A stretch of DNA of 64,000 nucleotides from Gemmobacter fulvus. GTDB taxonomy: Bacteria; Pseudomonadota; Alphaproteobacteria; Rhodobacterales; Rhodobacteraceae. The notes beneath the pieces were generated by a model. The model did no database searches and was not told where the DNA came from. It was given only the letters and a program-made list of their open reading frames with translations. Of the stretch, positions 1 to 64,000 are shown piece by piece (the first letter of the stretch is position 1; each line of letters opens with the position of its first letter). The position numbers were made by a program, and so were the translations under genes. The stretch covers positions 1 through 64,000 of the forward strand of contig NZ_CP076363.1 in the NCBI RefSeq assembly GCF_018798885.1, read 5' to 3'.

Positions 1-803
1 CCAAGCAGGCGATGGGAATAGATGCCGTATTCGGGCGCGAAAATCGGTGTCTGCGACAGGATTTTCAGGGTCAGGGTGGTGCCAAGCGCCGTGACGCCCT
101 CGCCCGGCAGACAGGCCCCGGTGGCCAGGAATGAGGCGCAGCCATCGGTGGTGCCTGCGATCACTTGGCAGGTCGGCGGCAGGCCGAAGGCGCGGTTGCG
201 CAGCGTGGCGACGGGGGTGCCGGGCTCCACCACCTCGGGCAGCAGCGCCGGGTTCACCCCGGTGGCGCTGATCCAGTCGGGCCAGCGGGCGCTGACCGGA
301 TCATAGCCGGTTTTCAGCGCATTATTGGCATCCGATCCCATATGGCCTGACAGTTGGAACGCGATCCAATCGGCCTGATGCAGCAGCTTGTAGGGGTGCA
401 GTGCTTGCAGTTGCAGCGCGCGGGCAAGGCCCGAGGTGGGCCCATGCGCCGCACTGCTGGCCGGGGCGTGATCGGTGATCCGCGCCAGCAGCGTCGTATC
501 GGTGCAGGCATCGTTATACATCAGCCCGTCGGCCAGAGGGCTGCCCCTGTCATCCACAGCCAGCAACGTGCCCGAGGTGCCATCCACCGCCAGTGCCGCC
601 ACGCGCGTGGCATCGACCTGCGCCAGCGCGCCGTCGAGCGCCTGACGCGCCGCCGCCCACCACACCACCGGGCTGCGCAGATTGTCGCCGTGATCGGCCA
701 TGGCGGATCTGGCGCTGGCCCTTTGCGTGCCATCCGCATCCATCACCACCGCTCGCGCGCCCGAGGTGCCCAGATCAAGGCCAAGGAACAGATCACCCGG
801 CAT
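1..803 (-). CDS. FGGY-family carbohydrate kinase, D-ribulokinase-like (3' end off the window)
   Basis: N-terminal 267 codons of a sugar kinase; the C-terminal part lies beyond the left edge. The actin-like ATPase start motif DLGTSG is near residues 9-14, and the stretches VDGTSGTLLAVDD, MYNDACTD and GTTDGCASFLATG are those of the cyanobacterial/plant D-ribulose kinase branch (SePSK/XK-1 type) rather than xylulokinase. The ATG at 803 overlaps the stop of the upstream aldolase gene by 11 bp, so the two are translationally coupled as the last visible genes of the sugar-alcohol operon. Expected role: ATP-dependent phosphorylation of a pentulose in the cytoplasm. The sub-family comes from recalled motifs; the substrate is inferred. 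Confidence 0.85.
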   Translation of the reverse strand, partial: MPGDLFLGLDLGTSGARAVVMDADGTQRASARSAMADHGDNLRSPVVWWAAARQALDGALAQVDATRVAALAVDGTSGTLLAVDDRGSPLADGLMYNDACTDTTLLARITDHAPASSAAHGPTSGLARALQLQALHPYKLLHQADWIAFQLSGHMGSDANNALKTGYDPVSARWPDWISATGVNPALLPEVVEPGTPVATLRNRAFGLPPTCQVIAGTTDGCASFLATGACLPGEGVTALGTTLTLKILSQTPIFAPEYGIYSHRLL

Positions 804-1830
804 GGCTGGCCTGCGCATTCAGGGACTGGCGGTATTTCTCGGCATCCCAGTTCATCAACTCGGCCTCTTCGGCGCGGGTCAGATGCTGCACGGTGGCACC
901 ATCGGCCAGCCGCGCCAGCACATCGCCAAGGCAACGCGCCAAGGCCTGTGCGCCCGCGCTGGCATCGGCGCGGATCAGCGCGCCTGCCCCCGGCACCAGC
1001 AGCACCGGCGGTGGTGGCAGGCCTTCGGCCAGACGCCGCGCCACCGCATCGGCGGGCCGCTCTTCAGGCAAAAGCGCCACCATGCCGGGGCCAAGGAAGA
1101 TCACATGATCGGGGTAAAGGCTGCCTTTCAGCGCCACGGCGAAGCTGGGCACATGCTGCGCCACCCCATGCAGCGGATGATCCTCGGGCAAGGCGATGAA
1201 CCCATCCGCCGCACGATCAGCCAGCGCGGGCTGCGCCAAGGCCATGCGCGGCGCGATGGTCAGCGCGGCCACGGTGCGGCGCAACAGCGCCTCGGCCTCG
1301 GCCACGGTTTCGGCGGCGACGATCAGCCCGTGATTGCCAAGGATCAGCACATCGGTCTGCGGGGTCAGCACCCGCAGCACCTCGGCGGCCAGCATCGCGC
1401 CGGGCTTGGCATAGGGCACCTGCGCCCAGGTGACACCCGCCAGACGCGGGGCCAGCGCCACCGCAGAATCGCGGCGGATCGCCAGCGCCAGCGTGTTCAC
1501 GCAATGCACATGCAGCACCACGCGCTGCGCGAAGACCGCATGCAGGCAGGTCTCGATCGAGGGGCGCAGGCTGCCCGCCAGCGCAAATTCTGCCGGTTGA
1601 TCGGCCCGCGCATCGCCCGAGGTGATCGCGCGGCGCATCGCAGGCAGATCGCAGGGCACAAAAATATCGCGCGTCTCAGCCTCGGCCAGCAGCGTGCCCG
1701 AGGCCTTGATCCACATCACCTCCCCCTCCTTGACCGAGGTATTGCCGCCCGCGCCCTGAATGAGCAGCGCGTCGGCCCCGATCCGGGCAGACAGGTGGGC
1801 CAGGGCGGCAAGATCATCGGGGCGGGTCAT
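793..1830 (-). CDS. Class II aldolase/adducin family protein (long form)
   Basis: 345-residue class II (zinc) aldolase-fold protein. The metal-binding His pair is visible in VVLHVHCVN (about residue 110) and the third His in GNHGLIVAAE (about 170). The C-terminal tail ELMNWDAEKYRQ is like the linker after the aldolase domain of fused aldolase/short-chain dehydrogenases, but no dehydrogenase domain follows. It is 70-130 residues longer than FucA/AraD-type enzymes. Its ATG overlaps the upstream GlpD-like stop (ATGA). Likely role: aldol cleavage or epimerisation of a ketose phosphate in the polyol pathway. It is the second class II aldolase in the same operon, and its substrate is not determined by sequence. 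Confidence 0.82.
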   Translation of the reverse strand: MTRPDDLAALAHLSARIGADALLIQGAGGNTSVKEGEVMWIKASGTLLAEAETRDIFVPCDLPAMRRAITSGDARADQPAEFALAGSLRPSIETCLHAVFAQRVVLHVHCVNTLALAIRRDSAVALAPRLAGVTWAQVPYAKPGAMLAAEVLRVLTPQTDVLILGNHGLIVAAETVAEAEALLRRTVAALTIAPRMALAQPALADRAADGFIALPEDHPLHGVAQHVPSFAVALKGSLYPDHVIFLGPGMVALLPEERPADAVARRLAEGLPPPPVLLVPGAGALIRADASAGAQALARCLGDVLARLADGATVQHLTRAEEAELMNWDAEKYRQSLNAQASHAG

Positions 1831-3332
1831 GCGGATTTCGCCATGTCAGAGGCCGCAAACCAATGGGCAAAGGCGGTTTGTTCGGCGGGGGTCATGTGCA
1901 GGCGGTGTTTGCTGCGCCGCCACAGGATATCCTCGGCGGTTTCGGCCCATTCGTGCCGGGCCAGATAGCGCACCTCGGCCTCGGTCAGCAGCGGCCCGAA
2001 GCGCGCGCCCAGATCGGCCAGACTCTGTGCGCTGTCGATCAGCAGCGGGGTGCGGCTGCCGTAAAGCCGGGTGTAATGTTTCGCCAGATCGCGGGGCAGC
2101 CAGGGAAAGCGCGCGGCCAGATCGGCCATGAACAGCGCCGGATCGCCTTCGGGCAGAGCGCCACCGGGCAGCAGGCCCTGCGCGGTCCAATCCCCCTTCA
2201 TGCCCGGAAAATGCGGTGCAAGCCGCTGGATCGCGTGTTCGGCCAGCTTGCGGAAGGTGGTGATCTTGCCGCCAAAGATGTTCAGCAAGGGCGCGCCGCC
2301 CGTCGTATCCAGATCAAAGACATAATCGCGCGTCACCGCCGAAGGATTGCCCGCGCCATCGTCATACAGTGGCCGCACGCCGGAAAAGCTTTCCAGAACA
2401 TCGCTGCGGTGCAGGGTCTGGGTGAAATAGCGGTTCACCGCAGCCAGCAGATAGTCAATCTCTGCCTCATCCGCGCGGACCTGTTCGGCAGCGCCGTCAT
2501 AGGGAATATCCGTCGTGCCGATCAGCGCCTTGTCGCCCTCATAGGGGTTGATGAAGATCACCCGCTTGTCGTGGTTCTGCACAAGATAGGCCTGCGCGCC
2601 CTCCCAGAATTTCGGCACGATGATGTGGCTGCCTTTGACAAGGCGCACGGTACGGCGGGAATTGGTGCCGGTGACACGCCCGATGATGTCATTGACCCAA
2701 GGCCCGCCCGCATTGACCACGGCCCGCGCCATCACGTTGCGGCGCAGGCCGGTGCGGGTATCCGTCATCTCTACCCGCCACAATCCGCCCTCGCGCCGGG
2801 CCGAGGTGCAGGCGGTGCGGGTCAGGATCTGCGCGCCGCGCTCAGCTGCATCCAGCGCGTTCAGCACCACCAGCCGCGCATCATCGACCCAGCAATCGGA
2901 ATATTCAAAGCCACGGGTATACTGCGGTTTGATCGGTGCGCCTTCGGGATCGCGGCGCAGATCCAGCGTGCGGGTGCCGGGCAGCCGTTTGCGCCCGCCC
3001 AGATGATCGTACAAGAACAGGCCCAGCCGCACCAGCCAGGCAGGCCGGTCATCGGGGGAATGGGGAAGTACAAAGCGCATCGGCCAGATGATATGCGGGG
3101 CCGAGGCCAGCAACACCTCGCGTTCGATCAACGCCTCGCGCACCAGCCGGAATTCGTAATATTCCAGATACCGGAGCCCGCCATGCACCAGCTTGCCGGA
3201 CCGCGACGAGGTGCCCTGCGCCAGATCATCCTTTTCGCACAGGATGACGGACAGGCCGCGCCCGGCGGCATCGCGTGCGATGCCCGCGCCATTGATGCCG
3301 CCACCGATGATGAACAGATCCACCGTTTCCAT
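1827..3332 (-). CDS. FAD-dependent glycerol-3-phosphate dehydrogenase family protein (GlpD/EryB-like)
   Basis: 501-residue flavoprotein with the N-terminal dinucleotide motif GGGINGAGIARDAAGRG (residues about 8-24), the SGKLVHGGLRYLEYYEF stretch typical of GlpD, and a C-terminal GlpD helical domain. Family enzymes oxidise a polyol phosphate (glycerol-3-phosphate, or erythritol phosphate in EryB) to a ketose phosphate and pass electrons to quinone at the membrane. The start at 3332 is chosen because AAGGAG lies 6-7 bases upstream; an in-frame ATG at 3398 has no such site and would overlap the neighbour. It sits between two class II aldolases, downstream of an EryA-like kinase, which favours a polyol phosphate other than plain glycerol-3-phosphate. 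GlpD versus EryB cannot be settled by eye. Confidence 0.88.
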   Translation of the reverse strand: METVDLFIIGGGINGAGIARDAAGRGLSVILCEKDDLAQGTSSRSGKLVHGGLRYLEYYEFRLVREALIEREVLLASAPHIIWPMRFVLPHSPDDRPAWLVRLGLFLYDHLGGRKRLPGTRTLDLRRDPEGAPIKPQYTRGFEYSDCWVDDARLVVLNALDAAERGAQILTRTACTSARREGGLWRVEMTDTRTGLRRNVMARAVVNAGGPWVNDIIGRVTGTNSRRTVRLVKGSHIIVPKFWEGAQAYLVQNHDKRVIFINPYEGDKALIGTTDIPYDGAAEQVRADEAEIDYLLAAVNRYFTQTLHRSDVLESFSGVRPLYDDGAGNPSAVTRDYVFDLDTTGGAPLLNIFGGKITTFRKLAEHAIQRLAPHFPGMKGDWTAQGLLPGGALPEGDPALFMADLAARFPWLPRDLAKHYTRLYGSRTPLLIDSAQSLADLGARFGPLLTEAEVRYLARHEWAETAEDILWRRSKHRLHMTPAEQTAFAHWFAASDMAKSA

Positions 3333-3333
3333 C

Positions 3334-3993
3334 TTATTCTCCTTTCGCGGCTTGCCCATAGCTGGCAAATCCGCGCGCGGTTTCGGCGATTTCGGCATCC
3401 GACAGGATATGGCCGCCGCCGATCAGCAGGCTGTGGAAATGCTGATGCGCCAGCGCTTCAAGCTCGTTGGCCAGCCAGAGCGCATGGGTCAGGGTGCGCC
3501 CGCCCACCACCATGCCGTGATTGGCCATCAGGCAGGCGCTGCGATCCTGCAACGCCGTCACGACATTGGCCGAAAGCGCGTCGGTGCCATAGGTCGCATA
3601 ATCGGCCAGCCGGATCGTGGGGCCGCCAAAGGCGGCAATCATGTAATGCACCGCCGGAATGGGCTGCCGGGCCACGGCCAGTGCGGTGCACCACGGCGCA
3701 TGGGTATGCACCACGGCGTTGATGTCGGGGCGCGCGCGCAGGATATCACGGTGAAAGCGCCACTCGACCGAGGGTTTGCAGGGGCCGGTGTAATCGCCCG
3801 CGCTGGCCAGCGCCATCTGCGCCACCTGATCCGGCGTGATGTCACGCGGCGGAATGCCCGACGGCGTGATCAGCATCTGATCACCCATGCGGGCGGAAAT
3901 ATTGCCGGAGGCCCCCCGGTTCAGGCCGGTTTCCACCAGCGCCACCATGGCGTCGCAGATCTCTTGGCGGGCGATTTGGGTCTGGTCGGTCAT
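3334..3993 (-). CDS. Class II aldolase, L-fuculose-phosphate aldolase-like
   Basis: 219 residues, the normal size for FucA/AraD enzymes. The motif AVVHTHAPWCTA (about residues 93-104) supplies two zinc-binding His residues and MANHGMVVGG a third; the Glu of VEWRFHRD lies in the usual catalytic position. The protein would split a ketose-1-phosphate to dihydroxyacetone phosphate plus an aldehyde, or act as an epimerase/decarboxylase of the same fold. The start at 3993 shares one base with the upstream stop (TGATG); a longer reading to 4230 would overlap the neighbouring gene and adds a non-homologous Arg/Cys-rich leader. Placement directly before the GlpD-like gene suggests it acts on that enzyme's product (inference). 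Confidence 0.87.
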   Translation of the reverse strand: MTDQTQIARQEICDAMVALVETGLNRGASGNISARMGDQMLITPSGIPPRDITPDQVAQMALASAGDYTGPCKPSVEWRFHRDILRARPDINAVVHTHAPWCTALAVARQPIPAVHYMIAAFGGPTIRLADYATYGTDALSANVVTALQDRSACLMANHGMVVGGRTLTHALWLANELEALAHQHFHSLLIGGGHILSDAEIAETARGFASYGQAAKGE

Positions 3994-5033
3994 CAGCAGG
4001 GGTTCCTTGCCGGTTCGCCCGCGATATAGCGGCGCACCTCTTCTGCGGCCTGTTCGGCGGCAAAGGTGACAGTGCGCACCGAGGCGCCGGCGATATGGGG
4101 GGTCAGGGTGATATTGGGCAATTGCAGCAACGGCCAATCGGCGGGCACGGGTTCCACCGCAAAGGTTTCCATCATGGCAGAGCCAAGCGTGCCATCGGTC
4201 AGCGCGGTATAGAGCGCATCGTAATCGCAAAGCGGCCCGCGCGCCGTATTCACGAACAGCGCGCCGGGTTTCATGGCGGCAAAGGCGGTGGCATTCATCA
4301 TCTGCGTGGTTTCTTCGGTCACGCGGGCGTGCATCGTCACCACATCGCTTTCGGCCAGCAGCCGGTCGAAACTGACCAGTTCCACCCCCGCCGCCGCATC
4401 TTCGGGTGCCAGTTGGATATAGGGATCATGCACCAGCACCCGCGCCCCGAAGGCGCGCAGCAGCCGCACCACCTTGGTGCCGATATTGCCGTAGCCGATC
4501 ACCCCCACCGTCATTTCGCACAGCTCGCGCCCGGTGACATCGGCACGATAGAGCTCGCCACGCCAGTCGCCCTTGCGCAGAGCCTCGTGTCCGACACGGA
4601 TCTTGCGGGTTTCCGTCAGGATCGCGCCAAGAGTGAATTCGGCCACCGCCGAGGAATTGCGACCGGGCGTATTGACCACCAGCACGCCATGGTCGCGGGC
4701 GGCCTGCATGTCGATATTGACCGGACCGCCGCGCGACACCGCGATCAGTTTCAGATTGGGCAAGCGTTCCAGCATCCCGCGCGACATCGGCGCAAGCTGG
4801 GTCACCAGGATTTCGGCATCTGCGATAAAGTCGACCACGCCATCTGCGGTGCCGAAATATTCCTTCAGCCCGGCCATGCCCGCACTGGCATAACCATGTT
4901 CCATCGGTTCGTCGGGCCAGTTTTCCTTGCGGGTGCGGATCGACAGCGCCGCGCCGCAGGCTTCGGTCAGCTTCTGGGCAAAGACTTCGGGCAGCATGAA
5001 ATGGTCGCCGATGATGGCCACGGATTTAGACAT
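3993..5033 (-). CDS. D-isomer-specific 2-hydroxyacid dehydrogenase (SerA-like)
   Basis: 346-residue NAD-dependent dehydrogenase. The Rossmann motif GVIGYGNIGTKV is followed by the acidic VLVHDPY; the substrate/catalytic residues are the Arg of VNTARGPL, the Glu of FAVEPVP and the His of TPHIAGAS. The start at 5033 has GAAGGA about 9 bases upstream; longer in-frame starts lie inside the upstream kinase. Members of this SerA-like group often sit beside FGGY kinases and class II aldolases in sugar-acid or polyol operons. Here it probably oxidises or reduces a 2-hydroxy acid formed from the polyol-derived aldehyde (inference). No ACT domain is present, so it is not a classical regulated phosphoglycerate dehydrogenase. 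Confidence 0.87.
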   Translation of the reverse strand: MSKSVAIIGDHFMLPEVFAQKLTEACGAALSIRTRKENWPDEPMEHGYASAGMAGLKEYFGTADGVVDFIADAEILVTQLAPMSRGMLERLPNLKLIAVSRGGPVNIDMQAARDHGVLVVNTPGRNSSAVAEFTLGAILTETRKIRVGHEALRKGDWRGELYRADVTGRELCEMTVGVIGYGNIGTKVVRLLRAFGARVLVHDPYIQLAPEDAAAGVELVSFDRLLAESDVVTMHARVTEETTQMMNATAFAAMKPGALFVNTARGPLCDYDALYTALTDGTLGSAMMETFAVEPVPADWPLLQLPNITLTPHIAGASVRTVTFAAEQAAEEVRRYIAGEPARNPC

Positions 5034-6603
5034 GGGAAGCATCCTTCTCAGGGGTGAGCCCGTCCCAGACGGGTTCAAGCGCCAGTCGGGCGGCGCGGTA
5101 GAGCGGGAAACGCTGCGCATAAAGCGCGGCGAGGGCGGTATCGGGGGCTTCTGCCGGGCCGAGATTGGGTGTGACCCATTGCGCGATACAGTCCGGGAGT
5201 GAGGGATAGACGCCGATGGCCGTGGCCGCGATCATCGCGGCCCCCGCCGCCCCGGCCTCTTCGCGCGACGAGATGCGGGTGGCAGCGCCGGTTGCGGCCG
5301 ACAGGGTGGCGCGCAGCGCCCGTGACCGGGCCGCGCCGCCGGTCAGGCGGATCTCTTGCGGCAGATCCCCCATGGCGGCGTAACAATCCCGCGCGGCAAG
5401 GCCCAGACCTTCGATCACCGCGCGCAGCAGATCGGGGTAACGGTGGCTGGCGTTCAGGCCGATCAGGCTGGCGCGGGCGGCGGCATTGACAAAGGGGCCG
5501 CGCTCGCCCGCATCCGAGATATAGGGGTGATACAGCAGGGCCCCCGGCGTGCTGTCGGCCATCCAGCCGTCGATCCGGGCGATCAGGGCGCTGCGCTCCT
5601 GCGGGCAGCCGAACTCGGCCAGCAGATCCCCCGCCAACGTCAGCACCCAATCCAGGTTGAGCGTGGCCGCCATGTTGGATTGCAACTGCGCCACCATGCC
5701 GGGGATCGGCAGGCACATCACATAGCCGGTGCGGTCGTGGTTCAGCCGGACCTCTTCGGCGCGCATGGCGCGCATGTGCATCCCTGTGGATCCGATGATG
5801 GTGCAGGCGGCGGGTTGATCGGTGATCAGACCCGCCCCAAGCGCGGTGCAGACCACATCCACATACCCCAGACTGACCGGCGTTCCGGCCCGCAGCCCGG
5901 TTTCGGCAGCGGCCTCGGCGCACAGCGGATGGGTGATCTGGCTGCCATCCAGTATGGGCGGCAGCAGATGGCGCTGTGCATCAAGCCCGAGCGCGGCAAT
6001 CACCGTGTCGCTGTAGCCCCGGCTGCGAAAATCACCAAAGGTGAAATTCGCCTCGGACGGATCGGTGGCGCGCACGCCGGTCAGATGCAGATAGAGGTAA
6101 TCCTTGGGGTGCAGCGCGCACTCGGCGCGGGCCAGCAGATCGGGGGTGGTCGCGGCCATATGGGCGATCTGGCTGCCCATCTGGCAGACATTCAGCCCGG
6201 CCCCGGTGCTGGCAAAGCGGTCGGCATCTTCGGGCCGCGCGCGCAGGCGGCGCACCGTCGCATCGGCGCGGGCATCGAGCCAGATCCAGCCATCCGTCAC
6301 CGGCGCATTGTCCGCCCCCACCAGCCAGGTGCCATCGCCCTGCGCCGTGACGCCGATGGCCAGGGTGCGCTGCGCCAGCCCGTCCACCTGTTCGGCCAGC
6401 GCGCGCAGCGTTGCCGCGCAATCCTGCCAGGTGCGTCGCATATCCTGAAACGCCGCCCCATCCGTTGATCGGGTGGTATAGCGGTTCGGGGTGGCGGCCA
6501 CCGCCAGCTGCTGCCCGGCCAGATCAAAGGCCACCGCCTTGATGACAGAGGTGCCCGCATCAATCCCGATCAGGATATCGCTGGGGTCTGCGCGCGCTGT
6601 CAT
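5026..6603 (-). CDS. FGGY-family kinase, erythritol kinase (EryA)-like
   Basis: 525-residue kinase with the N-terminal phosphate motif IGIDAGTSVIKAVAFD, the VTAQGDGTWLVG segment and the C-terminal FGGY-type LTGGAARSRALR and EEAGAAGAAM. These stretches match what I recall of EryA, which phosphorylates erythritol in Brucella and rhizobia. The start ATG overlaps the upstream ATPase stop (ATGA) and has AGGAG about 10 bases before it. Together with a SorC/EryD-type regulator and a GlpD/EryB-like dehydrogenase it points to import and phosphorylation of a C4 or C5 polyol. EryC and the EryH/EryI isomerases are absent from the visible part, so the later steps differ from the Brucella route. Confidence 0.86.
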   Translation of the reverse strand: MTARADPSDILIGIDAGTSVIKAVAFDLAGQQLAVAATPNRYTTRSTDGAAFQDMRRTWQDCAATLRALAEQVDGLAQRTLAIGVTAQGDGTWLVGADNAPVTDGWIWLDARADATVRRLRARPEDADRFASTGAGLNVCQMGSQIAHMAATTPDLLARAECALHPKDYLYLHLTGVRATDPSEANFTFGDFRSRGYSDTVIAALGLDAQRHLLPPILDGSQITHPLCAEAAAETGLRAGTPVSLGYVDVVCTALGAGLITDQPAACTIIGSTGMHMRAMRAEEVRLNHDRTGYVMCLPIPGMVAQLQSNMAATLNLDWVLTLAGDLLAEFGCPQERSALIARIDGWMADSTPGALLYHPYISDAGERGPFVNAAARASLIGLNASHRYPDLLRAVIEGLGLAARDCYAAMGDLPQEIRLTGGAARSRALRATLSAATGAATRISSREEAGAAGAAMIAATAIGVYPSLPDCIAQWVTPNLGPAEAPDTALAALYAQRFPLYRAARLALEPVWDGLTPEKDASHV

Positions 6604-7730
6604 GCTGCCAGCTCCTGCCCATGGCTGAGCGCGCGGCCGGTATCGGCATCAAACACATGCAGATCATCGGGGCGGATTTCCACCGCGATATCTTCGCCTT
6701 CACGCAGGGGCGCGCGGTCGTGTTCCACCAGAACGATGGTCTTTCCGGCGAAGCTGGCCGCGATATGCGACTGATCGCCCAGCCATTGGTTCGCCACCAC
6801 CCGCGCCCGCGCGCCCTGTGCCGCGCGATGCACCGCATAGGGGCGCACGCCGATCACCACATCGCGCCGGGCCAGCATCTGTGCCCGCACCTCGGGCGCA
6901 AAGGCGGTTTCGGCATAGTGCAGATCCAGCCCCCCCTGCAGATCGAAATGCAGCGCCCCGCCGGTGACCGAAACCGTTGCCGGAAACACATTCATCGGCG
7001 GTTCGCCCACAAAGGTGCCGGTGAACAGGTTCGCAGGCCGGTCCTTGATTTCCGAAGGCGAGGCGAATTGCTGCAACACCCCGCCTTCCATCACCGCGAT
7101 ACGGTCGGCCAGCGCATTCGCCTCGGTCTGATCATGGGTCACAAGGATTGCGGTCAGCCCGCGTTCCTTGATGTAATGCTTGATCCGCCCGCGCAGCAGC
7201 GTGCGCAATTGCGGCTCCAGCTGGCCCATCGGTTCATCCAGCAGATGCAGATCCGCATCGCGGACCAGAGCGCGGGCCAGGCTGGCCCGCTGTTGCTGCC
7301 CGCCGGAAATCGAGCTGGGATACTTGTCCAGCATATCGGTGATTTCCAGCATTTCGGACACATGGTTCACCCGCTTGCTCACCTCGGCGGCGGGCAGGCG
7401 CAGGGCTTTCAGCGCAAAGGCGATATTGTCGCGCACGGTCACGGTCGGGTAGAGCGAGTAGCCCTCGAAGGCCATGGCGACATTGCGTTTGACCGGTGGC
7501 AGCATCTGCACTTCGCGCCCCGCCAGACGGATCTTGCCGCGCGACACCGCCTCGAACCCGGCGATCATGCGCAGGGTCGAGGTCTTGCCGCAGCCGGACG
7601 AGCCGAGCAGCGCGATGATGTCGCCCTTGGACACATCCATCGAGATGGTTTTCACCGCATGAAGGCCAAGACCGACCGGGCCATAGAACTTGTCCACGGC
7701 ATCGAGTTGCAATTGCATGGGCGCGGTCAT
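6600..7730 (-). CDS. ABC transporter ATP-binding protein of MalK/GlpT type (catalytically intact member)
   Basis: 376 residues: NBD followed by an OB/TOBE regulatory domain (about 240-376). Walker A GSSGCGKT (43-50), signature ISGGQQQR (141-148), Walker B LHLLDE (161-166) and switch His199 in THDQTEA are all present. The Q-loop glutamine is replaced by Glu89 (AFEGYSLYP). The partner ATPase gene overlaps by 4 bp. Two different ATPases, two permeases and one binding protein is the arrangement of the rhizobial glycerol transporter GlpSTPQV. It energises uptake of the operon's sugar alcohol at the cytoplasmic membrane; the exact substrate is unknown. Confidence 0.9.
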   Translation of the reverse strand: MTAPMQLQLDAVDKFYGPVGLGLHAVKTISMDVSKGDIIALLGSSGCGKTSTLRMIAGFEAVSRGKIRLAGREVQMLPPVKRNVAMAFEGYSLYPTVTVRDNIAFALKALRLPAAEVSKRVNHVSEMLEITDMLDKYPSSISGGQQQRASLARALVRDADLHLLDEPMGQLEPQLRTLLRGRIKHYIKERGLTAILVTHDQTEANALADRIAVMEGGVLQQFASPSEIKDRPANLFTGTFVGEPPMNVFPATVSVTGGALHFDLQGGLDLHYAETAFAPEVRAQMLARRDVVIGVRPYAVHRAAQGARARVVANQWLGDQSHIAASFAGKTIVLVEHDRAPLREGEDIAVEIRPDDLHVFDADTGRALSHGQELAA

Positions 7731-8833
7731 GCTGCGGTCTCCTGACGGATGGGGGTGGGTGCAATGCGGCTGCCGCTTGTGCGGTCGAACAGCAGGGCCG
7801 CCGAAGTGTCGATGGCGATGGCGGCGCGGCCACTGGCGGGGCCGGGGCTGCCTGCGGGACGTGACACCATGATTTCGCGCCCGCGCAGTGTGGTGGCCAG
7901 CGTCACGGTCTTTTCGTTCAGCGGGGTTTCAGTTTCCACCTCGACCGGGATGGCACCGGGCGTGCCTTCGGGCACAAAGCGCAACGCCTCGGGGCGCAGG
8001 CCAAGGCGGCAATCCTGTCCGATCTGCGCGGCATAGCCATCCGACAGCCGGATCGGCATATCGGAGATACGCGCCACCACCCCGTCCGGGCCGCGTTCGG
8101 GCCGCACATCCAGCAGATTGATGACCGGATCCCCGAACAATTTGGCAATATCGACATTGGCCGGGCTGAGATAGATGTCCTGCGGGGTGCCGATCTGCTG
8201 GATCCCGTGGTTGTTCATCACTGCGATGCGATGCCCCAGCGCCATCGCCTCTTTGTAATCCTGCGTCACATAGATCACCGTCGCGTTCTGATCCTTGAGC
8301 AGGCGCGGCAGTTCCAGCCGCATCTCGAACCGCAGTTTGGCATCCACATTGCGCAGCGGATCATCCAAGAGCAGGATCGAGGGCTGCGCCGCCAGGGCCC
8401 GCGCCAGGGCGGTGCGCTGTTTCTGGCCGTTGGACAGTTCTTTCGGTTTGTGATGCAGGACGTGGTCGATCTTCAGCAGCTTTGCCACCTGATCGACGGT
8501 CTGTTTCATCACCGATTTCGACTGCCCGCGCGCCGTCAGCGGGCTGGCGATATTGGCGAAGGCATCCATATGCGGGAACAGTGCGAAGTTCTGGAAGGCC
8601 ATGCCGATGCCGCGATCTTCCGGCTCGACCCCGTCCATATTGACGCCATTGACGAAGATCTGGCCCGCATCAGGTTCGATCACCCCGGCGATCAGCCGCA
8701 GCAACACGGTCTTGCCCGCGCCCGAAGGGCCGAACAGCACCAGCGTTTCGCCCTTGGCCACCTCCAGCGTGACACCATCCAGCACTGTGTCGGTCTTGAA
8801 CGATTTTTCGATGTTTTTCAGCGTGATGGTCAT
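7727..8833 (-). CDS. ABC transporter ATP-binding protein of GlpS type (degenerate ATPase site)
   Basis: 368 residues, NBD plus C-terminal TOBE-like region. Walker A GPSGAGKT (35-42) and Q-loop Gln81 are normal. The signature is LSNGQ (133-137), Walker B reads ILLLDD so the catalytic Glu is Asp158, and the switch His is Gln191 (VTQDYKEA). It is therefore predicted to bind ATP but hydrolyse it poorly, pairing with the intact ATPase encoded just downstream to form an asymmetric heterodimer. It follows the second permease gene by 3 bp. As in GlpSTPQV-type systems, both ATPase genes are in the transporter operon. The catalytic consequence is inferred from motif knowledge. Confidence 0.9.
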   Translation of the reverse strand: MTITLKNIEKSFKTDTVLDGVTLEVAKGETLVLFGPSGAGKTVLLRLIAGVIEPDAGQIFVNGVNMDGVEPEDRGIGMAFQNFALFPHMDAFANIASPLTARGQSKSVMKQTVDQVAKLLKIDHVLHHKPKELSNGQKQRTALARALAAQPSILLLDDPLRNVDAKLRFEMRLELPRLLKDQNATVIYVTQDYKEAMALGHRIAVMNNHGIQQIGTPQDIYLSPANVDIAKLFGDPVINLLDVRPERGPDGVVARISDMPIRLSDGYAAQIGQDCRLGLRPEALRFVPEGTPGAIPVEVETETPLNEKTVTLATTLRGREIMVSRPAGSPGPASGRAAIAIDTSAALLFDRTSGSRIAPTPIRQETAA

Positions 8834-8836
8834 GGC

Positions 8837-9694
8837 TTACCCTTTCACGGCGCCAAGGGACAGACCCTCGACCAGATACCGCTGGGCATAGAGGGCCAGC
8901 GCGAAGGTGGGGGCGATGGACAGAACGATCCCGGCCGCCACCTGACCATACTGGATGCCCGAGGCGGTCACGAAGGCCAGCGCCCCCACTGTCACCGGCT
9001 GTTTGTCGGCCGAGGCCAGCACCAGCGCGAAAACGAAGTTGTTCCAGGCGAAGATGAAGGCGAGCAAGCCTGCGGCGGCAATACCCGGCCCAGCCAGCGG
9101 CAGCGCGATCCGGCGGAAGGTCGACCAGAAATCATGCCCTGCGATGCGATAGGCATATTCGACATCCGCCGGAATATCCTCGAAGTACCCACGCACGATC
9201 CACAGGATCAGCGGCAGCACGATCAGCTGATAGACCCAGATCAGCCCGCCATAGGTATTGGCCAGCCCAAGCTGCTGGAAATAGATCGTCAGCGGCAGCA
9301 GCACCAGCAAGGGCGGGGCAAAGCGGAACGACAGCAGCGTGAAGGCGATGTCTTCAGAGCCCTTGAACTTCAGCCGTGCAAAGGCATAGGCGGCAGGCAC
9401 GCCCAGCACCAACCCCAGCGCCACCGAGGTGGTGGACAGGAACAGCGAGTTCCACAGGTTGCGCATGAAGTTGATCTCCAGCATCCCGGCTGCGGTTTGC
9501 AGCTTGCCGGTGATCAGCGCCTGATAATTCTCCAGCGTCGGCGCGAAGATCAGCGAGGGCGGCACGCGCAGGATGGATTCATTGGTCTGAAAGCTCATCA
9601 GAAAGATCCAGACGATCGGAAACATGAAGAACAGGCAGACAAGGGTGATGGCCGTGCCACGCAGCAGCCGCTCGATGGGGGATGTGGTTTCCAT
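8837..9694 (-). CDS. Carbohydrate ABC transporter permease (MalG-like)
   Basis: 285-residue inner-membrane protein with six hydrophobic segments and the EAA loop around residue 185 (EYAYRIAGHDFWSTFRRIALP), the contact site for the ATPase. The long periplasmic loop after TM1 is typical of MalG/UgpE-type permeases. It lies 9 bp after the MalF-like permease and 3 bp before the degenerate ATPase gene, so all three are co-transcribed. It forms half of the translocation pore for the operon's sugar alcohol. Confidence 0.9.
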   Translation of the reverse strand: METTSPIERLLRGTAITLVCLFFMFPIVWIFLMSFQTNESILRVPPSLIFAPTLENYQALITGKLQTAAGMLEINFMRNLWNSLFLSTTSVALGLVLGVPAAYAFARLKFKGSEDIAFTLLSFRFAPPLLVLLPLTIYFQQLGLANTYGGLIWVYQLIVLPLILWIVRGYFEDIPADVEYAYRIAGHDFWSTFRRIALPLAGPGIAAAGLLAFIFAWNNFVFALVLASADKQPVTVGALAFVTASGIQYGQVAAGIVLSIAPTFALALYAQRYLVEGLSLGAVKG

Positions 9695-9703
9695 GATCGT
9701 CCC

Positions 9704-10627
9704 TCAGGCGTTGCCGCGCTGCTTTTCGCGCAGGCGGAGCCAGTTTTTGATGAAGATATTCGACAGCGTGTAGGTGATCGCCCAAAGGATCATCAGCAGC
9801 GCGGCAGAGCGGCCCACATTGGTCGACTGGAAGAAGTTCAGATAGGCCTCGACCTGGAACACGGTCAGCTTGTCGCCCGGCCCGCCTTGGGTCATCGCAT
9901 AGATGATGTCGAACTGCTGGATCGACTCGATCACGCGGAACAGGGTGGCGGTCAGCAGGAAGGGGGTCAGCATCGGCAGGGTGATGCGCCAGAACACGAA
10001 CAGCCGGGGCACGCCATCCAGCGCCGCCGCCTCGAACGGCTGTTGCGGCAAGGAGCGCAGCCCGGCCAGCAGCAGGATCATGATGAAGGGCGTATAGACC
10101 CAGATATCGACGATCACCACGGTCAGCATCGCGGTCGACGGATCCGAGGCCCAGCGGAAATTCTCGATGCCCAGCACCGTGGCGAAATAGGACAGGATGC
10201 CAAAGCCCGGATTGGTCATCAGCTTCCACATCAGCGCGGCCAGTGCCGGGGCCGTCATCAGCGGCATCAGCAGCATGATCGACACGAAATTGTTCACCCG
10301 ATTGCGCTTTTGCAGCAGCAGCGCAATGCCAAGGCCCAGCAGCAGTTCCAGAACCACGGTCAGCCCGGCATAGGTGACAGACACGCGCAGCGTGTTCCAG
10401 AAGGCGGAATCGCTCAGGAAATTCAGGTAATTGGCACCCCAGTTCCATTCGCGTGCCCAGGGCTGCGACAGCCGGTAGCGTTGCAGCGAATAGGCGACAG
10501 CAGTCAGGAACGGCACCAGAATGCCGATGCAGGTCAGCAGGGCGGGCAAAGACAGCAGATAGGGCAGCACGCGGCGGGAAACGCGAAAACGGCGGGGGCG
10601 CGGCTGGCCTGAGAGGGAAGTGGTCAT
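9704..10627 (-). CDS. Carbohydrate ABC transporter permease (MalF/UgpA-like)
   Basis: 307-residue inner-membrane protein with six predicted membrane spans. A basic N-terminal tail precedes TM1 (LPYLLSLPALLTCIGILVP), and an EAA-type loop (FEAAALDGVPRLFVFWRITLP) lies near residue 200. It is the partner of the MalG-like permease downstream. It is separated from the binding-protein gene by 144 bp carrying a strong hairpin, which may set a higher level of binding protein than of membrane components. Confidence 0.9.
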   Translation of the reverse strand: MTTSLSGQPRPRRFRVSRRVLPYLLSLPALLTCIGILVPFLTAVAYSLQRYRLSQPWAREWNWGANYLNFLSDSAFWNTLRVSVTYAGLTVVLELLLGLGIALLLQKRNRVNNFVSIMLLMPLMTAPALAALMWKLMTNPGFGILSYFATVLGIENFRWASDPSTAMLTVVIVDIWVYTPFIMILLLAGLRSLPQQPFEAAALDGVPRLFVFWRITLPMLTPFLLTATLFRVIESIQQFDIIYAMTQGGPGDKLTVFQVEAYLNFFQSTNVGRSAALLMILWAITYTLSNIFIKNWLRLREKQRGNA

Positions 10628-10706
10628 GGCATGGTCCTTCCGGGCCCCCGGAAGCTGGGCTTCGGGGCAGAAACGGGACGGAAATGGAAATGGGCGCGGG
10701 GAGGGG

Positions 10707-10743
10707 CCTCTTTCCCCGGCGGGGAGCGCGCCGGGGAAAGAGG
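10707..10743 (-). repeat. Intercistronic 15-bp perfect hairpin between binding-protein and permease genes
   Basis: Arms 10707-10721 (CCTCTTTCCCCGGCG) and 10729-10743 are perfect inverted repeats around a 7-base loop. No T-run follows on the minus strand. It lies after the binding-protein stop and before the first permease, the place where malE-malF-type operons carry RNA-stabilising or attenuating hairpins. Role inferred from position. Confidence 0.7.
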
Positions 10744-10771
10744 GTCGGGGGCCTGAAGTCAGGCCGGCAGA

Positions 10772-12214
10772 TCAGCCGAGACCGGCTTCCTTCAGCTGGC
10801 CGTTCACGCTTTCGGCCAGCATGTCGAGGCCTTCATCGACCGGCATTTCCTTCGCCACCATCTTTTGCAGCGTTGCCGCCCATTCGGTGGTCAGATCAAA
10901 GAACAGCGGCTGTGCGGTGAACTTGATCGACGCACCGGGGGCCGAGGCATCGTGCATTTCCACATAGCCCGGATATTTGCCCGACAGCTTGTCGCGGAAG
11001 GCGCCGTCGGCCCAGACGCTCGACCGGACCGGGTTGACGAAGTCCATTTCCCGCGCGCCGAACAGGGCGTGTTCCGGGCCGGAGGCCCATTGCAGGAAAT
11101 ACCATGCCGCGTCCTTGTTGCTGGAGAAGGACGACATGGCGAGCGACCAGATCCAGATATTGGGGGTCGGGGCTGCCGCTGCCGGGTTGGCCTTGAACGG
11201 CGCAAAGGCGAGGTTGCCTGCTTCGGCATTGCCGGGGCCGTTCATGAAATAGCCCAGGATATCGGCGTCGAACATCATGGCCGATTTGCCCGCCCCCAGA
11301 TCGGTGCCGACCTGATACCAAGTATGCGTCGCCCAGTCCGGCGCGCCGCTGTCCTGAATCATCTGCACCCATTTGCGGTGGAACTCTTTCGACACATCGG
11401 TGTTCATCGCGGCGGCAAGTTTGCCATCGGCCCCGACCGTCAGGTCTTTCTGGTCGAAGTTGGCATAGCCCGACAGGAAGCCCGGATGGATGGTGGCCCA
11501 GGAACGCGAGCCGCGCACCCCCACGCCATAGCCGCCATTCATCGCCGCCTTGCCCTTGGCCGCCGTTTCCACCAGTTCGTCGAGATTGGTGGGCACGGCC
11601 ATGCCAGCGGCATCAAAGACACGCTTGTTGTAGGTCAGGTTGTTCTGCTCATACCCCCATGGAATACACCATTGCTTCGCATCCGCCGATCCAAGCGCCC
11701 CGCCGGGCACGCCGTTCCAGGCGCAGGAGTTCTTCACGCCGGGCAGCATGTCGTCCCAAGCATACAGCGGGTTGGTCTTGGTAGGATCGGTGATCCAGGC
11801 ATTCAGGTCTTCGACCCAGCCCGCCGGGCCATAGGTCCAGGTCATGTAAGCGCCGGTCATGAAGGCGTCATACTCGGTCGAACCGGAGGACAGCGCGGCG
11901 GTCACTTTGTCGAAGTAGACATCTTCGGGGAAAACGTCGTATTTAACGTCCATACCCGTCAGAGCTTTGAAATTCTCAAGGTTCGCAATCATGGCGTCGG
12001 TATAGGGGTGCTTGTTGAGCAGCAGCTTGACCGTCGTACCGGCGTGCTTCTTCCAGTCGAAGTCGGCGGCCAGTGCCCTCGTTGCAGCGAGGTTGACAAG
12101 CACCCCGGCCGTCGCGGCCGAAACCCCCATCGAGCCGAGGCCCTTGATCAACGCCCGGCGGCTCATCGTGCCGCGGATGAAGGCGTCGATCAGGCCCTTT
12201 TCCTTTTCGTACAT
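10772..12214 (-). CDS. Tat-exported extracellular solute-binding protein (family 1) of the polyol ABC transporter
   Basis: 480 residues. The N-terminus carries a twin-arginine motif (SRRALIKG, about residues 17-24), a hydrophobic stretch and ATRALA before the mature part, so export in folded form by Tat is likely. The body is a family-1 (maltose-type) binding protein, at a size near GlpV-like proteins. The start at 12214 has GGAGGAGA about 6 bases upstream; upstream in-frame starts lie inside sorC. It lies 19 bp downstream of the SorC regulator gene, so the regulator and transporter share a transcript. Ligand inferred to be a sugar alcohol from the kinase/dehydrogenase context. Confidence 0.88.
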   Translation of the reverse strand: MYEKEKGLIDAFIRGTMSRRALIKGLGSMGVSAATAGVLVNLAATRALAADFDWKKHAGTTVKLLLNKHPYTDAMIANLENFKALTGMDVKYDVFPEDVYFDKVTAALSSGSTEYDAFMTGAYMTWTYGPAGWVEDLNAWITDPTKTNPLYAWDDMLPGVKNSCAWNGVPGGALGSADAKQWCIPWGYEQNNLTYNKRVFDAAGMAVPTNLDELVETAAKGKAAMNGGYGVGVRGSRSWATIHPGFLSGYANFDQKDLTVGADGKLAAAMNTDVSKEFHRKWVQMIQDSGAPDWATHTWYQVGTDLGAGKSAMMFDADILGYFMNGPGNAEAGNLAFAPFKANPAAAAPTPNIWIWSLAMSSFSSNKDAAWYFLQWASGPEHALFGAREMDFVNPVRSSVWADGAFRDKLSGKYPGYVEMHDASAPGASIKFTAQPLFFDLTTEWAATLQKMVAKEMPVDEGLDMLAESVNGQLKEAGLG

Positions 12215-12233
12215 AGGTTCTCCTCCCTGAATG

Positions 12234-13202
12234 TCAGCCTTGTGGCTGACCGTTTGCGAGCGCATGTGCCGTGCGCTCATCGGTGATGAGGCCGCTGAGA
12301 CAGCCGCTCATCAGGACAGACCTGATTGCACAGGTCTTTTCGGTGCCGCCCGCGATGGCGACGATCCGGCGTCCCTTCAGCTCCTCCAAGCCGAGGGACA
12401 GGGTTCTTTGGGTCAGCGAGGTTTCGATGGGCCGCCCTTCGGCATCGAAGAAATGGCCCAGAATCTCGCCCGTGCCGCCGCGCGCCTTCACTTCGGTGAT
12501 CTCGGGCATCTCCACCATGCGCGACGAGACAAGCTGCGCGTCGGGTTCGGTGGTGCCGATGCCGACAATCATCAGATCGGATTGCGCGGCCAGCGCAAAC
12601 ACGTCCGACACACCGCGCTGCGACAGCAGCACCTCGCGGTCTTCCACCGAATTGGCAAAGAACGGCACCGGCATCACAAAGGCGGTGGCGCCGGTCTTTT
12701 CCGCCAGCCGGTGCATCACGTCATGCGGGTTGGCCGCGTAGTTGCGGGTCAGCCCGCCGAGCAGCGAGACAAAGCGCACCCGCCCGGCCTCGGTCCGGGG
12801 CATGTCGGCCACGGCGGCGGCCAGCGTGCGGCCATGACCGATGCCGATCACGCCGTCAGGGTGGCTGTCGATGGCGCGTTGCAGGAACCCGGCCCCGGCC
12901 ACGCCAAGTGCCCGCAGCGGCAGGCCCTCTTCGTGCAGATCGGGCACCACCTCGCAATAGGTCAGGTTGAAGGCGGCGGCGAGCTGGTTTTCCAGCTCCA
13001 CACATTCGGCGATGTCACCGTCGATCGTCACCTTGACGGCCCCCGCCTCATTGGCGCGGGTGATCAGGCGATGCGCCTTGACGTTGGTCACGCCCAGGCG
13101 TTTGGCGACTTCGGCCTGGGTCAACCCGGCTGCGTAATGCAGCCAGGCTGCGCGAATGGCGAGGCTTTCCTCGCTGTCGCGGGTTCTGACGGTGCGCGTC
13201 AT
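12234..13202 (-). CDS. SorC/DeoR-type sugar-binding transcriptional regulator (EryD-like)
   Basis: 322 residues: N-terminal helix-turn-helix (GLTQAEVAKRLGVTNVKAHRLI, about 24-45) followed by the sugar-phosphate-binding SorC domain (IGIGHGRTLAAAV, VSLLGGL, GIGTTEPD, GGTEKTCAIRSVL). SorC-family regulators sense phosphorylated pathway intermediates; EryD of the Brucella erythritol operon belongs here. It is the first gene of the operon and probably autoregulated through the promoter region upstream. The start ATG at 13202 is preceded by GGGAGGAG. Confidence 0.9.
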   Translation of the reverse strand: MTRTVRTRDSEESLAIRAAWLHYAAGLTQAEVAKRLGVTNVKAHRLITRANEAGAVKVTIDGDIAECVELENQLAAAFNLTYCEVVPDLHEEGLPLRALGVAGAGFLQRAIDSHPDGVIGIGHGRTLAAAVADMPRTEAGRVRFVSLLGGLTRNYAANPHDVMHRLAEKTGATAFVMPVPFFANSVEDREVLLSQRGVSDVFALAAQSDLMIVGIGTTEPDAQLVSSRMVEMPEITEVKARGGTGEILGHFFDAEGRPIETSLTQRTLSLGLEELKGRRIVAIAGGTEKTCAIRSVLMSGCLSGLITDERTAHALANGQPQG

Positions 13203-13234
13203 TTCTCCTCCCAGAGCTTCGTCGCGGCGCTATC

Positions 13235-13287
13235 TGTAATTTTTTGCGCCATGTGTAATTTCTTACGTTTCTGACGTGCTCTGTCAA
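13235..13287 (-). promoter_or_regulatory. Promoter and tandem repeat (candidate SorC operator) of the polyol operon
   Basis: On the minus strand a consensus -35 TTGACA lies at 13287-13282. A weak -10-like TAAGAA follows after 16 bases. Downstream, two copies of TGTAATTT (plus strand 13235-13242 and 13254-13261) repeat with a 19-bp period and would overlap the initiation region, fitting repression by the adjacent SorC protein. The -10 element is poor and the operator assignment is inference. Confidence 0.5.
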
Positions 13288-13349
13288 TAGGCAGAACTTG
13301 CTGCACAGCGGCATCGCAAAATGGAGGGCGCTTTCAGCATGTTAACGCA

Positions 13350-13377
13350 AACGGCCCCGGCGGGTGCCGGGGCCGTT
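13350..13377 (-). terminator. Rho-independent-like terminator of ribH
   Basis: A perfect 12-bp stem, AACGGCCCCGGC (13350-13361) with its complement at 13366-13377 and a 4-base loop, lies 23 bp after the ribH stop. On the minus strand it is followed by a short T-run (GCCGTTTGCG). It separates ribH from the promoter of the sorC operon. Confidence 0.7.
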
Positions 13378-13400
13378 GCTGCATCGCATTGATTCGCGGA

Positions 13401-13838
13401 TCAGATCGCGAGGTCGGCCATCAGCCGCACGGCATGGGCGGCCTCGGCACCTTTCTTGACGAAATGCGCGGCATAGAAGCCTTCATGTTCGGCAGAGGGT
13501 TGAAAATGATGCGGGGTCAGCGACACCGAAAAGGTCGGAACCCCGGTCTCCATCTGGGCCTGCATCAGGCCATTCACCACGGCGGCAGCCACGAAATCGT
13601 GGCGATAAATCCCGCCATCCACCACCAGCGCTGCGGCGACAACGGCATGATAGCGGCCCGAAGCGCCCAGCTTTTTCGCCAGCAGTGGCATTTCGAACGC
13701 ACCGGGCACATCGAAGGTGGTCACGTTCACCTTGCGGCCATTGGCGGCCATATCGGCCACAAAGCCTTCATGCGCACGGTCCACGATGGCGGCGTGCCAA
13801 CGTGCCTTGATAAAGGCGATGTTCAGAGTATCAGTCAT
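13401..13838 (-). CDS. ribH: 6,7-dimethyl-8-ribityllumazine synthase (RibH2 type)
   Basis: 145 residues with lumazine-synthase motifs: FIKARWHAAIVD near the N-terminus, FDVPGAFEMPLLAKKL, GGIYRHDFVAAAVVNGLM and SVSLTPHHFQ. It condenses 5-amino-6-ribitylamino-uracil with 3,4-dihydroxy-2-butanone-4-phosphate, the penultimate step of riboflavin synthesis. The RWHA and RHDF stretches are those of the second, decameric RibH2 class known from Brucella and rhizobia, not of the classical ribH beside ribD/ribE. The start at 13838 gives the family length; a longer reading to 13922 would begin inside the riboswitch. It is alone, with no other rib gene nearby, and controlled by an FMN riboswitch. Confidence 0.92.
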   Translation of the reverse strand: MTDTLNIAFIKARWHAAIVDRAHEGFVADMAANGRKVNVTTFDVPGAFEMPLLAKKLGASGRYHAVVAAALVVDGGIYRHDFVAAAVVNGLMQAQMETGVPTFSVSLTPHHFQPSAEHEGFYAAHFVKKGAEAAHAVRLMADLAI

Positions 13839-13919
13839 AGCGGAACCTTCCGTTTTCAAGCGACAGGTTCTTGAAGGCGTCAACAAGCGCCAAGCCGGGA
13901 ATGACCCCGGCCTTTTGCC

Positions 13920-14045
13920 CATTCTCTCACATCCGGACTATACCGTCGGCCCCGGAATTTCACCGGATCTGCTGACCCCTGTCTTGCGACAGGGCGCTCG
14001 CGGGCTATCACCGCCGGTGGGGAATCGCACCCCGCCCCGAGAACG
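13920..14045 (-). promoter_or_regulatory. FMN riboswitch (RFN element) upstream of ribH
   Basis: On the minus strand the conserved RFN blocks appear in order: GGGGCGGGGTGCGATTCCCC, CACCGGCGGTGATAGCCCGC, a P3 variable stem around CCTGTCGCAAGACAGG, then CCGGTGAAATTCCGGGG and the closing GACGGTATAGTCCGGATG with GAGAAT. It lies about 80 bp upstream of the ribH start, so FMN should repress ribH. A TTGAAC -35-like element overlaps the thiD stop (14074-14079). Confidence 0.95.
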
Positions 14046-14075
14046 CGCCACCCTAAGCAAGATCATGCAGAAGGT

Positions 14076-14786
14076 TCAAGGGGTGTTCAGATAGGCGGTG
14101 ACATGGGCCTTGGCGGCAGCACAGGCGGCGGGCAGCGGCAGGCCCTGCGCCAGCCCGCAGGCAATGGCGCTGGCAAGGGTGCAGCCGGTGCCGCGTTTTC
14201 CGGTGGCGCTGCGCGGGGCCGAAAGCGGGATTCTGGCGGTGGAGGTGAACAGCAGGTCCATCGCCTCGAGCCCTTCGGCATGGCCGCCCTTCAACAAAAC
14301 GGCCCGTGCCCCCATCGCAAACAGCGCGGCGGCGGTGGCCTCGGCGGGTGCGTCGGGCGGCAAGCCGGTCAGATGCGCAGCCTCGGGCAGATTGGGCGTG
14401 ATCAGGGTCACACGCGCCATCAGCGCGTAAAGGGCGGGCAGGGCATCCGGGGCCAGCAAGGGCGTGCCAGAGCTGGAGATCAGCACCGGGTCCAGCACCG
14501 CAGGCGCATCGGGCAGATGGCGCGTGACGGTTTCGGTAACGGCGGCATTGGTCAACATGCCAATCTTCACTGCGGCCACCCGCCCCGCCGCCCGGATCTG
14601 CGCCGCCACGGTTTCGGCAGGCACCGGATGGATGGCAAGAACCTGCGCATCGGTCTGGGCGGTGATGGCGGTGGCAGCGGTTTTGGCGCGCTGGCCAAAG
14701 GCGGCCAGCGTCGCCAGATCCCGCATCAACCCCGCGCCGCCGCCACTGTCCAGCCCGGCAATGATCAGCACCGGATCAGCCTGCAT
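14076..14786 (-). CDS. thiD: Hydroxymethylpyrimidine kinase / phosphomethylpyrimidine kinase
   Basis: 236 residues, ribokinase fold: N-terminal LIIAGLDSGGGAGLMRDL, substrate/anion region ITAQTDA, and C-terminal GTGCTLASAIACGLAQG with the catalytic Asp region. It phosphorylates HMP twice to HMP-PP for thiamine synthesis. I use the ATG at 14786 (MQADPVLIIAG), which overlaps thiF by 11 bp and matches the usual N-terminal length; the ATG at 14813 would add nine residues. Last gene of the thi operon. Confidence 0.9.
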   Translation of the reverse strand: MQADPVLIIAGLDSGGGAGLMRDLATLAAFGQRAKTAATAITAQTDAQVLAIHPVPAETVAAQIRAAGRVAAVKIGMLTNAAVTETVTRHLPDAPAVLDPVLISSSGTPLLAPDALPALYALMARVTLITPNLPEAAHLTGLPPDAPAEATAAALFAMGARAVLLKGGHAEGLEAMDLLFTSTARIPLSAPRSATGKRGTGCTLASAIACGLAQGLPLPAACAAAKAHVTAYLNTP

Positions 14787-15732
14787 CGGCGGCAAGCAGA
14801 ACGATGTTGTCATGGCCCTGTGCGGCGGCCAGCGTCACTGCCGCGCGCCAGGCCCGCAGCCCGCTGCGGCAGGCCAGCACGCTGCGCTGGGGGCTGGGCG
14901 TGATCTCTGCCGGGGCGCTGCGCTGCGCGCTGGCATGGGCGGGCACCGGGGCCTCCTCCACCGGGCGCAGGTCGATCACCCGGTCAGAGGCGGTGATCTG
15001 GCTGGCGGCGATGAAGCGGAAGGCCTGCGCCGGTTCGGGTGCGCCATCAAAGCGGAAGCTGGCGAACCGATAGCTGCGCAGATCGGTGGTGATCATCTGA
15101 CCCAGCGGGTTGGGCGCAAGGCCCAACAGCTGTGCCAAAGCCAGCTGCGCCTGCATTGCGCCCACCATGGCCACCACCGGCCCCAGCACTCCCGCCGTGG
15201 CACAGGTCTGCGCCTGCGCAGGCGGATCGGGAAACAGCGCGCGATAGCTGGGCGCCGGGCCGCAAAACCCGCCGACATAACCGCCAAAGCCAAGCGCCGA
15301 GGCGCTGATCAGCGGTTTGCCCTCGGCCAGACACAGATCCGACAGCGTATAGGTCACGGCATAACTGTCGGCACAGTCCAGGATCAGATCATGCGCCGCG
15401 ATCAGCTCGGCGGCATTGGCCGGGGTCAGCCGCTGCACCTGCGGCTCAACCCTTACTTCTGGGTGCGCGGCCTGTAAGGCTTGTGCGGCGGCCAGCGCCT
15501 TGGGCTGACCCAGATCCGCCATGCGATACAGCGGCTGCCGGTGCAGATTGCTTTCCTCGACCACATCCGGGTCAAGCAGGGTCAGCGCGCCGACACCCGC
15601 CCCGGCCAATCCGGTCAATACCGGGCAGCCCAACCCGCCCGCGCCAATCACCAGCACATGCGCGGCGGTAAGGCGGGCCTGCCCTTTGGGGCCAATGTCG
15701 GGCAGGGCCATCTGCCGGGCATATCGGCTCAT
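14776..15732 (-). CDS. thiF: ThiF/MoeB-type adenylyltransferase with C-terminal rhodanese-like tail
   Basis: 318 residues. The E1-like ATP-binding domain has VIGAGGLGCPVLTGLAGAGVG (about 31-51), the DPDVVEESNLHRQ adenylation stretch and DCADSYAVTYTLSD. It activates the ThiS C-terminus as an acyl-adenylate. From about residue 245 a rhodanese-like region follows, ending with VLACRSGLRAWRAA, where CRSGLRA fits the active-site Cys loop of rhodaneses, so the protein may also carry the sulfur to ThiS. It sits between thiE and thiD with a 4-bp overlap to thiE. Confidence 0.88.
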   Translation of the reverse strand: MSRYARQMALPDIGPKGQARLTAAHVLVIGAGGLGCPVLTGLAGAGVGALTLLDPDVVEESNLHRQPLYRMADLGQPKALAAAQALQAAHPEVRVEPQVQRLTPANAAELIAAHDLILDCADSYAVTYTLSDLCLAEGKPLISASALGFGGYVGGFCGPAPSYRALFPDPPAQAQTCATAGVLGPVVAMVGAMQAQLALAQLLGLAPNPLGQMITTDLRSYRFASFRFDGAPEPAQAFRFIAASQITASDRVIDLRPVEEAPVPAHASAQRSAPAEITPSPQRSVLACRSGLRAWRAAVTLAAAQGHDNIVLLAADAG

Positions 15733-16325
15733 CTTGTCGCCCGCAGCCAGAGGTCGCAGCGCGCCTCGGGGTCTTTGGCGGTGACAATATCGGTGACGAC
15801 GGCGGCGCTGTCGGCCCCGGCGGCAAACACGCCGGGCAGGCGTTCCGGGGTCAATCCGCCAATCGCCACCAAAGGGCGCGTGCCGATGGCGGCCTTCCAG
15901 GCGGTCAGACGCTCCAGCCCCTGCGGGGCCCAGGGCATCTGTTTCAACAGGGTGGGATAGACCGGGCCAAGCGCGATATAGGCCGGATCATGTGACAGCG
16001 CGCGCTCCCGCTCGGCCTCGTCATGGGTCGACAGGCCAAAGCGGATTCCGGCGCGGGCGAGGGCGGCAAAATCGGCGCTGTCCATGTCTTCCTGCCCCAG
16101 ATGGATGAACTCCAGCCCGAGATCGAGCGCGAGCTGCCAATAATCATTCAGGATCAGCTGTGCCCCATGCTGGCGGCAGATGGCCTGCGCCCGCAGGGCA
16201 TGGGCCCGCAGATCGGCGGCGGGCATATCCTTGGCGCGCAGCTGCACAAGCCGCACGCCGCGTGGCACCAGCCGTTCGATCAGATCGGCGGTTGGGGTGA
16301 TCAGGTAAAACCGGTCCAGTGTCAT
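15729..16325 (-). CDS. thiE: Thiamine phosphate synthase
   Basis: 198-residue TIM-barrel enzyme joining HMP-PP and the thiazole phosphate. Visible family motifs are [13 protein letters not shown] (diphosphate-binding region), [21 protein letters not shown], and [12 protein letters not shown] with VAIGGLTPE and [11 protein letters not shown] at the C-terminal phosphate site. Slightly shorter than many ThiE proteins. It overlaps thiG and thiF by 4 bp each. Confidence 0.92.
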
Positions 16326-17083
16326 GCAAGCTCTGCCATGCCGAAGATGGGGGTGGAGGGGGCGGCCATGTCGCGCGGCGGCATCAGCCCGGCGCGATGG
16401 GCGGCATGGCCTGCGGCGGTCGCCTCGGCAAAGGCGCCGGCCATGGTGACGGGATCGGCGGCCAGCGCCACGGCCGTGTTCAGCAGCACGGCATCAAACC
16501 CGGCCTCCATCGCCTGCGCGGCATGGCTGGGCGCGCCGATCCCGGCATCCACGATCAACGGCACGCCGGGGAAATGCGCGCGCATCGACCGCAGCGCGGG
16601 CAGGTTGCGCAGCCCCTGACCCGAGCCGATGGGCGCGCCCCAGGGCATCAGCACCTGACAGCCCGCCGCCAGCAGCCGCTCGCCCACGATCAGATCATCG
16701 GTGGTGTAGGGGAAGATCTGGAACCCGTCCTCGGCCAGAATGCGCGCCGCCTCGACCAGCTGGAACACATCGGGTTGCAGCGTGTCGGCATGGCCGATCA
16801 GCTCCAGTTTGATCCAGGGTGTGTTGAACAGCTCGCGCGCCATATGGGCCGTGGTCACGGCCTCCTTCACCGTGTGGCAGCCGGCGGTATTGGGCAGGAT
16901 GCGCGCGCCGGTGGCGTGCAGGATGTCACGGAAGGCGGGGCCGCTGCGCGCTTCGCGCCGCAGGCTGACGGTGATGATGTCGCAGCGCGCCGCCGCGATG
17001 GCCGCCGACAGGATCGCGGGCGAGGGATAGCGCGCCGTTCCCAGCAGCAGGCGCGAGGTGATGGGGATGCCGTACAGCTCCAT
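16322..17083 (-). CDS. thiG: Thiazole synthase
   Basis: 253-residue TIM barrel. The Schiff-base Lys is seen in WIKLELIGD-like [25 protein letters not shown] and [15 protein letters not shown] followed by [27 protein letters not shown] are diagnostic of ThiG. It combines deoxyxylulose phosphate, dehydroglycine from ThiO and sulfur from ThiS thiocarboxylate. It starts 2 bp after thiS. Confidence 0.95.
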
Positions 17084-17085
17084 GC

Positions 17086-17272
17086 TCAGCCCCCCTGCAT
17101 CGGGGCGAGGATTTCCAGCCGGTCGCCCTCGCGCAGCACCGTGCGGGCGCGCAGCGGGGCGGGCAGAAAATCGCCGTTCAGCGCTGTGGCAATGCCGTTG
17201 TCAGGAAAGCCGAGGCAGGCCAGCGTTTCGGCCACGCTGGCGGGGGCGACCTCGGTCGGGGTGCCGTTCACA

Positions 17273-17283
<11 letters not shown>
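17086..17283 (-). CDS. thiS: Sulfur carrier protein
   Basis: 65-residue ubiquitin-like protein ending in the required Gly-Gly (APMQGG), which is adenylated by ThiF and thiocarboxylated. The start at 17283 ([12 protein letters not shown]) gives the normal length and overlaps thiO by 11 bp; a longer reading adds unrelated residues. It donates sulfur to ThiG. Confidence 0.93.
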
Positions 17284-20250
<2,967 letters not shown>

Positions 20251-20347
20251 GGGCAAGGGATAGGGGATGGCGGCGAATGCGTCAAGACTGCGCGAGGCGG
20301 ATGATGCGGGACTTGCAGCCGGGGCGGGGATACGAAACGATGCCCGC

Positions 20348-21094
20348 ATGACCAAACACCCCCCCGCGCATCCTGATCTCGTTGTTGCCACCTATAATGT
20401 GCAAAAGGGCATCGGCACCGATCTGCGCCGCGATGCCCGGCGCACGGAACGGGTGATTTCGGCGCTCGGGGCCGATATTGTCGCGGTGCAGGAGGGCGAC
20501 CGACGCTTCGGCAACCGGGCGGGGGTGCTGGATCTGGCGGTGTTGCGGGCGTCCAGTGGTCTGGTGCCGGTGCCGGTGGCGGCCCCGCTGGGGGCCTTGG
20601 CGCATGGCTGGCATGGCAATCTGCTGCTGGTGCGCGCCGCCGCCGTCGAATCGGTGCGCGGGCTGCATCTGCCGGGGGCAGAGCCGCGCGGCGCGCTGAT
20701 CGTCGATCTGGATCTGGCGCAGTTCGGGCCGGTGCGGGTGATTGCGGTGCATCTGGCGCTGCTGGCGCGGGCGCGCCGGGCACAGGCGCGGATGCTGGCC
20801 GAGGTGGCCGCCGAGGCGCAAGAGCGGGATGGCCGCCCGACCATCGTGATGGGCGATATGAACGAATGGCGGCGCTGGCCCAGCCCGGCGCTTGCGGCGC
20901 TGGATCATCATCTTGGCGCGCCGGGGCTGGCCCCGAGCTTTCCGGCGATTTTTCCGCGCCTGCCGCTGGACCGGATCTATGCCTCGAAGGGGTTCGACAT
21001 GCTGTCGGTCGCGGCGCATGACACGGCGCTGGCGCGGCGGGCTTCGGATCATCTGCCGGTGGTGGCGCGGCTGCGCCCGCGGGGCAGGGACTGA
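20348..21094 (+). CDS. Endonuclease/exonuclease/phosphatase family protein
   Basis: 248 residues with the EEP fold signatures: VATYNVQKGIG near the N-terminus, the catalytic Glu in AVQEGDRRF, Asp/Asn of VMGDMNEWRRW and the C-terminal SDHLPVVARL. Such proteins hydrolyse phosphodiester or phosphate bonds using Mg; the substrate here is unknown. The ATG at 20348 starts just before the conserved core; an ATG at 20267 with AAGGG upstream would add 27 residues and is a real alternative. It converges on a phospholipase D-type gene, a pairing that suggests a lipid phosphate role (inference). Confidence 0.8.
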   Translation: MTKHPPAHPDLVVATYNVQKGIGTDLRRDARRTERVISALGADIVAVQEGDRRFGNRAGVLDLAVLRASSGLVPVPVAAPLGALAHGWHGNLLLVRAAAVESVRGLHLPGAEPRGALIVDLDLAQFGPVRVIAVHLALLARARRAQARMLAEVAAEAQERDGRPTIVMGDMNEWRRWPSPALAALDHHLGAPGLAPSFPAIFPRLPLDRIYASKGFDMLSVAAHDTALARRASDHLPVVARLRPRGRD

Positions 21095-21117
21095 GCTTTA
21101 GGGGCCTGACCTAAAGC
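21095..21117. terminator. Bidirectional hairpin between convergent genes
   Basis: GCTTTAGG (21095-21102) and CCTAAAGC (21110-21117) form a perfect 8-bp stem with a 7-base loop, starting at the stop of the EEP gene and overlapping the stop of the phospholipase D gene. No long T-run on either strand. Confidence 0.6.
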
Positions 21118-22679
21118 AGCCATTCGATCGGCAAAAGGCCCAACAGCCGCACCAGGGCCCGGCTGGCCCAAGTGGTGCCCGGCTCTGCCCGGTGCAGCAC
21201 CTCGCTGCCCTCCATACCGGGGTCGACCCATTGCAGATGGCCCCGCGCCGACAGCCGCAACTCATAGGCCACATCCGCCATATCCTCGCGGATCGCGGCG
21301 GACACTTCGCTGGCCAGCCCGGGGCTGTCGATCAGAAAGCCCATTTCCGTATTCAGGAATTTCGACCGGGGATCTAGGTTGAACGAGCCGACGAATAGCG
21401 TGCGCCCGTCCAGCACAAGGGTTTTGGAGTGCAGGCTGGTGCCTGAGGATCCGGGCAACCCGCGCCGTCTGCGGCGATGGCGCGCGCCGAAGGTGGGTTT
21501 GCGCAAGCCTTCGCCGGCCTTCAGCTCATAAAGCGTGACACCTGCGGCAAGCAGCCGGTGGCGGTAGCGGGCATAACCGCAATGCACCATGGTCACATCG
21601 GTGGATTGCTGGCCATTGGTCAGCACGCGCAGGCGCACACCGCGCCGCAGCCGCGCCTCTATCGCGCGCAACCCGGTTTGCCCCGGAATGAAATAGGCCG
21701 ACACAAGCAGCGCCTCTTTCCGGGCGCGCGATAGCAGCGCATCCAGCCGGTTGATCAGCAATTGCCGCCGTTCGGCGCGCCCGGCGGCCTTCTCGGGCGG
21801 ATCACTGATCAGCCGCACCGGTGCGCAATGGAACTGCGCGCAGCCCGACAGCAGGTCGCTGGCGGCAGAGCTGTCCTCCAATGCCTGAAGATAGGGTTCG
21901 GCCTCTGCCGTTGCGCGCAGCCGGGCGGCTTCGGTGGTCAGCCGATGCAGGCCATCGGCGGGCGTGCGCAGCATGGCTTCGGCGGGAATGGCAACGGAAC
22001 AGGCCCAGTAGCGATCAAAATCGGCCCCGACATCGGCAGCGGCGGGGCCTGCCGCCAGCACGTCGAAGTCGATGAAATGCCGCTGCGCGTCGCCCTGAAA
22101 ATAGGCATCGCCGATGTTGCGCCCGCCGATCACACAGACGGCCCCATCCGCCGTCAGCGATTTGTTGTGCATGCGCCGGTTCAGCCGCCCGAAATCCAGC
22201 AGAAGGTTGATCAGCCGCACCCGGCGCAGCACAAACGGGTTGAAGATCCGCAGCTCTACCCCCGGCAGGGTGTTCAGCGCGGCAAAGGCACCGTCCAGTT
22301 CCGGCGCGCCGATGTCATCGACCAGCACCCGGATCCGCACGCCGCGCTCTGCCGCACGGCGCAGCTCGTCCAGCACCACATATCCGGCAATATCCGGCTG
22401 CCAGAGGTAATATTGCAGATCGAGCGAGACTTCGGCGGCGCGGATCAGGTGAATCCGGGTGGCAAAGGCCTCCAGCCCGTCGCGCAGGCCGATCAGCCCG
22501 CTGTGCCCGTTGCCGTCACAGGGCACGGCCGCCGCTGCGGCCCCCAGGGCGGTGTCGTTGCTTGCGGGCAGCGCCTGGGATTTGCTGCGGGGCAGTCGCG
22601 CCGCCCGAAAGAAGGCAAGGCGCAGCCCGAGCGCTGCCAGAACAAGGGCCAGCCCAAGGCCGAGGGCGACAGACAGCAT
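21111..22679 (-). CDS. Phospholipase D-family protein, cardiolipin synthase C (ClsC)-like
   Basis: 522 residues with one N-terminal membrane segment (residues 1-25) and two HKD motifs: HNKSLTADGAVCVIGGRN (about 170) and HSKTLVLDGRTLFVGSFN (about 413). The pair forms one active site that transfers phosphatidyl groups; ClsC makes cardiolipin from phosphatidylglycerol and phosphatidylethanolamine. The membrane anchor and overall length fit ClsC/YmdC. Monocistronic, 121 bp from the upstream carboxylase gene. Lipid specificity is inferred. Confidence 0.85.
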   Translation of the reverse strand: MLSVALGLGLALVLAALGLRLAFFRAARLPRSKSQALPASNDTALGAAAAAVPCDGNGHSGLIGLRDGLEAFATRIHLIRAAEVSLDLQYYLWQPDIAGYVVLDELRRAAERGVRIRVLVDDIGAPELDGAFAALNTLPGVELRIFNPFVLRRVRLINLLLDFGRLNRRMHNKSLTADGAVCVIGGRNIGDAYFQGDAQRHFIDFDVLAAGPAAADVGADFDRYWACSVAIPAEAMLRTPADGLHRLTTEAARLRATAEAEPYLQALEDSSAASDLLSGCAQFHCAPVRLISDPPEKAAGRAERRQLLINRLDALLSRARKEALLVSAYFIPGQTGLRAIEARLRRGVRLRVLTNGQQSTDVTMVHCGYARYRHRLLAAGVTLYELKAGEGLRKPTFGARHRRRRRGLPGSSGTSLHSKTLVLDGRTLFVGSFNLDPRSKFLNTEMGFLIDSPGLASEVSAAIREDMADVAYELRLSARGHLQWVDPGMEGSEVLHRAEPGTTWASRALVRLLGLLPIEWLL

Positions 22680-22800
22680 CTCTCAGAGCCGGATCATGTG
22701 CAAAACCCATCCATTGACACGCCCGGCCCCTGCACTGAACGCGCGAAGGCCGGGTCGGCAGGTCAACTCTAGGCCGGGGCAGATGGTTCCGCCAGCGCGA

Positions 22801-24585
22801 TCACTCGGCCACGATGCGCGCCAGTGCTGCACCATAGGCCAGTGCCGTGCCCGCCTCGGCCAGCCGGGTCAGCCGACCTGCATGGGGGGCCTCGACCCGG
22901 GTTTCCATCTTCATGGCTTCCATCACCGCGATTACCTCGCCGGATTGCACCAGCGCGCCATCCTCGACCTGCCACAATTGCAGCGTGCCGGGCACCGGGG
23001 CGGGCACCAGATTGGCATCCGCCTCTGCCGCGACGCTGGCGGGTGCTGCCGCACCTCCAGCCGTGGGCAGGGCCGATAGCAGGCCCGCAGGCAGACCCAG
23101 CTCGTGCCGTTTGCCGTCAATTTCGACCGACAGGCGCAGCATCGGGGCCGTATCGGCGGGCGTCACACGCGGATGTGCAGCCAGCGTTTCGGCCAGCGCC
23201 TCGGCGAAATCGGTTTCGATCCAGCGGGTATGCACCCGGAACTCCCCAGCCTCGGCCCGGAAATCCGGCTGCGCCACCACGGCGCGGTGGAAGGGCAGCA
23301 CCGAGGCCACGCCATCAATGCGGAATTCGGCCAGCGCACGGGCGGCGCGGGCCAAGGCCTCGGCGCGGGTGGCCCCGGTCACGATCAGCTTGCCCATCAG
23401 CGAATCAAAGCTGCCGGGCACGACAGATCCGGTCGCCACGCCACTGTCCATGCGGATGCCGGGACCCGAGGGCGCGTCCCACAGCGCAATCGGGCCGGGG
23501 GTGGGCAGAAAGCCGCGTGCCGGATCTTCGGCATTGATGCGGAATTCGATGCTGTGGCCGCGCGGTGTAGGCACACTGTCATCGGCCAGCCGCTCGCCCC
23601 GCGCCACCCGGATCATCGCGCGCACGATGTCGATGCCGGTGGTTTCTTCGGTGACGGGATGTTCCACCTGCAAGCGGGTGTTCACCTCGAGGAAAGACAA
23701 GGTGCCATTGCCCGACAGCAGGAATTCCACCGTGCCCGCGCCACTGTATCCGGCATGGGCGCAGATCGCACGGGCCGATTGGTGGATGCGGTCGCGCTGC
23801 GCTTCGGTCAGGAAGGGGGCGGGGGCTTCCTCTACCAGCTTCTGATTGCGGCGCTGCAACGAACAATCGCGCGTGCCCAGCACCTTGACGGTGCCATGCC
23901 GGTCGGCCAGCACCTGCGCTTCGATATGACGAGGCCGGTCGAGGAATTGTTCGATGAAACATTCACCACGGCCAAAGGCGGTTTCCGCCTCGCGCGTGGC
24001 CGAGGCGAACAGCTCTTCCACCTCTTCCAGCCGCCATGCGACCTTCATGCCGCGCCCGCCCCCACCAAAGGCGGCCTTGATGGCAATCGGCAGGCCATTG
24101 GCGCGGGCAAAGGCCAGGGCGTCTGCCGGGGTTTCCACCGGGCCGGGCGATCCGGCCACCAAGGGCGCACCTACGGCTTCGGCAATGCGGCGCGCCCCGA
24201 TCTTGTCACCCAGCGCCTCGATCACCGCCGGATCGGGGCCGATCCAGATCAGGCCCGCCGCCTGCACCGCACGGGCGAAATCGGCGCGCTCGGACAGGAA
24301 GCCATAACCGGGATGGATCGCATCCGCGCCCGCACGCCGGGCGATGGCAATAATCTTGTCGGCATCGAGATAGGTTTCCGCCGGGCGGTCGCCATGCAGC
24401 GCATAGGCCTCGTCCGCCATGCGCACAAACAGCGCGTCCCGGTCGGCATCGGCATAGATGGCAAGGGCGGCAATGCCTTCGTCACGGCAGGCGCGGATCA
24501 CCCGCACCGCAATTTCACCGCGATTGGCGATCAGGATCCGGGTGACGGGGCGCAGATCGGGGCTGCTGGGGGCAAAAAGGGTCAT
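22801..24585 (-). CDS. Acetyl/propionyl-CoA carboxylase alpha-type protein: biotin carboxylase with C-terminal BCCP domain
   Basis: 594 residues. Biotin carboxylase domain from [17 protein letters not shown] (about 18-34) with the ATP-grasp glycine loop FGGGGRGMK, the [14 protein letters not shown] catalytic stretch and a C-terminal biotin carboxyl carrier domain with the biotinyl Lys in VMEAMKMET (about 555). It follows the fused pxpB-pxpC gene with a 4-bp overlap; KipI/KipA-type proteins are often listed as biotin-dependent carboxyltransferases and travel with such AccC/AccB proteins. It is the last gene of the ycsG-pxpA-DUF1445-pxpBC cluster. Acceptor substrate unknown. Confidence 0.9.
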
Positions 24586-26162
24586 GCTTGGCTCGCGTCT
24601 GGCTGAATGGGGGCAAAGGGGCGGGCGGCGGTAAAGCGGATTCGCGCGCCGGGCGGGATCTGCGCTGCAAGATCAAGCGCTTCGGGCAGCAGGGTGGCGA
24701 TCACCGGATAACCGCCGGTCAGCGGGTGATCGGCCAGAAACAGCACCGGCTGGCCGGAATGGGGCACCTGAATGGCCCCCGTTTCGGTGCCTTCGGAGGG
24801 CAGCTCTGCGGCATCGTCGCGGCGGATCGGCACCGCTCCGGCAAGGCGGATACCAACGCGGGACGATTGCGCGGTCACTTCCCACTCCTGCGACAGGAAC
24901 TGCGCCACCACGGCGGGGCTGAACCAGTCGGTGCGCGGGCCAAGCGTCACCGGCAGCGTGACGATCTGCCCCGGCGCGGGCAGGGCGCGCGGCAGGCGCA
25001 GATCCGGCTCCACCGCCCCGGCGGGCGCATGGGCCAGCGGCACCACATCCCCCGCAAGTATCGGGGCCGGGCCGACATTGGCCAGCGTATCGGTGGCCGC
25101 CGATCCCAGAACCGGGGCCACGGCAAAGCCGCCGCGCAGGGCAAGATAGCTGCGCATACCGGCGACGGGCGGGTGGATCAGCAAGCTCTCGCCCGGATCC
25201 AGCGCGACGGGGCGGCTGAGATCGGCAGGCAGGCGGCGGCCTGCCGTCTCGATCTCGGCCCGGTCGGCGGCACCTTCCAGCGCCACGGTGACGGCATGAT
25301 CGGCGCGCAGCCGCACCGGACCCAGAGTGATTTCCAACGCTGCCGCATTGGCCGGATTGCCGACGCGGCGATTGGCCCGGCGCAGCGCGCCGATATCCAG
25401 CGCGCCCGAGGCCGAAACGCCCTGCCCACCCTGACCGGGGCGGCCCTCATCCTGCATCAGGATCGGAAAGGCGGTGGCCAGAACATGCAGCCCTTCGGTG
25501 GCGGGGGCAGGCAGCGGCACGGCAGCAGACCGCACCTGTGCCGCGCGTTCCACAAAGCGCACCCGCTGGCCGGGGCGCAGCAGGGCAGGGGGATCGCGCG
25601 TCAGATCCCACATCGGCACATCGGTGGTGCCGATCAATTGCCAGCCGCCGGGGCTGGCCTGCGGATAGATGCCGCCAAACCGCCCGGCCAGCGCCACCGA
25701 TCCCGCCGGGATGCGCGTGCGCGGGGCAGGACGGCGCGGCAGATCAAAGCGCGGATCGTCGCATGTCATATAGGCGAAACCGGGGGCAAAACCGCAGAAC
25801 GCCACCTGCCAAAGCGCCGCCTGATGGGCGGCAATCACCTCGGCCACGCTCAGCCCCATATGCTGCGCGACATCGGCCAGGTCTTCGCCATCATAACGCA
25901 TCGGCAGCTCGATCACCTCGGTCTGCACCGCCGCGCGCGGCGCATCGGCTGAAGGCGCGCGGGCGAGGATTGCGGCGGCCAAGGCGCTGTCGGCCGCCAC
26001 GCCGGGGGCGGTGCGGATCATCAGAGTGCGGGCGGCTGGGATGATTTCGGTCACGCCCGCCACAGGATCGGCGTTGAGCGCATCAAACAGCGCCTGAGAC
26101 GCGGCCAGATCTGCCAGCTCCACCAGCAGGGTCTGCGGCCCGATGGGCAGGAAACGCATCAT
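24582..26162 (-). CDS. Fused 5-oxoprolinase subunits PxpB-PxpC (KipI-KipA fusion, carboxyltransferase domain protein)
   Basis: 526 residues in two parts. Residues 1-about 215 are KipI/PxpB ([38 protein letters not shown]) and about 230-526 are KipA/PxpC ([43 protein letters not shown]). In most bacteria these are two genes; here they are one polypeptide. With PxpA they cleave 5-oxoproline to glutamate using ATP; the same fold occurs in urea carboxylase. The start ATG-ATG at 26162 lies 1 bp after the DUF1445 stop. The longer reading to 26240 overlaps the upstream gene. Confidence 0.9.
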
Positions 26163-26163
26163 T

Positions 26164-26958
26164 TTACACCTGCCAATTGCGGTCGGGAATATCGGTGATG
26201 AACATATGGCCCGGCGCATGGGTGATGGCAAAGGGCACATTGGAGGCCATGACGGCGGCTTGTGGCGTTACCCCGCAGGCCCAGAACACCGGCACTTCGC
26301 CGGTGCGGACCTCCACTGGATCGCCGAAATCAGGGCGCGACAGATCGGTGATCCCCAGCGCCTCGGGCGCGCCGACATGCACCGGGGCCCCATGAACCGC
26401 CGGAAACCGGCCCGAGATCATCGCGGCTTCGGCCACACGCTCTGCCGGGATCGGGCGCATCGACACCACCATCGGGCCGGACAGCCGCCCGGCACTGCGG
26501 CAGGGACGGTTGGTGCGATACATCGGCACATTGCAGCCCTGCGCGATGTGGCGCATCTCGATCCCGGCCTGCATCAGCGGTGTTTCAAAGGTGAAGCTGC
26601 ACCCGATCAGGAAGGTCACCAGATCGGCATGTTCGGCCCAGACCTGCGTGGCATCGGCGACCTCCTCGGCCAGCGCGCCATTGCGCCAGACCCGGTAGAG
26701 CGGCAGATCACGGCGCAGATCGGCTCCGGGGGCCAGCGGTGTGCTGTGGCTGCCCGGGTCCGAGACATCGAGCACCGGGCAGGGCTTGGGGTTGCGCTGC
26801 GCATAGAGCAGGAAATCCCAGGCCCAATCGCGCGGCAGCGAGATCATGTTGCACTGGGTAAAGCCGGGGGCCATGCCCGCCGTGGGGGCAATCAGCCCGT
26901 CGCGGCACAGCATCCGGGCGGTGCGGGCCGCCTCGGCATTGGCGACAAAGGCGGTCAT
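26164..26958 (-). CDS. DUF1445 family putative hydro-lyase (YcsI-like)
   Basis: 264 residues of the DUF1445/D-glutamate cyclase-related family, with the signature [44 protein letters not shown] and [11 protein letters not shown]. subtilis ycsI sits in the ycsF-ycsG-ycsI-kipI-kipA cluster in the same company. Related proteins have been linked to D-glutamate cyclase (making 5-oxoproline), but this is family knowledge, not shown here. The start at 26958 overlaps the pxpA stop by 4 bp. Confidence 0.86.
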
Positions 26959-27731
26959 GCGGCACCTGCCGGGGCAAAGGCGGTGATGGCAACGCCCGCC
27001 GCCATCAGCCGTTCGCGGATGCACCGCGCCATGGATACGGCATCGGGGCTGTCCCCATGCACGCAGATCGACTGTGCGGCCAAGGGCAGCACCGATCCGT
27101 CAACCGCCTCGATCACGCCTTCGGTGGCAAGCCGCAGCATCCGGGCCGCAATCTGATCGGGGTCATGCAGCACAGCCCCGGCCTCGCGCCGCGATACCAG
27201 CGTGCCCTGCGGCGTATAGGCCCGGTCGGCAAAGGCCTCGGCCACCGTCGCCAGCCCCGCCGCCTGAGCGCGCGCAAGGACCGGTGCGCCTGCCAGCCCC
27301 ATCAGCACCAGCGCCGGGTCCACCGCGCGGATCCCGGCGATCACCGCATCGGCCTGCCGCGCATCGCCCGCAATGGTGTTGTAAAGCGCGCCATGCGGTT
27401 TGACATAGGTGACGCGCGTGCCCGCTGCCTGCGCCAGCCCTTGCAACGCCCCGATCTGATAGATCACATCGGCAGTCAACTCGTCCGAGGTGACATCCAT
27501 CGGGCGGCGGCCAAAGCCGACACGATCCGGGTAGGACACATGGGCCCCCACCGCGACGCCACGGGCTGCGGCGGCGCGCAGCGTGGCCAGAATGGTCAGC
27601 GGATCCCCGGCGTGAAACCCGCAGGCGACATTGGCCGAACTGACCAAGGTCAGCATCGTGTCATCATCGCCCATCTTCCATGCGCCATAGCCTTCGCCAA
27701 GATCGCTGTTCAGATCAATCGTCGGGGTCAT
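26955..27731 (-). CDS. pxpA: 5-oxoprolinase subunit A (LamB/YcsF family)
   Basis: 258 residues with the diagnostic [42 protein letters not shown] and VKPHGALYN motifs. PxpA with PxpB and PxpC hydrolyses 5-oxoproline. It lies after the NRAMP-like gene with a 59-bp gap holding a hairpin, and overlaps the DUF1445 gene by 4 bp. Confidence 0.93.
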
Positions 27732-27754
27732 TTCGGGTCTCCTCCGGAAAAGGG

Positions 27755-27777
27755 GGGCGGCCCCGTGGGGCCAGCCC
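27755..27777 (-). repeat. Hairpin between transporter gene and pxpA
   Basis: GGCCCC (27759-27764) and GGGGCC (27767-27772) form a tight palindrome extended by GGGC/GCCC with one bulged base. It lies in the short intercistronic gap of a probable operon and may attenuate or protect the transcript. No T-run. Confidence 0.45.
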
Positions 27778-27790
27778 GATCAGTCAGGGA

Positions 27791-29029
27791 TCACGCGCCG
27801 AGGAAGGCAAAGATCGGGCCGATGGACTTGAAGCCCATATACCAGGTCAGCGCACAGACAATTGCGCTGAGGATCAGCAGCGGGCGGTTGTAGCGATGCC
27901 CGCCCATCAGATCGGCGCGTGCAAAGCCCACATAGGTGAAGATGGTCAGACCGATCGGCAGGATCAGGCCGTTGAAACCACCGACGAACACCAGAATGGC
28001 GGCGGGTGCGGTGCCCAGCGACAGGTAAACCACCAGTGACACGGTGATGAAGATCACGGTTGCGATGTTGCGGGCGCGGTCATCCATCGGGCGGAACACC
28101 GTCAGGAAGCTGACCGAGGTATAGGCCGCCCCGATCACCGAGGTGATCGCCGCCGCCCAGAGTACCAGACCGAACACCCGCATCCCCCAATCACCTGCCG
28201 CAGCGGCAAAGGCCTGCGCCGCCGGATTGGCCGCCTGGCTGGACAGATCCAGCGTGACGCCCGAGGCGACAACGCCCAGAATGGCCAGGAACAGCACAAA
28301 GCGCATCAGCCCTGTTACGGCGATGCCGGTCAGAGCGGCGCGGCTGACCGCTGCCAAATTGTGTTCGCCGGTCAGGCCCTTGTCCAGCAGGCGGTGCGCG
28401 CCGGAATAGGTGATATAGCCGCCCACGGTGCCGCCGACGATGGTGGTGATGGTGGCGAAATCAATGGTGTCGGGCAGGATGGCCTGCCGCAGTGCCTCGC
28501 CCACCGGCGGGTTGGAGACGACGGCCACAAACACCGTCAGCAGGATCATCACCACGCCAAGGCCGATGATCATCTGATCCAGCAGCAGCCCGGCGCGTTT
28601 CGACAGGAAGATCGCAATCGCAAGCAAGGCCGACAGCCCGCCGCCGATCTTCGGATCCAGCCCCAGCATCGCATTCAGGCCCAGACCGGCCCCGGCGATA
28701 TTGCCGACGTTGAACGCCAGCCCGCCGATGATGACCAGCACCGCCAGCAGATAGCCCGCGCCGGGGATCGCCATGTTTGCAGTTTCCGATGCCCGCCGCC
28801 CGGTCAACGCGGTGATGCGCCAGATGTTCAGCTGCACCACGAAGTCGATCAGGATCGAGGCGAGGATCGCAAAGGCGAACGAGGCGCCGAGCTTCGCGGT
28901 GAATGTCGCCGTCTGGGTGATGAAGCCGGGGCCGATGGCCGATGTGGCCATCAGAAAGATCGCCGCCATGAAGGATCCGCGCAGGGCGGCCTTCGCGGCG
29001 GATGGGCTGGTTGGCGGGGTATCGCTCAT
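27791..29029 (-). CDS. NRAMP-related membrane transporter (YcsG-like), non-canonical metal site
   Basis: 412 residues with about eleven hydrophobic spans and overall NRAMP similarity (TSAIGPGFITQTATF in TM1, VGGTVGGYITYSGAHRLLD in TM6). The metal-binding DPGN of TM1 reads IGPGFI and the TM6 MPH motif is absent, so divalent metal transport by the usual mechanism is doubtful. Gene order matches ycsG beside ycsF, suggesting import of 5-oxoproline or a related amino acid (inference). First gene of the cluster, divergent from the GntR gene. Confidence 0.85.
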   Translation of the reverse strand: MSDTPPTSPSAAKAALRGSFMAAIFLMATSAIGPGFITQTATFTAKLGASFAFAILASILIDFVVQLNIWRITALTGRRASETANMAIPGAGYLLAVLVIIGGLAFNVGNIAGAGLGLNAMLGLDPKIGGGLSALLAIAIFLSKRAGLLLDQMIIGLGVVMILLTVFVAVVSNPPVGEALRQAILPDTIDFATITTIVGGTVGGYITYSGAHRLLDKGLTGEHNLAAVSRAALTGIAVTGLMRFVLFLAILGVVASGVTLDLSSQAANPAAQAFAAAAGDWGMRVFGLVLWAAAITSVIGAAYTSVSFLTVFRPMDDRARNIATVIFITVSLVVYLSLGTAPAAILVFVGGFNGLILPIGLTIFTYVGFARADLMGGHRYNRPLLILSAIVCALTWYMGFKSIGPIFAFLGA

Positions 29030-29333
29030 CAGTCATGTTCCTGCTGCATAGGGGGAGGGCGTGGATGGAATACCGGAACTGTGAATAACACATGGCAATG
29101 CGTCAACAATTATCTGACAGTAGAGTCATTATTGTTGAACAATTTATCTAACTCCTTGACCAAACTTGATGCAGGATCGGACAGACTCAGCGCATCTGCT
29201 CAGTGTTTCGGCAGGATCTGCACCATGACCGAGCGAAAATTGTCCCGAATCATGCAGGGTCCCCAGCCGGTGCCTTGTGCCGGTGCTGCGGGTGCGACAT
29301 GATCCGCAGAATTGGGTGACAAGGATTTTCACG
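29030..29333. promoter_or_regulatory. Divergent promoter region with candidate GntR operator
   Basis: This 304-bp AT-rich spacer has no gene. It contains TCAACAAT (29103-29110) facing ATTGTTGA (29131-29138), and the perfect palindrome TTGTTGAACAA (29132-29142), of the TTGT-N-ACAA style bound by FCD-class GntR proteins. The sites lie nearer the transporter gene, consistent with regulation of the pxp cluster. A TTGACC box (29156-29161) may be a -35 for the GntR gene. I see nothing further in the 29180-29330 part. Confidence 0.5.
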
Positions 29334-29990
29334 ATGGCCGATGACCGCGATCTGCCCCCGAGCCTTGCCGAACAGGTGGCGATGCGGCTGCGGGATCAGG
29401 TCATCAGCGGGGTGCTGACCCCCGGCCAGCGGCTGTCCGAGGCAAAGCTGGCGACCGATCTGGATATTTCGCGCAACACGCTGCGCGAGGTGTTCCGCCT
29501 GCTGACCCGCGAAGGCCTGCTGAAACACGAACCCAACCGGGGCGTGTTCGTGGCGGTGCCCTCGATGGCCTCGATCCTTGATATCTACCGCGTGCGGCGG
29601 CTGATCGAAGTGCCCGCCCTTGCGCAGGCCTGGCCCCGCCATGCCGCCGTCGTCCGGATGCGCGCGGCGGTGGACCGGGCCGAGGCAATGCTTCCGGCGC
29701 AGGACTGGCGGGCCATCGGCAGCGCGAATATGGAGTTTCACGCCGCCATCGTCGCCCTGACCGACAGCCCGCGCCTGATTGCGTTTTTTGCCCATATCAT
29801 TGCCGAACTGCGGCTGGCCTTTGGCCTGCTCGACAGCCCGGAACTGCTGCACAGCCCGTATATCAGCATGAATGCGCAGATTCTGGCGCGGCTGGAAGCG
29901 GGCGATGCCCCTGCTGCTGCCACAATGCTGGATGATTATCTGAGCAAATCCGAACGGGCGGTGATGGCGGCCTTTGCCCGTCTGGGTTAG
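29334..29990 (+). CDS. GntR-family transcriptional regulator, FCD (FadR-like) subfamily
   Basis: 218 residues: N-terminal winged helix (LRDQVISGVLTPGQRLSEAKLATDLDISRNTLREVFRLLTREGLL) and an all-helical FCD ligand domain with FHAAIVALTDSPRL. The start at 29334 has AAGGA about 9 bases upstream; the ATG at 29277 is less well placed. It is divergent to the pxp cluster and probably controls it in response to 5-oxoproline or a relative (inference). The following LysR gene starts 22 bp later. Confidence 0.88.
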   Translation: MADDRDLPPSLAEQVAMRLRDQVISGVLTPGQRLSEAKLATDLDISRNTLREVFRLLTREGLLKHEPNRGVFVAVPSMASILDIYRVRRLIEVPALAQAWPRHAAVVRMRAAVDRAEAMLPAQDWRAIGSANMEFHAAIVALTDSPRLIAFFAHIIAELRLAFGLLDSPELLHSPYISMNAQILARLEAGDAPAAATMLDDYLSKSERAVMAAFARLG

Positions 29991-30012
29991 GCTGTCTCAA
30001 AAGGGGCGTGCC

Positions 30013-30909
30013 GTGGATTTCAAATGGCTTGAAGATTTCCTGAGCCTGGCCGAAACGCACAGCTTTTCGCGCGCGGCGGAATTGCGCGGCGTGACGCAAT
30101 CAGCATTCAGCCGCCGGATTCGTGCGCTGGAAGATTGGTTGGGGGCAGAGCTGCTCAACCGCGAAAGCTATCCGATCACGCTGACGCCCGAAGGCAAGCT
30201 GTTCCGCGAAACGGCCGAAGAGGCGGTGCGCATGATCCATGCACGCCGCGCCGAGTTTCGCCAACATGCGCGGGGCGGCGGGCCGGTGGTGTCACTTGTG
30301 GCGCTGCACAGCCTGACGGTGACCTTTCTGCCCGGCTGGCTGACGCGGCTGCGCGGCGCCATCGGCCCGGTGGCGAGCCGGGTGAAACCCGAAAACTTCG
30401 ATCAATGTATCACCGCGCTGACCGAGGGCGGTTATGACTTTTTCCTGACCTACCATCATCCGCGCGTGCGCTTTCCGCTGGAGCCGGAGGCCTATCCGCA
30501 TCTGGTGATCGGGCAGGACAGCCTTGCCGCCGTTGCCCGCCCCGGCTGGCCCGAAGATTGGGTGCAGGACGGAATGCCCTTGCTGCAATATTCGCGCGGC
30601 TCGTTCCTTGGCACGCTGGCCGGGATCGCACAGGCGCAACCCGGCGCGCCGAAGGTCTATGTGGCGCATACGAATGAAGCGTCGATGGCCGAGGCGATGA
30701 AGTCGATGGCGGTGGAGGGGCATGGCGTGGTCTGGCTGCCGCGCAGCCTCATCGCGCTCGACATCGCCGCCGGGCGGCTGGAGGTGGTTGCGCCCGAACT
30801 GCCGATGGAGATCCGGCTCTATCGCAATGCCACCCGTGCGCGCACCCTGACGGCGCGGGTCTGGCAGGCGGCTGAGCGGTTGGCCGAAGGTTATGCACAA
30901 TCGGAATAA
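30013..30909 (+). CDS. LysR-family regulator, HypT-like
   Basis: 298 residues. N-terminal winged HTH (FLSLAETHSFSRAAELRGVTQSAFSRRIRALEDWLG) and a C-terminal effector domain. The VDFKWLEDFL start, short linker and LQYSRGSFLG and HGVVWLPRSLI stretches resemble HypT (YjiE/QseD), a Met-oxidation-activated hypochlorite sensor. I use the GTG at 30013 with AAAGGGG about 6 bases upstream; the preceding in-frame codons overlap the GntR gene. Next gene downstream is aspA in the same orientation, which it may regulate. The redox role is only by family similarity. Confidence 0.85.
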   Translation: MDFKWLEDFLSLAETHSFSRAAELRGVTQSAFSRRIRALEDWLGAELLNRESYPITLTPEGKLFRETAEEAVRMIHARRAEFRQHARGGGPVVSLVALHSLTVTFLPGWLTRLRGAIGPVASRVKPENFDQCITALTEGGYDFFLTYHHPRVRFPLEPEAYPHLVIGQDSLAAVARPGWPEDWVQDGMPLLQYSRGSFLGTLAGIAQAQPGAPKVYVAHTNEASMAEAMKSMAVEGHGVVWLPRSLIALDIAAGRLEVVAPELPMEIRLYRNATRARTLTARVWQAAERLAEGYAQSE

Positions 30910-31064
30910 CCCTCGCGTTATTGGCATTGGATTTGGCAGCGGCACAGGCGTAAATCCCGCCCAGACCGGCAAAAACAGCCAGTTGCGCACCGATTGACCC
31001 CATTCCAAACCTGCATGGCCCAGGCCCGCTTTTGGCGGTGTGCTGCCCCATGCCCGAGGACAGC

Positions 31065-32471
<1,407 letters not shown>

Positions 32472-32479
32472 GCTGATAA

Positions 32480-32512
32480 GCAGTGGCGGCGGGTCAGCCC
32501 TGCCGCCACTGC
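32480..32512. terminator. Hairpin between convergent aspA and TauC-like permease
   Basis: GCAGTGGCGGC (32480-32490) and its perfect complement at 32502-32512 form an 11-bp stem with an 11-base loop. It overlaps the permease stop codon and lies 8 bp after the aspA stop. It can serve both strands but lacks a T-run. Confidence 0.6.
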
Positions 32513-33276
32513 GTTGCCCGCCGTTCCAGCGGCTGAATCACCAGATAGTCGAGCGCCAGCATCACCGCGACAAAGCTGAGCGCATAAGCCAGCACTCCGG
32601 CAATATCGAACAGCTGGAATTTCAGATGGATCTGGAAGCCCACGCCCGAGGACCGGCCCAGAAACTCGACCACCAGCACGATTTTCCAGATGATCGCCAG
32701 CCCGGTTCGGGCACTTGCGGTCAGGTAAGGGGCGAGTTGCGGCAGCAGGATATGGCGCAACCGGGCCATGGGTGACAGGCGGAACACCCGCGCCATATCG
32801 GCCAGATCGGGTGACAGCGTGCGCGCGCCTTCGCGCAGCGTCACCAGCACCATCGCGGTCTTGTTCAGGGTGACAGCGGCAATCGCCGCCACCTCGTTCA
32901 GCCCGATCCACAGGTAACACAGCACGATCACCACCAGGGCAGGCAGGTTCAGAAAGATCGTGACCCAGGGGTCAAGCCAGCGGTTCAGCCGCGGCATCCG
33001 CCCCAGCGCCACGCCCATCACACTGCCCAGAGCCATCGCCAGCGTGAAGGCCACTGCCACCCGCGCCAGCGTGGCGGCCATGTGCTGCCAGAGCCGCCCC
33101 GATATGGCTTCGGCCCAGACCACCGCCAGAACCTCGGCCGGGGCGGGCAGGATGCGCGGATCCGCGCGCAACAAGGCCAGCCACCACCAGAATGCCACAA
33201 ACCCCGCCAGCGACAGGGCGAGGATCAGGCGGTCGGGCAATGGGGCGCGGGGTATCATCGGATCACGATATGACAT
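32494..33276 (-). CDS. ABC transporter permease, SsuC/TauC type
   Basis: 260 residues with about six membrane spans and the EAA-type loop (ARVFRLSPMARLRHILLPQLAPYL). This permease class serves nitrate/taurine/sulfonate/thiamine-precursor importers and needs a TauA-type binding protein and TauB-type ATPase, neither of which is adjacent. Matching genes occur at 44989-46628, beyond the PQQ locus. Start taken at 33276 (MSYRDP); 33258 is possible and 33348 would overlap the divergent gene. No Shine-Dalgarno is obvious. Divergent from the NosR-like gene, sharing a 70-bp spacer with the recurring palindrome. Confidence 0.84.
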   Translation of the reverse strand: MSYRDPMIPRAPLPDRLILALSLAGFVAFWWWLALLRADPRILPAPAEVLAVVWAEAISGRLWQHMAATLARVAVAFTLAMALGSVMGVALGRMPRLNRWLDPWVTIFLNLPALVVIVLCYLWIGLNEVAAIAAVTLNKTAMVLVTLREGARTLSPDLADMARVFRLSPMARLRHILLPQLAPYLTASARTGLAIIWKIVLVVEFLGRSSGVGFQIHLKFQLFDIAGVLAYALSFVAVMLALDYLVIQPLERRATQWRQG

Positions 33277-33297
33277 GGGGCTGTGCTGCGACGCTGC

Positions 33298-33310
33298 GAC
33301 CTTGGTCCAA
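33298..33310 (+). promoter_or_regulatory. PQQ-locus palindromic element (copy 1)
   Basis: GACCTTGGTCCAA, with a perfect GACC-TT-GGTC core at 33298-33307. It lies 40 bp before the NosR-like start and 22 bp before the TauC-like start. The 30 bp from 33298 share 24 identical positions with those from 44926, which precede the TauA-like gene. A CATAGCT -10-like box follows 25 bases after the core, which would place the element near -40. Confidence 0.6.
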
Positions 33311-33346
33311 TGGCAGGACAGGGCAGGCGGGGCATAGCTTGCCCCC

Positions 33347-35410
33347 ATGCGTCATATTCTGGTCCTTCTGTTCTGGCTGGTGCAAGCCCTTACCGTTTCG
33401 GCGGAGACTTTGACACGCGCCGAGATCGAGCCGTTCATCATCCCGCCCTATGCGCTTGGCGAGCCGGTGAATGACAAGGGCGTGTGGAGCCTGCGCAACT
33501 CGGGCGGTGCCGAGGCGGGTTATGTGTTTGAAACCGCGCCGATGGCGCCGCTGCCCGGCTTTTCCGGCGCCCCGATCAACATGCTGGTGATGCTGGATCT
33601 GGATGGCCGGTTTCTGGATGTGCGGCTGATCGCGCATAACGAACCGATCTTCGTGTCGGGCCTTGGGGAAGCGCCGTTCCGCAAGTTCATGGAACAGTAT
33701 CGCGGCCAATCAATCAACACTCCGATGGTGGTGGGCACGCCGTATGGCGATGGCGGGGCAGGCTCGGGTCTGGTGTATCTGGAAGGCGTGGCCAAGGCCA
33801 CCGCCTCGGTACGCATCGCCCATGAATCGATCCTTGCCGCCACGCTGCAAGTGGCGCGCGAGAAAATGCAGGGGATTCAAAGCGCGCCGCCCGCCCATCC
33901 CGACCCGGCACATGACGAGCCGCTGGACTGGCAGGCGCTGGTGGATCAGGGCATTGCCCGCAATCTGCGGGTAAGCAATGCCGAGTTGGATCAGGCCTTT
34001 GCGGGCACGGTCTGGGCCGATGACGACGCCGAGGCGCAGGCCGATCCTGACGGCGTGTATCTCGACCTCTGGCTGGTTGACATCGGCCCGCCCAGCATCG
34101 CCCGCGCCGTGCTCGATGACGAGGCCTTTGCCGATCTGCAACGGTTCATGGCGGTGTCCAGCTTTGATGAGCCGTTCCTGCTGATCGACGCCGGGCGGCA
34201 TGGTCTGGTGAGTGCCGATTTCGTGCGCAATACCGCGCCCGATCTGCTGGGGGCGGAACAGGACGGGCTGCCAATCGCCCTGCGCGATGCCGACATGATC
34301 TTTGGCACCCGCCCCGATGTGCCCGAAGGCACGGCGATGATCCTGCGCACCGACCGGCGGTTGGGGTTTGATCCGGCACGCGACTGGCTGTTGCAGGTGA
34401 AGGCGGTGCGCGAACATGGCATGTTCCAGCCCGAGGTCGGCTCTGCCACCTTCACACTGACCCATGCCACGCCGGAGCGCTTTTATGCCCGCGCCGGGGT
34501 GGTCGAGGTGTTGCCGCCATGGCGCGAGGCGATCCGCAACCGCCAGACCGATCTGATGGTTCTGGCCATCGCGCTGCCAGCCCTGCTGCTGTTGCTTGGC
34601 CCCGGCATGGACAGGCTGGCGGCGGCGCGACATTTCACGGCGATCAGGCTGGCCATCCTCGCCATTGTCACCGGATTTGTCGGCTGGTGGGGGCAGGGGC
34701 AATTGTCGATCGTGACCCCGCTGGCCGTTCTGCGCACGGCATGGGAGGGCGGTAGCTTCGCCTATCTGCTGTATGATCCGGTTTCGCTGCTGATCTGGGC
34801 CGCCACGATTCTGGGGTTTGTTCTGTGGGGGCGCGGATTGTTCTGCGGTTGGCTGTGCCCGTTCGGGGCCTTGCAGGAATTCGCGCATCATCTGGGACGG
34901 CTGCTGCGCCTGCCGCAATGGGATCCGCCGCCGCTGTGGGATGCCCGGCTGAAGGGGTTGAAATATCTGCTGCTGGCCGGGCTGGTGCTGACGGTGTTCG
35001 TCGCGCCGGATCAGGTGGATACGGTGGTGGAGGTGGAGCCGTTCAAGACTGCCATCACCACGTTTTTCCTGCGCGACTGGGTTTTTGTGGCCTATGCGGC
35101 GGGTTGGCTGCTGCTTGGCATGGTCACGTTCAAGGGGTTCTGCCGTTACGTCTGCCCCTTGGGTGCGCTGATGGCGATTGGCGGTCTGCTGCGCGGGCGC
35201 GACTGGATTGCCCGGCGGAAGGAATGTGGATCCCCCTGCCAGTTGTGCCGGGTCCGCTGCAAATACGGGGCGATCAAACCCTCGGGGCAGATCAGCTATT
35301 CCGAATGTTTCCAATGCCTTGATTGTGTGACCATCCATAATGACGCGGCGCAATGCGTGCCGTTGATCCTTGCCGCGAAAGGCCGCCCGATGCGTGCAGC
35401 AGCGAAATGA
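33347..35410 (+). CDS. NosR/NirI-family membrane flavo-iron-sulfur protein
   Basis: 687 residues: signal peptide (1-19), periplasmic FMN-binding-type domain (about 50-170), a long periplasmic region, then about five membrane spans from residue 400 on. Two CxxxCP motifs (FCGWLCPFGAL and FCRYVCPLGAL) and C-terminal cysteine clusters (CGSPCQLCRVRC, CFQCLDC) for two 4Fe-4S centres follow the NosR pattern. The flavinylation motif is degenerate (KATASV in place of SGATxT). The ApbE flavin transferase gene overlaps its stop. Such proteins move electrons across or along the membrane; here the partner is probably the PQQ/cytochrome system. The ATG lacks a visible Shine-Dalgarno and may be near the transcript start. 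Confidence 0.87.
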   Translation: MRHILVLLFWLVQALTVSAETLTRAEIEPFIIPPYALGEPVNDKGVWSLRNSGGAEAGYVFETAPMAPLPGFSGAPINMLVMLDLDGRFLDVRLIAHNEPIFVSGLGEAPFRKFMEQYRGQSINTPMVVGTPYGDGGAGSGLVYLEGVAKATASVRIAHESILAATLQVAREKMQGIQSAPPAHPDPAHDEPLDWQALVDQGIARNLRVSNAELDQAFAGTVWADDDAEAQADPDGVYLDLWLVDIGPPSIARAVLDDEAFADLQRFMAVSSFDEPFLLIDAGRHGLVSADFVRNTAPDLLGAEQDGLPIALRDADMIFGTRPDVPEGTAMILRTDRRLGFDPARDWLLQVKAVREHGMFQPEVGSATFTLTHATPERFYARAGVVEVLPPWREAIRNRQTDLMVLAIALPALLLLLGPGMDRLAAARHFTAIRLAILAIVTGFVGWWGQGQLSIVTPLAVLRTAWEGGSFAYLLYDPVSLLIWAATILGFVLWGRGLFCGWLCPFGALQEFAHHLGRLLRLPQWDPPPLWDARLKGLKYLLLAGLVLTVFVAPDQVDTVVEVEPFKTAITTFFLRDWVFVAYAAGWLLLGMVTFKGFCRYVCPLGALMAIGGLLRGRDWIARRKECGSPCQLCRVRCKYGAIKPSGQISYSECFQCLDCVTIHNDAAQCVPLILAAKGRPMRAAAK

Positions 35411-36276
35411 GGCGGCGGCGCTTTTTGCAGATCGTGGCGGCGAGTCTCGCCGTGCCCGGCACCGCGCGGGCCGAACTGGTCTGGCAAGGTGTCGCGCTTG
35501 GCGCGGATGCCGAACTGCGGTTAACGGGTGACAGACGCAGGGCCGAGGCGGCGCTGGCCGGTCTGCCCGCGCTGTTGGCACGCGTGGAGGCGTGGTGCAG
35601 CCTGTATCGCCCGTCAGAGCTGACCCGGCTGAATACCGAGGGGCGGGTGATCCCGTCGCCCGGTTTTGCGGATCTCGTCGCGATGGCCGATGATCTGCAC
35701 CGGCTGACCGATGGGCTGTTCGACCCCACGGTGCAGCCGCTGTGGCAGGCGCTGGCGACGGGCGGGGATGTGGCGGTTGCGCGGGCTGGGATCGGTTGGG
35801 GCCGTGTGCGGCTGGGTGCCGAGATCCGTCTGGACCCCGGTCAGGCGCTGACCTTCAACGGGCTGGCCCAGGGCCATGCGACGGATCTGGTGCGCGACCA
35901 TCTGGCGGCGCATGGTTTCACCTCGGCGCTGGTGAATATCGGGGAATATGCGGCACTTGGCGGGCCGTTCCGGCTGGGCATCGCCGATCCCGTGGCCGGG
36001 ATGCTGGCGGAAAGCGTGCTGACGCAGGGGGCGCTGGCCGTTTCGTCGCCGCAGGCGATGCAGATCGGCGGGCAGGGGCATATTCTGCATCCGCAGGGCC
36101 AGCCGCCGCGCTGGTCCACCGTTGCGGTCGAGGCAGACAGCGCTGCACTGGCCGATGGCCTGTCGACCGCGCTGGTCTTTGCCGACCGGGCGCAGATTGC
36201 TGCGCTGAAATCGCGCCTGCCCGCGCTGCGGCGGGTGACGCTGATCGACGGCGCGGGCGATTTGCAGCGGGTCTAG
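35407..36276 (+). CDS. apbE: FAD:protein FMN transferase
   Basis: 289 residues. N-terminal signal (RRRRFLQIVAASLAVPGTARA), then ApbE motifs: CSLYRPSELTRLNTEG, DGLFDPTVQPLW, FNGLAQGHATD and LVNIGEYAALGG. ApbE transfers FMN from FAD to a Thr/Ser of target proteins in the periplasm; the target is probably the NosR-like protein whose gene overlaps by 4 bp. Its stop faces the XoxJ-like gene 6 bp away. Confidence 0.9.
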   Translation: MRRRRFLQIVAASLAVPGTARAELVWQGVALGADAELRLTGDRRRAEAALAGLPALLARVEAWCSLYRPSELTRLNTEGRVIPSPGFADLVAMADDLHRLTDGLFDPTVQPLWQALATGGDVAVARAGIGWGRVRLGAEIRLDPGQALTFNGLAQGHATDLVRDHLAAHGFTSALVNIGEYAALGGPFRLGIADPVAGMLAESVLTQGALAVSSPQAMQIGGQGHILHPQGQPPRWSTVAVEADSAALADGLSTALVFADRAQIAALKSRLPALRRVTLIDGAGDLQRV

Positions 36277-36282
36277 CCGCGC

Positions 36283-37218
36283 CTATCGCTCTGGCGGCGT
36301 GAAGCTGAGGCCATAGCTGGCATAGGCCTGCGCCATTCGCCCATCGGCCAGCGCCGCCACCACGGCATCATCCAGCGCATAGGCCAGATCGCGGTGGCTG
36401 TGATGCACGGCGATGCCCACAGTCCAACTGCCAAGCGCAAACCCCGGCAGCGGCGGCTGATGCACCGCGACACCCGGCCCCGCGCCATGCTGCAACTGCG
36501 CGCGCGGCCCCATCGCGGCCATCACCTCGGCGGCGGCAAGCGCGGCCATGCCTTTTGCCATGCTGGGAAAGCGGCGGATGTTCGGGCCGATCTGCCCGCC
36601 CGGAAAGGCCGTCAGATAGAAATCGGCAATCGAATCGTTTTCCACCGCCACGGTATCAAACCGGAAAAACGCAGGCACCGGCGCGCCTTCGTGCCGGGCC
36701 TCGGCCGAGGGCACGGCATCGGGATAGGCTTCGGTCCGATAGGCGATGGCGATTTCTTCCTTCGCATATTGCCCGGTGAACACCACCTGTTCGACCAGAC
36801 AGGTGAACGCGCTGTTATAGGGCACGCGCAGCATCACATTCATCACCGGCTCTGCCAGAACCGTGCCGCGCCAGACATAGGACATCAGATCGGTCTGCAG
36901 ATTCTCGCCCGCCTGCACGAAGGTAAAGCGCGGCTCCACCCCCAGGCTTTCGGCCAGAATCCGGCCCAGTTCAATATCCACCCCTTTGGGCTGATCGCCG
37001 TCCAGCCAGCTGTAGGGGGGGAAATCCTCGTAGACCGCGATGGTCAGAAAGCCGCGTTCCACAATCTCGTCCAGCGTCTGACCGACATATTCCCGCGCGG
37101 TGTTCTGTGGGCGATGGCCCGGCACCACCCCTTCGCAGCGGGCAAGAACGGGTGCGGCGGCGAGGGTCAGAACCCCCGCCGCAAGCCCCGTGACAAGGGC
37201 GCGTCTGCGCATGATCAA
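36283..37218 (-). CDS. Quinoprotein dehydrogenase-associated periplasmic binding protein (MxaJ/XoxJ-like)
   Basis: 311 residues with a signal peptide and a family-3 solute-binding fold (GFLTIAVYEDFPPYSWLDGDQPKGVDIELGRILAESLG). MxaJ/XoxJ-type proteins accompany PQQ alcohol dehydrogenases and are thought to help maturation or cofactor loading. It overlaps the upstream cytochrome gene by 4 bp (ATGA). The ATG at 37212 is an alternative start. Confidence 0.85.
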   Translation of the reverse strand: MIMRRRALVTGLAAGVLTLAAAPVLARCEGVVPGHRPQNTAREYVGQTLDEIVERGFLTIAVYEDFPPYSWLDGDQPKGVDIELGRILAESLGVEPRFTFVQAGENLQTDLMSYVWRGTVLAEPVMNVMLRVPYNSAFTCLVEQVVFTGQYAKEEIAIAYRTEAYPDAVPSAEARHEGAPVPAFFRFDTVAVENDSIADFYLTAFPGGQIGPNIRRFPSMAKGMAALAAAEVMAAMGPRAQLQHGAGPGVAVHQPPLPGFALGSWTVGIAVHHSHRDLAYALDDAVVAALADGRMAQAYASYGLSFTPPER

Positions 37219-37895
37219 TGGGTCGCCGACAGCCCGATGGTCAGGGCGTCAACCGCATGTTTCGCGCCTTCCGGCGTGCCGTCCAGTGCCAGCGCCGCGC
37301 GGTTCGCCGCGCTGTCGGCAACGGGCGCACCCGAGGCGGTCTTGACCTCCAGCGCAATCGTGGTCAGCTCTGCCTTGAGCGCGGTCTGATCGCCGCTGCC
37401 ATCGGCCAGCGCATCATGGATGGCCGTCAGACGTGCGGTATGGGCATCCAGCGCGCCGTCCTCGGGCCGGGTTTCGATATAGGTGCGGATCGCCCATGCC
37501 GCCTTCTGGCCCAGCACATCGCCAAAGGCCGGCATCTTGGTGGTGCCATCCTGCGTATAACCATGGCGGAAGCGTTCGACATACCATTCGTCGCCATATT
37601 CCGCCGCTTCCAGAAAGCGCAGATCGGGGGCCAGCCCGCCCGACACCACGCCCAGGCCGTGGCAACGTGCGCAGTTCTGGTTATAGGCACTGTCGCCGAT
37701 GGTCACGGCGGTCCACCACACCTCGTCCCCGGCCTTTTCGGCCCGGTAGGGGTTTTCGATCAGCCATTCTTCCCCCACTTCGGGCAGGGCATCGGTGTTC
37801 ACCGGTTGCGGGGCCACATCGCCATGCGCATAGGCCATCGTCGCAAGCCCCGCGAGGGCCAATGTGGCGGCAAGGCCGCGGAAATGTTGTGTCAT
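37215..37895 (-). CDS. Cytochrome c-550, PedF-like
   Basis: 226-residue periplasmic protein. Signal peptide ends at AYAHGDV; one haem site NCARCHGLG (about residues 81-89) with a probable Met ligand in TKMPAFGD. The N-terminal HGDVAPQPVNTDALPEVGEEW stretch is that of PedF-type cytochromes found in PQQ-ethanol dehydrogenase loci, where they accept electrons from the quinoprotein. Start at 37895 (MTQHFRG); the ATG at 37916 adds seven residues. Divergent from the Lut-like operon. Confidence 0.88.
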   Translation of the reverse strand: MTQHFRGLAATLALAGLATMAYAHGDVAPQPVNTDALPEVGEEWLIENPYRAEKAGDEVWWTAVTIGDSAYNQNCARCHGLGVVSGGLAPDLRFLEAAEYGDEWYVERFRHGYTQDGTTKMPAFGDVLGQKAAWAIRTYIETRPEDGALDAHTARLTAIHDALADGSGDQTALKAELTTIALEVKTASGAPVADSAANRAALALDGTPEGAKHAVDALTIGLSATH

Positions 37896-37984
37896 GGCTC
37901 GTCCTCCCTTGAGCATGTTCCGGTGCTAACCGAAGCCGGGGGCGGCGCGGTATTGGACTTTCGTGCCAAAAGGGCAGGGGGTGC

Positions 37985-37997
37985 GACCAATGTCGTA
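37985..37997 (+). promoter_or_regulatory. PQQ-locus palindromic element (copy 2)
   Basis: GACCAATGTCGTA, one base from the ExaA-promoter copy GACCAAGGTCGTA. It lies in the 151-bp divergent spacer, 49 bp before the LutA-like start and 89 bp before the PedF-like start. Confidence 0.6.
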
Positions 37998-38046
37998 TTC
38001 CCCGCCCGCCCCCCATGGTCAATCCTGCCGGAAGGGAGACGAATTC

Positions 38047-39234
38047 ATGCGACACAACTCTTTTTTCCGCGCCTGTGCGGCGGCGGCCACGGCATTTTTT
38101 GCTGTTCCGGCGGCAGGGCAGGGCACAGCGCTGGAGGTGCCGATCCTCTATCTGCGGCAAGAGGTGGATCTGCCGCCAGTCCTGTCGAATCTTGATCCGG
38201 TGCCCGAGGATCTGGGGCTGGCCGGGGCCGAAGTCGCCCTGAAGGACAATCAGACCACCGGCGGCTTTCTGGGGCATGACTACCGGCTGGAGGTGGTGTC
38301 GGTCGCCCCGGGGGAGGATCTGGCGTCCGCGGCGCGCATGGCGCTGGCCGGGGCGGGCTTCGTGCTGGTCGAAGGCTCTGCCGCCGATGTGCTCACCGTG
38401 GCCGATCTGCCCGAAGCGCAGGGCAAGCTGCTGTTCAACGTGGCCTCTGGTGACGCGGCGTTGCGGTCGGATCAGTGCCGCGCCAATCTGCTGCACACCC
38501 TGCCCGAAGACGCCGCGCGCACCGATGCGCTGATGCAGGTGTTGCAGGCCAAGCAGTGGCGCAATCTGGCGCTGATCGTCGGCCCCAAGCCCGGCGATGC
38601 CGCCTTTGCCGAGGCGCTGCGCACATCGGCGCGCAAATTCGGCCTGACCATCTTCGGTGAAAAGACCTGGAGCTTTGACACCGATCTGCGCCGCGCCGCC
38701 ACCGCCGAATTGCCGCCCTTCACGCAGGATCTGCCTGACCATGACGTGCTGCTGCTGGCCGATGAATCCGATGATTTCGGTCGATATGTAGAGCATAACA
38801 CCTGGCTGCCGCGCCCGATTGCCGGGTCGGAAGGGCTGGAGGGGTTCGGCTGGACCCCGGTGTTGGAACAATGGGGGGCGGTGCAATTGCAGAACCGCTT
38901 CCGCGACCACGCGGAACGCGGGATGCAAAGCCGCGATTACGCCGCCTGGTCGGCCATCCGCGCGGTTGGCGAGGCCGTCACCCGCACCGGCAGCGCCGAT
39001 CCGGCCGCGCTGCGCGCCTATATGCTGTCCGATACGTTCCAACTGGATGGCTTCAAGGGTCGCGCGCTGACCTTCCGCCACTGGAACGGCCAGATGCGCC
39101 AGCCGATTGCCGTGGCCAATGGCCGGGCGCTGGTCACACTCGCCCCGGTCGAGGGGTTTTTGCACCAACGCAATGAAACAGACAGCCTCGGGATGGACGA
39201 ACCCGAGAGCACATGCACCGCCTTCGGAGGATAA
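38047..39234 (+). CDS. Periplasmic binding protein of PQQ-alcohol-dehydrogenase-linked ABC system (LutA/PedA-like)
   Basis: 395 residues: signal peptide (1-25, FFAVPAAGQG), then a type-1 binding-protein fold like branched-chain amino-acid receptors (VVSVAPGEDLASAARMALAGAGFVLVEG, PLRSDQC-like ALRSDQCRANLLHTLPEDAARTDALMQ). This class is annotated as the binding component of a PQQ-dependent alcohol dehydrogenase ABC system and corresponds by position to LutA of the Methylobacterium lanthanide-uptake cluster. GGGAG lies about 9 bases before the ATG. The assignment to lanthanide rather than another ligand is inference. Confidence 0.83.
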   Translation: MRHNSFFRACAAAATAFFAVPAAGQGTALEVPILYLRQEVDLPPVLSNLDPVPEDLGLAGAEVALKDNQTTGGFLGHDYRLEVVSVAPGEDLASAARMALAGAGFVLVEGSAADVLTVADLPEAQGKLLFNVASGDAALRSDQCRANLLHTLPEDAARTDALMQVLQAKQWRNLALIVGPKPGDAAFAEALRTSARKFGLTIFGEKTWSFDTDLRRAATAELPPFTQDLPDHDVLLLADESDDFGRYVEHNTWLPRPIAGSEGLEGFGWTPVLEQWGAVQLQNRFRDHAERGMQSRDYAAWSAIRAVGEAVTRTGSADPAALRAYMLSDTFQLDGFKGRALTFRHWNGQMRQPIAVANGRALVTLAPVEGFLHQRNETDSLGMDEPESTCTAFGG

Positions 39235-39235
39235 C

Positions 39236-40201
39236 ATGACCCGCACCCTTGCCGTCCTGCTGCTGAGTGTCGCCCTGCCGGTTCAGGCCGGTGAAATCTG
39301 GGTCACCAATGAAAAGGACGATACGGTCAGCGTGATCGACGTGGATACGCTGGAGGTGACGCGCACCTATGAAACCGGCGAACGCCCGCGCGGCATCACC
39401 TTTTCCAAGGATTTCAGCCGCGTTTATATCTGCGCCTCGGACAGCGACACCGTGCAGGTGATGGATCCCGCCACGGGCGAGATTCTGCACGAACTGCCCT
39501 CGGGCGAGGACCCCGAACAATTCGTTCTGGCCCCCGATGACCGCCATCTCTACATCGCCAACGAAGATGACGCAGTGACGACCGTGGTGGATACCGAAAC
39601 CCGCAGCGTTGTCGCGCAGATCAATGTGGGGATCGAACCCGAAGGCATGGCCGTCTCGCCCGATGGCAAGATTGCCATCACCACATCGGAAACGACCAAT
39701 ATGGCGCATTGGATCGACACGGCGACGCAATCGCTGTTTGCCAATACGCTGGTGGACAGCCGCCCGCGCCATGCCGAATTCACCGCCGACGGGGCGCAGC
39801 TCTGGGTCAGCTCGGAAATCGGCGGCACCATCACCGTGTTCACCACCGCCGATCAGGCCGAGGTGGGCAAGGTGCGGTTTGAAATCACCGGGGTCAGTGC
39901 CGATCTGGTGCAGCCGGTCGGCTTCAAGTTCAGCCCGGATGGCAAGAAGGTCTTTGTCGCGCTTGGCCCGGCCAATCATGTGGCCGTGGTCGATGCCACC
40001 ACCCTTGCGGTCGAAAAATACATCCTTGTCGGGCGGCGTGTCTGGCACATGGCGTTTTCGCCCGACAATTCCAAACTGTTCACCACCAACGGCGTTTCGG
40101 GGGATGTGACAGTGATCGACGTGGCATCGGAAGAGGCCGTGAAATCCATCAAGGTCGGCCGCTTCCCCTGGGGTGCGGCCATGCGCCCGACCAAGGGCTG
40201 A
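39236..40201 (+). CDS. Secreted seven-bladed YVTN beta-propeller protein
   Basis: 321 residues with signal peptide (ending PVQAGEI) and seven repeats of the YVTN type, e.g. WVTNEKDDTVSVIDVDT, YICASDSDTVQVMDPAT, YIANEDDAVTTVVDTET, WVSSEIGGTITVFTTAD, FVALGPANHVAVVDATT, FTTNGVSGDVTVIDVAS. These occur in PQQ and Lut/Ped clusters, where a propeller protein has been connected with lanthanide binding. Acidic loops are plentiful. GGAGG sits 6-7 bases before the ATG. It follows the binding-protein gene directly. Confidence 0.87.
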   Translation: MTRTLAVLLLSVALPVQAGEIWVTNEKDDTVSVIDVDTLEVTRTYETGERPRGITFSKDFSRVYICASDSDTVQVMDPATGEILHELPSGEDPEQFVLAPDDRHLYIANEDDAVTTVVDTETRSVVAQINVGIEPEGMAVSPDGKIAITTSETTNMAHWIDTATQSLFANTLVDSRPRHAEFTADGAQLWVSSEIGGTITVFTTADQAEVGKVRFEITGVSADLVQPVGFKFSPDGKKVFVALGPANHVAVVDATTLAVEKYILVGRRVWHMAFSPDNSKLFTTNGVSGDVTVIDVASEEAVKSIKVGRFPWGAAMRPTKG

Positions 40202-40216
40202 AGAAAGGACATCTCA

Positions 40217-40648
40217 ATGACCCGCTTTGCACTGACTGCCATCACCCTTGCCACCGCGCTGATCCTGCCGCTTGCCGTTACCGCACAGACGGCGGGGCTG
40301 TTGTCGCGCGAAAACCGGGTGGAGCTGCCGCCGCTGACACTTGCGTCGGGCTCTGCCGTTTCGGCTGCGCCGCTGGTGCTGAAATCCGGCACCTATTACA
40401 TTCTGCAAATCGAATCCGATGGCAGTGCCGAGCTGGCGCTGGAAGGATCGGGCTTTTTCCGCGCGGTCTGGGTGAATGAAATCGTGATCAACGATATCGA
40501 GATCCGGCCGCTGGGCATCGACTCGCTGGAATTCGATGACGAGGGCAAGGCCGAAATCTCCTTCATCGCCATCAAGCCGGGCAGTTATGAACTGCGCGTG
40601 CCCGGCTCCAGCGGTGACAGCCAGCGCGTGGGAATCACCATCGAGTGA
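40217..40648 (+). CDS. Small secreted protein of the Lut/Ped-like cluster, function unknown
   Basis: 143 residues with a clear signal peptide (1-23, ending VTAQ). The mature part is beta-rich by eye and acidic toward the middle (VINDIEIRPLGIDSLEFDDEGK), ending with a cupredoxin-like AIKPGSYELRVPG. I do not recognise a named family; proteins of this size sit between the propeller and ATPase genes in related loci. Its stop overlaps the GTG start of the ATPase gene (GTGA). Role in ligand hand-over is possible but unproven. Confidence 0.75.
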   Translation: MTRFALTAITLATALILPLAVTAQTAGLLSRENRVELPPLTLASGSAVSAAPLVLKSGTYYILQIESDGSAELALEGSGFFRAVWVNEIVINDIEIRPLGIDSLEFDDEGKAEISFIAIKPGSYELRVPGSSGDSQRVGITIE

Positions 40649-41400
40649 CCCCGCAACCCGGCCTCTGCCTGCGTGATGTCAGCTTCCGCTATGGCAGCCG
40701 ACAGGCGCTGCGCGCGGTGTCGGTAACGGTGGAACCGGGGCAGTTCTGTGCCCTGCTGGGGCCGAACGGGGCGGGAAAATCCACGCTGTTCGGCCTGATG
40801 ACCGGGCTGTTCACCACGCGGGAGGGCAGCATTTGCGTGGCGGGCCATGATCTGGCCCGCAACCCGCGCGCCGCCCTTGCGCAGATCGGCGTGGTGTTTC
40901 AGCAACCCACCCTTGACCTTGATCTGACGGTGCGGCGCAACCTGCTGTATTTCGCGGCCTTGCACGGCCTGTCGGGCCGCGAGGCCGAGCGCCGTGCTGC
41001 GGCAGCGCTGGAGCGCCTTGGCATGGCCGAACGCGCGGCGGAACTGGTGCGCAGCCTCAATGGCGGGCACCGCCGCCGCATGGAGATTGCCCGCGCCCTG
41101 ATCCACCGCCCAAGCGTGCTGCTGCTGGATGAACCCACGGTCGGGCTGGATGCCGCCGCCCGCATGGCGATCACCGATCATGTGCATGATCTGGCGGCCG
41201 AGGGGCTGAGCATCCTCTGGGCCACCCATCTGACGGATGAGGTGCGCGACGGCGACAGCCTTGCCATCCTGCATCAGGGCCGCATCCTGTGCCATGGCCC
41301 TGCGGCACACCTGCGCGGAGCGGAGCCGCTGCGCGATCTGTTCCTGCGCCTGACCGCGCCGGGCGACAGCGCAGGCCAGACGGACGGAGGCAACACATGA
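40645..41400 (+). CDS. ABC transporter ATP-binding protein of the PQQ-linked system (LutE-like)
   Basis: 251 residues: Walker A GPNGAGKS (about 37-44), Q-loop VVFQQPTLD, signature LNGGHRRRMEIAR in place of LSGGQ, Walker B VLLLDEPTVGLD, switch His in WATHLTDEV. The LNGGH variant is how I recall this sub-family. Starts with GTG overlapping the previous stop. It pairs with the ABC-2-type permease encoded next (ATGA overlap). Confidence 0.87.
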   Translation: MTPQPGLCLRDVSFRYGSRQALRAVSVTVEPGQFCALLGPNGAGKSTLFGLMTGLFTTREGSICVAGHDLARNPRAALAQIGVVFQQPTLDLDLTVRRNLLYFAALHGLSGREAERRAAAALERLGMAERAAELVRSLNGGHRRRMEIARALIHRPSVLLLDEPTVGLDAAARMAITDHVHDLAAEGLSILWATHLTDEVRDGDSLAILHQGRILCHGPAAHLRGAEPLRDLFLRLTAPGDSAGQTDGGNT

Positions 41401-42185
41401 CCTGGCTGGTGGCCCTGCGCGCCATCCTGCACCGCGAGGCGCTGCGCTTTGTCAGCCAGCGCGGGCGCTTCGTCGCGGCGCTGGTCCGCCCGCTGGTCTG
41501 GCTGTTCGTCTTTGCCGCAGGGTTCCGGGCCGCGCTTGGCCTGTCGATCACCCCGCCGTATCAGACCTATATCACCTATGAGATCTATATCGTGCCCGGC
41601 CTGTGCGGCATGATCCTGCTGTTCAACGGCATGCAAAGCGCACTCAGCCTGGTCTATGACCGCGAAATGGGCTCGATGCGGCTGCTGCTGACCGCGCCCT
41701 TGCCGCGCTGGTGGCTGCTGTTCGCCAAGCTTCTGGCGGGAACGCTGGTCTCCTTGCTGCAATGCGCGGCGTTTCTGGCCATCGCCGCGGTCTGGGGCAT
41801 CACCCTGCCCTGGCAGGGCTATCTGCTGGCCATTCCGGCCTGCCTGATCGCCGGGCTGATGCTGGGCGCGCTGGGGCTGATGCTGTCCTCCGTCATCCGC
41901 CAGCTGGAGAATTTCGCCGGTGTGATGAATTTCGTGATCTTCCCGATGTTTTTCCTGTCTTCCGCGCTTTATCCGCTGTGGAAGATGGCCGAGGCCAGCC
42001 CGCGTCTGCGCGATCTGTGCCTGCTGAACCCCTTCACCCACGCCGTCGAGCTGATCCGCTTCGCGCTGTATAGCCAGATCAGCCTTCCTGCCCTTGGCTG
42101 GACGCTGCTGGCGCTGCTGATCTTCGCCGGGGCGGCGCTCTGGGGTTATGATCCGGCGCGCGGGATGCAAAGCCGCAAGGGCTGA
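41397..42185 (+). CDS. ABC-2-type membrane permease of the PQQ-linked system (LutF-like)
   Basis: 262 residues with six membrane spans and the ABC-2 signature region (GSMRLLLTAPLPRWWLLFAKLLAGTLVSLLQ). ABC-2 permeases are usually exporters, but the Lut and Ped systems with this subunit type are required for lanthanide-dependent growth. It is the last gene of the plus-strand operon, followed after 166 bp by the convergent quinoprotein gene. Confidence 0.87.
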   Translation: MTWLVALRAILHREALRFVSQRGRFVAALVRPLVWLFVFAAGFRAALGLSITPPYQTYITYEIYIVPGLCGMILLFNGMQSALSLVYDREMGSMRLLLTAPLPRWWLLFAKLLAGTLVSLLQCAAFLAIAAVWGITLPWQGYLLAIPACLIAGLMLGALGLMLSSVIRQLENFAGVMNFVIFPMFFLSSALYPLWKMAEASPRLRDLCLLNPFTHAVELIRFALYSQISLPALGWTLLALLIFAGAALWGYDPARGMQSRKG

Positions 42186-42293
42186 CGGCGGGGCCTACCT
42201 CGGGCGGCGGGTCTGGCCGGGCCGTGGCAAGGTGAGTATTTGGGCAAAATGCAAGTCAGAAGGGCGCGCAGGGGGCGGCCAGCCTGAACGCAA

Positions 42294-42320
42294 AACGCGC
42301 CACCCTTTCGGATGGCGCGC
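42294..42320 (-). terminator. Terminator of the quinoprotein gene
   Basis: CGCGCCA (42296-42302) and TGGCGCG (42313-42319) form the stem. On the minus strand the hairpin is followed by GTTTTG, a short T-run. It lies 32 bp after the quinoprotein stop and can also stop the convergent permease transcript. Confidence 0.65.
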
Positions 42321-42351
42321 TCTTGCAGGCGGGGTATCTGACCGGAGGGGG

Positions 42352-44118
42352 TCAGTTCGCCATGGCAAGTTGTTTGGGCAGTTTGAAGGTCCAGACGGTG
42401 CCGCCCTGATTGAGGTAGTTCACCTTCTTGGCCACTTCGCCGCCCCACAGCGGCACGGCGCCACCCCAGCCCGAGATCACCGAGACATATTGTTCGCCTT
42501 CGGATTCCCAGGTGACCGGCTGGCCGACGATGCCCGAACCGGTCTGGAAGCTCCACAGCACCTCGCCGGTTTCATCGTTGAGCGCGAGGAACTCGCCTTC
42601 CGGCGTGCCGAAGAACACCAGACCGCCTGCCGTGGTCATCACGCCACCCCAGAGCGGGGCTTCGTTCTTGTATTCCCACTTCCATTCGCCGGTGACCGGA
42701 TCAATGGCCTTGAGCGAACCGATATGGTCTTCGTAATTCGGCTTGATGGTGAAGCCCGAGCCCAGATAGGCGGCGCCCTTCTTGTAGGTCACCGGCTCGT
42801 TCCAGATGTCCATGCCCCATTCGTTCGACGGCACATAGAACAGCCCGGTGTTCTGGCTATAGGCCATGGGCATCCAGTTCTTGCCGCCAAGGAAGGACGG
42901 CGACGAGAACACCATTTCGCCCTTGGCGCCATCGGCGGCCTTGGACGGATCGCCGGGGCGGTTGTCTTCGTTGTAGATCGGGCGACCGGTCTCGTCGATG
43001 CCCGAGGCCCAGGTGATGTCTTTCACGAAGGGATGGGCCGAGACGAATTTGCCATCCTCGCGGTTCAGCACATAGAAAAAGCCGTTCCGGTCGGCGGTGC
43101 CGAAGCGTTTGTTGCCATCCTTGTCGGTGAAGGACACAACCTCGTTCACACCGTCATAATCCCAGCCTTCGCGCGGCGTGGTCTGGAAGTGCCACTTGAT
43201 CTCGCCAGTGGCCGGGTCCAGCCCGATGCGCGAGGCGGCATAGAGGTTGTCGCCCACATTGCCTTCGGTCGGCGTGCCTGCATTGCGCAGATGGCTGTTC
43301 CACGGCGCGGGGTTGCCGGCCCCGAAGATCAGCGTGTTGGTTTCGATGTCATAGGAGCCGCCGAGCCAGGTCGCGCCGCCACCGGATTTCCACATATCGC
43401 CCGGCCAGGTCGCGTTCAGCGTCCCGGTCATGGTGCTTTCCTTGCCGTTCAGCGTGCCCATATGGCCTTCGATCACCGGGCGGGTCCAGACGGTTTCGCC
43501 GGTCAGCGCATCACGGGCCTGCACTTCGCCGACAATGCCGAATTCGCCGCCGGAATTGCCGGTGATCACCAGCCCGTTCACGATCAGCGGCGCTGCGGTA
43601 TAGCTGTAGCCTTCCTTGTAATCGGCGATCTTCTTGTTCCAGACCACATCGCCGGTCTTGGCGTTCAGCGCCACGATCCGGGCATCCAGCGTGCCGAAAT
43701 AGATATTGTCGCCATAGATGGCCGCGCCCCGGTTGATCACGTCGCAGCAGGGCAGAATGCCTTCGGGCAGGCGGGCATCATATTGCCACAGCTCCTTGCC
43801 GGTTTTCAGATCCACCGCATAAAGCCGCGAATACGAGCCGGTGATATACATCACCCCGTCATGCACGATCGGCTGGCTTTCCTGGCCGCGCTGCTTTTCG
43901 CCGCCAAGGCTGAAGGCCCAGGCCGGAAGCAGGTTTTTCACATTGTCGCGGTTCAGGGTGGTCAGCGGGCTGAACCGTTGCAGGTCGCGGCCCATGCCAT
44001 TGGTCAGCACGTCACCTGTCGATGCGGCGTCATTGGCGAGATCTTCCTCCGTCACGCCAGCCATCGCCGGCGATGCGGCGATGAATGCGGCCGTGACGGC
44101 CACGATAAAGCGGTTCAT
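42352..44118 (-). CDS. exaA: PQQ-dependent alcohol dehydrogenase, ExaA/PedH type, predicted lanthanide-dependent
   Basis: 588 residues: signal peptide (1-20, SPAMAG), then an eight-bladed quinoprotein propeller. The vicinal disulfide pair Cys124-Cys125 ([11 protein letters not shown]) over PQQ and the catalytic Asp320 are present. Two residues on is Asp322 (GWDYDGVNE); in Ca-dependent ExaA/PedE this is Ser and in Ca-dependent MxaF it is Ala, while XoxF and PedH carry Asp there to bind a lanthanide. The [14 protein letters not shown]-like APWNS and [10 protein letters not shown] stretches are ExaA-type rather than methanol-dehydrogenase-type. It would oxidise ethanol or other short alcohols in the periplasm and reduce a cytochrome c. 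GGGAGG precedes the ATG; the longer reading to 44184 adds a non-signal leader. Confidence 0.93.
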
Positions 44119-44227
44119 CTGTTTCCTCCCTTGGATGTCCCTTTTGAAGACCCCAGCGACGCGCGCCCTCCAGCGGGAAGCCATGGCCCTGCCGCATCAT
44201 CGGGCGGGACGCGGCCTTGCAACATTG

Positions 44228-44273
44228 CACCATGGTCGTAAAACGTCGCTGTCAGGCCCGGACCAAGGTCGTA
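44228..44273 (+). promoter_or_regulatory. PQQ-locus palindromic elements (copies 3 and 4) upstream of the quinoprotein
   Basis: CACCATGGTCGTA (44228-44240) and GACCAAGGTCGTA (44261-44273) share ACC-N-N-GGTCGTA and lie 33 bp apart, 110 and 143 bp before the quinoprotein ATG on the opposite reading strand. The second has the perfect GACC-AA-GGTC core. They are likely sites for the regulator of the alcohol-oxidation genes. Confidence 0.6.
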
Positions 44274-44358
44274 GTGACAGCATCTGCCGAGGGCAGCGGC
44301 CCGGCTGCGGCGCGCGGAATCACCGCGACGGGGGCCGGGGTGGGGCGGTTTGGCGGAA

Positions 44359-44382
44359 CGCGGCGCACCCTCCTGCGCCGCG
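44359..44382 (-). terminator. Candidate terminator after the cytochrome c gene
   Basis: CGCGGCGCA (44359-44367) and TGCGCCGCG (44374-44382) form a perfect 9-bp stem with a 6-base loop, 15 bp past the cytochrome stop. Only GTT follows on the minus strand, so it may be an attenuator between the two genes. Confidence 0.5.
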
Positions 44383-44397
44383 CCCGCCCTGTGCAGA

Positions 44398-44802
44398 TCA
44401 GTTGCCGCCCTGAACCGAGCGCAGATAGGCCAGGATGAACTCTTCCACCACAGGATCGGTGATGCCCACATGGCGCATCTTGGTGCCCGGCACGAAGCCC
44501 TGATTGTCGGCCATCCAGGCCTTCAGCGCAGGTTCCGTCCAGACGAAACCCGCCGTTTGCAGCGCCGGGGAATAGGGGTAATCCGCCACCGATCCGGCGC
44601 GACGCCCGATCACCCCTTCCAGTTTCGGGCCATAACTTTCATGCGTGGCATCCGTGGCATGGCAGCGGCGACATTCGGCATCAAAGAGCTTTGCCCCCGC
44701 CTCGATTTTGATTGTATCAAAGGCCGAAGTATCGGCCAGCGCGGCGGGTGCGCCGAGTGGCAGCGCAAGGCAAAGCGGGACAAGCAGGTATCGGAGGGTC
44801 AT
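44398..44802 (-). CDS. Small periplasmic cytochrome c
   Basis: 134 residues: signal peptide (ending AALADTS), one haem motif CRRCH (about residues 43-47) and a distal Met in GTKMRHVGI. The class-I c-type fold with a C-terminal helix (VVEEFILAYLRSVQ) resembles cytochrome c-550/c2 electron acceptors of PQQ alcohol dehydrogenases. GGAG lies 7 bases before the ATG at 44802; the ATG at 44814 is an alternative. It lies directly upstream of the quinoprotein gene, so it is probably its redox partner. Confidence 0.88.
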   Translation of the reverse strand: MTLRYLLVPLCLALPLGAPAALADTSAFDTIKIEAGAKLFDAECRRCHATDATHESYGPKLEGVIGRRAGSVADYPYSPALQTAGFVWTEPALKAWMADNQGFVPGTKMRHVGITDPVVEEFILAYLRSVQGGN

Positions 44803-44892
44803 ATCCGTCTCCATTCGAGTGTGGCGCGGTTCCGGGTGCAGCTTCGGCGCTGGGGCGGTGGCGGGCCTTGATGCAGGTCAACAGCGCCCCCC

Positions 44893-44938
44893 TGCTTTGG
44901 TCGTAGGGCGGCGCGCGCGGTTCGCGTCTTTGGTCGAA
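44893..44938 (+). promoter_or_regulatory. PQQ-locus elements (copies 5 and 6) between cytochrome c and TauA-like genes
   Basis: TGCTTTGGTCGTA (44893-44905) and GTCTTTGGTCGAA (44926-44938) keep the TTGGTC(G)-A half of the element and are 33 bp apart, the same spacing as the quinoprotein pair. They lie in a 186-bp divergent spacer. A GATATGCT -10-like box follows the second copy at the same 25-base distance as at 33298. Confidence 0.55.
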
Positions 44939-44988
44939 TGGTCGGACGGGGCAGGGCTGATATGCTTGCGCCCATGCAGGAGGGGCAG

Positions 44989-45966
44989 ATGATGGGGTTC
45001 TGGGGACGTCTTTTGAGCATGGCTGCGGCTGTGTTCGTAACGGCCGCGCCGCTGCGCGCCGACGAGGCCGTGCTGCGCATCGCCACGCAGATCAGTGGCA
45101 CGGTGAACTGGGAACTGGCGACGATCACCGCACAGGGGCTGGACCGGGCGAATGGTTTCACGCTTCAGGTGCAGGATGTGGCGGCAGGTCCGGCGGCGCA
45201 GATTGCCTTTCAGGCGGGGGCGGCGGATGTGATCGTGTCGGACTGGCTCTGGGTGGCGCGGCAGCGGGCTGAGGGCGAAGATTACGTCTTTATCCCTTAT
45301 TCGCGCGCGGTCGGTGCGCTGCATCTGCCCGAAAGCAGCACGGTGAAAACCCTTGCCGATCTGAAGGGCGGCAAGATCGGTGTGGCGGGCGGGCCGGTCG
45401 ACAAAAGCTGGCTGATCCTGCGGGCCTATGCGCAACAGGAATATGGGTTCGATCTGGCCGCAGAAACCGAACAGGTGTTTGGCGCGCCGCCGCTGATCTT
45501 TGAAACGGCGTTGGGGGGCGAGCTGGATGGCGCGGTCAACTTCTGGCATTTCGGGGCCAAGATGGAAGCCGCCGGAATGCGCCCGCTGATCACCGTGGCC
45601 GAGGCGGCGGGTACGCTCGGGCTGGATCCCGAAACGCCCTTGCTGGGTTATGTGATGCGCGGCGAGTTGCTGCGCGAAAAGCCGGAACTGGCGGTGGGGC
45701 TGGCGCGGGCCAGCCGGGCGGCCAAGGACGTTCTGGCGCAGGACGATGCGGCGTGGGAGGCGCTGCGCCCGCTGATGAACGCCAAGTCAGAGGCGCAGTT
45801 TGTCGCGCTCAAGGCCGGGTTCCGCGCCGGGATTCCCGCGCCCGGCCCGGTGGACGAGGCCGCCGCCGACCGGATGCTGGCGCTGATGGCGCGGCTGGGC
45901 GGCAGCGAGCTGGTCGGGGAGATGACCGCGCTGCCCGATGGCGTTTTCGTGCAGCCGGAAAGCTGA
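44989..45966 (+). CDS. TauA/SsuA-type periplasmic substrate-binding protein
   Basis: 325 residues: signal peptide (MAAAVFVTAAPLRADEA), then the type-2 binding fold of the nitrate/taurine class (LRIATQISGTVNWELATITAQGLDRANGFTLQV, GAADVIVSDWLWVARQRAEG, TVKTLADLKGGKIGVAGGPVDKSW). AGGAGG lies 5 bases before the ATG at 44989. The ATPase gene follows with a one-base overlap; the permease expected with this pair is not adjacent but a TauC-type one lies at 32494-33276. Ligand unknown; the context suggests something linked to alcohol oxidation or cofactor supply. Confidence 0.86.
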   Translation: MMGFWGRLLSMAAAVFVTAAPLRADEAVLRIATQISGTVNWELATITAQGLDRANGFTLQVQDVAAGPAAQIAFQAGAADVIVSDWLWVARQRAEGEDYVFIPYSRAVGALHLPESSTVKTLADLKGGKIGVAGGPVDKSWLILRAYAQQEYGFDLAAETEQVFGAPPLIFETALGGELDGAVNFWHFGAKMEAAGMRPLITVAEAAGTLGLDPETPLLGYVMRGELLREKPELAVGLARASRAAKDVLAQDDAAWEALRPLMNAKSEAQFVALKAGFRAGIPAPGPVDEAAADRMLALMARLGGSELVGEMTALPDGVFVQPES

Positions 45967-46628
45967 TGACCGCCGCCGTTTGCCTGCGGTTGGAACAGGC
46001 GCATCACGGGGCATCGCAGGTGCTTGGTCCGATGGCACTGGACGTGGCACCGGGTGAAACCCTGGCGCTGACCGGGCCGTCGGGCGTGGGCAAGACCACG
46101 CTGCTGCGCGTGATCGCCGGGCTGCACCGGCGCTGGCAGGGCAGCCTGGTGCTGCCGGGCCGGGTGGCGATGGTGTTTCAGGAGCCGGTGCTGATGCCGT
46201 GGCGCAGCGCCCTGCACAACATCACGCTGACCACCGGGTGCAGCGATGCAGCGGCGCTGAAAGCGCTGTCGGCGGTGGATCTGGCCGACAAGGCGCAGGC
46301 CTATCCGGGGGCCCTGTCCTTGGGGCAGCAGCGGCGGCTGTCGCTGGCGCGGGCCTTTGCGGCAGAGCCGGAGGTGCTGTTGATGGACGAACCCTTTGTC
46401 TCGCTGGATCCGGCGCTGGCCGATGAGATGATGATCCTGTTCGAGACGTTGCGCGCGGCCCGACCGCTGGCGACCATTCTGGTCAGCCATGCCCCCGCCG
46501 AGGTCGCACGGCTGGCAGATCGCAGCCTGCGGCTGGAGGGTGCCCCGGCGCGGATCGTGGCGACCGATCAGAACAGTGGCGCGTATTTCCAGTTGTCGGC
46601 GTCGGGCGTCACCTCGTCGAGGTCATAA
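45966..46628 (+). CDS. ABC transporter ATP-binding protein, TauB/SsuB type
   Basis: 220 residues: Walker A GPSGVGKT (about 39-46), Q-loop MVFQEPVLMPWRS (typical of the TauB/SsuB class), signature LSLGQQRRLSLAR, Walker B VLLMDEPFVSLD and switch His in VSHAPAEV. The start shares one base with the binding-protein stop (TGATG). Its last 61 bp overlap the convergent Sel1 gene tail to tail. Confidence 0.87.
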   Translation: MTAAVCLRLEQAHHGASQVLGPMALDVAPGETLALTGPSGVGKTTLLRVIAGLHRRWQGSLVLPGRVAMVFQEPVLMPWRSALHNITLTTGCSDAAALKALSAVDLADKAQAYPGALSLGQQRRLSLARAFAAEPEVLLMDEPFVSLDPALADEMMILFETLRAARPLATILVSHAPAEVARLADRSLRLEGAPARIVATDQNSGAYFQLSASGVTSSRS

Positions 46629-47116
46629 CCCGAGGCTTGCAACCGCCGCGCCACCGGTAGGCCCAGATCGGCGGCCTGATCGACCAGTGCCCGGCCCGCC
46701 GCCTCGTCCTGCCGCACGCCGCGCCCGCGCATCATGTCCAGCCCGTAATTATACATGCCGACAGGATCGCCCAGTTCGGCGGCCTGCCTGTCCCAATCGG
46801 CGGCGGCATCGGGATCCATCGGCGCGCCATGGCCATTGTCGTCCAGCTGCGACATCCATGTCATCGCCCCGGTATAGCCATCGGCGGCGCAATTCCTGAA
46901 CAGGCGGCGGGCCTCTTCGTGGCGACCGGATTTTGTCATCAGATAGCCCGAGGCACAGGTGGTCATCGAGGTCTTGCCCTGTTCGGCATCGCGCAACACC
47001 CGGTTCAGGCTCATCTCATCGGGGTTCAGGGTGCCTTCCGGCTCTGCCTCGGCAAAGGCGGGAAGCGCGGTCAGCACAAGGCAACCAAGGGCGGATGTCA
47101 GATGGCGGATCATCAC
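46568..47116 (-). CDS. Secreted Sel1-repeat protein
   Basis: 182 residues with a signal peptide (ending PAFAEAE) and about two to three Sel1/TPR-like repeats (AMTWMSQLDDNGHGAPMDPDAAADWDRQAAELGDPVGMYNYGLDMMRGRGV is the clearest pair). Two Cys residues in the mature part could form a disulfide. Sel1 proteins act as assembly scaffolds. It is preceded by two copies of the locus element, which ties it to the PQQ genes. GAGGAG lies 7 bases before the ATG. Function not known. Confidence 0.8.
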   Translation of the reverse strand: MMIRHLTSALGCLVLTALPAFAEAEPEGTLNPDEMSLNRVLRDAEQGKTSMTTCASGYLMTKSGRHEEARRLFRNCAADGYTGAMTWMSQLDDNGHGAPMDPDAAADWDRQAAELGDPVGMYNYGLDMMRGRGVRQDEAAGRALVDQAADLGLPVARRLQASGYDLDEVTPDADNWKYAPLF

Positions 47117-47185
47117 TCAACTCCTCTGCGCATTACGCGCCTCTGCACACAGAGTGTAGCGGCGATCCCTGATGCCGCAATGCGA

Positions 47186-47210
47186 CCTTGGTGTTTACGA
47201 CCCCAAGCCA
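47186..47210 (-). promoter_or_regulatory. PQQ-locus elements (copy 7 and partial copy) before the Sel1 gene
   Basis: On the minus strand CACCAAGGTCGCA (47198-47186 read 5'-3') differs by two bases from GACCAAGGTCGTA, and just upstream of it lies TTGGGGTCGTA. Both are 70-95 bp before the Sel1 start. This marks the right border of the putative regulon. Confidence 0.5.
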
Positions 47211-47231
47211 CGTTTGCACAAAAAACAGGCA

Positions 47232-47305
47232 GTTTGAAAGATTTTTGAGATCAGCTTTCTTGCAAGATTGACCGTTTGAAAGTTTTCAGTCAGCTTTCCT
47301 GCAAG
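47232..47305. repeat. Two tandem imperfect 32-35-bp repeats upstream of rpiR (candidate operators)
   Basis: Repeat 1 (47232-47266) and repeat 2 (47274-47305) both begin GTTTGAAAG and end TCAGCTTTCyTGCAAG. Each contains GAAAG facing CTTTC, an inverted repeat of the GAAA/TTTC style bound by RpiR-family regulators. They lie 14-87 bp before the rpiR GTG, so autoregulation is likely. Confidence 0.6.
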
Positions 47306-47318
47306 CAAGGAGGCACGG

Positions 47319-48233
47319 GTGACACGAGTCGACGGCATAGACCCCCCTGACCAACCGACCCCGGATCTCCGGCAGCGTCTGGCCGACAGCATGAATGGCG
47401 CGACGCGGACCGAAAAAGCCATTGCGAGCTATTTCTTCAATAACTTCAAGAGCTTGCCTTTTGAAACCGCCGCCTCTGCCGCGCAGAAGATCGGCGTCAG
47501 CGAAGCCTCGATCGGGCGTTATTGCCGGGGCTTGGGCTTCCGGCACTTCAAGGATCTGAAAACCTCGTTGCAGGCCGATCTGGGCGACAGGGCTTGGCTG
47601 ATCGGTGACAGGCTGCGCGACTTCAATGCGCGGTCGCGGCAAGGCCTGGGCGAGATGTCACAGGCGCTGGAACGCGAGGTTGCGGCCATCGTTGCGAATT
47701 ACGAACTGGCCGCCACGCCGGAATTTGCCCGCGTTGTCACCCGGCTTGCCCGCACGCCCCAGGTGTTCATCGCCGGCTTCCAGACCGAGCGTGGCCATGC
47801 CACCTATCTGGCGCATGGGCTGCAATATATCCGCCCCGGCGTGCAGATGGCCGATCTGGAAGGCGGGCATTTCGCGGAAGTGCTGCTGACCGATCCGGGG
47901 CAAAGCTGCCTCGTGCTGATCGACGGGCGGCGTTATTCGCGGCTGACCCGCAGGCTGGCGCTGACCGCCCGCGCGATGGGGATTCCGGTGACACTGATCA
48001 CCGATCCCTATTGCGACTGGGGCCGCGAGTCGGTGACTGAAATGTTCACCGTGCAGACCAATCTCAACCAGTTCTGGGACGCCACCTCACCGATGTCGAG
48101 CCTGATCGGCCTGATCGTGAATGGTGTGTTTAACGAGCTGGGCCCGGAAGTGGAGGCGCGCATGGCCCGTGTGTCCTCCTTTTATAACGAATTCATCGGC
48201 CATACCGGCGACCCGCGCGGGCCGCTCAAATAA
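47319..48233 (+). CDS. RpiR-family transcriptional regulator
   Basis: 304 residues: N-terminal HTH_6 domain (TRTEKAIASYFFNNFKSLPFETAASAAQKIGVSEASIGRYCRGLG) and a C-terminal SIS domain (QVFIAGFQTERGHATYLAHGL, CLVLIDGRRYSRLTRRLA). SIS domains bind phosphosugars or related ligands. Starts with GTG at 47319, AAGGAGG 6 bases upstream. First gene of the operon with the peptide transporter 23 bp downstream, which it presumably controls. Confidence 0.9.
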   Translation: MTRVDGIDPPDQPTPDLRQRLADSMNGATRTEKAIASYFFNNFKSLPFETAASAAQKIGVSEASIGRYCRGLGFRHFKDLKTSLQADLGDRAWLIGDRLRDFNARSRQGLGEMSQALEREVAAIVANYELAATPEFARVVTRLARTPQVFIAGFQTERGHATYLAHGLQYIRPGVQMADLEGGHFAEVLLTDPGQSCLVLIDGRRYSRLTRRLALTARAMGIPVTLITDPYCDWGRESVTEMFTVQTNLNQFWDATSPMSSLIGLIVNGVFNELGPEVEARMARVSSFYNEFIGHTGDPRGPLK

Positions 48234-48256
48234 CAAAGTCCACAGAGGAGTTTCCC

Positions 48257-49834
48257 ATGTTCCATATGTTGAAAAGACAGGCGCTCGCCGCGACGGTTTC
48301 AACCGTTGCGCTGTTTGCGGCGCAAGGTGTTCTGGCGCAGGAAGCGGTGTTTGTGCTGAACACCAACGAGGTCGGCGCGCCGACCTACAACCCGATCCTC
48401 GCCTCCAACCTCAATACCGCGACGACGCTGATCTTCGACCGGCTGGTGGAAATGGATGCCAAGCGCAACTATCACCCTCACCTTGCCGCCAGCTGGGAAG
48501 AAGCCGCCGATGGCATGAGCTGGACCTTCAAGCTGAAAGAAGGCGTGACCTTCCACAATGGCGCGCCGTTCAACGCCGAAACGGTCAAGGCCTGGATCCC
48601 GCTGTTTGACGGCACCGAAAACAACTACATGACGCAAAGCATCGCGTCGGTCGAAGTGGTCGATGACCTGACCGTCAAGTTCGTGATGAAGAACCCCGAT
48701 CCGAACCTGCTGTATAACCTGTCGTCCAGCTTCATGAGCGTGGTCGAACCGAAGGCCTTTACCGAACTGGGCGAAGATTACGGCGTGACCGAGGTCTATG
48801 GCACCGGCCCGTTCCGCATGGAAAGCTTCACCGTCGGGCAGGAAACCGTGCTGGTGCGCAATGACGATTACGCCTGGGCCACGCCGCTGACCCAGAACCA
48901 GGGTCCGGCCAAGTTCGAACGCGCCATCTTCCGCGAAATTCCCGAAGACAGCACCGCGTTTCTGGAGCTGAAAACCGGCGGTGTGGACATGCTGCTGGGC
49001 GTGCCGACCGATTTCCTGACCGAGATCGCCAAAGAACCGCAGCTGGGCGTCGTGACCCTGCCGGGGCAGGAAGTCTCGTATATGGTGATGAATGTCACCA
49101 AGGCCCCGTTCGATGACATCAAGGTGCGCGAAGCGGCGGCCAAGGCGATCAATCAGAAGGAAATTCTGGACAATATCTATGGCGGGGTCGGGGCTGTCGC
49201 CGATACCTTCCTGATTTCCGCGCTGGCCGAGGCCAATGTGAACCCCGATCTGAAGATCAGCTACAACCCGGAACGTGCCAATGCGGCGCTGGACGAGGCG
49301 GGCTGGGTCAAGGGCGCGGATGGCATCCGTAGCAAGGACGGCCAGCCGCTGAAAATCGCGCTGTGGACCCAGAGCGATTCCAGCTTTCGCCGCCTGACCG
49401 AAGTGGTGCAAGCGCAACTGAAGGCCGTGGGCTTTGATGCCGAAATTGCCACCTTCGACAGCTCGACCATCCGCGACGAATACAAGAAGGATGTGCATCA
49501 GGCGGCAGTCCGGTCGTATTTCTGGGACAATGCCGATATCATCGACTGGTTCTTCGGGGCCGACCGGGCCGGCTATCCGAACATCTCGATGTTCAACGAT
49601 CCCAAAGCCGAAGAACTGCGCGCCGCCGCGATGACGGGGGCCAAGAACGGCGAAGAGCGGGTGGCGAATTTCATCGCCTACCATGAATATGTGCTGTCGC
49701 AGTTCCCCTTCTCGCCGATCTATCAGCCGGTGGCGAATGTGGGCTTCAACAAGGACCGTCTGAAAGTGCCGGAGGTTCTGAATGTGCCGACATTCCAGGG
49801 CCTTGCGATGATGGACCTGGAAGTGATCGAATAA
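48257..49834 (+). CDS. Peptide/opine ABC transporter substrate-binding protein (DppA/OppA family)
   Basis: 525 residues, family-5 binding protein with signal peptide (ending GVLAQEA) and the motifs YNPILASNLNTAT, HLAASWEEAADGMSWTFKLKEGVTFHNGAPFNAE and VYGTGPFRMESF. It binds peptides or similar compounds in the periplasm for the DppBCDF-type importer encoded next. GAGGAG precedes the ATG. The neighbouring M81 peptidase suggests a peptide or peptide-like ligand. Confidence 0.92.
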   Translation: MFHMLKRQALAATVSTVALFAAQGVLAQEAVFVLNTNEVGAPTYNPILASNLNTATTLIFDRLVEMDAKRNYHPHLAASWEEAADGMSWTFKLKEGVTFHNGAPFNAETVKAWIPLFDGTENNYMTQSIASVEVVDDLTVKFVMKNPDPNLLYNLSSSFMSVVEPKAFTELGEDYGVTEVYGTGPFRMESFTVGQETVLVRNDDYAWATPLTQNQGPAKFERAIFREIPEDSTAFLELKTGGVDMLLGVPTDFLTEIAKEPQLGVVTLPGQEVSYMVMNVTKAPFDDIKVREAAAKAINQKEILDNIYGGVGAVADTFLISALAEANVNPDLKISYNPERANAALDEAGWVKGADGIRSKDGQPLKIALWTQSDSSFRRLTEVVQAQLKAVGFDAEIATFDSSTIRDEYKKDVHQAAVRSYFWDNADIIDWFFGADRAGYPNISMFNDPKAEELRAAAMTGAKNGEERVANFIAYHEYVLSQFPFSPIYQPVANVGFNKDRLKVPEVLNVPTFQGLAMMDLEVIE

Positions 49835-49855
49835 GGGCGAGGCAAGGCCGGGATC

Positions 49856-50782
49856 ATGCTGGTTTACGTTCTCAAACGCCTGCTGGCGTTGATCCCGGTC
49901 GCGCTGGCGGTCTCGGTGGTGATCTTTCTGATCATCCACCTGATCCCCGGCGATCCGGTGGACAATCTGATGAAGGTCGGCGCCTCTGCCAAGCAGCGCG
50001 CCGAAATCGAGGCCCGCTATGGGCTGGATCAGCCGCTGCCCGTGCAATACGGGCTGTGGCTGGGCAAGGTGGTGCAGGGCGATCTGGGCACTGCGATTGT
50101 CGGGCGGCGGCCGGTGTCGCAGATCATCGCACAGGCGCTGCCGCATTCGTTGCTGCTGGGCGGGATGGCGCTGCTGTTCTCGTCGCTGGTCGGCATCGTG
50201 CTGGGGGTGATTGCGGCGCTGAAGCGGGACCGCTGGCCGGATCAGGCGATCATGGGCGGGGTCTTGCTCGGCTCCACCATGCCCGGTTTCTGGCTGGGTC
50301 TGCTGATGATCCTGGTGTTTTCGGTCTGGCTTGGCTGGTTTCCGGTCTCGGGCGCGCGCGGCTGGGAAAGCCTTGTGCTGCCGGTGCTGACCATCGGCCT
50401 TGGCGGCACAGCGCTGGTGGCGCGGGTGACGCGGGTCGCGATGATCGAGGCGCAGGGCCGGGATTTCGTGATGCTGCTGCATGCCAAGGGGATGCCGCCA
50501 TGGCGTATCCAGCTGTTCCATGTGCTGCGCCATGCGCTGATGCCCGTTGTCACCATCCTCGCGCTGCGCATTGGCTGGGTTCTGGGTGGGGCAGTCACGG
50601 TCGAGGTGGTGTTTGCCCGCCCCGGTCTGGGCACGACCTTGATCAAGGCGTTGAACCAGCATGATTATCCTGTTGTTCAGGCCTGCCTGCTGATGCTTGC
50701 CATGGCGGTGATGCTGGGCACCTTGCTGGGCGACATCCTGCAAGCGGCAATGGACCCCCGGGTCCGGGCGGCGCTGACATGA
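49856..50782 (+). CDS. Peptide ABC transporter permease (DppB-like)
   Basis: 308 residues, six spans, with the N-terminal YVLKRLLALIPVALAVSVVIF, the IPGDPVDNL stretch and the EAA-loop AMIEAQGRDFVMLLHAKGMPPWRIQLFHVLRHALMPV characteristic of DppB/GsiC. 21 bp after the binding-protein gene and overlapping the next permease by 4 bp. Confidence 0.93.
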   Translation: MLVYVLKRLLALIPVALAVSVVIFLIIHLIPGDPVDNLMKVGASAKQRAEIEARYGLDQPLPVQYGLWLGKVVQGDLGTAIVGRRPVSQIIAQALPHSLLLGGMALLFSSLVGIVLGVIAALKRDRWPDQAIMGGVLLGSTMPGFWLGLLMILVFSVWLGWFPVSGARGWESLVLPVLTIGLGGTALVARVTRVAMIEAQGRDFVMLLHAKGMPPWRIQLFHVLRHALMPVVTILALRIGWVLGGAVTVEVVFARPGLGTTLIKALNQHDYPVVQACLLMLAMAVMLGTLLGDILQAAMDPRVRAALT

Positions 50783-51627
50783 GCGGCACCCCTTCCCCCA
50801 TCCTGCGCGCGCTGCGCAGCCCGAAGGGCGCGATTGCCGGCGGCTGGATCCTGCTGGTGGTGCTGGGCGCGATCTTTGCCCCTTGGCTCACCCCCTATGA
50901 CTACGATGTGCAGAACCTGCCGGGCGCGTTTCAGCCCCCGGATGCCGCGCATTGGCTGGGCACCGATGAATTCGGGCGTGATCTGCTGACGCGCTTGCTG
51001 TATGGCGCGCGGACCTCGCTGTCGGTTTCGGCCATTGCCATCGGCATTTCGGTTGCGGCGGGCATGATCCTTGGCGCGGCGGCGGGCTATCTTGGCGGGC
51101 GCTTCGACCGTGCCGTTACCATCGTCGTCGATCTGACATGGTCCTTTCCCGAAATCCTTGTCGCGCTGATCCTTGTGGCGATCATCGGCCCCGGTGTGAC
51201 CGGCACGATGGCGGCCATCGGGGTGGCCTATCTGGCGCAGTTCACCCGGCTGGCCCGCGCGCAGATCCTTGCGATCAAATCGGAAACCTTCATCGAGGCG
51301 TCGCGCGCGCTTGGGGCTTCGGGGCGGTTTATCCTGTTCCGGCATCTGATCCCCAATACGCTGGTGCCGGTGCTGGTGGCGGGCATGCTGGCCACTGGGG
51401 ATGCGATCATTCTGGAGGCGACGCTCGGCTTTTTCGGGCTGGGGGCGCAACCGCCGACGCCAAGCTGGGGTGCGATGATGTCCTCGGGTACCGCGCAGTT
51501 GTTCAAGGCGCCCGGCATCATCCTGTTTCCCGGCCTTGCGGTGGCGATCACCGTGGTGGCGATCAACCTGTTTGGCGATGCGCTGGTGCGCGCGCTCGAC
51601 ATCCGGCTGCGCGCGCGGGAGGCCTGA
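50779..51627 (+). CDS. Peptide ABC transporter permease (DppC-like)
   Basis: 282 residues with N-terminal OppC_N region (SPKGAIAGGWILLVVLGAIFAPWL), LGTDEFGRDLLTRLLYGARTSLSV and the EAA loop FIEASRALGASGRFILFRHLIPNTL. Partner of the DppB-like permease. Confidence 0.93.
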   Translation: MSGTPSPILRALRSPKGAIAGGWILLVVLGAIFAPWLTPYDYDVQNLPGAFQPPDAAHWLGTDEFGRDLLTRLLYGARTSLSVSAIAIGISVAAGMILGAAAGYLGGRFDRAVTIVVDLTWSFPEILVALILVAIIGPGVTGTMAAIGVAYLAQFTRLARAQILAIKSETFIEASRALGASGRFILFRHLIPNTLVPVLVAGMLATGDAIILEATLGFFGLGAQPPTPSWGAMMSSGTAQLFKAPGIILFPGLAVAITVVAINLFGDALVRALDIRLRAREA

Positions 51628-51630
51628 GAC

Positions 51631-52579
51631 ATGCTGTTGGACGTAACAGACCTGTCCGTCTCCATCGGCAGTGTCAGCCCGTTGTCGGGCATCTCTTTCG
51701 CGCTGGACCGGGGCGAGATCCTCGGGCTGGTGGGCGAAAGCGGGTCGGGCAAATCGCTGACCGCGCTGGCGCTGACCGGGCTTTTGCCGCTGATCGGCGG
51801 GCGGATCACGGCGGGCGCGGTGCGCTTTGACGGCACCGATCTGGCCCGCCTGCGCGAACGCGACCTGCGGGCGCTGCGCGGGCGGCGCATCGGCTTTGTC
51901 ACCCAGAACCCGATGACGGCGATGGATCCGGTGCAACGGATCGGGGCGCAGGTGGATGTTGTCTCGCGGCTGCATCTGGGCCTGTCGGCACAGGCGGCGC
52001 GGGCCCGCACCCTTGATCTGCTGACGCAACTGCGCATCCCCGAGGCGGCGGCGGTCTGCGAAGCCTATCCGCATCAGCTTTCGGGTGGCATGAAGCAGCG
52101 CATCGTGATTGCGATGGCGCTGGCCGGTGAGCCGGACCTGATCGTCGCGGACGAGCCGACAACCGCGCTGGATGTGACGGTGCAGGCGCAGATCATTCAT
52201 ATCCTGACGACGCTGGTGCGCGAGCGGGGTCTGGGCCTGATCCTGATCACGCATGACATGGGGGTGGTGGCGCAGGCCTGCGACAAGGTGGCGGTGCTCT
52301 ATGCCGGGCGACTGGCCGAGGCGCGGCCGGTGGGGGCGCTGTTCGCCCATCCGGCGCATCCCTATACGGCGGCGCTGATCGACTGCATCCCGCGCGAAGG
52401 CATGGCCCCCGGCGCGCTGACCGGTATTCCCGGTGCCGTGCCCTCGGTGGCGGCCTATCCGCCGGGCTGCCGCTATCATCCGCGCTGCCCGCGGGCCACC
52501 GATCTGTGCCGCAGCACCGTGCCCCCCATCACCACCGGCGAGACCCGTCTTGCCTGCCATCACCCCATGGAGCAGCCGC

Positions 52580-52587
<8 letters not shown>
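51631..52587 (+). CDS. Peptide ABC transporter ATP-binding protein (DppD-like)
   Basis: 318 residues: Walker A GESGSGKS, signature LSGGMKQR, Walker B LIVADEPTTALD, switch His in ITHDMGVVA and the C-terminal oligopeptide-transporter cysteine segment (GCRYHPRCPRATDLC). Three bp after the DppC-like gene; overlaps DppF by 8 bp. Confidence 0.93.
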
Positions 52588-53533
<946 letters not shown>

Positions 53534-53542
53534 GCCTGACCC

Positions 53543-55048
53543 ATGACCTTTCACGTTCTGACCGCCGAATTCATCCATGAATCCAACACGTTCAAGAAAG
53601 GCAAAACCGGGCTGCACGCCTTTGCCGTTGACACGCTGCATGAAGGCGAGGCGGGCATTTCCCGGCGCGGCGATGTGAATGCCGAACTGGCGGGCTTTCT
53701 GGATGTGGCTAAGGCCGAGGGCTGGCAGATCACCCATGCCATTTCGGCTCATGCGACGCCCGGCGCCTGTGTGGCGCGCGAGGCCTATGACCATATCGCG
53801 GGCCGCATCTGTGCTGCCGCCGAGGCGCACAAGGCCACACTGACCGGGGTGGCGCTGGGGCTGCACGGCTCCATGGTGCCGGAATTCTGCGATGATGGCG
53901 AAGGCGAATTGCTGCGCCGCTTGCGCGCCATCCTCGGCCCCGATCTGCCGATTGCGGTGACGCTGGACCTGCATGCGATGGTCAGCCCCGAAATGGTGCG
54001 GGATGCGCAGATCTATGTGTCTTACAAGACCTATCCGCATGTCGACATGCGGCTGACCGGGCAGCACGCGGCGCGGCTGCTGGGGGCGGCGATGGCCGGT
54101 TCGGTGCGCCCCGCCACGCTGCGCACGCATCTGCCGATGCTGGACGAGGCGAATGGCGGGCGGACCGATGTGCCCGAAACCGCAGCGCTTTACGACGATG
54201 CCAAGCGCCATGAGCAGGAGCCGGGGATTCTGGCGGTGTCGATCAATGCGGGCTTTGCCGAGGCGGATACCAAGATCCTTGGCCCGACCGTGCTGGTGAC
54301 GCATGACACCGCCGTTCCGGGCGCCGCCGCCCGTGCGGCCGAGATCGCACAGGCGCTTGCCGCCCGCATCTGGGCGGGGCGGCACAACACGGCGAACGAG
54401 TTCCTGAGCGTGGAGGATGCCGCCGCCATCGCCAAGGGCTTTGATACCGCCAATGGCCCGCTGGTGATCTCTGACTATGCCGACAATCCCGGTGCGGGCG
54501 CCTATGGCGATGCGACGGCGCTGCTCAAGGCCCTGCTGGATGCCGGGATCACCAATGCCGCCTTTTCCCCGATGATCGACCCCGAGGCGGCGGCAGAGCT
54601 GCATCGTCATGCGGTGGGCGATACGGTCACGCTGGCGGTGGGTGGCAAGGCAGACCCCAGCTTTGGCGGTGCGCCGCTGATGCTGACCGGGCAGATCATG
54701 TGCCTGTCGGACGGGGCCTTTACCGGCGACGGGCCGATCATGGGTGGGGTGTCGCATACTTTCGGGCCGACGGCGGTGCTGCGGGTTCAGGGCATCGACA
54801 TCCTGATCGTGACCGAGGGCGAGCAGATGCTGGACCGTCAGCAGTTGATCGCCTTCGGCATCGAACCGACGCAGCACGCGGTGCTGGCGCTGAAATCCAT
54901 GCAGCATTTCCGCGCCGCGTTCGAGCCGATTGCCGGGCGGGTGATCGTCTGTGACAGCGGCGCATTGGCCACGCCGCAGGCGCATCGCCGCCCCTACAAA
55001 CGCGCGATCCGCCCGATCTTCCCGCTGGACCGCGACATGGTTCTGTAA
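53543..55048 (+). CDS. M81-family metallopeptidase (MlrC/microcystinase C-like)
   Basis: 501 residues with the DUF1485/MlrC N-terminal part (AEFIHESNTFKKGKTG, GVALGLHGSMVPEF, VTLDLHAMVSPEMV, SYKTYPHVDMRLTG) and the C-terminal MlrC domain (SDYADNPGAGAYGDAT). MlrC cleaves linear microcystin products; most relatives act on unknown small peptides or amides. It starts 9 bp after the transporter ATPase gene, so import by the Dpp-like system and cleavage by this enzyme likely form one pathway. Substrate unknown. Confidence 0.9.
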   Translation: MTFHVLTAEFIHESNTFKKGKTGLHAFAVDTLHEGEAGISRRGDVNAELAGFLDVAKAEGWQITHAISAHATPGACVAREAYDHIAGRICAAAEAHKATLTGVALGLHGSMVPEFCDDGEGELLRRLRAILGPDLPIAVTLDLHAMVSPEMVRDAQIYVSYKTYPHVDMRLTGQHAARLLGAAMAGSVRPATLRTHLPMLDEANGGRTDVPETAALYDDAKRHEQEPGILAVSINAGFAEADTKILGPTVLVTHDTAVPGAAARAAEIAQALAARIWAGRHNTANEFLSVEDAAAIAKGFDTANGPLVISDYADNPGAGAYGDATALLKALLDAGITNAAFSPMIDPEAAAELHRHAVGDTVTLAVGGKADPSFGGAPLMLTGQIMCLSDGAFTGDGPIMGGVSHTFGPTAVLRVQGIDILIVTEGEQMLDRQQLIAFGIEPTQHAVLALKSMQHFRAAFEPIAGRVIVCDSGALATPQAHRRPYKRAIRPIFPLDRDMVL

Positions 55049-55096
55049 CGACTCGCAGGGGGCCCGGCTGTGCAAGCACAGGTTTGGCCCCCTGCA

Positions 55097-55131
55097 CAGA
55101 CTGTCTCAAGGCGCGGCTTTGCGACAGTCTG
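55097..55131. promoter_or_regulatory. Perfect 9-bp inverted repeat upstream of the 2-oxoacid dehydrogenase operon
   Basis: CAGACTGTC (55097-55105) and GACAGTCTG (55123-55131) are perfect inverted arms 17 bases apart, 140-175 bp before the E1 alpha start and 49 bp after the M81 stop. It could be a terminator hairpin for the upstream operon or an upstream activator site for the AcoR-like regulator; TGTC/GACA arms are typical of the latter. The rest of the 55049-55270 gap shows no recognisable -24/-12 element. Confidence 0.5.
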
Positions 55132-55270
55132 CTGTCTCGTGGCGGGCGCGCTGATACACTGGGCCATCGCGCCCGCCCCGGCCCGATCTTCCACATTGCC
55201 GGATCCTCTCTGACGCGGCCCTGTAAGGCCACGGGTGGCCCAAAGTGGCCACATTCGAGGGAGGACGACA

Positions 55271-56257
55271 ATGCAACCCACCAAGGACAGCCTCGGCTGG
55301 ATGTACCGGCATATGGTCATCAGCCGCCGCTTCGAGAAAACGATCGAGAAGATCTATCTCGAAGGCAAGACCCCCGTCTTCAACATGGCCAATGGCCCGA
55401 TCCCCGGCGAGATGCACCTGTCTGACGGGCAAGAGCCGGTCGCCGTCGGCGTCTGTGCGCATCTGACCGCAGAGGATGTGGTGACGGCCACGCATCGCCC
55501 GCATCATCAGGCCATCGCCAAGGGCGTCGATCTGCGCCGCATGGCCGCCGAGATCTTCGGCAAGGCCACGGGCCTGTCGGGCGGGCGCGGCGGGCATATG
55601 CACATCTTCGACGCCGATGTGAACTTTGCCTGTTCGGGCATCATTGCGCAGGGCATGGGGCCTGCGGTTGGCGCGGCGCTGTCGCGCAAGATCCAGGGGA
55701 AGACCGGAGTTGCCGTCGCCTTCATCGGCGAAGGGGCCGCCAATCAGGGCGCGTTTCACGAAGCGATGAATCTGGCCGCCGTATGGAACCTGCCGTTCAT
55801 CTGCGTGATCGAAGACAATGCATGGGGCATCTCTGTCTCCAAACGCGCCTCGACCGCGGTGGAGCGCAACCATGTGCGCGCCGCTGCCTATGGCATTCCG
55901 GGGCATTATGTCGAAGGCAACGACCCTTGGAAAATCTACGAGGTGGCGGGCGAGGCGATTGCGCGGGCGCGGCGGGGCGAAGGCCCGACCCTGATCGAGG
56001 TGGAGACCTTCCGTCTGGCCGGGCATTTCATGGGCGATGCCGAAGGCTATCGTCCGAAGGGCGAAAAGGACGGGCTGTTTGCCCGTGACCCGATCCCCGC
56101 GATGCGGGCGCGACTGCTGGCCGAAGGCCATGCCACCGCCGCCGAGCTGGACCGGATCGAGGCCGAAGCCGAAGCCACCGTCGAGGATGCAATCCGCTTT
56201 GCCCGCGACAGCGCCGATCCCCGCCCCGAAGACGCGCTGACCAGCGTTTTCGCCTGA
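55271..56257 (+). CDS. 2-oxoacid (acetoin-type) dehydrogenase E1 alpha subunit
   Basis: 328 residues, thiamine-diphosphate E1 alpha: GEMHLSDGQEPVAVGVC, THRPHHQAIAKGVDLRRM, GGRGGHMHIFD and the TPP/Mg motif GEGAANQGAFHEAMNLAAVWNLPFICVIEDN. Closest by eye to AcoA/PdhA. GGAGG lies 7 bases before the ATG. With E1 beta it decarboxylates a 2-oxoacid or cleaves acetoin; the substrate is not fixed by sequence. Confidence 0.9.
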   Translation: MQPTKDSLGWMYRHMVISRRFEKTIEKIYLEGKTPVFNMANGPIPGEMHLSDGQEPVAVGVCAHLTAEDVVTATHRPHHQAIAKGVDLRRMAAEIFGKATGLSGGRGGHMHIFDADVNFACSGIIAQGMGPAVGAALSRKIQGKTGVAVAFIGEGAANQGAFHEAMNLAAVWNLPFICVIEDNAWGISVSKRASTAVERNHVRAAAYGIPGHYVEGNDPWKIYEVAGEAIARARRGEGPTLIEVETFRLAGHFMGDAEGYRPKGEKDGLFARDPIPAMRARLLAEGHATAAELDRIEAEAEATVEDAIRFARDSADPRPEDALTSVFA

Positions 56258-56284
56258 CGCCAGACATGATCTCGGGAGGATCAC

Positions 56285-57304
56285 ATGCAACAGACCAATG
56301 AACGCAAACTGACCATCGCCCGCGCCATGGCCGAGGCCATGGCACAGGAAATGCGCCTCGACCCGCGCGTTTTCGTGATGGGCGAGGACATCGCCGCCCT
56401 GGGCGGGGTGTTCGGCAATACCCGCGGCCTGCTGGACGAATTCGGCGCAGACCGGGTGCGCGACACGCCGATTTCGGAGACCGGCTTCATCGGCGCGGCG
56501 GTGGGGGCCGCGCAGGACGGCATGCGCCCGGTGGTGGAGCTGATGTTCGTCGATTTCTTCGGCGTCTGCTTTGATGCCATCTACAACCTGATGGCGAAGA
56601 ACATCTATTTTTCGGGTGGCAGCTTCAAGGTGCCGATGGTGCTGATGACCTCGACCGGCGGCGGCTATTCGGATGCGGGGCAACATTCGCAATGTCTGTA
56701 TGGCAGCTTTGCGCATCTGCCCGGCATGAAGGTGGTGGCCCCCTCCAACGCCTATGATGCCAAGGGCCTGATGACGGCGGCGCTGCGCGATGACAGCCCG
56801 GTGATCTATATGTATCACAAGGGCTTGCAGGGCATGGGCTGGCTGGGCACCGAAGCCGCCGCCACCGTGCATGTGCCCGAGGACAGCTATACGCTGGAGA
56901 TCGGCAAGGCGCGGGTGGTGCGTGAGGGGCGCGATGTCTCCATCGTCAGCATCGGCATGGGGGTGCATCACGCGCTGAAGGCCGCAGCACGATTGGAGGC
57001 CGATGGCGTCAGCGCCGAGGTGGTCGACCTGCGCTCGCTCGTGCCGCTGGACCGCGAGACGATCCGGGCCTCGGTCGCCAAGACCGGACGGCTGATCGTG
57101 GTGGACGAGGATTACATGAGCTACGGCCTGTCGGGCGAAATCATCGCCACGGTCACGGAACATGATATTTCCGGGCTGAAAGCGGCCCCCAAGCGCATCG
57201 CCTACCCGGATGTGCCGATCCCGTTTGCCCGTGGGATGGAACAGTTCTGCCTGCCCAATCCCGACAAGATCATCGGGGCCTGGCGCGCGATGCACGCGGC
57301 CTGA
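56285..57304 (+). CDS. 2-oxoacid (acetoin-type) dehydrogenase E1 beta subunit
   Basis: 339 residues with E1 beta motifs: RVFVMGEDIAALGGVFGNTRGLLDEFG, DTPISETGFIGAAVGAAQDGMRPVVELMFVDFF and the C-terminal transketolase domain (DLRSLVPLDRETIRASVAKTGRLIVVDED). Forms the heterotetrameric E1 with the preceding gene product. 27 bp after E1 alpha, GGGAGG before the ATG. Confidence 0.92.
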   Translation: MQQTNERKLTIARAMAEAMAQEMRLDPRVFVMGEDIAALGGVFGNTRGLLDEFGADRVRDTPISETGFIGAAVGAAQDGMRPVVELMFVDFFGVCFDAIYNLMAKNIYFSGGSFKVPMVLMTSTGGGYSDAGQHSQCLYGSFAHLPGMKVVAPSNAYDAKGLMTAALRDDSPVIYMYHKGLQGMGWLGTEAAATVHVPEDSYTLEIGKARVVREGRDVSIVSIGMGVHHALKAAARLEADGVSAEVVDLRSLVPLDRETIRASVAKTGRLIVVDEDYMSYGLSGEIIATVTEHDISGLKAAPKRIAYPDVPIPFARGMEQFCLPNPDKIIGAWRAMHAA

Positions 57305-57373
57305 CCCGGCTTTCCCAACTCCCTACACCAGAACGGGCGGCCCGCTGCCGCCCGCCAGAAAAGGACATTCCAG

Positions 57374-57607
57374 ATGACAACCAATATCACCATTCCGACC
57401 GATCTGTGGGACGAAGACCAGGAGGCGGTCATCACCTCCTGGCTGGTCAGCGCCGGATCCCGCGTGGCCGAAGGCGCGCTGCTGGCCGAGATCATGACCG
57501 CCAAGGTGCAATATGAAATCCTCGCCACCGCGTCGGGCACGCTGGTGATCCTGAAAGAACAGGACGAGGTGGTCGCCAAGGGCGATGTGATCGGGCAGAT
57601 CACATGA
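57374..57607 (+). CDS. Free-standing lipoyl domain protein
   Basis: 77 residues forming one complete biotinyl/lipoyl domain and nothing else: ITIPTDLWDEDQEAVITSW, the lipoylation turn AEIMTAKVQYEI with Lys44, and SGTLVILKEQDEVV. In usual E2 proteins this domain is fused to the catalytic domain. AAGGA precedes the ATG; its stop overlaps the E2 catalytic gene by 4 bp, so the two parts are made together. It would carry the acyl group between E1, E2 and E3. Confidence 0.9.
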   Translation: MTTNITIPTDLWDEDQEAVITSWLVSAGSRVAEGALLAEIMTAKVQYEILATASGTLVILKEQDEVVAKGDVIGQIT

Positions 57608-58296
57608 CGGCGGCGCTGCCTTCCGATCCGCAGATCGTGCCGCTGCGCGGTGTGCGCGGCATGATTGCCGACAAGATGGTGCAAAGCCTGCATGAGGCAG
57701 CACAGCTGACCCACCATGCGGCGGCCGATGTGACAGCGCTGCTGGCCGCCAAAACCGATCTGGCGGCGCAGGGGATCAAGGCCTCGGTCGAGGATCTGCT
57801 GATGCTGGTGGTGGTGCGGGTGTTGCAAGCCCACCCCGGCCTGAATGGCCGGGTGCAGGGGCGCGAAGTGCATCTTGCCCCGGCGGTCGACCTGTCGGTC
57901 GCCATCGCACTGCCCGGCAACTTGCTGGTGGCGCCGGCGATCTTCGGGGCCGACAGGCTGGATCTGGCCGGGCTGCGCGCGGCGCGGCAGGATCTGGCGG
58001 CGCGGGCGCGGATCAACAAACTGAGCGTCGCCGAGATGACGGGCGGCAGTTTCTGCATCTCCAACCTCGGGCTGACGCGGGTGGAACAGTTTACCCCGAT
58101 CCTGAACACGCCGCAGATCGGGATTCTGGGCATCGGCTGCATCACCGACCGGGCGGTGCGGACTGCGGAGGGCGGCATGGCCTTGCGCCCCTATGCGGGC
58201 CTGTCGCTGACCTTCGATCACCGCGCGGTTGACGGGGCGCCTGCCGCCGCCTTTCTGACCGATCTCTGCACCGCCATTGAAAGCTTTGTGCCATGA
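57604..58296 (+). CDS. Dihydrolipoamide acyltransferase catalytic domain (E2 without lipoyl or E3-binding domain)
   Basis: 230 residues equal to the E2 acyltransferase core: VPLRGVRGMIADKMVQSLHEAAQLTHH at the start, GGSFCISNLGLTRVEQFTPILNTPQ, and the catalytic FDHRAVDGAPAA (His206, Asp210). No lipoyl domain (encoded separately upstream) and no peripheral-subunit-binding domain. It transfers the acyl group from lipoyl to CoA and probably forms the complex core. No E3 gene is in the window. Confidence 0.9.
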   Translation: MTAALPSDPQIVPLRGVRGMIADKMVQSLHEAAQLTHHAAADVTALLAAKTDLAAQGIKASVEDLLMLVVVRVLQAHPGLNGRVQGREVHLAPAVDLSVAIALPGNLLVAPAIFGADRLDLAGLRAARQDLAARARINKLSVAEMTGGSFCISNLGLTRVEQFTPILNTPQIGILGIGCITDRAVRTAEGGMALRPYAGLSLTFDHRAVDGAPAAAFLTDLCTAIESFVP

Positions 58297-58994
58297 CTGG
58301 GCCGCTGCTGCGCTGTGCCGATGTGGCCGAGGGGCTGGCGGCAGAGGCGGCGCTGCTGGCGGCGGGGCAGGCGGGCGTCTGTCTCTGGACTGCCGCGCAA
58401 CGTGGTCTCGTGCTGCCTGCCAGCACCGCGCGTCAGACCGGCTTTGCGGCGGCGGCAGCGGCCAGTGCGGCGCGGGGCTGGCCGCTGCATACACGGCCCA
58501 GCGGCGGCGGCACCGTGCCGCAGGGGCCGGGTGTGCTGAACCTCGCGCTGGTCTTTTCGGCCCCGGCGGGGTTCGGCATCGCGGATGGCTATCGTCTGCT
58601 CTGCGCACCGCTGGTCGCCAGCCTTGCCACGCTTGGCCTTGCCGCGACACCCGCGCCGGTGCCGGGGGCGTTCTGTGACGGCCTGTGGAACCTTGCCCTG
58701 CGCGGGCGCAAGATCGTGGGCACCGCGCAGCGCTGGCGCGCCACGGCGCAGGGGCCGCTGGTGCTGGCCCATGCGCTTGTGTTGCTGTCGGGTGATCCGG
58801 CCCCGGCCTGTCGCGCCATTGCCGCCCTGCACCGCAATCTGGGCGACGGTTTCGCCCCCGATCCGGCGCTGCATACAACGCTGGCCGCCGAAAGCCGCAG
58901 TGTGGATGCCGCCGCCTTTGCCCGGCAGCTGCACCTTCACGCCAGCCGCGAACTGGCGGCCCTGACCCGGGACGGATGGCCCTGCGCCGCCTGA
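58293..58994 (+). CDS. Lipoate-protein ligase-like protein
   Basis: 233 residues of the LplA/LipB/BPL fold: HTRPSGGGTVPQGPGVLNLALVF holds the RxSGGG(T)V nucleotide loop, and ALRGRKIVGTAQRWR provides the conserved catalytic Lys region. Encoded directly after E2 with a 4-bp overlap, it probably attaches lipoate to Lys44 of the free lipoyl domain. It is shorter than LplA and could instead be an octanoyl transferase-type enzyme. Confidence 0.82.
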   Translation: MTGPLLRCADVAEGLAAEAALLAAGQAGVCLWTAAQRGLVLPASTARQTGFAAAAAASAARGWPLHTRPSGGGTVPQGPGVLNLALVFSAPAGFGIADGYRLLCAPLVASLATLGLAATPAPVPGAFCDGLWNLALRGRKIVGTAQRWRATAQGPLVLAHALVLLSGDPAPACRAIAALHRNLGDGFAPDPALHTTLAAESRSVDAAAFARQLHLHASRELAALTRDGWPCAA

Positions 58995-59068
58995 TCCCGC
59001 TGCGGGGCGTGGAGGCCCCGCCCTGCGATCAACCAAGGCAAACCACAAAAAAACCAAGGGAGGATACC

Positions 59069-59656
59069 ATGTTACACTTTCTCACCCGTCGGCGGCCTGC
59101 GCCGCGCGCCAAGGCCCGGCTCAGCCGCCGGGGCTTTCTGCTCAGTTCGGCCTTGGCCAGCGTTGCCGTGGCCAGCCTCGGTCACGGCACAGCCTGGGCC
59201 GGACCGGCGCTTGGCCCCGATGCGGCGGCGACGCTGCTGCGCATGACGCAGGACATCTATCCGCACCCGACATTGGTGGAGCCGGAGCATTATCAGGCGA
59301 TTGCGGATGCACTGATGACCGAGGCCGAAACGGATGCCGAGGTCAAGACCCTGCTGGCCGACGGGCTGACGGCGCTGGATGCGCAGGCGACGGCGCTGCA
59401 TGGCAGCGCGTTTGCGGCGGTGGCGGATGCCGATGCGCGCGAGGCGCTGCTGCGTGCGGTGCAGCACGGTGCGTTTTTCCAGAAGATCCGCTGGGCCACC
59501 TACTTTGGCATCTATGACAACAAGGCGCTCTGGGCCCGGTTCAACTATGAGGGCTCTTCCTGGGAGGAAGGCGGCTATGCCGACCGGGGCTTCAGCGACA
59601 TCACCTGGGTGCCACAGGGCCCCTCCGAGGCGGACCGCCTCGCTGCCGTGCAATAA
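59069..59656 (+). CDS. Gluconate 2-dehydrogenase subunit 3 family protein
   Basis: 195 residues with a Tat signal (LSRRGFLLSSALASVAVASLG, residues about 16-36) and the gamma-subunit fold (TLLRMTQDIYPHP, FFQKIRWATYFGIYDNKALWARF). It is the partner that exports the GMC subunit encoded next, folded, through Tat. GGGAGG lies 6 bases before the ATG. 74 bp after the lipoate ligase gene. Confidence 0.87.
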   Translation: MLHFLTRRRPAPRAKARLSRRGFLLSSALASVAVASLGHGTAWAGPALGPDAAATLLRMTQDIYPHPTLVEPEHYQAIADALMTEAETDAEVKTLLADGLTALDAQATALHGSAFAAVADADAREALLRAVQHGAFFQKIRWATYFGIYDNKALWARFNYEGSSWEEGGYADRGFSDITWVPQGPSEADRLAAVQ

Positions 59657-59667
59657 GGGGGCCGCAG

Positions 59668-61245
59668 ATGACACAATTCGATCTGAACGATGACAGCCTT
59701 GTCGTGATCGTCGGTTCTGGGGCCGGGGGTGGAACCTTGGCCAATGAGCTGGCTCAGAAGGGCATCAAATCCGTCGTGCTGGAAGCGGGTAAACCCTATA
59801 CGCAGGACGATATCGAAAACGATGAATGGGGGATGTTCAACAAGATCTCCTGGCTGGACAAACGCATCTCGGCGGGCGGCTGGCATCATGCGGTCAACCA
59901 TCCGGGCCTTCCGGCCTGGATCGTGAAAGGGTATGGCGGATCGACGATCCATTGGGCGGGCGTTGCGCTGCGGTTCAAGGAATACGAGTTCAAGACCCGC
60001 AGCACCTATGGTGACATGGCCGATGCCAATCTGGAGGATTGGCCGCTGTCGCTGGCCGAGCTTACGCCCTATTACGAACGGGCCGAGCTGAAGATGGGTG
60101 TCACGGGCAAGACCACCGGGATGCCGCATCTGCCGTGGAACAACGGGTTCCGGGTGCTGGCCGAAGGCGCGCGGCGCACCGGGCGCAGCAATATCGCCTC
60201 TGGCCCGATGGCGATCAATTCGGTGGATCGGGACGGGCGACCGGCCTGCCAGCAGATTGGCTTCTGCATGCAGGGCTGCAAGGTCGGGGCGAAATGGTCC
60301 ACCATGTACACCGAATTGCCGCGCGCGGTGGAGACGGGCAATTGCGAGATCCGCACCGATTGCATGGTGCTGAAGATCGAGCATGACGCGCAGGGCAGGG
60401 CAAGCGGCGTGCTCTATGCCGATGCGGCGGGCAATCAGCATCTGCAAAAGGCGCGGGTGGTCTGTGTGGCGGGCAATTCGATCGAAAGCCCGCGGCTTCT
60501 GCTCAATTCCGCGTCGTCGTTGTTCCCCGATGGTCTGGCGAACAGCTCCGGTCAGGTGGGGCGCAATTACATGTGCCACACAACGGCGGGTGTCTATGCG
60601 GCGATGCCCGAAAAGGTGCGCATGTATCGCGGCACCTCGGTTGCCGGGATCGTGGCCGACGAGGTGCGCGATGATCCGACGCGCGGCTTCCGGGGCGGCT
60701 ATCACCTGGAATTCCTGTCGCTGGGCCTGCCGTTCCTCGCGGCCTTCCTCGAGCCGGGCAATACCGGCTGGGGCCGCCGCACCGCCGAGGCGATGGAGCA
60801 ATATGGCAATATGTCGGGCGTCTGGGTCTGTGGCGAGGATATGGCGCGGGCCGACAACCGCATCACCCTGCACGCGACGGAACGCGACCAATATGGCCTG
60901 CCGGTGCCGGTGGTGACCAAGACACCCCACAACAACGATCATGCGATGACGGCAGATGCCTGCAATGTCACCGGCGAGATCTATGATGCGGTGGGGGCCA
61001 AGGCGATCTACAACCTGCCCGCCTACCCGGCCAGCCACAACATGGGCACCAACCGCATGTCAGCCGATCCCACGCGGGGTGTGGTGAATGCGCAGGGGCA
61101 ATCGCATGATGTGGCCAATCTGTTCGTGTCGGATGGCAGCCAGTTCACCTCCAGCTCGGCGGCGAACCCGACGCTGACCATCGTGGCACTGGCAATCCGG
61201 CAGGCCGAAAGCATCGCGGCCAAGATGACCGCGCGCGAGATCTGA
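59668..61245 (+). CDS. GMC-family FAD oxidoreductase (gluconate 2-dehydrogenase large-subunit-like)
   Basis: 525 residues: N-terminal FAD motif VVIVGSGAGGGTLANELAQKG (about 12-32), KGYGGSTIHWAGV, NGQ-type CNVTGEIYDAVG region and the C-terminal GMC signature FVSDGSQFTSSSAANPTLTIVALAIR with catalytic His in PASHNMGTNRM. No signal peptide of its own; it presumably travels with the Tat-borne gamma subunit. A cytochrome c subunit is not encoded nearby. Substrate could be gluconate, another sugar or an alcohol. Confidence 0.88.
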   Translation: MTQFDLNDDSLVVIVGSGAGGGTLANELAQKGIKSVVLEAGKPYTQDDIENDEWGMFNKISWLDKRISAGGWHHAVNHPGLPAWIVKGYGGSTIHWAGVALRFKEYEFKTRSTYGDMADANLEDWPLSLAELTPYYERAELKMGVTGKTTGMPHLPWNNGFRVLAEGARRTGRSNIASGPMAINSVDRDGRPACQQIGFCMQGCKVGAKWSTMYTELPRAVETGNCEIRTDCMVLKIEHDAQGRASGVLYADAAGNQHLQKARVVCVAGNSIESPRLLLNSASSLFPDGLANSSGQVGRNYMCHTTAGVYAAMPEKVRMYRGTSVAGIVADEVRDDPTRGFRGGYHLEFLSLGLPFLAAFLEPGNTGWGRRTAEAMEQYGNMSGVWVCGEDMARADNRITLHATERDQYGLPVPVVTKTPHNNDHAMTADACNVTGEIYDAVGAKAIYNLPAYPASHNMGTNRMSADPTRGVVNAQGQSHDVANLFVSDGSQFTSSSAANPTLTIVALAIRQAESIAAKMTAREI

Positions 61246-61250
61246 GCCCC

Positions 61251-61278
61251 GGCCCGGTCCCGTCAGCGGGGCCGGGCC
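61251..61278. terminator. GC-rich hairpin between convergent GMC and AcoR-like genes
   Basis: GGCCCGG (61251-61257) pairs with CCGGGCC (61272-61278), extended inward by CCC/GGG. It starts 5 bp after the GMC stop and covers the regulator stop codon. It can serve both strands; no T-run. Confidence 0.55.
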
Positions 61279-63032
61279 AAACCTTCTGCGGCGATGCGGC
61301 GGTTGATGGTGGCGCGGCTGATGCCCATGATCTGCGCGGCTTTGGTGACGTTCCACCCCGCGCTATCCAACGCATCACGCAGGCTGATTTCAGGCGGGGG
61401 TGCATCCGTTGGGCAGCGGTGCAGCCGCGCGGGCAGATCGGCGGCGGTGATACGCTGCCCATTGCCGCAGACCAGCGCCTCGGCCAGAACCGAGGCCAGT
61501 TCGCGCAGATTTCCCGGCCAGTCATGGGCGTGCAGCAGGGCCTCGGTCTCGGGCGACAGGCTGATGTCAGGCGGGCGGTGCTGATCCAGCAGAGCGGATA
61601 TCACCTTTGACAGATCGCGATCGCGCAGATTGGGCAGGCGGATCACCGCCTTGCCCAGAAGATGCAGCAGATCGGGGCGCAACCCACCCGTGGCCAGCTC
61701 CTGCCAGTCGCCGCGCACGGTGGACAGGATCACCACGCCCTGTGCCGCGGTCTGGCCGGGCCGCACCTCCAGCTGGCCTGCCCGCTCCAGCCCGGTCAGG
61801 AACTGCGCCAGTTCGGCCTGATGTTCGGCAGGCAGGGCCGCGACGTTTTCCAGCCACAGCACCGGACGGCAGCCATCATCCGGGGCGGCGCTGAGGCGGC
61901 GGGCCTGATCCAGCGCGCTGCGCAGGGCCGCCGCCTGTGCCGGATTGGCCGCCAGACCATCGCAATCCATGGCCAGCATCACGCCTTTCTGCCGCCCCAG
62001 ATCTTCCAGCAGCCCTTCGGCGAACTGGCTTTTGCCGGTGCCACTGTCGCCGCAGATCAGCAGCGGGCTGCCATGCGCCACCAGTTTGCGCGCGCGGTCG
62101 ATCAGCAGTGCCATGTCCGGCCCCTGTGCGGCCAGACGGCGCAGCCCGGCCCCGAGGCCACGCGTGCCGCCACCTGCCGGGCGCTGTGCAGCACGTGGCG
62201 ATTGGGGCAGACGCAGATGCAGCACCGGATCGGGATTGCGCGGCAAGGCTTCAAGATCCAGATCGAACAGCGCCTCAAGCCGCTGGCCGATCAGGGTTTC
62301 AGGCGCGCGCGCCCCCATCAGATGCGCGGCAAAAGCCGTCACGCCGACAATGCGTTTGGCATCGTCCAGCGCCACCAGCGCATTGGGCCTCAGAGTGCCA
62401 CCCCCCGCCGGATCGCTGATCCGCACCTTCAGATGCGGCGCATGGTGGCGGTGGAACAACCGGGCCTGAAGCCGGTCCGCCGCGAGCGACAGCGCGTGTT
62501 GGGCAAAGACATAGTCAAAGGCATTGCGCCGGTCGGTTGTCACCAGCGTCAGCGCGCCGATCACACTGCTTTCGGCATCCAGACAGGGCACCGATGTGCA
62601 GGCGAAAGGCCGGAAACAGCTGTGAAAATGGTCATCGCCGCGCACGGTGAAGGCCCCGCCTTCGCCCATCGCCATCGAAATGCCGTTGGTGCCTGCGATC
62701 TTTTCATCCCAGCAACTGCCCATGGCGATGCCATAGGTTGCATAATCCGCCACTGTGCCGGTGCGGCTGCGCAGATCGACCAGCACCCGGTCGCGGTCCG
62801 TCACCACAAGGCAGCTTCCCGCCCGCATCGCCAGATCGGCCAGATGGTCCAGATCCTGCACGCAGCCGCCGATCCGCTCGCGGAAGGCCTGCGACCGGGG
62901 CGACAGTTCTGACATCTGCAAGCGCAGCACCGGGCGGCGGGTCGAGGGCAGCAGCCCATGCTGATGGCTGCACCGCTCCCACGAGTCGCGGATGGACTGG
63001 CTGTGCCGTTCGGCGTTCCTGATCCCGACCAA
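61263..63032 (-). CDS. AcoR-like Fis-family regulator with degenerate AAA+ domain (no GAFTGA)
   Basis: 589 residues: AcoR-type N-terminus (AERHSQSIRDSWERC), GAF sensor domain (about 60-190), AAA+ domain with Walker A GDSGTGKS (about 328-335), sensor-II WPGNLRELASV and C-terminal Fis HTH (GWNVTKAAQIMGISRATINRRI). Between Walker A and B there is no GAFTGA loop, and Walker B reads VLWLEN instead of the usual LDE. It should therefore not remodel sigma-54 promoters in the normal way, although rpoN is the next gene upstream. I place the start at TTG 63032 because GGGGAGG lies 5 bases before it and the AcoR N-terminus begins there; longer readings run into rpoN. Confidence 0.85.
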   Translation of the reverse strand: MVGIRNAERHSQSIRDSWERCSHQHGLLPSTRRPVLRLQMSELSPRSQAFRERIGGCVQDLDHLADLAMRAGSCLVVTDRDRVLVDLRSRTGTVADYATYGIAMGSCWDEKIAGTNGISMAMGEGGAFTVRGDDHFHSCFRPFACTSVPCLDAESSVIGALTLVTTDRRNAFDYVFAQHALSLAADRLQARLFHRHHAPHLKVRISDPAGGGTLRPNALVALDDAKRIVGVTAFAAHLMGARAPETLIGQRLEALFDLDLEALPRNPDPVLHLRLPQSPRAAQRPAGGGTRGLGAGLRRLAAQGPDMALLIDRARKLVAHGSPLLICGDSGTGKSQFAEGLLEDLGRQKGVMLAMDCDGLAANPAQAAALRSALDQARRLSAAPDDGCRPVLWLENVAALPAEHQAELAQFLTGLERAGQLEVRPGQTAAQGVVILSTVRGDWQELATGGLRPDLLHLLGKAVIRLPNLRDRDLSKVISALLDQHRPPDISLSPETEALLHAHDWPGNLRELASVLAEALVCGNGQRITAADLPARLHRCPTDAPPPEISLRDALDSAGWNVTKAAQIMGISRATINRRIAAEGLARPR

Positions 63033-63142
63033 CTGCGCCTCCCCGCGCTTGAATCGAAAGGGCGCTATACGCTCTTTGCCCGAGCTTACAGCATTGTGAC
63101 GGCGCGCGGCACAGGACGATGGTCGCAGCTCCGGCCTTTCAG

Positions 63143-64000
63143 CTAGGCCTCGGCCGTGGCCGCGCGCGGGCGGCGGCGCGACAGCATCGGCGGGATGCCC
63201 AGCTCGTGTCGGAACTTCGCCACCGTGCGCCGGGCCAGCGGTTTGCCCTCGCGCCACAGTGCCGTGGCCAGCGCCGCATCGCTGAGCGGGGCCGCCGGAT
63301 TTTCGCCCGCGATGATCTGGCGCAGACGGTGGCGGATGGCGGCAGACGAGGGCGCCAGATCCAGATGACGGGCGGCCAGCGGGGCGGCATCGAAAAAGCT
63401 GCACAGGCTGCGCATCCCATGCGGGGTTGCCACCAGCAGATGCCGCGATACCCGGCTGATGGTGCTGTCATGCAGCGACAAGGCTGCCGCCACTTCGGCC
63501 TGCCGCAGCGCAATCAGGCTGCCCGGACCCTGATCCAGAAACCCCTGCTGCCGCCGCAAAACTTCGGTTGCAACGGCCAGCACGGTGCGGTTGCGCCGCT
63601 CCAGCACATTGGCCAGCCATTCCGCCTCGGCGCGGGCGGCGCGCAGCTTTGCATCCGGTGCCGGGCTGCGCGGCGGCAACAGGATGGCGGGCAAGGTGCT
63701 GCGGTTCAGATCGACGCGCCAGCCCTCTGGCGCTTGCGTCACGATCAGATCCGGCTCGCGCAGCGGCGGGGCATCATTGCCGAACGCTGCCCCCGGTTTG
63801 GGGTTCATCCGGCGGATCTGGCCAAGGCAAAGCTGCACCTCTTCGGGGCGCAGCCCGGCGGCCTCGGCCACCGCCCGCAAGCCGCCCGTCGCCAACAGCG
63901 GCAGACGCGCCAGAACCGCCAGCATTGCGGGCGAAAGCTGCCCCCGGTCTTCGGCCTGCAAGGCCAGACATTCGCGCAGATCGCGGGCAAAGAGGCCGGC
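63143..64000 (-). CDS. rpoN: RNA polymerase sigma-54 factor (5' end off the window)
   Basis: C-terminal 285 residues; the N-terminal activator-interacting region lies beyond the right edge. Visible: AGLFARDLRECLALQ of the core-binding domain, the HTH region LHDSTISRVSRHLLVATPHGM, and the RpoN box ARRTVAKFRHELGIP, near the canonical ARRTVAKYRE. It lies 110 bp upstream of the AcoR-like gene in the same direction. Rhodobacterales often carry several rpoN genes; whether this is the nif-type, housekeeping or accessory copy cannot be judged. Confidence 0.93.
   Translation of the reverse strand, partial: AGLFARDLRECLALQAEDRGQLSPAMLAVLARLPLLATGGLRAVAEAAGLRPEEVQLCLGQIRRMNPKPGAAFGNDAPPLREPDLIVTQAPEGWRVDLNRSTLPAILLPPRSPAPDAKLRAARAEAEWLANVLERRNRTVLAVATEVLRRQQGFLDQGPGSLIALRQAEVAAALSLHDSTISRVSRHLLVATPHGMRSLCSFFDAAPLAARHLDLAPSSAAIRHRLRQIIAGENPAAPLSDAALATALWREGKPLARRTVAKFRHELGIPPMLSRRRPRAATAEA

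Follow-up and report, generated by a model that had tools for sequence, protein, structure and literature searches.

In the 64,000-nucleotide stretch of Gemmobacter fulvus DNA analysed here (the window), genes for PQQ-dependent alcohol oxidation are preceded by copies of a GACC-WW-GGTC palindrome, which an initial annotation read as the mark of one activator defining a regulon. Is this palindrome a control site, and which regulator would act on it? We find that it is a genuine control site, conserved in evolution and placed before XoxF-type (lanthanide-type) alcohol oxidation genes. Quite probably it serves as the operator for a LuxR/NarL-type response regulator of the FlhR/AfdR kind, controlled by phosphorylation, which would turn on the XoxF regulon by class II activation.

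The palindrome and its copies at the xoxF locus

The extended form of the box, TACGACC-WW-GGTCGTA (TACGACCWWGGTCGTA), has four matches with at most three mismatches between positions 32001 and 48000, against a mean of 0.03 and a maximum of 1 in 100 shuffles of this segment. Three sites at the locus reach a PWM score of at least 16, which none of 400 shuffles does. When the 4.68 Mb genome was scanned with the footprint-derived pattern, the only match without mismatch was the xoxF promoter and the only match with one mismatch was the NosR-like promoter. At two mismatches there were 24 matches compared with 44 for the reversed control, and specificity is therefore limited to the best matches. Genome-wide, TACGACCWWGGTCGTA with at most three mismatches gave 26 sites, below its reversed control (43); four of them, including the sole two-mismatch site, fall in the 14 kb of the locus. 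The core alone (at most two mismatches) was found 126 times where 70.9 were expected, scattered across coding DNA. Core counts are by themselves weakly informative and the extended form says more. The 1.8-fold excess of the core and the genome-wide counts below the reversed controls would be in line with a chance resemblance among GC-rich promoter sequences, but the shuffles of the extended palindrome and the three sites of at least 16 speak against this explanation and the conservation described below already contradicts it; we regard it as extremely improbable.

The xoxF gene itself (42352..44118, minus strand; PQQ-dependent methanol/ethanol dehydrogenase family, TIGR03075, 774.9 bits) encodes a protein 91% identical to its Gemmobacter homologs. 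Its primary box (TACGACCATGGTGCAAT, 44224..44240, minus strand) has a PWM score of 28.3 and is followed by a predicted -10 element, GATGAT (44196..44201, minus strand), 39 bp from the box start. A secondary box (44257..44273, minus strand, PWM 7.5) lies 33 bp, about three helical turns, further upstream. The box TGCGACCTTGGTCCAAT (33295..33311, plus strand, PWM 20.6) precedes the gene of a membrane iron-sulfur protein (33347..35410, plus strand; Fer4_5), for which we keep the name NosR-like from the initial annotation; the letters ATAGCT (33334..33339, plus strand) form its predicted -10 element, and the transcript is predicted to be leaderless. The third high-scoring box (TGCGACCAATGTCGTAT, 37982..37998, plus strand, PWM 16.6), for which no good -10 element was found at offset 39 within the window, stands before the gene of an ABC substrate-binding protein of the PQQ alcohol dehydrogenase system (38047..39234, plus strand; TIGR03863 above cut-off).

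Four further sites score low within the window. The gene for cytochrome c-550 PedF (37215..37895, minus strand; TIGR04494 above cut-off for the ORF 37215-37916) has a weak box, TGGCACGAAAGTCCAAT (37952..37968, minus strand, PWM 6.2), that was missing from the initial list; GAAAGTCCAAT is found in L005 and L010 too. A cytochrome c gene (44398..44802, minus strand; Cytochrom_C) is preceded by the half-site TACGACCAAAGCAGGGG (44889..44905, minus strand, PWM 0.1 here), and TACGACCAAAG occurs in L005-L010. The likely target coding for a TauA/SsuA-like binding protein (44989..45966, plus strand; weak TIGR01728 match below cut-off) has the weak box CGCGTCTTTGGTCGAAT (44923..44939, plus strand, PWM 0.4), with TTTGGTCGAAT in L005, L006, L008 and L010 and TTTGGTCGGAT in L009. 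A Sel1-repeat-like protein (46568..47113, minus strand; Sel1 below gathering score) is a possible target with the weak box AAACACCAAGGTCGCAT (47180..47196, minus strand, PWM 4.0).

The box is an imperfect palindrome, frequently with a single strong half. Among the seven sites named initially, those at 33298 and 44261 are exact copies of GACCWWGGTC and those at 37985 and 44228 carry one mismatch. One mismatch is also found in the core at 47184, listed initially as 47186; 44926 has two mismatches and 44893 retains the GGTCGTA half only and is absent from the list at two mismatches. The reported agreement of 33298 and 44926 at 24 of 30 positions is exact. A third exact core, at 27642, lies within another ORF.

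The two pairs said to be 33 bp apart differ in kind. The pair 44228/44261 does consist of two sites before one gene, xoxF, but 44893/44926 belongs to two promoters of divergent genes. Ten relatives with two matches to a loose half-site pattern in the latter region showed spacings of 33, 34, 28, 33, 30, 30, 60, 44, 44 and 43 bp; 33 bp is therefore not fixed at the cytochrome/TauA intergenic region, and we reject a fixed 33-bp pair as a general rule. Of the 14 direct secondary copies upstream of xoxF (the one in the window among them), 10 are no more than 1 bp away from a multiple of 11. This tendency towards multiples of about 11 bp gave Rayleigh p values of about 0.002, 0.015 and 0.004 at periods of 10, 10.5 and 11, a weak test on kin sequences with p values uncorrected for multiple testing.

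Conservation and promoter position

Related xoxF loci numbered 80, of which 79 were usable; they are closely kin, and counts among them are not independent events. All 79 carry a matching 17-mer 95-145 bp before the xoxF start, although these are also the sites on which the PWM was trained. For the other genes we counted codirectional upstream sites with a PWM score of at least 8, which were present for abcS (the TIGR03863 ABC protein) in 51/68, cytc in 34/43, pedF in 49/66, nosR in 9/15 and sel1 in 17/64 orthologs, and for the TauA-like gene in just 3/39. Operon-internal control genes had such a site in only 7 of 309 pooled cases (xoxJ 0/66, beta-propeller 0/70, abcP 0/48, x143 3/49, abcA 3/53, apbE 1/23), and 3.9% of random segments contain one. 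The internal gene flhS had sites in 6/55 loci, which probably stem from conserved coding sequence. A de novo motif search without the xoxF sequences returned ATACGACCATGGTCGTAT when symmetry was imposed and TACGACCAAAGTAG when it was not. In a separate sample of 61 genomes, 10 of the 11 with a close XoxF had a site of at least 8 upstream of xoxF, and the remaining one scored 4.6. The sites are thus kept in related genomes before orthologous promoter genes and are rare before operon-internal ones. TauC-like genes, which the initial annotation also placed behind a box, have codirectional sites of at least 8 in 0/11. Our ORF caller was crude: 69 of 270 sites with a score of at least 12 fell inside predicted ORFs, among them some known xoxF sites, and the NosR-like site landed inside an over-long TauC ORF.

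The proposal that a -10-like box follows the element at a constant distance holds at most xoxF, ABC and NosR-like sites. An offset of 39-40 from the site start was seen in 70/79 xoxF, 42/51 abcS, 9/10 nosR and 10/16 sel1 sites, and 76/79 xoxF sites fall at 38-40; the cytochrome c sites of relatives showed no spacing peak (7/34). With a -10-like box 39-40 bp from its start, the box therefore abuts the -35 region, as for a class II activator. A dimer would occupy TACGACC-WW-GGTCGWAT immediately before the -35 region and activate transcription from there. The site centre would lie at about -44 if transcripts begin some 7 bp past the -10 element. The xoxF promoter may bind a second dimer upstream of the first, at a distance of one or more helical turns.

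A similar arrangement is known for CrbR (ErdR) of Gammaproteobacteria. In the excerpted text of PMC5715377, its ACTU motif is an imperfect inverted repeat, which reads TACTACCATCGTCGAAT before the acs gene of P. fluorescens. It occupies -52 to -36, immediately before an RpoD promoter, and is required for activation by this LuxR-type response regulator. The box described here is likewise an imperfect inverted repeat directly upstream of -35. Seven ACTU sequences, part of the table in PMC5715377, scored 1.9-21.6 with our PWM (acs 17.8, the actP operon gene PFLU1813 4.3, pflu5625 9.0), and at most 1 in 2000 shuffles of each was as good. The systems differ in that CrbR, according to the same excerpts, serves acetate genes (acs, actP) with a kinase that has an SLC5 transporter domain, whereas here alcohol oxidation genes are found together with a PAS hybrid kinase and a FIST-domain partner. 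The box could also serve a repressor, the role that PMC4776306 ascribes tentatively to RfdRS at adhI in Rhodobacter sphaeroides. However, the site abuts the -35/-10 region and does not overlap it, like the activating ACTU motif, and we consider repression very unlikely.

An FlhR-like response regulator as the candidate

The most likely regulator, judged from sequence, is an FlhR-like two-component response regulator. Its candidate gene lies on another contig in the cluster C1:65126-69175, in the order flhR (C1:65126-65804), FIST-domain protein, hybrid PAS histidine kinase (PAS/HisKA/HATPase/receiver). The FlhR homolog is a LuxR-type protein with Response_reg and GerE domains over cut-off. This gene order fits flhR-orf2-flhS and afdR-afdT-afdS (PMC4776306, in part). 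FlhRS of Paracoccus denitrificans and AfdRS/RfdRS of R. sphaeroides, with genes for regulator, intervening ORF and kinase together, act in C1 metabolism; the targets named for them are adhI/flhA and fghA, plus mxa and mau with further regulators. The excerpts of PMC4776306 and PMC8879981 from which this is taken give neither a binding motif nor control of xoxF. The putative name FlhR is drawn from the domains of the protein, the order of the genes and their linkage. A further LuxR-type activator, AgmR/PedR1 of Pseudomonas, activates the ped cluster, in which a PQQ alcohol dehydrogenase is encoded together with ABC and beta-propeller genes; its kinases differ from those here, and the excerpt of PMC12997753 gives no operator sequence.

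Linkage connects this regulator to the genes of the regulon. An FlhR homolog is encoded downstream of xoxF on the same strand in 56 of the 80 loci, at a distance of 141-1455 bp (54 within 506 bp), and in 33 of these 56 flhR is itself preceded by a site of at least 8. Across 120 genomes of the phylum, 41 had a match to the FlhR homolog. In the 61-genome sample, an FlhR at least 60% identical was present in all 11 genomes with a close XoxF and in seven without. Nine exact box matches occur in this sample. Seven are in FlhR-positive genomes (E <= 1e-40), preceding xoxF, the ABC gene or a PqqB-like gene; the other two, in FlhR-negative genomes, lie inside crudely predicted ORFs.

The genome encodes 13 GerE-domain matches, and the box, though real and conserved, may instead be bound by another regulator, such as the response regulator L095 from the second PQQ cluster, those at L085 or L087, or a member of another family. 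L095 is paired with a histidine kinase at that cluster beside two PWM matches (18.8 and 11.5) and could act there. Against this, only the FlhR homolog, among seven own response regulators searched, has close matches beside xoxF, and the xoxF-linked regulator of a relative is 73% identical to it but just 32% to the next own protein. FlhR also occurs near CoxG-type sites. We give binding by another regulator a small but real chance. The FlhR homolog would be controlled by phosphorylation, and by analogy the signal may be formaldehyde or methanol.

Sites outside the locus and the reach of the proposed regulon

High-scoring intergenic matches elsewhere in the genome include the second PQQ alcohol dehydrogenase cluster and the operon beside the candidate regulator. 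No box lies directly upstream of the start of the second PQQ enzyme on C2 (best score 3.2); the match there is about 2.6 kb upstream of the enzyme, before a PedF-like gene (named by eye). The coxG gene has a site of at least 8 in 16 of 30 related loci. In four of the seven flhR genomes without a close XoxF, a CoxG-type gene is preceded by the sole site of at least 12 (15.7-26.0) in the 17-18 kb covered, and this site adjoins flhR or lies within about 4 kb of it. None was seen at a CoxG-type gene in the other three (G037, G043, G002), although in G043 flhR itself has a site of 16.3 some 100 bp before it. A link to adhI, the known FlhR/AfdR target, was sought and not found, with no box in the roughly 1.5 kb next to either copy here; the 80 related loci contain no adhI homologs. 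The 1.5 kb or so next to pqqB in this genome is likewise free of the box, and pqqB homologs have a site of at least 8 in 1/12 cases when codirectional and in 5/12 counting either orientation.

The idea of one activator defining a regulon is thus supported by conservation at orthologs relative to internal genes, by the fixed distance to -10 at most of these promoters and by genomic sites linked to PQQ genes and the regulator. The FlhR-type regulon would comprise XoxF and its cytochromes, the ABC system, the NosR-like protein, a molybdenum aldehyde-dehydrogenase-like operon and probably the second PQQ alcohol dehydrogenase cluster. Oxidation of the alcohol and disposal of the aldehyde would then be turned on together. 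Our searches of the open-licence literature turned up neither an operator nor a regulator of xoxF from Rhodobacterales; a defined box and a candidate regulator make its control directly testable. The box offers a marker by which the regulon can be recognised in genome sequences, and it ties poorly understood genes (NosR-like, Sel1-like and the CoxG-type aldehyde-dehydrogenase-like operon) to alcohol oxidation. More tentatively, and with somewhat less than even confidence, we suggest that a single FlhR-type box marks an alcohol-to-aldehyde regulon across Rhodobacterales and shares its operator code with CrbR acetate switching in Pseudomonas, an ancestral operator reused from alcohol to aldehyde to acetate. 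If so, the XoxF methanol dehydrogenase, its cytochromes, the ABC system, the NosR-like electron-transfer protein and the molybdenum aldehyde-dehydrogenase-like operon would be switched jointly.

A conserved palindrome in the xoxF locus

The initial annotation had described seven related 13-mers around GACC-WW-GGTC (33298, 37985, 44228, 44261, 44893, 44926 and 47186). Read directly and by pattern, this description stands except at 44893, which is a half-site: of the other six, two match GACCWWGGTC exactly, three differ from it at one position and one at two. At up to three mismatches, TACGACCWWGGTCGTA gave four matches in window positions 32001-48000, whereas 100 dinucleotide shuffles averaged 0.03 and never exceeded 1. 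Genome-wide it gave 26 sites, 4 of them within the PQQ/xoxF locus, with 37982 the sole two-mismatch site; this total is not enriched, since the reversed control gave 43.

Upstream regions were aligned for 80 loci with a close relative of XoxF. Most of these are named Rhodobacterales records, and those with the most similar XoxF come from Gemmobacter and a Cypionkella MAG. XoxF of the G. fulvus strain is presumably linked to lanthanides. The element TACGACCAWTGKNCAAT precedes the xoxF start codon by about 95-145 bp, and the 16-mer TACGACCWWTGKNCAA occurs without mismatch in 45 and with one mismatch in 22 of the 81 rows (80 loci plus the window). A 17-position matrix built from 42 unique xoxF sites was applied to all later scans. 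In the xoxF upstream regions of 16/79 loci (L012, L015, L017, L018 and 12 others), an inverted half-site directly upstream creates GGTCG-TACGACC-like sequences, which suggests a third half-site.

Conservation and promoter geometry

A codirectional matrix score of at least 8 upstream of an ortholog was counted as positive. The xoxF count (79/79 usable loci) holds by construction because the matrix was trained on xoxF sites. The box also precedes orthologs of abcS, the TIGR03863 ABC substrate-binding gene (51/68), cytochrome c (34/43), NosR-like (9/15), Sel1 (17/64), TauA-like (3/39) and PedF (49/66); the PedF and ABC counts overlap, because these two divergent genes have their intergenic region in common. 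No TauC-like ortholog scored (0/11). Among the operon-internal controls, none did for xoxJ (0/66), beta-propeller (0/70) or abcP (0/48), and few did for x143 (3/49), abcA (3/53) and apbE (1/23); 3.9% of random segments reached this score. A check raised the PedF count and lowered the support that pqqB lends to the regulon; the probability of the main reading, an FlhR-type activator, stayed the same. A random-start motif search of the cytochrome, NosR, Sel1 and TauA upstream sets, with xoxF and abcS left out, converged on ATACGACCATGGTCGTAT under imposed symmetry and on TACGACCAAAGTAG without it; control sets gave different motifs. Low-scoring as they are, the half-sites of the TauA-like and cytochrome genes keep their letters in the nearest relatives. 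Conservation at orthologous promoters, compared with operon-internal controls, supports the proposal that one activator defines the regulon. In L061 (21.5) and L037 (12.5), 2/4 homologs, the box lies ~90 bp before an aldehyde-dehydrogenase-like gene named by eye.

When the best -10-like hexamer was sought freely across 16 offsets, its offset from the site start was 39-40 bp in 70/79 xoxF, 42/51 abcS, 9/10 NosR-like and 10/16 Sel1 sites, but no more than 7/34 cytochrome c sites showed this spacing. At most of these promoters, then, the box directly adjoins the -35 region. The typical position of class II activators is near -41.5. That the box is a repressor operator seems to us very improbable. 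For the NosR-like gene (33334-33349 region), the predicted -10 stops 7 bp before the ATG, which suggests a possibly leaderless transcript; L005 and L010 have a similar distance from site to ATG.

Sites elsewhere in the genome

With up to two mismatches, TACGACCWWNGNNCAAT has 24 genome matches, fewer than the control's 44; at 0 and 1 mismatch only xoxF and NosR-like are found. Ranked by the matrix, the top five are xoxF, NosR-like, C1:1781319, C2:360185 and C1:69185, and 16 of the remaining 19 lie inside crudely predicted ORFs. The C2:360185 match belongs to a second PQQ alcohol dehydrogenase cluster (C2:352000-371000; PQQ_CXXCW, PedF-like, SoxH-related and pentapeptide proteins), which has two matrix matches (18.8 and 11.5) and encodes its own kinase/regulator pair. 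The C1:1781319 match, AACGACCATTTTTCAAT (matrix 19.9), lies 77 bp upstream of a gene. No box was found within about 1.5 kb of the genome's two adhI genes and pqqB.

A candidate regulator of the FlhR type

NarL-type proteins bind 7-2-7 palindromes. One of the 13 GerE domain matches in the genome is a regulator at C1:65126-65804. In 56/80 loci a homolog of it (56-74% identity) lies downstream of xoxF, at a distance of 141-1455 bp and on the same strand; conversely, the xoxF-linked regulator of a relative matches it at 73% and the next protein of this genome at 32%. Behind the regulator gene lie those for a FIST-domain protein and a hybrid PAS kinase, an order like that of the flhR/orf2/flhS and afdR/afdT/afdS groups described in PMC4776306.

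Of 61 genomes from the family, 11 encode a XoxF >80% identical; every one of these has an FlhR homolog at least 60% identical, as do 7 further genomes lacking such a XoxF. Exact pattern matches across the 61 genomes number 9, against 3 for the reversed control. Seven fall in FlhR-positive genomes (E <= 1e-40; 22/61), before xoxF (4), the ABC gene (2) and a gene judged by eye to be PqqB-like (1); the two in FlhR-negative genomes lie inside crudely predicted ORFs. In the analysed stretches of G051, G034, G026 and G010, which have FlhR and no close XoxF, the sole site scoring at least 12 precedes a CoxG-type gene and adjoins flhR or lies within about 4 kb. G043 has a site ~100 bp upstream of flhR itself; G037 and G002 have none near flhR. 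In the G. fulvus genome, the C1:69185 site lies between flhS and a CoxG protein gene, behind which come genes for three subunits that resemble glyceraldehyde and CO dehydrogenase subunits (scores below equivalog cut-offs).

The box resembles the ACTU motif of CrbR in its half-sites and shares its position (PMC5715377). Scored with the Rhodobacterales matrix, seven ACTU sequences from the table in that paper reach 1.9-21.6, and at most 1/2000 shuffles did as well. Among the papers searched, the term 'ACTU motif' appears in two, both on CrbR. The regulon proposed in the initial annotation is real and most likely of the FlhR type, with putative binding and a putative signal.
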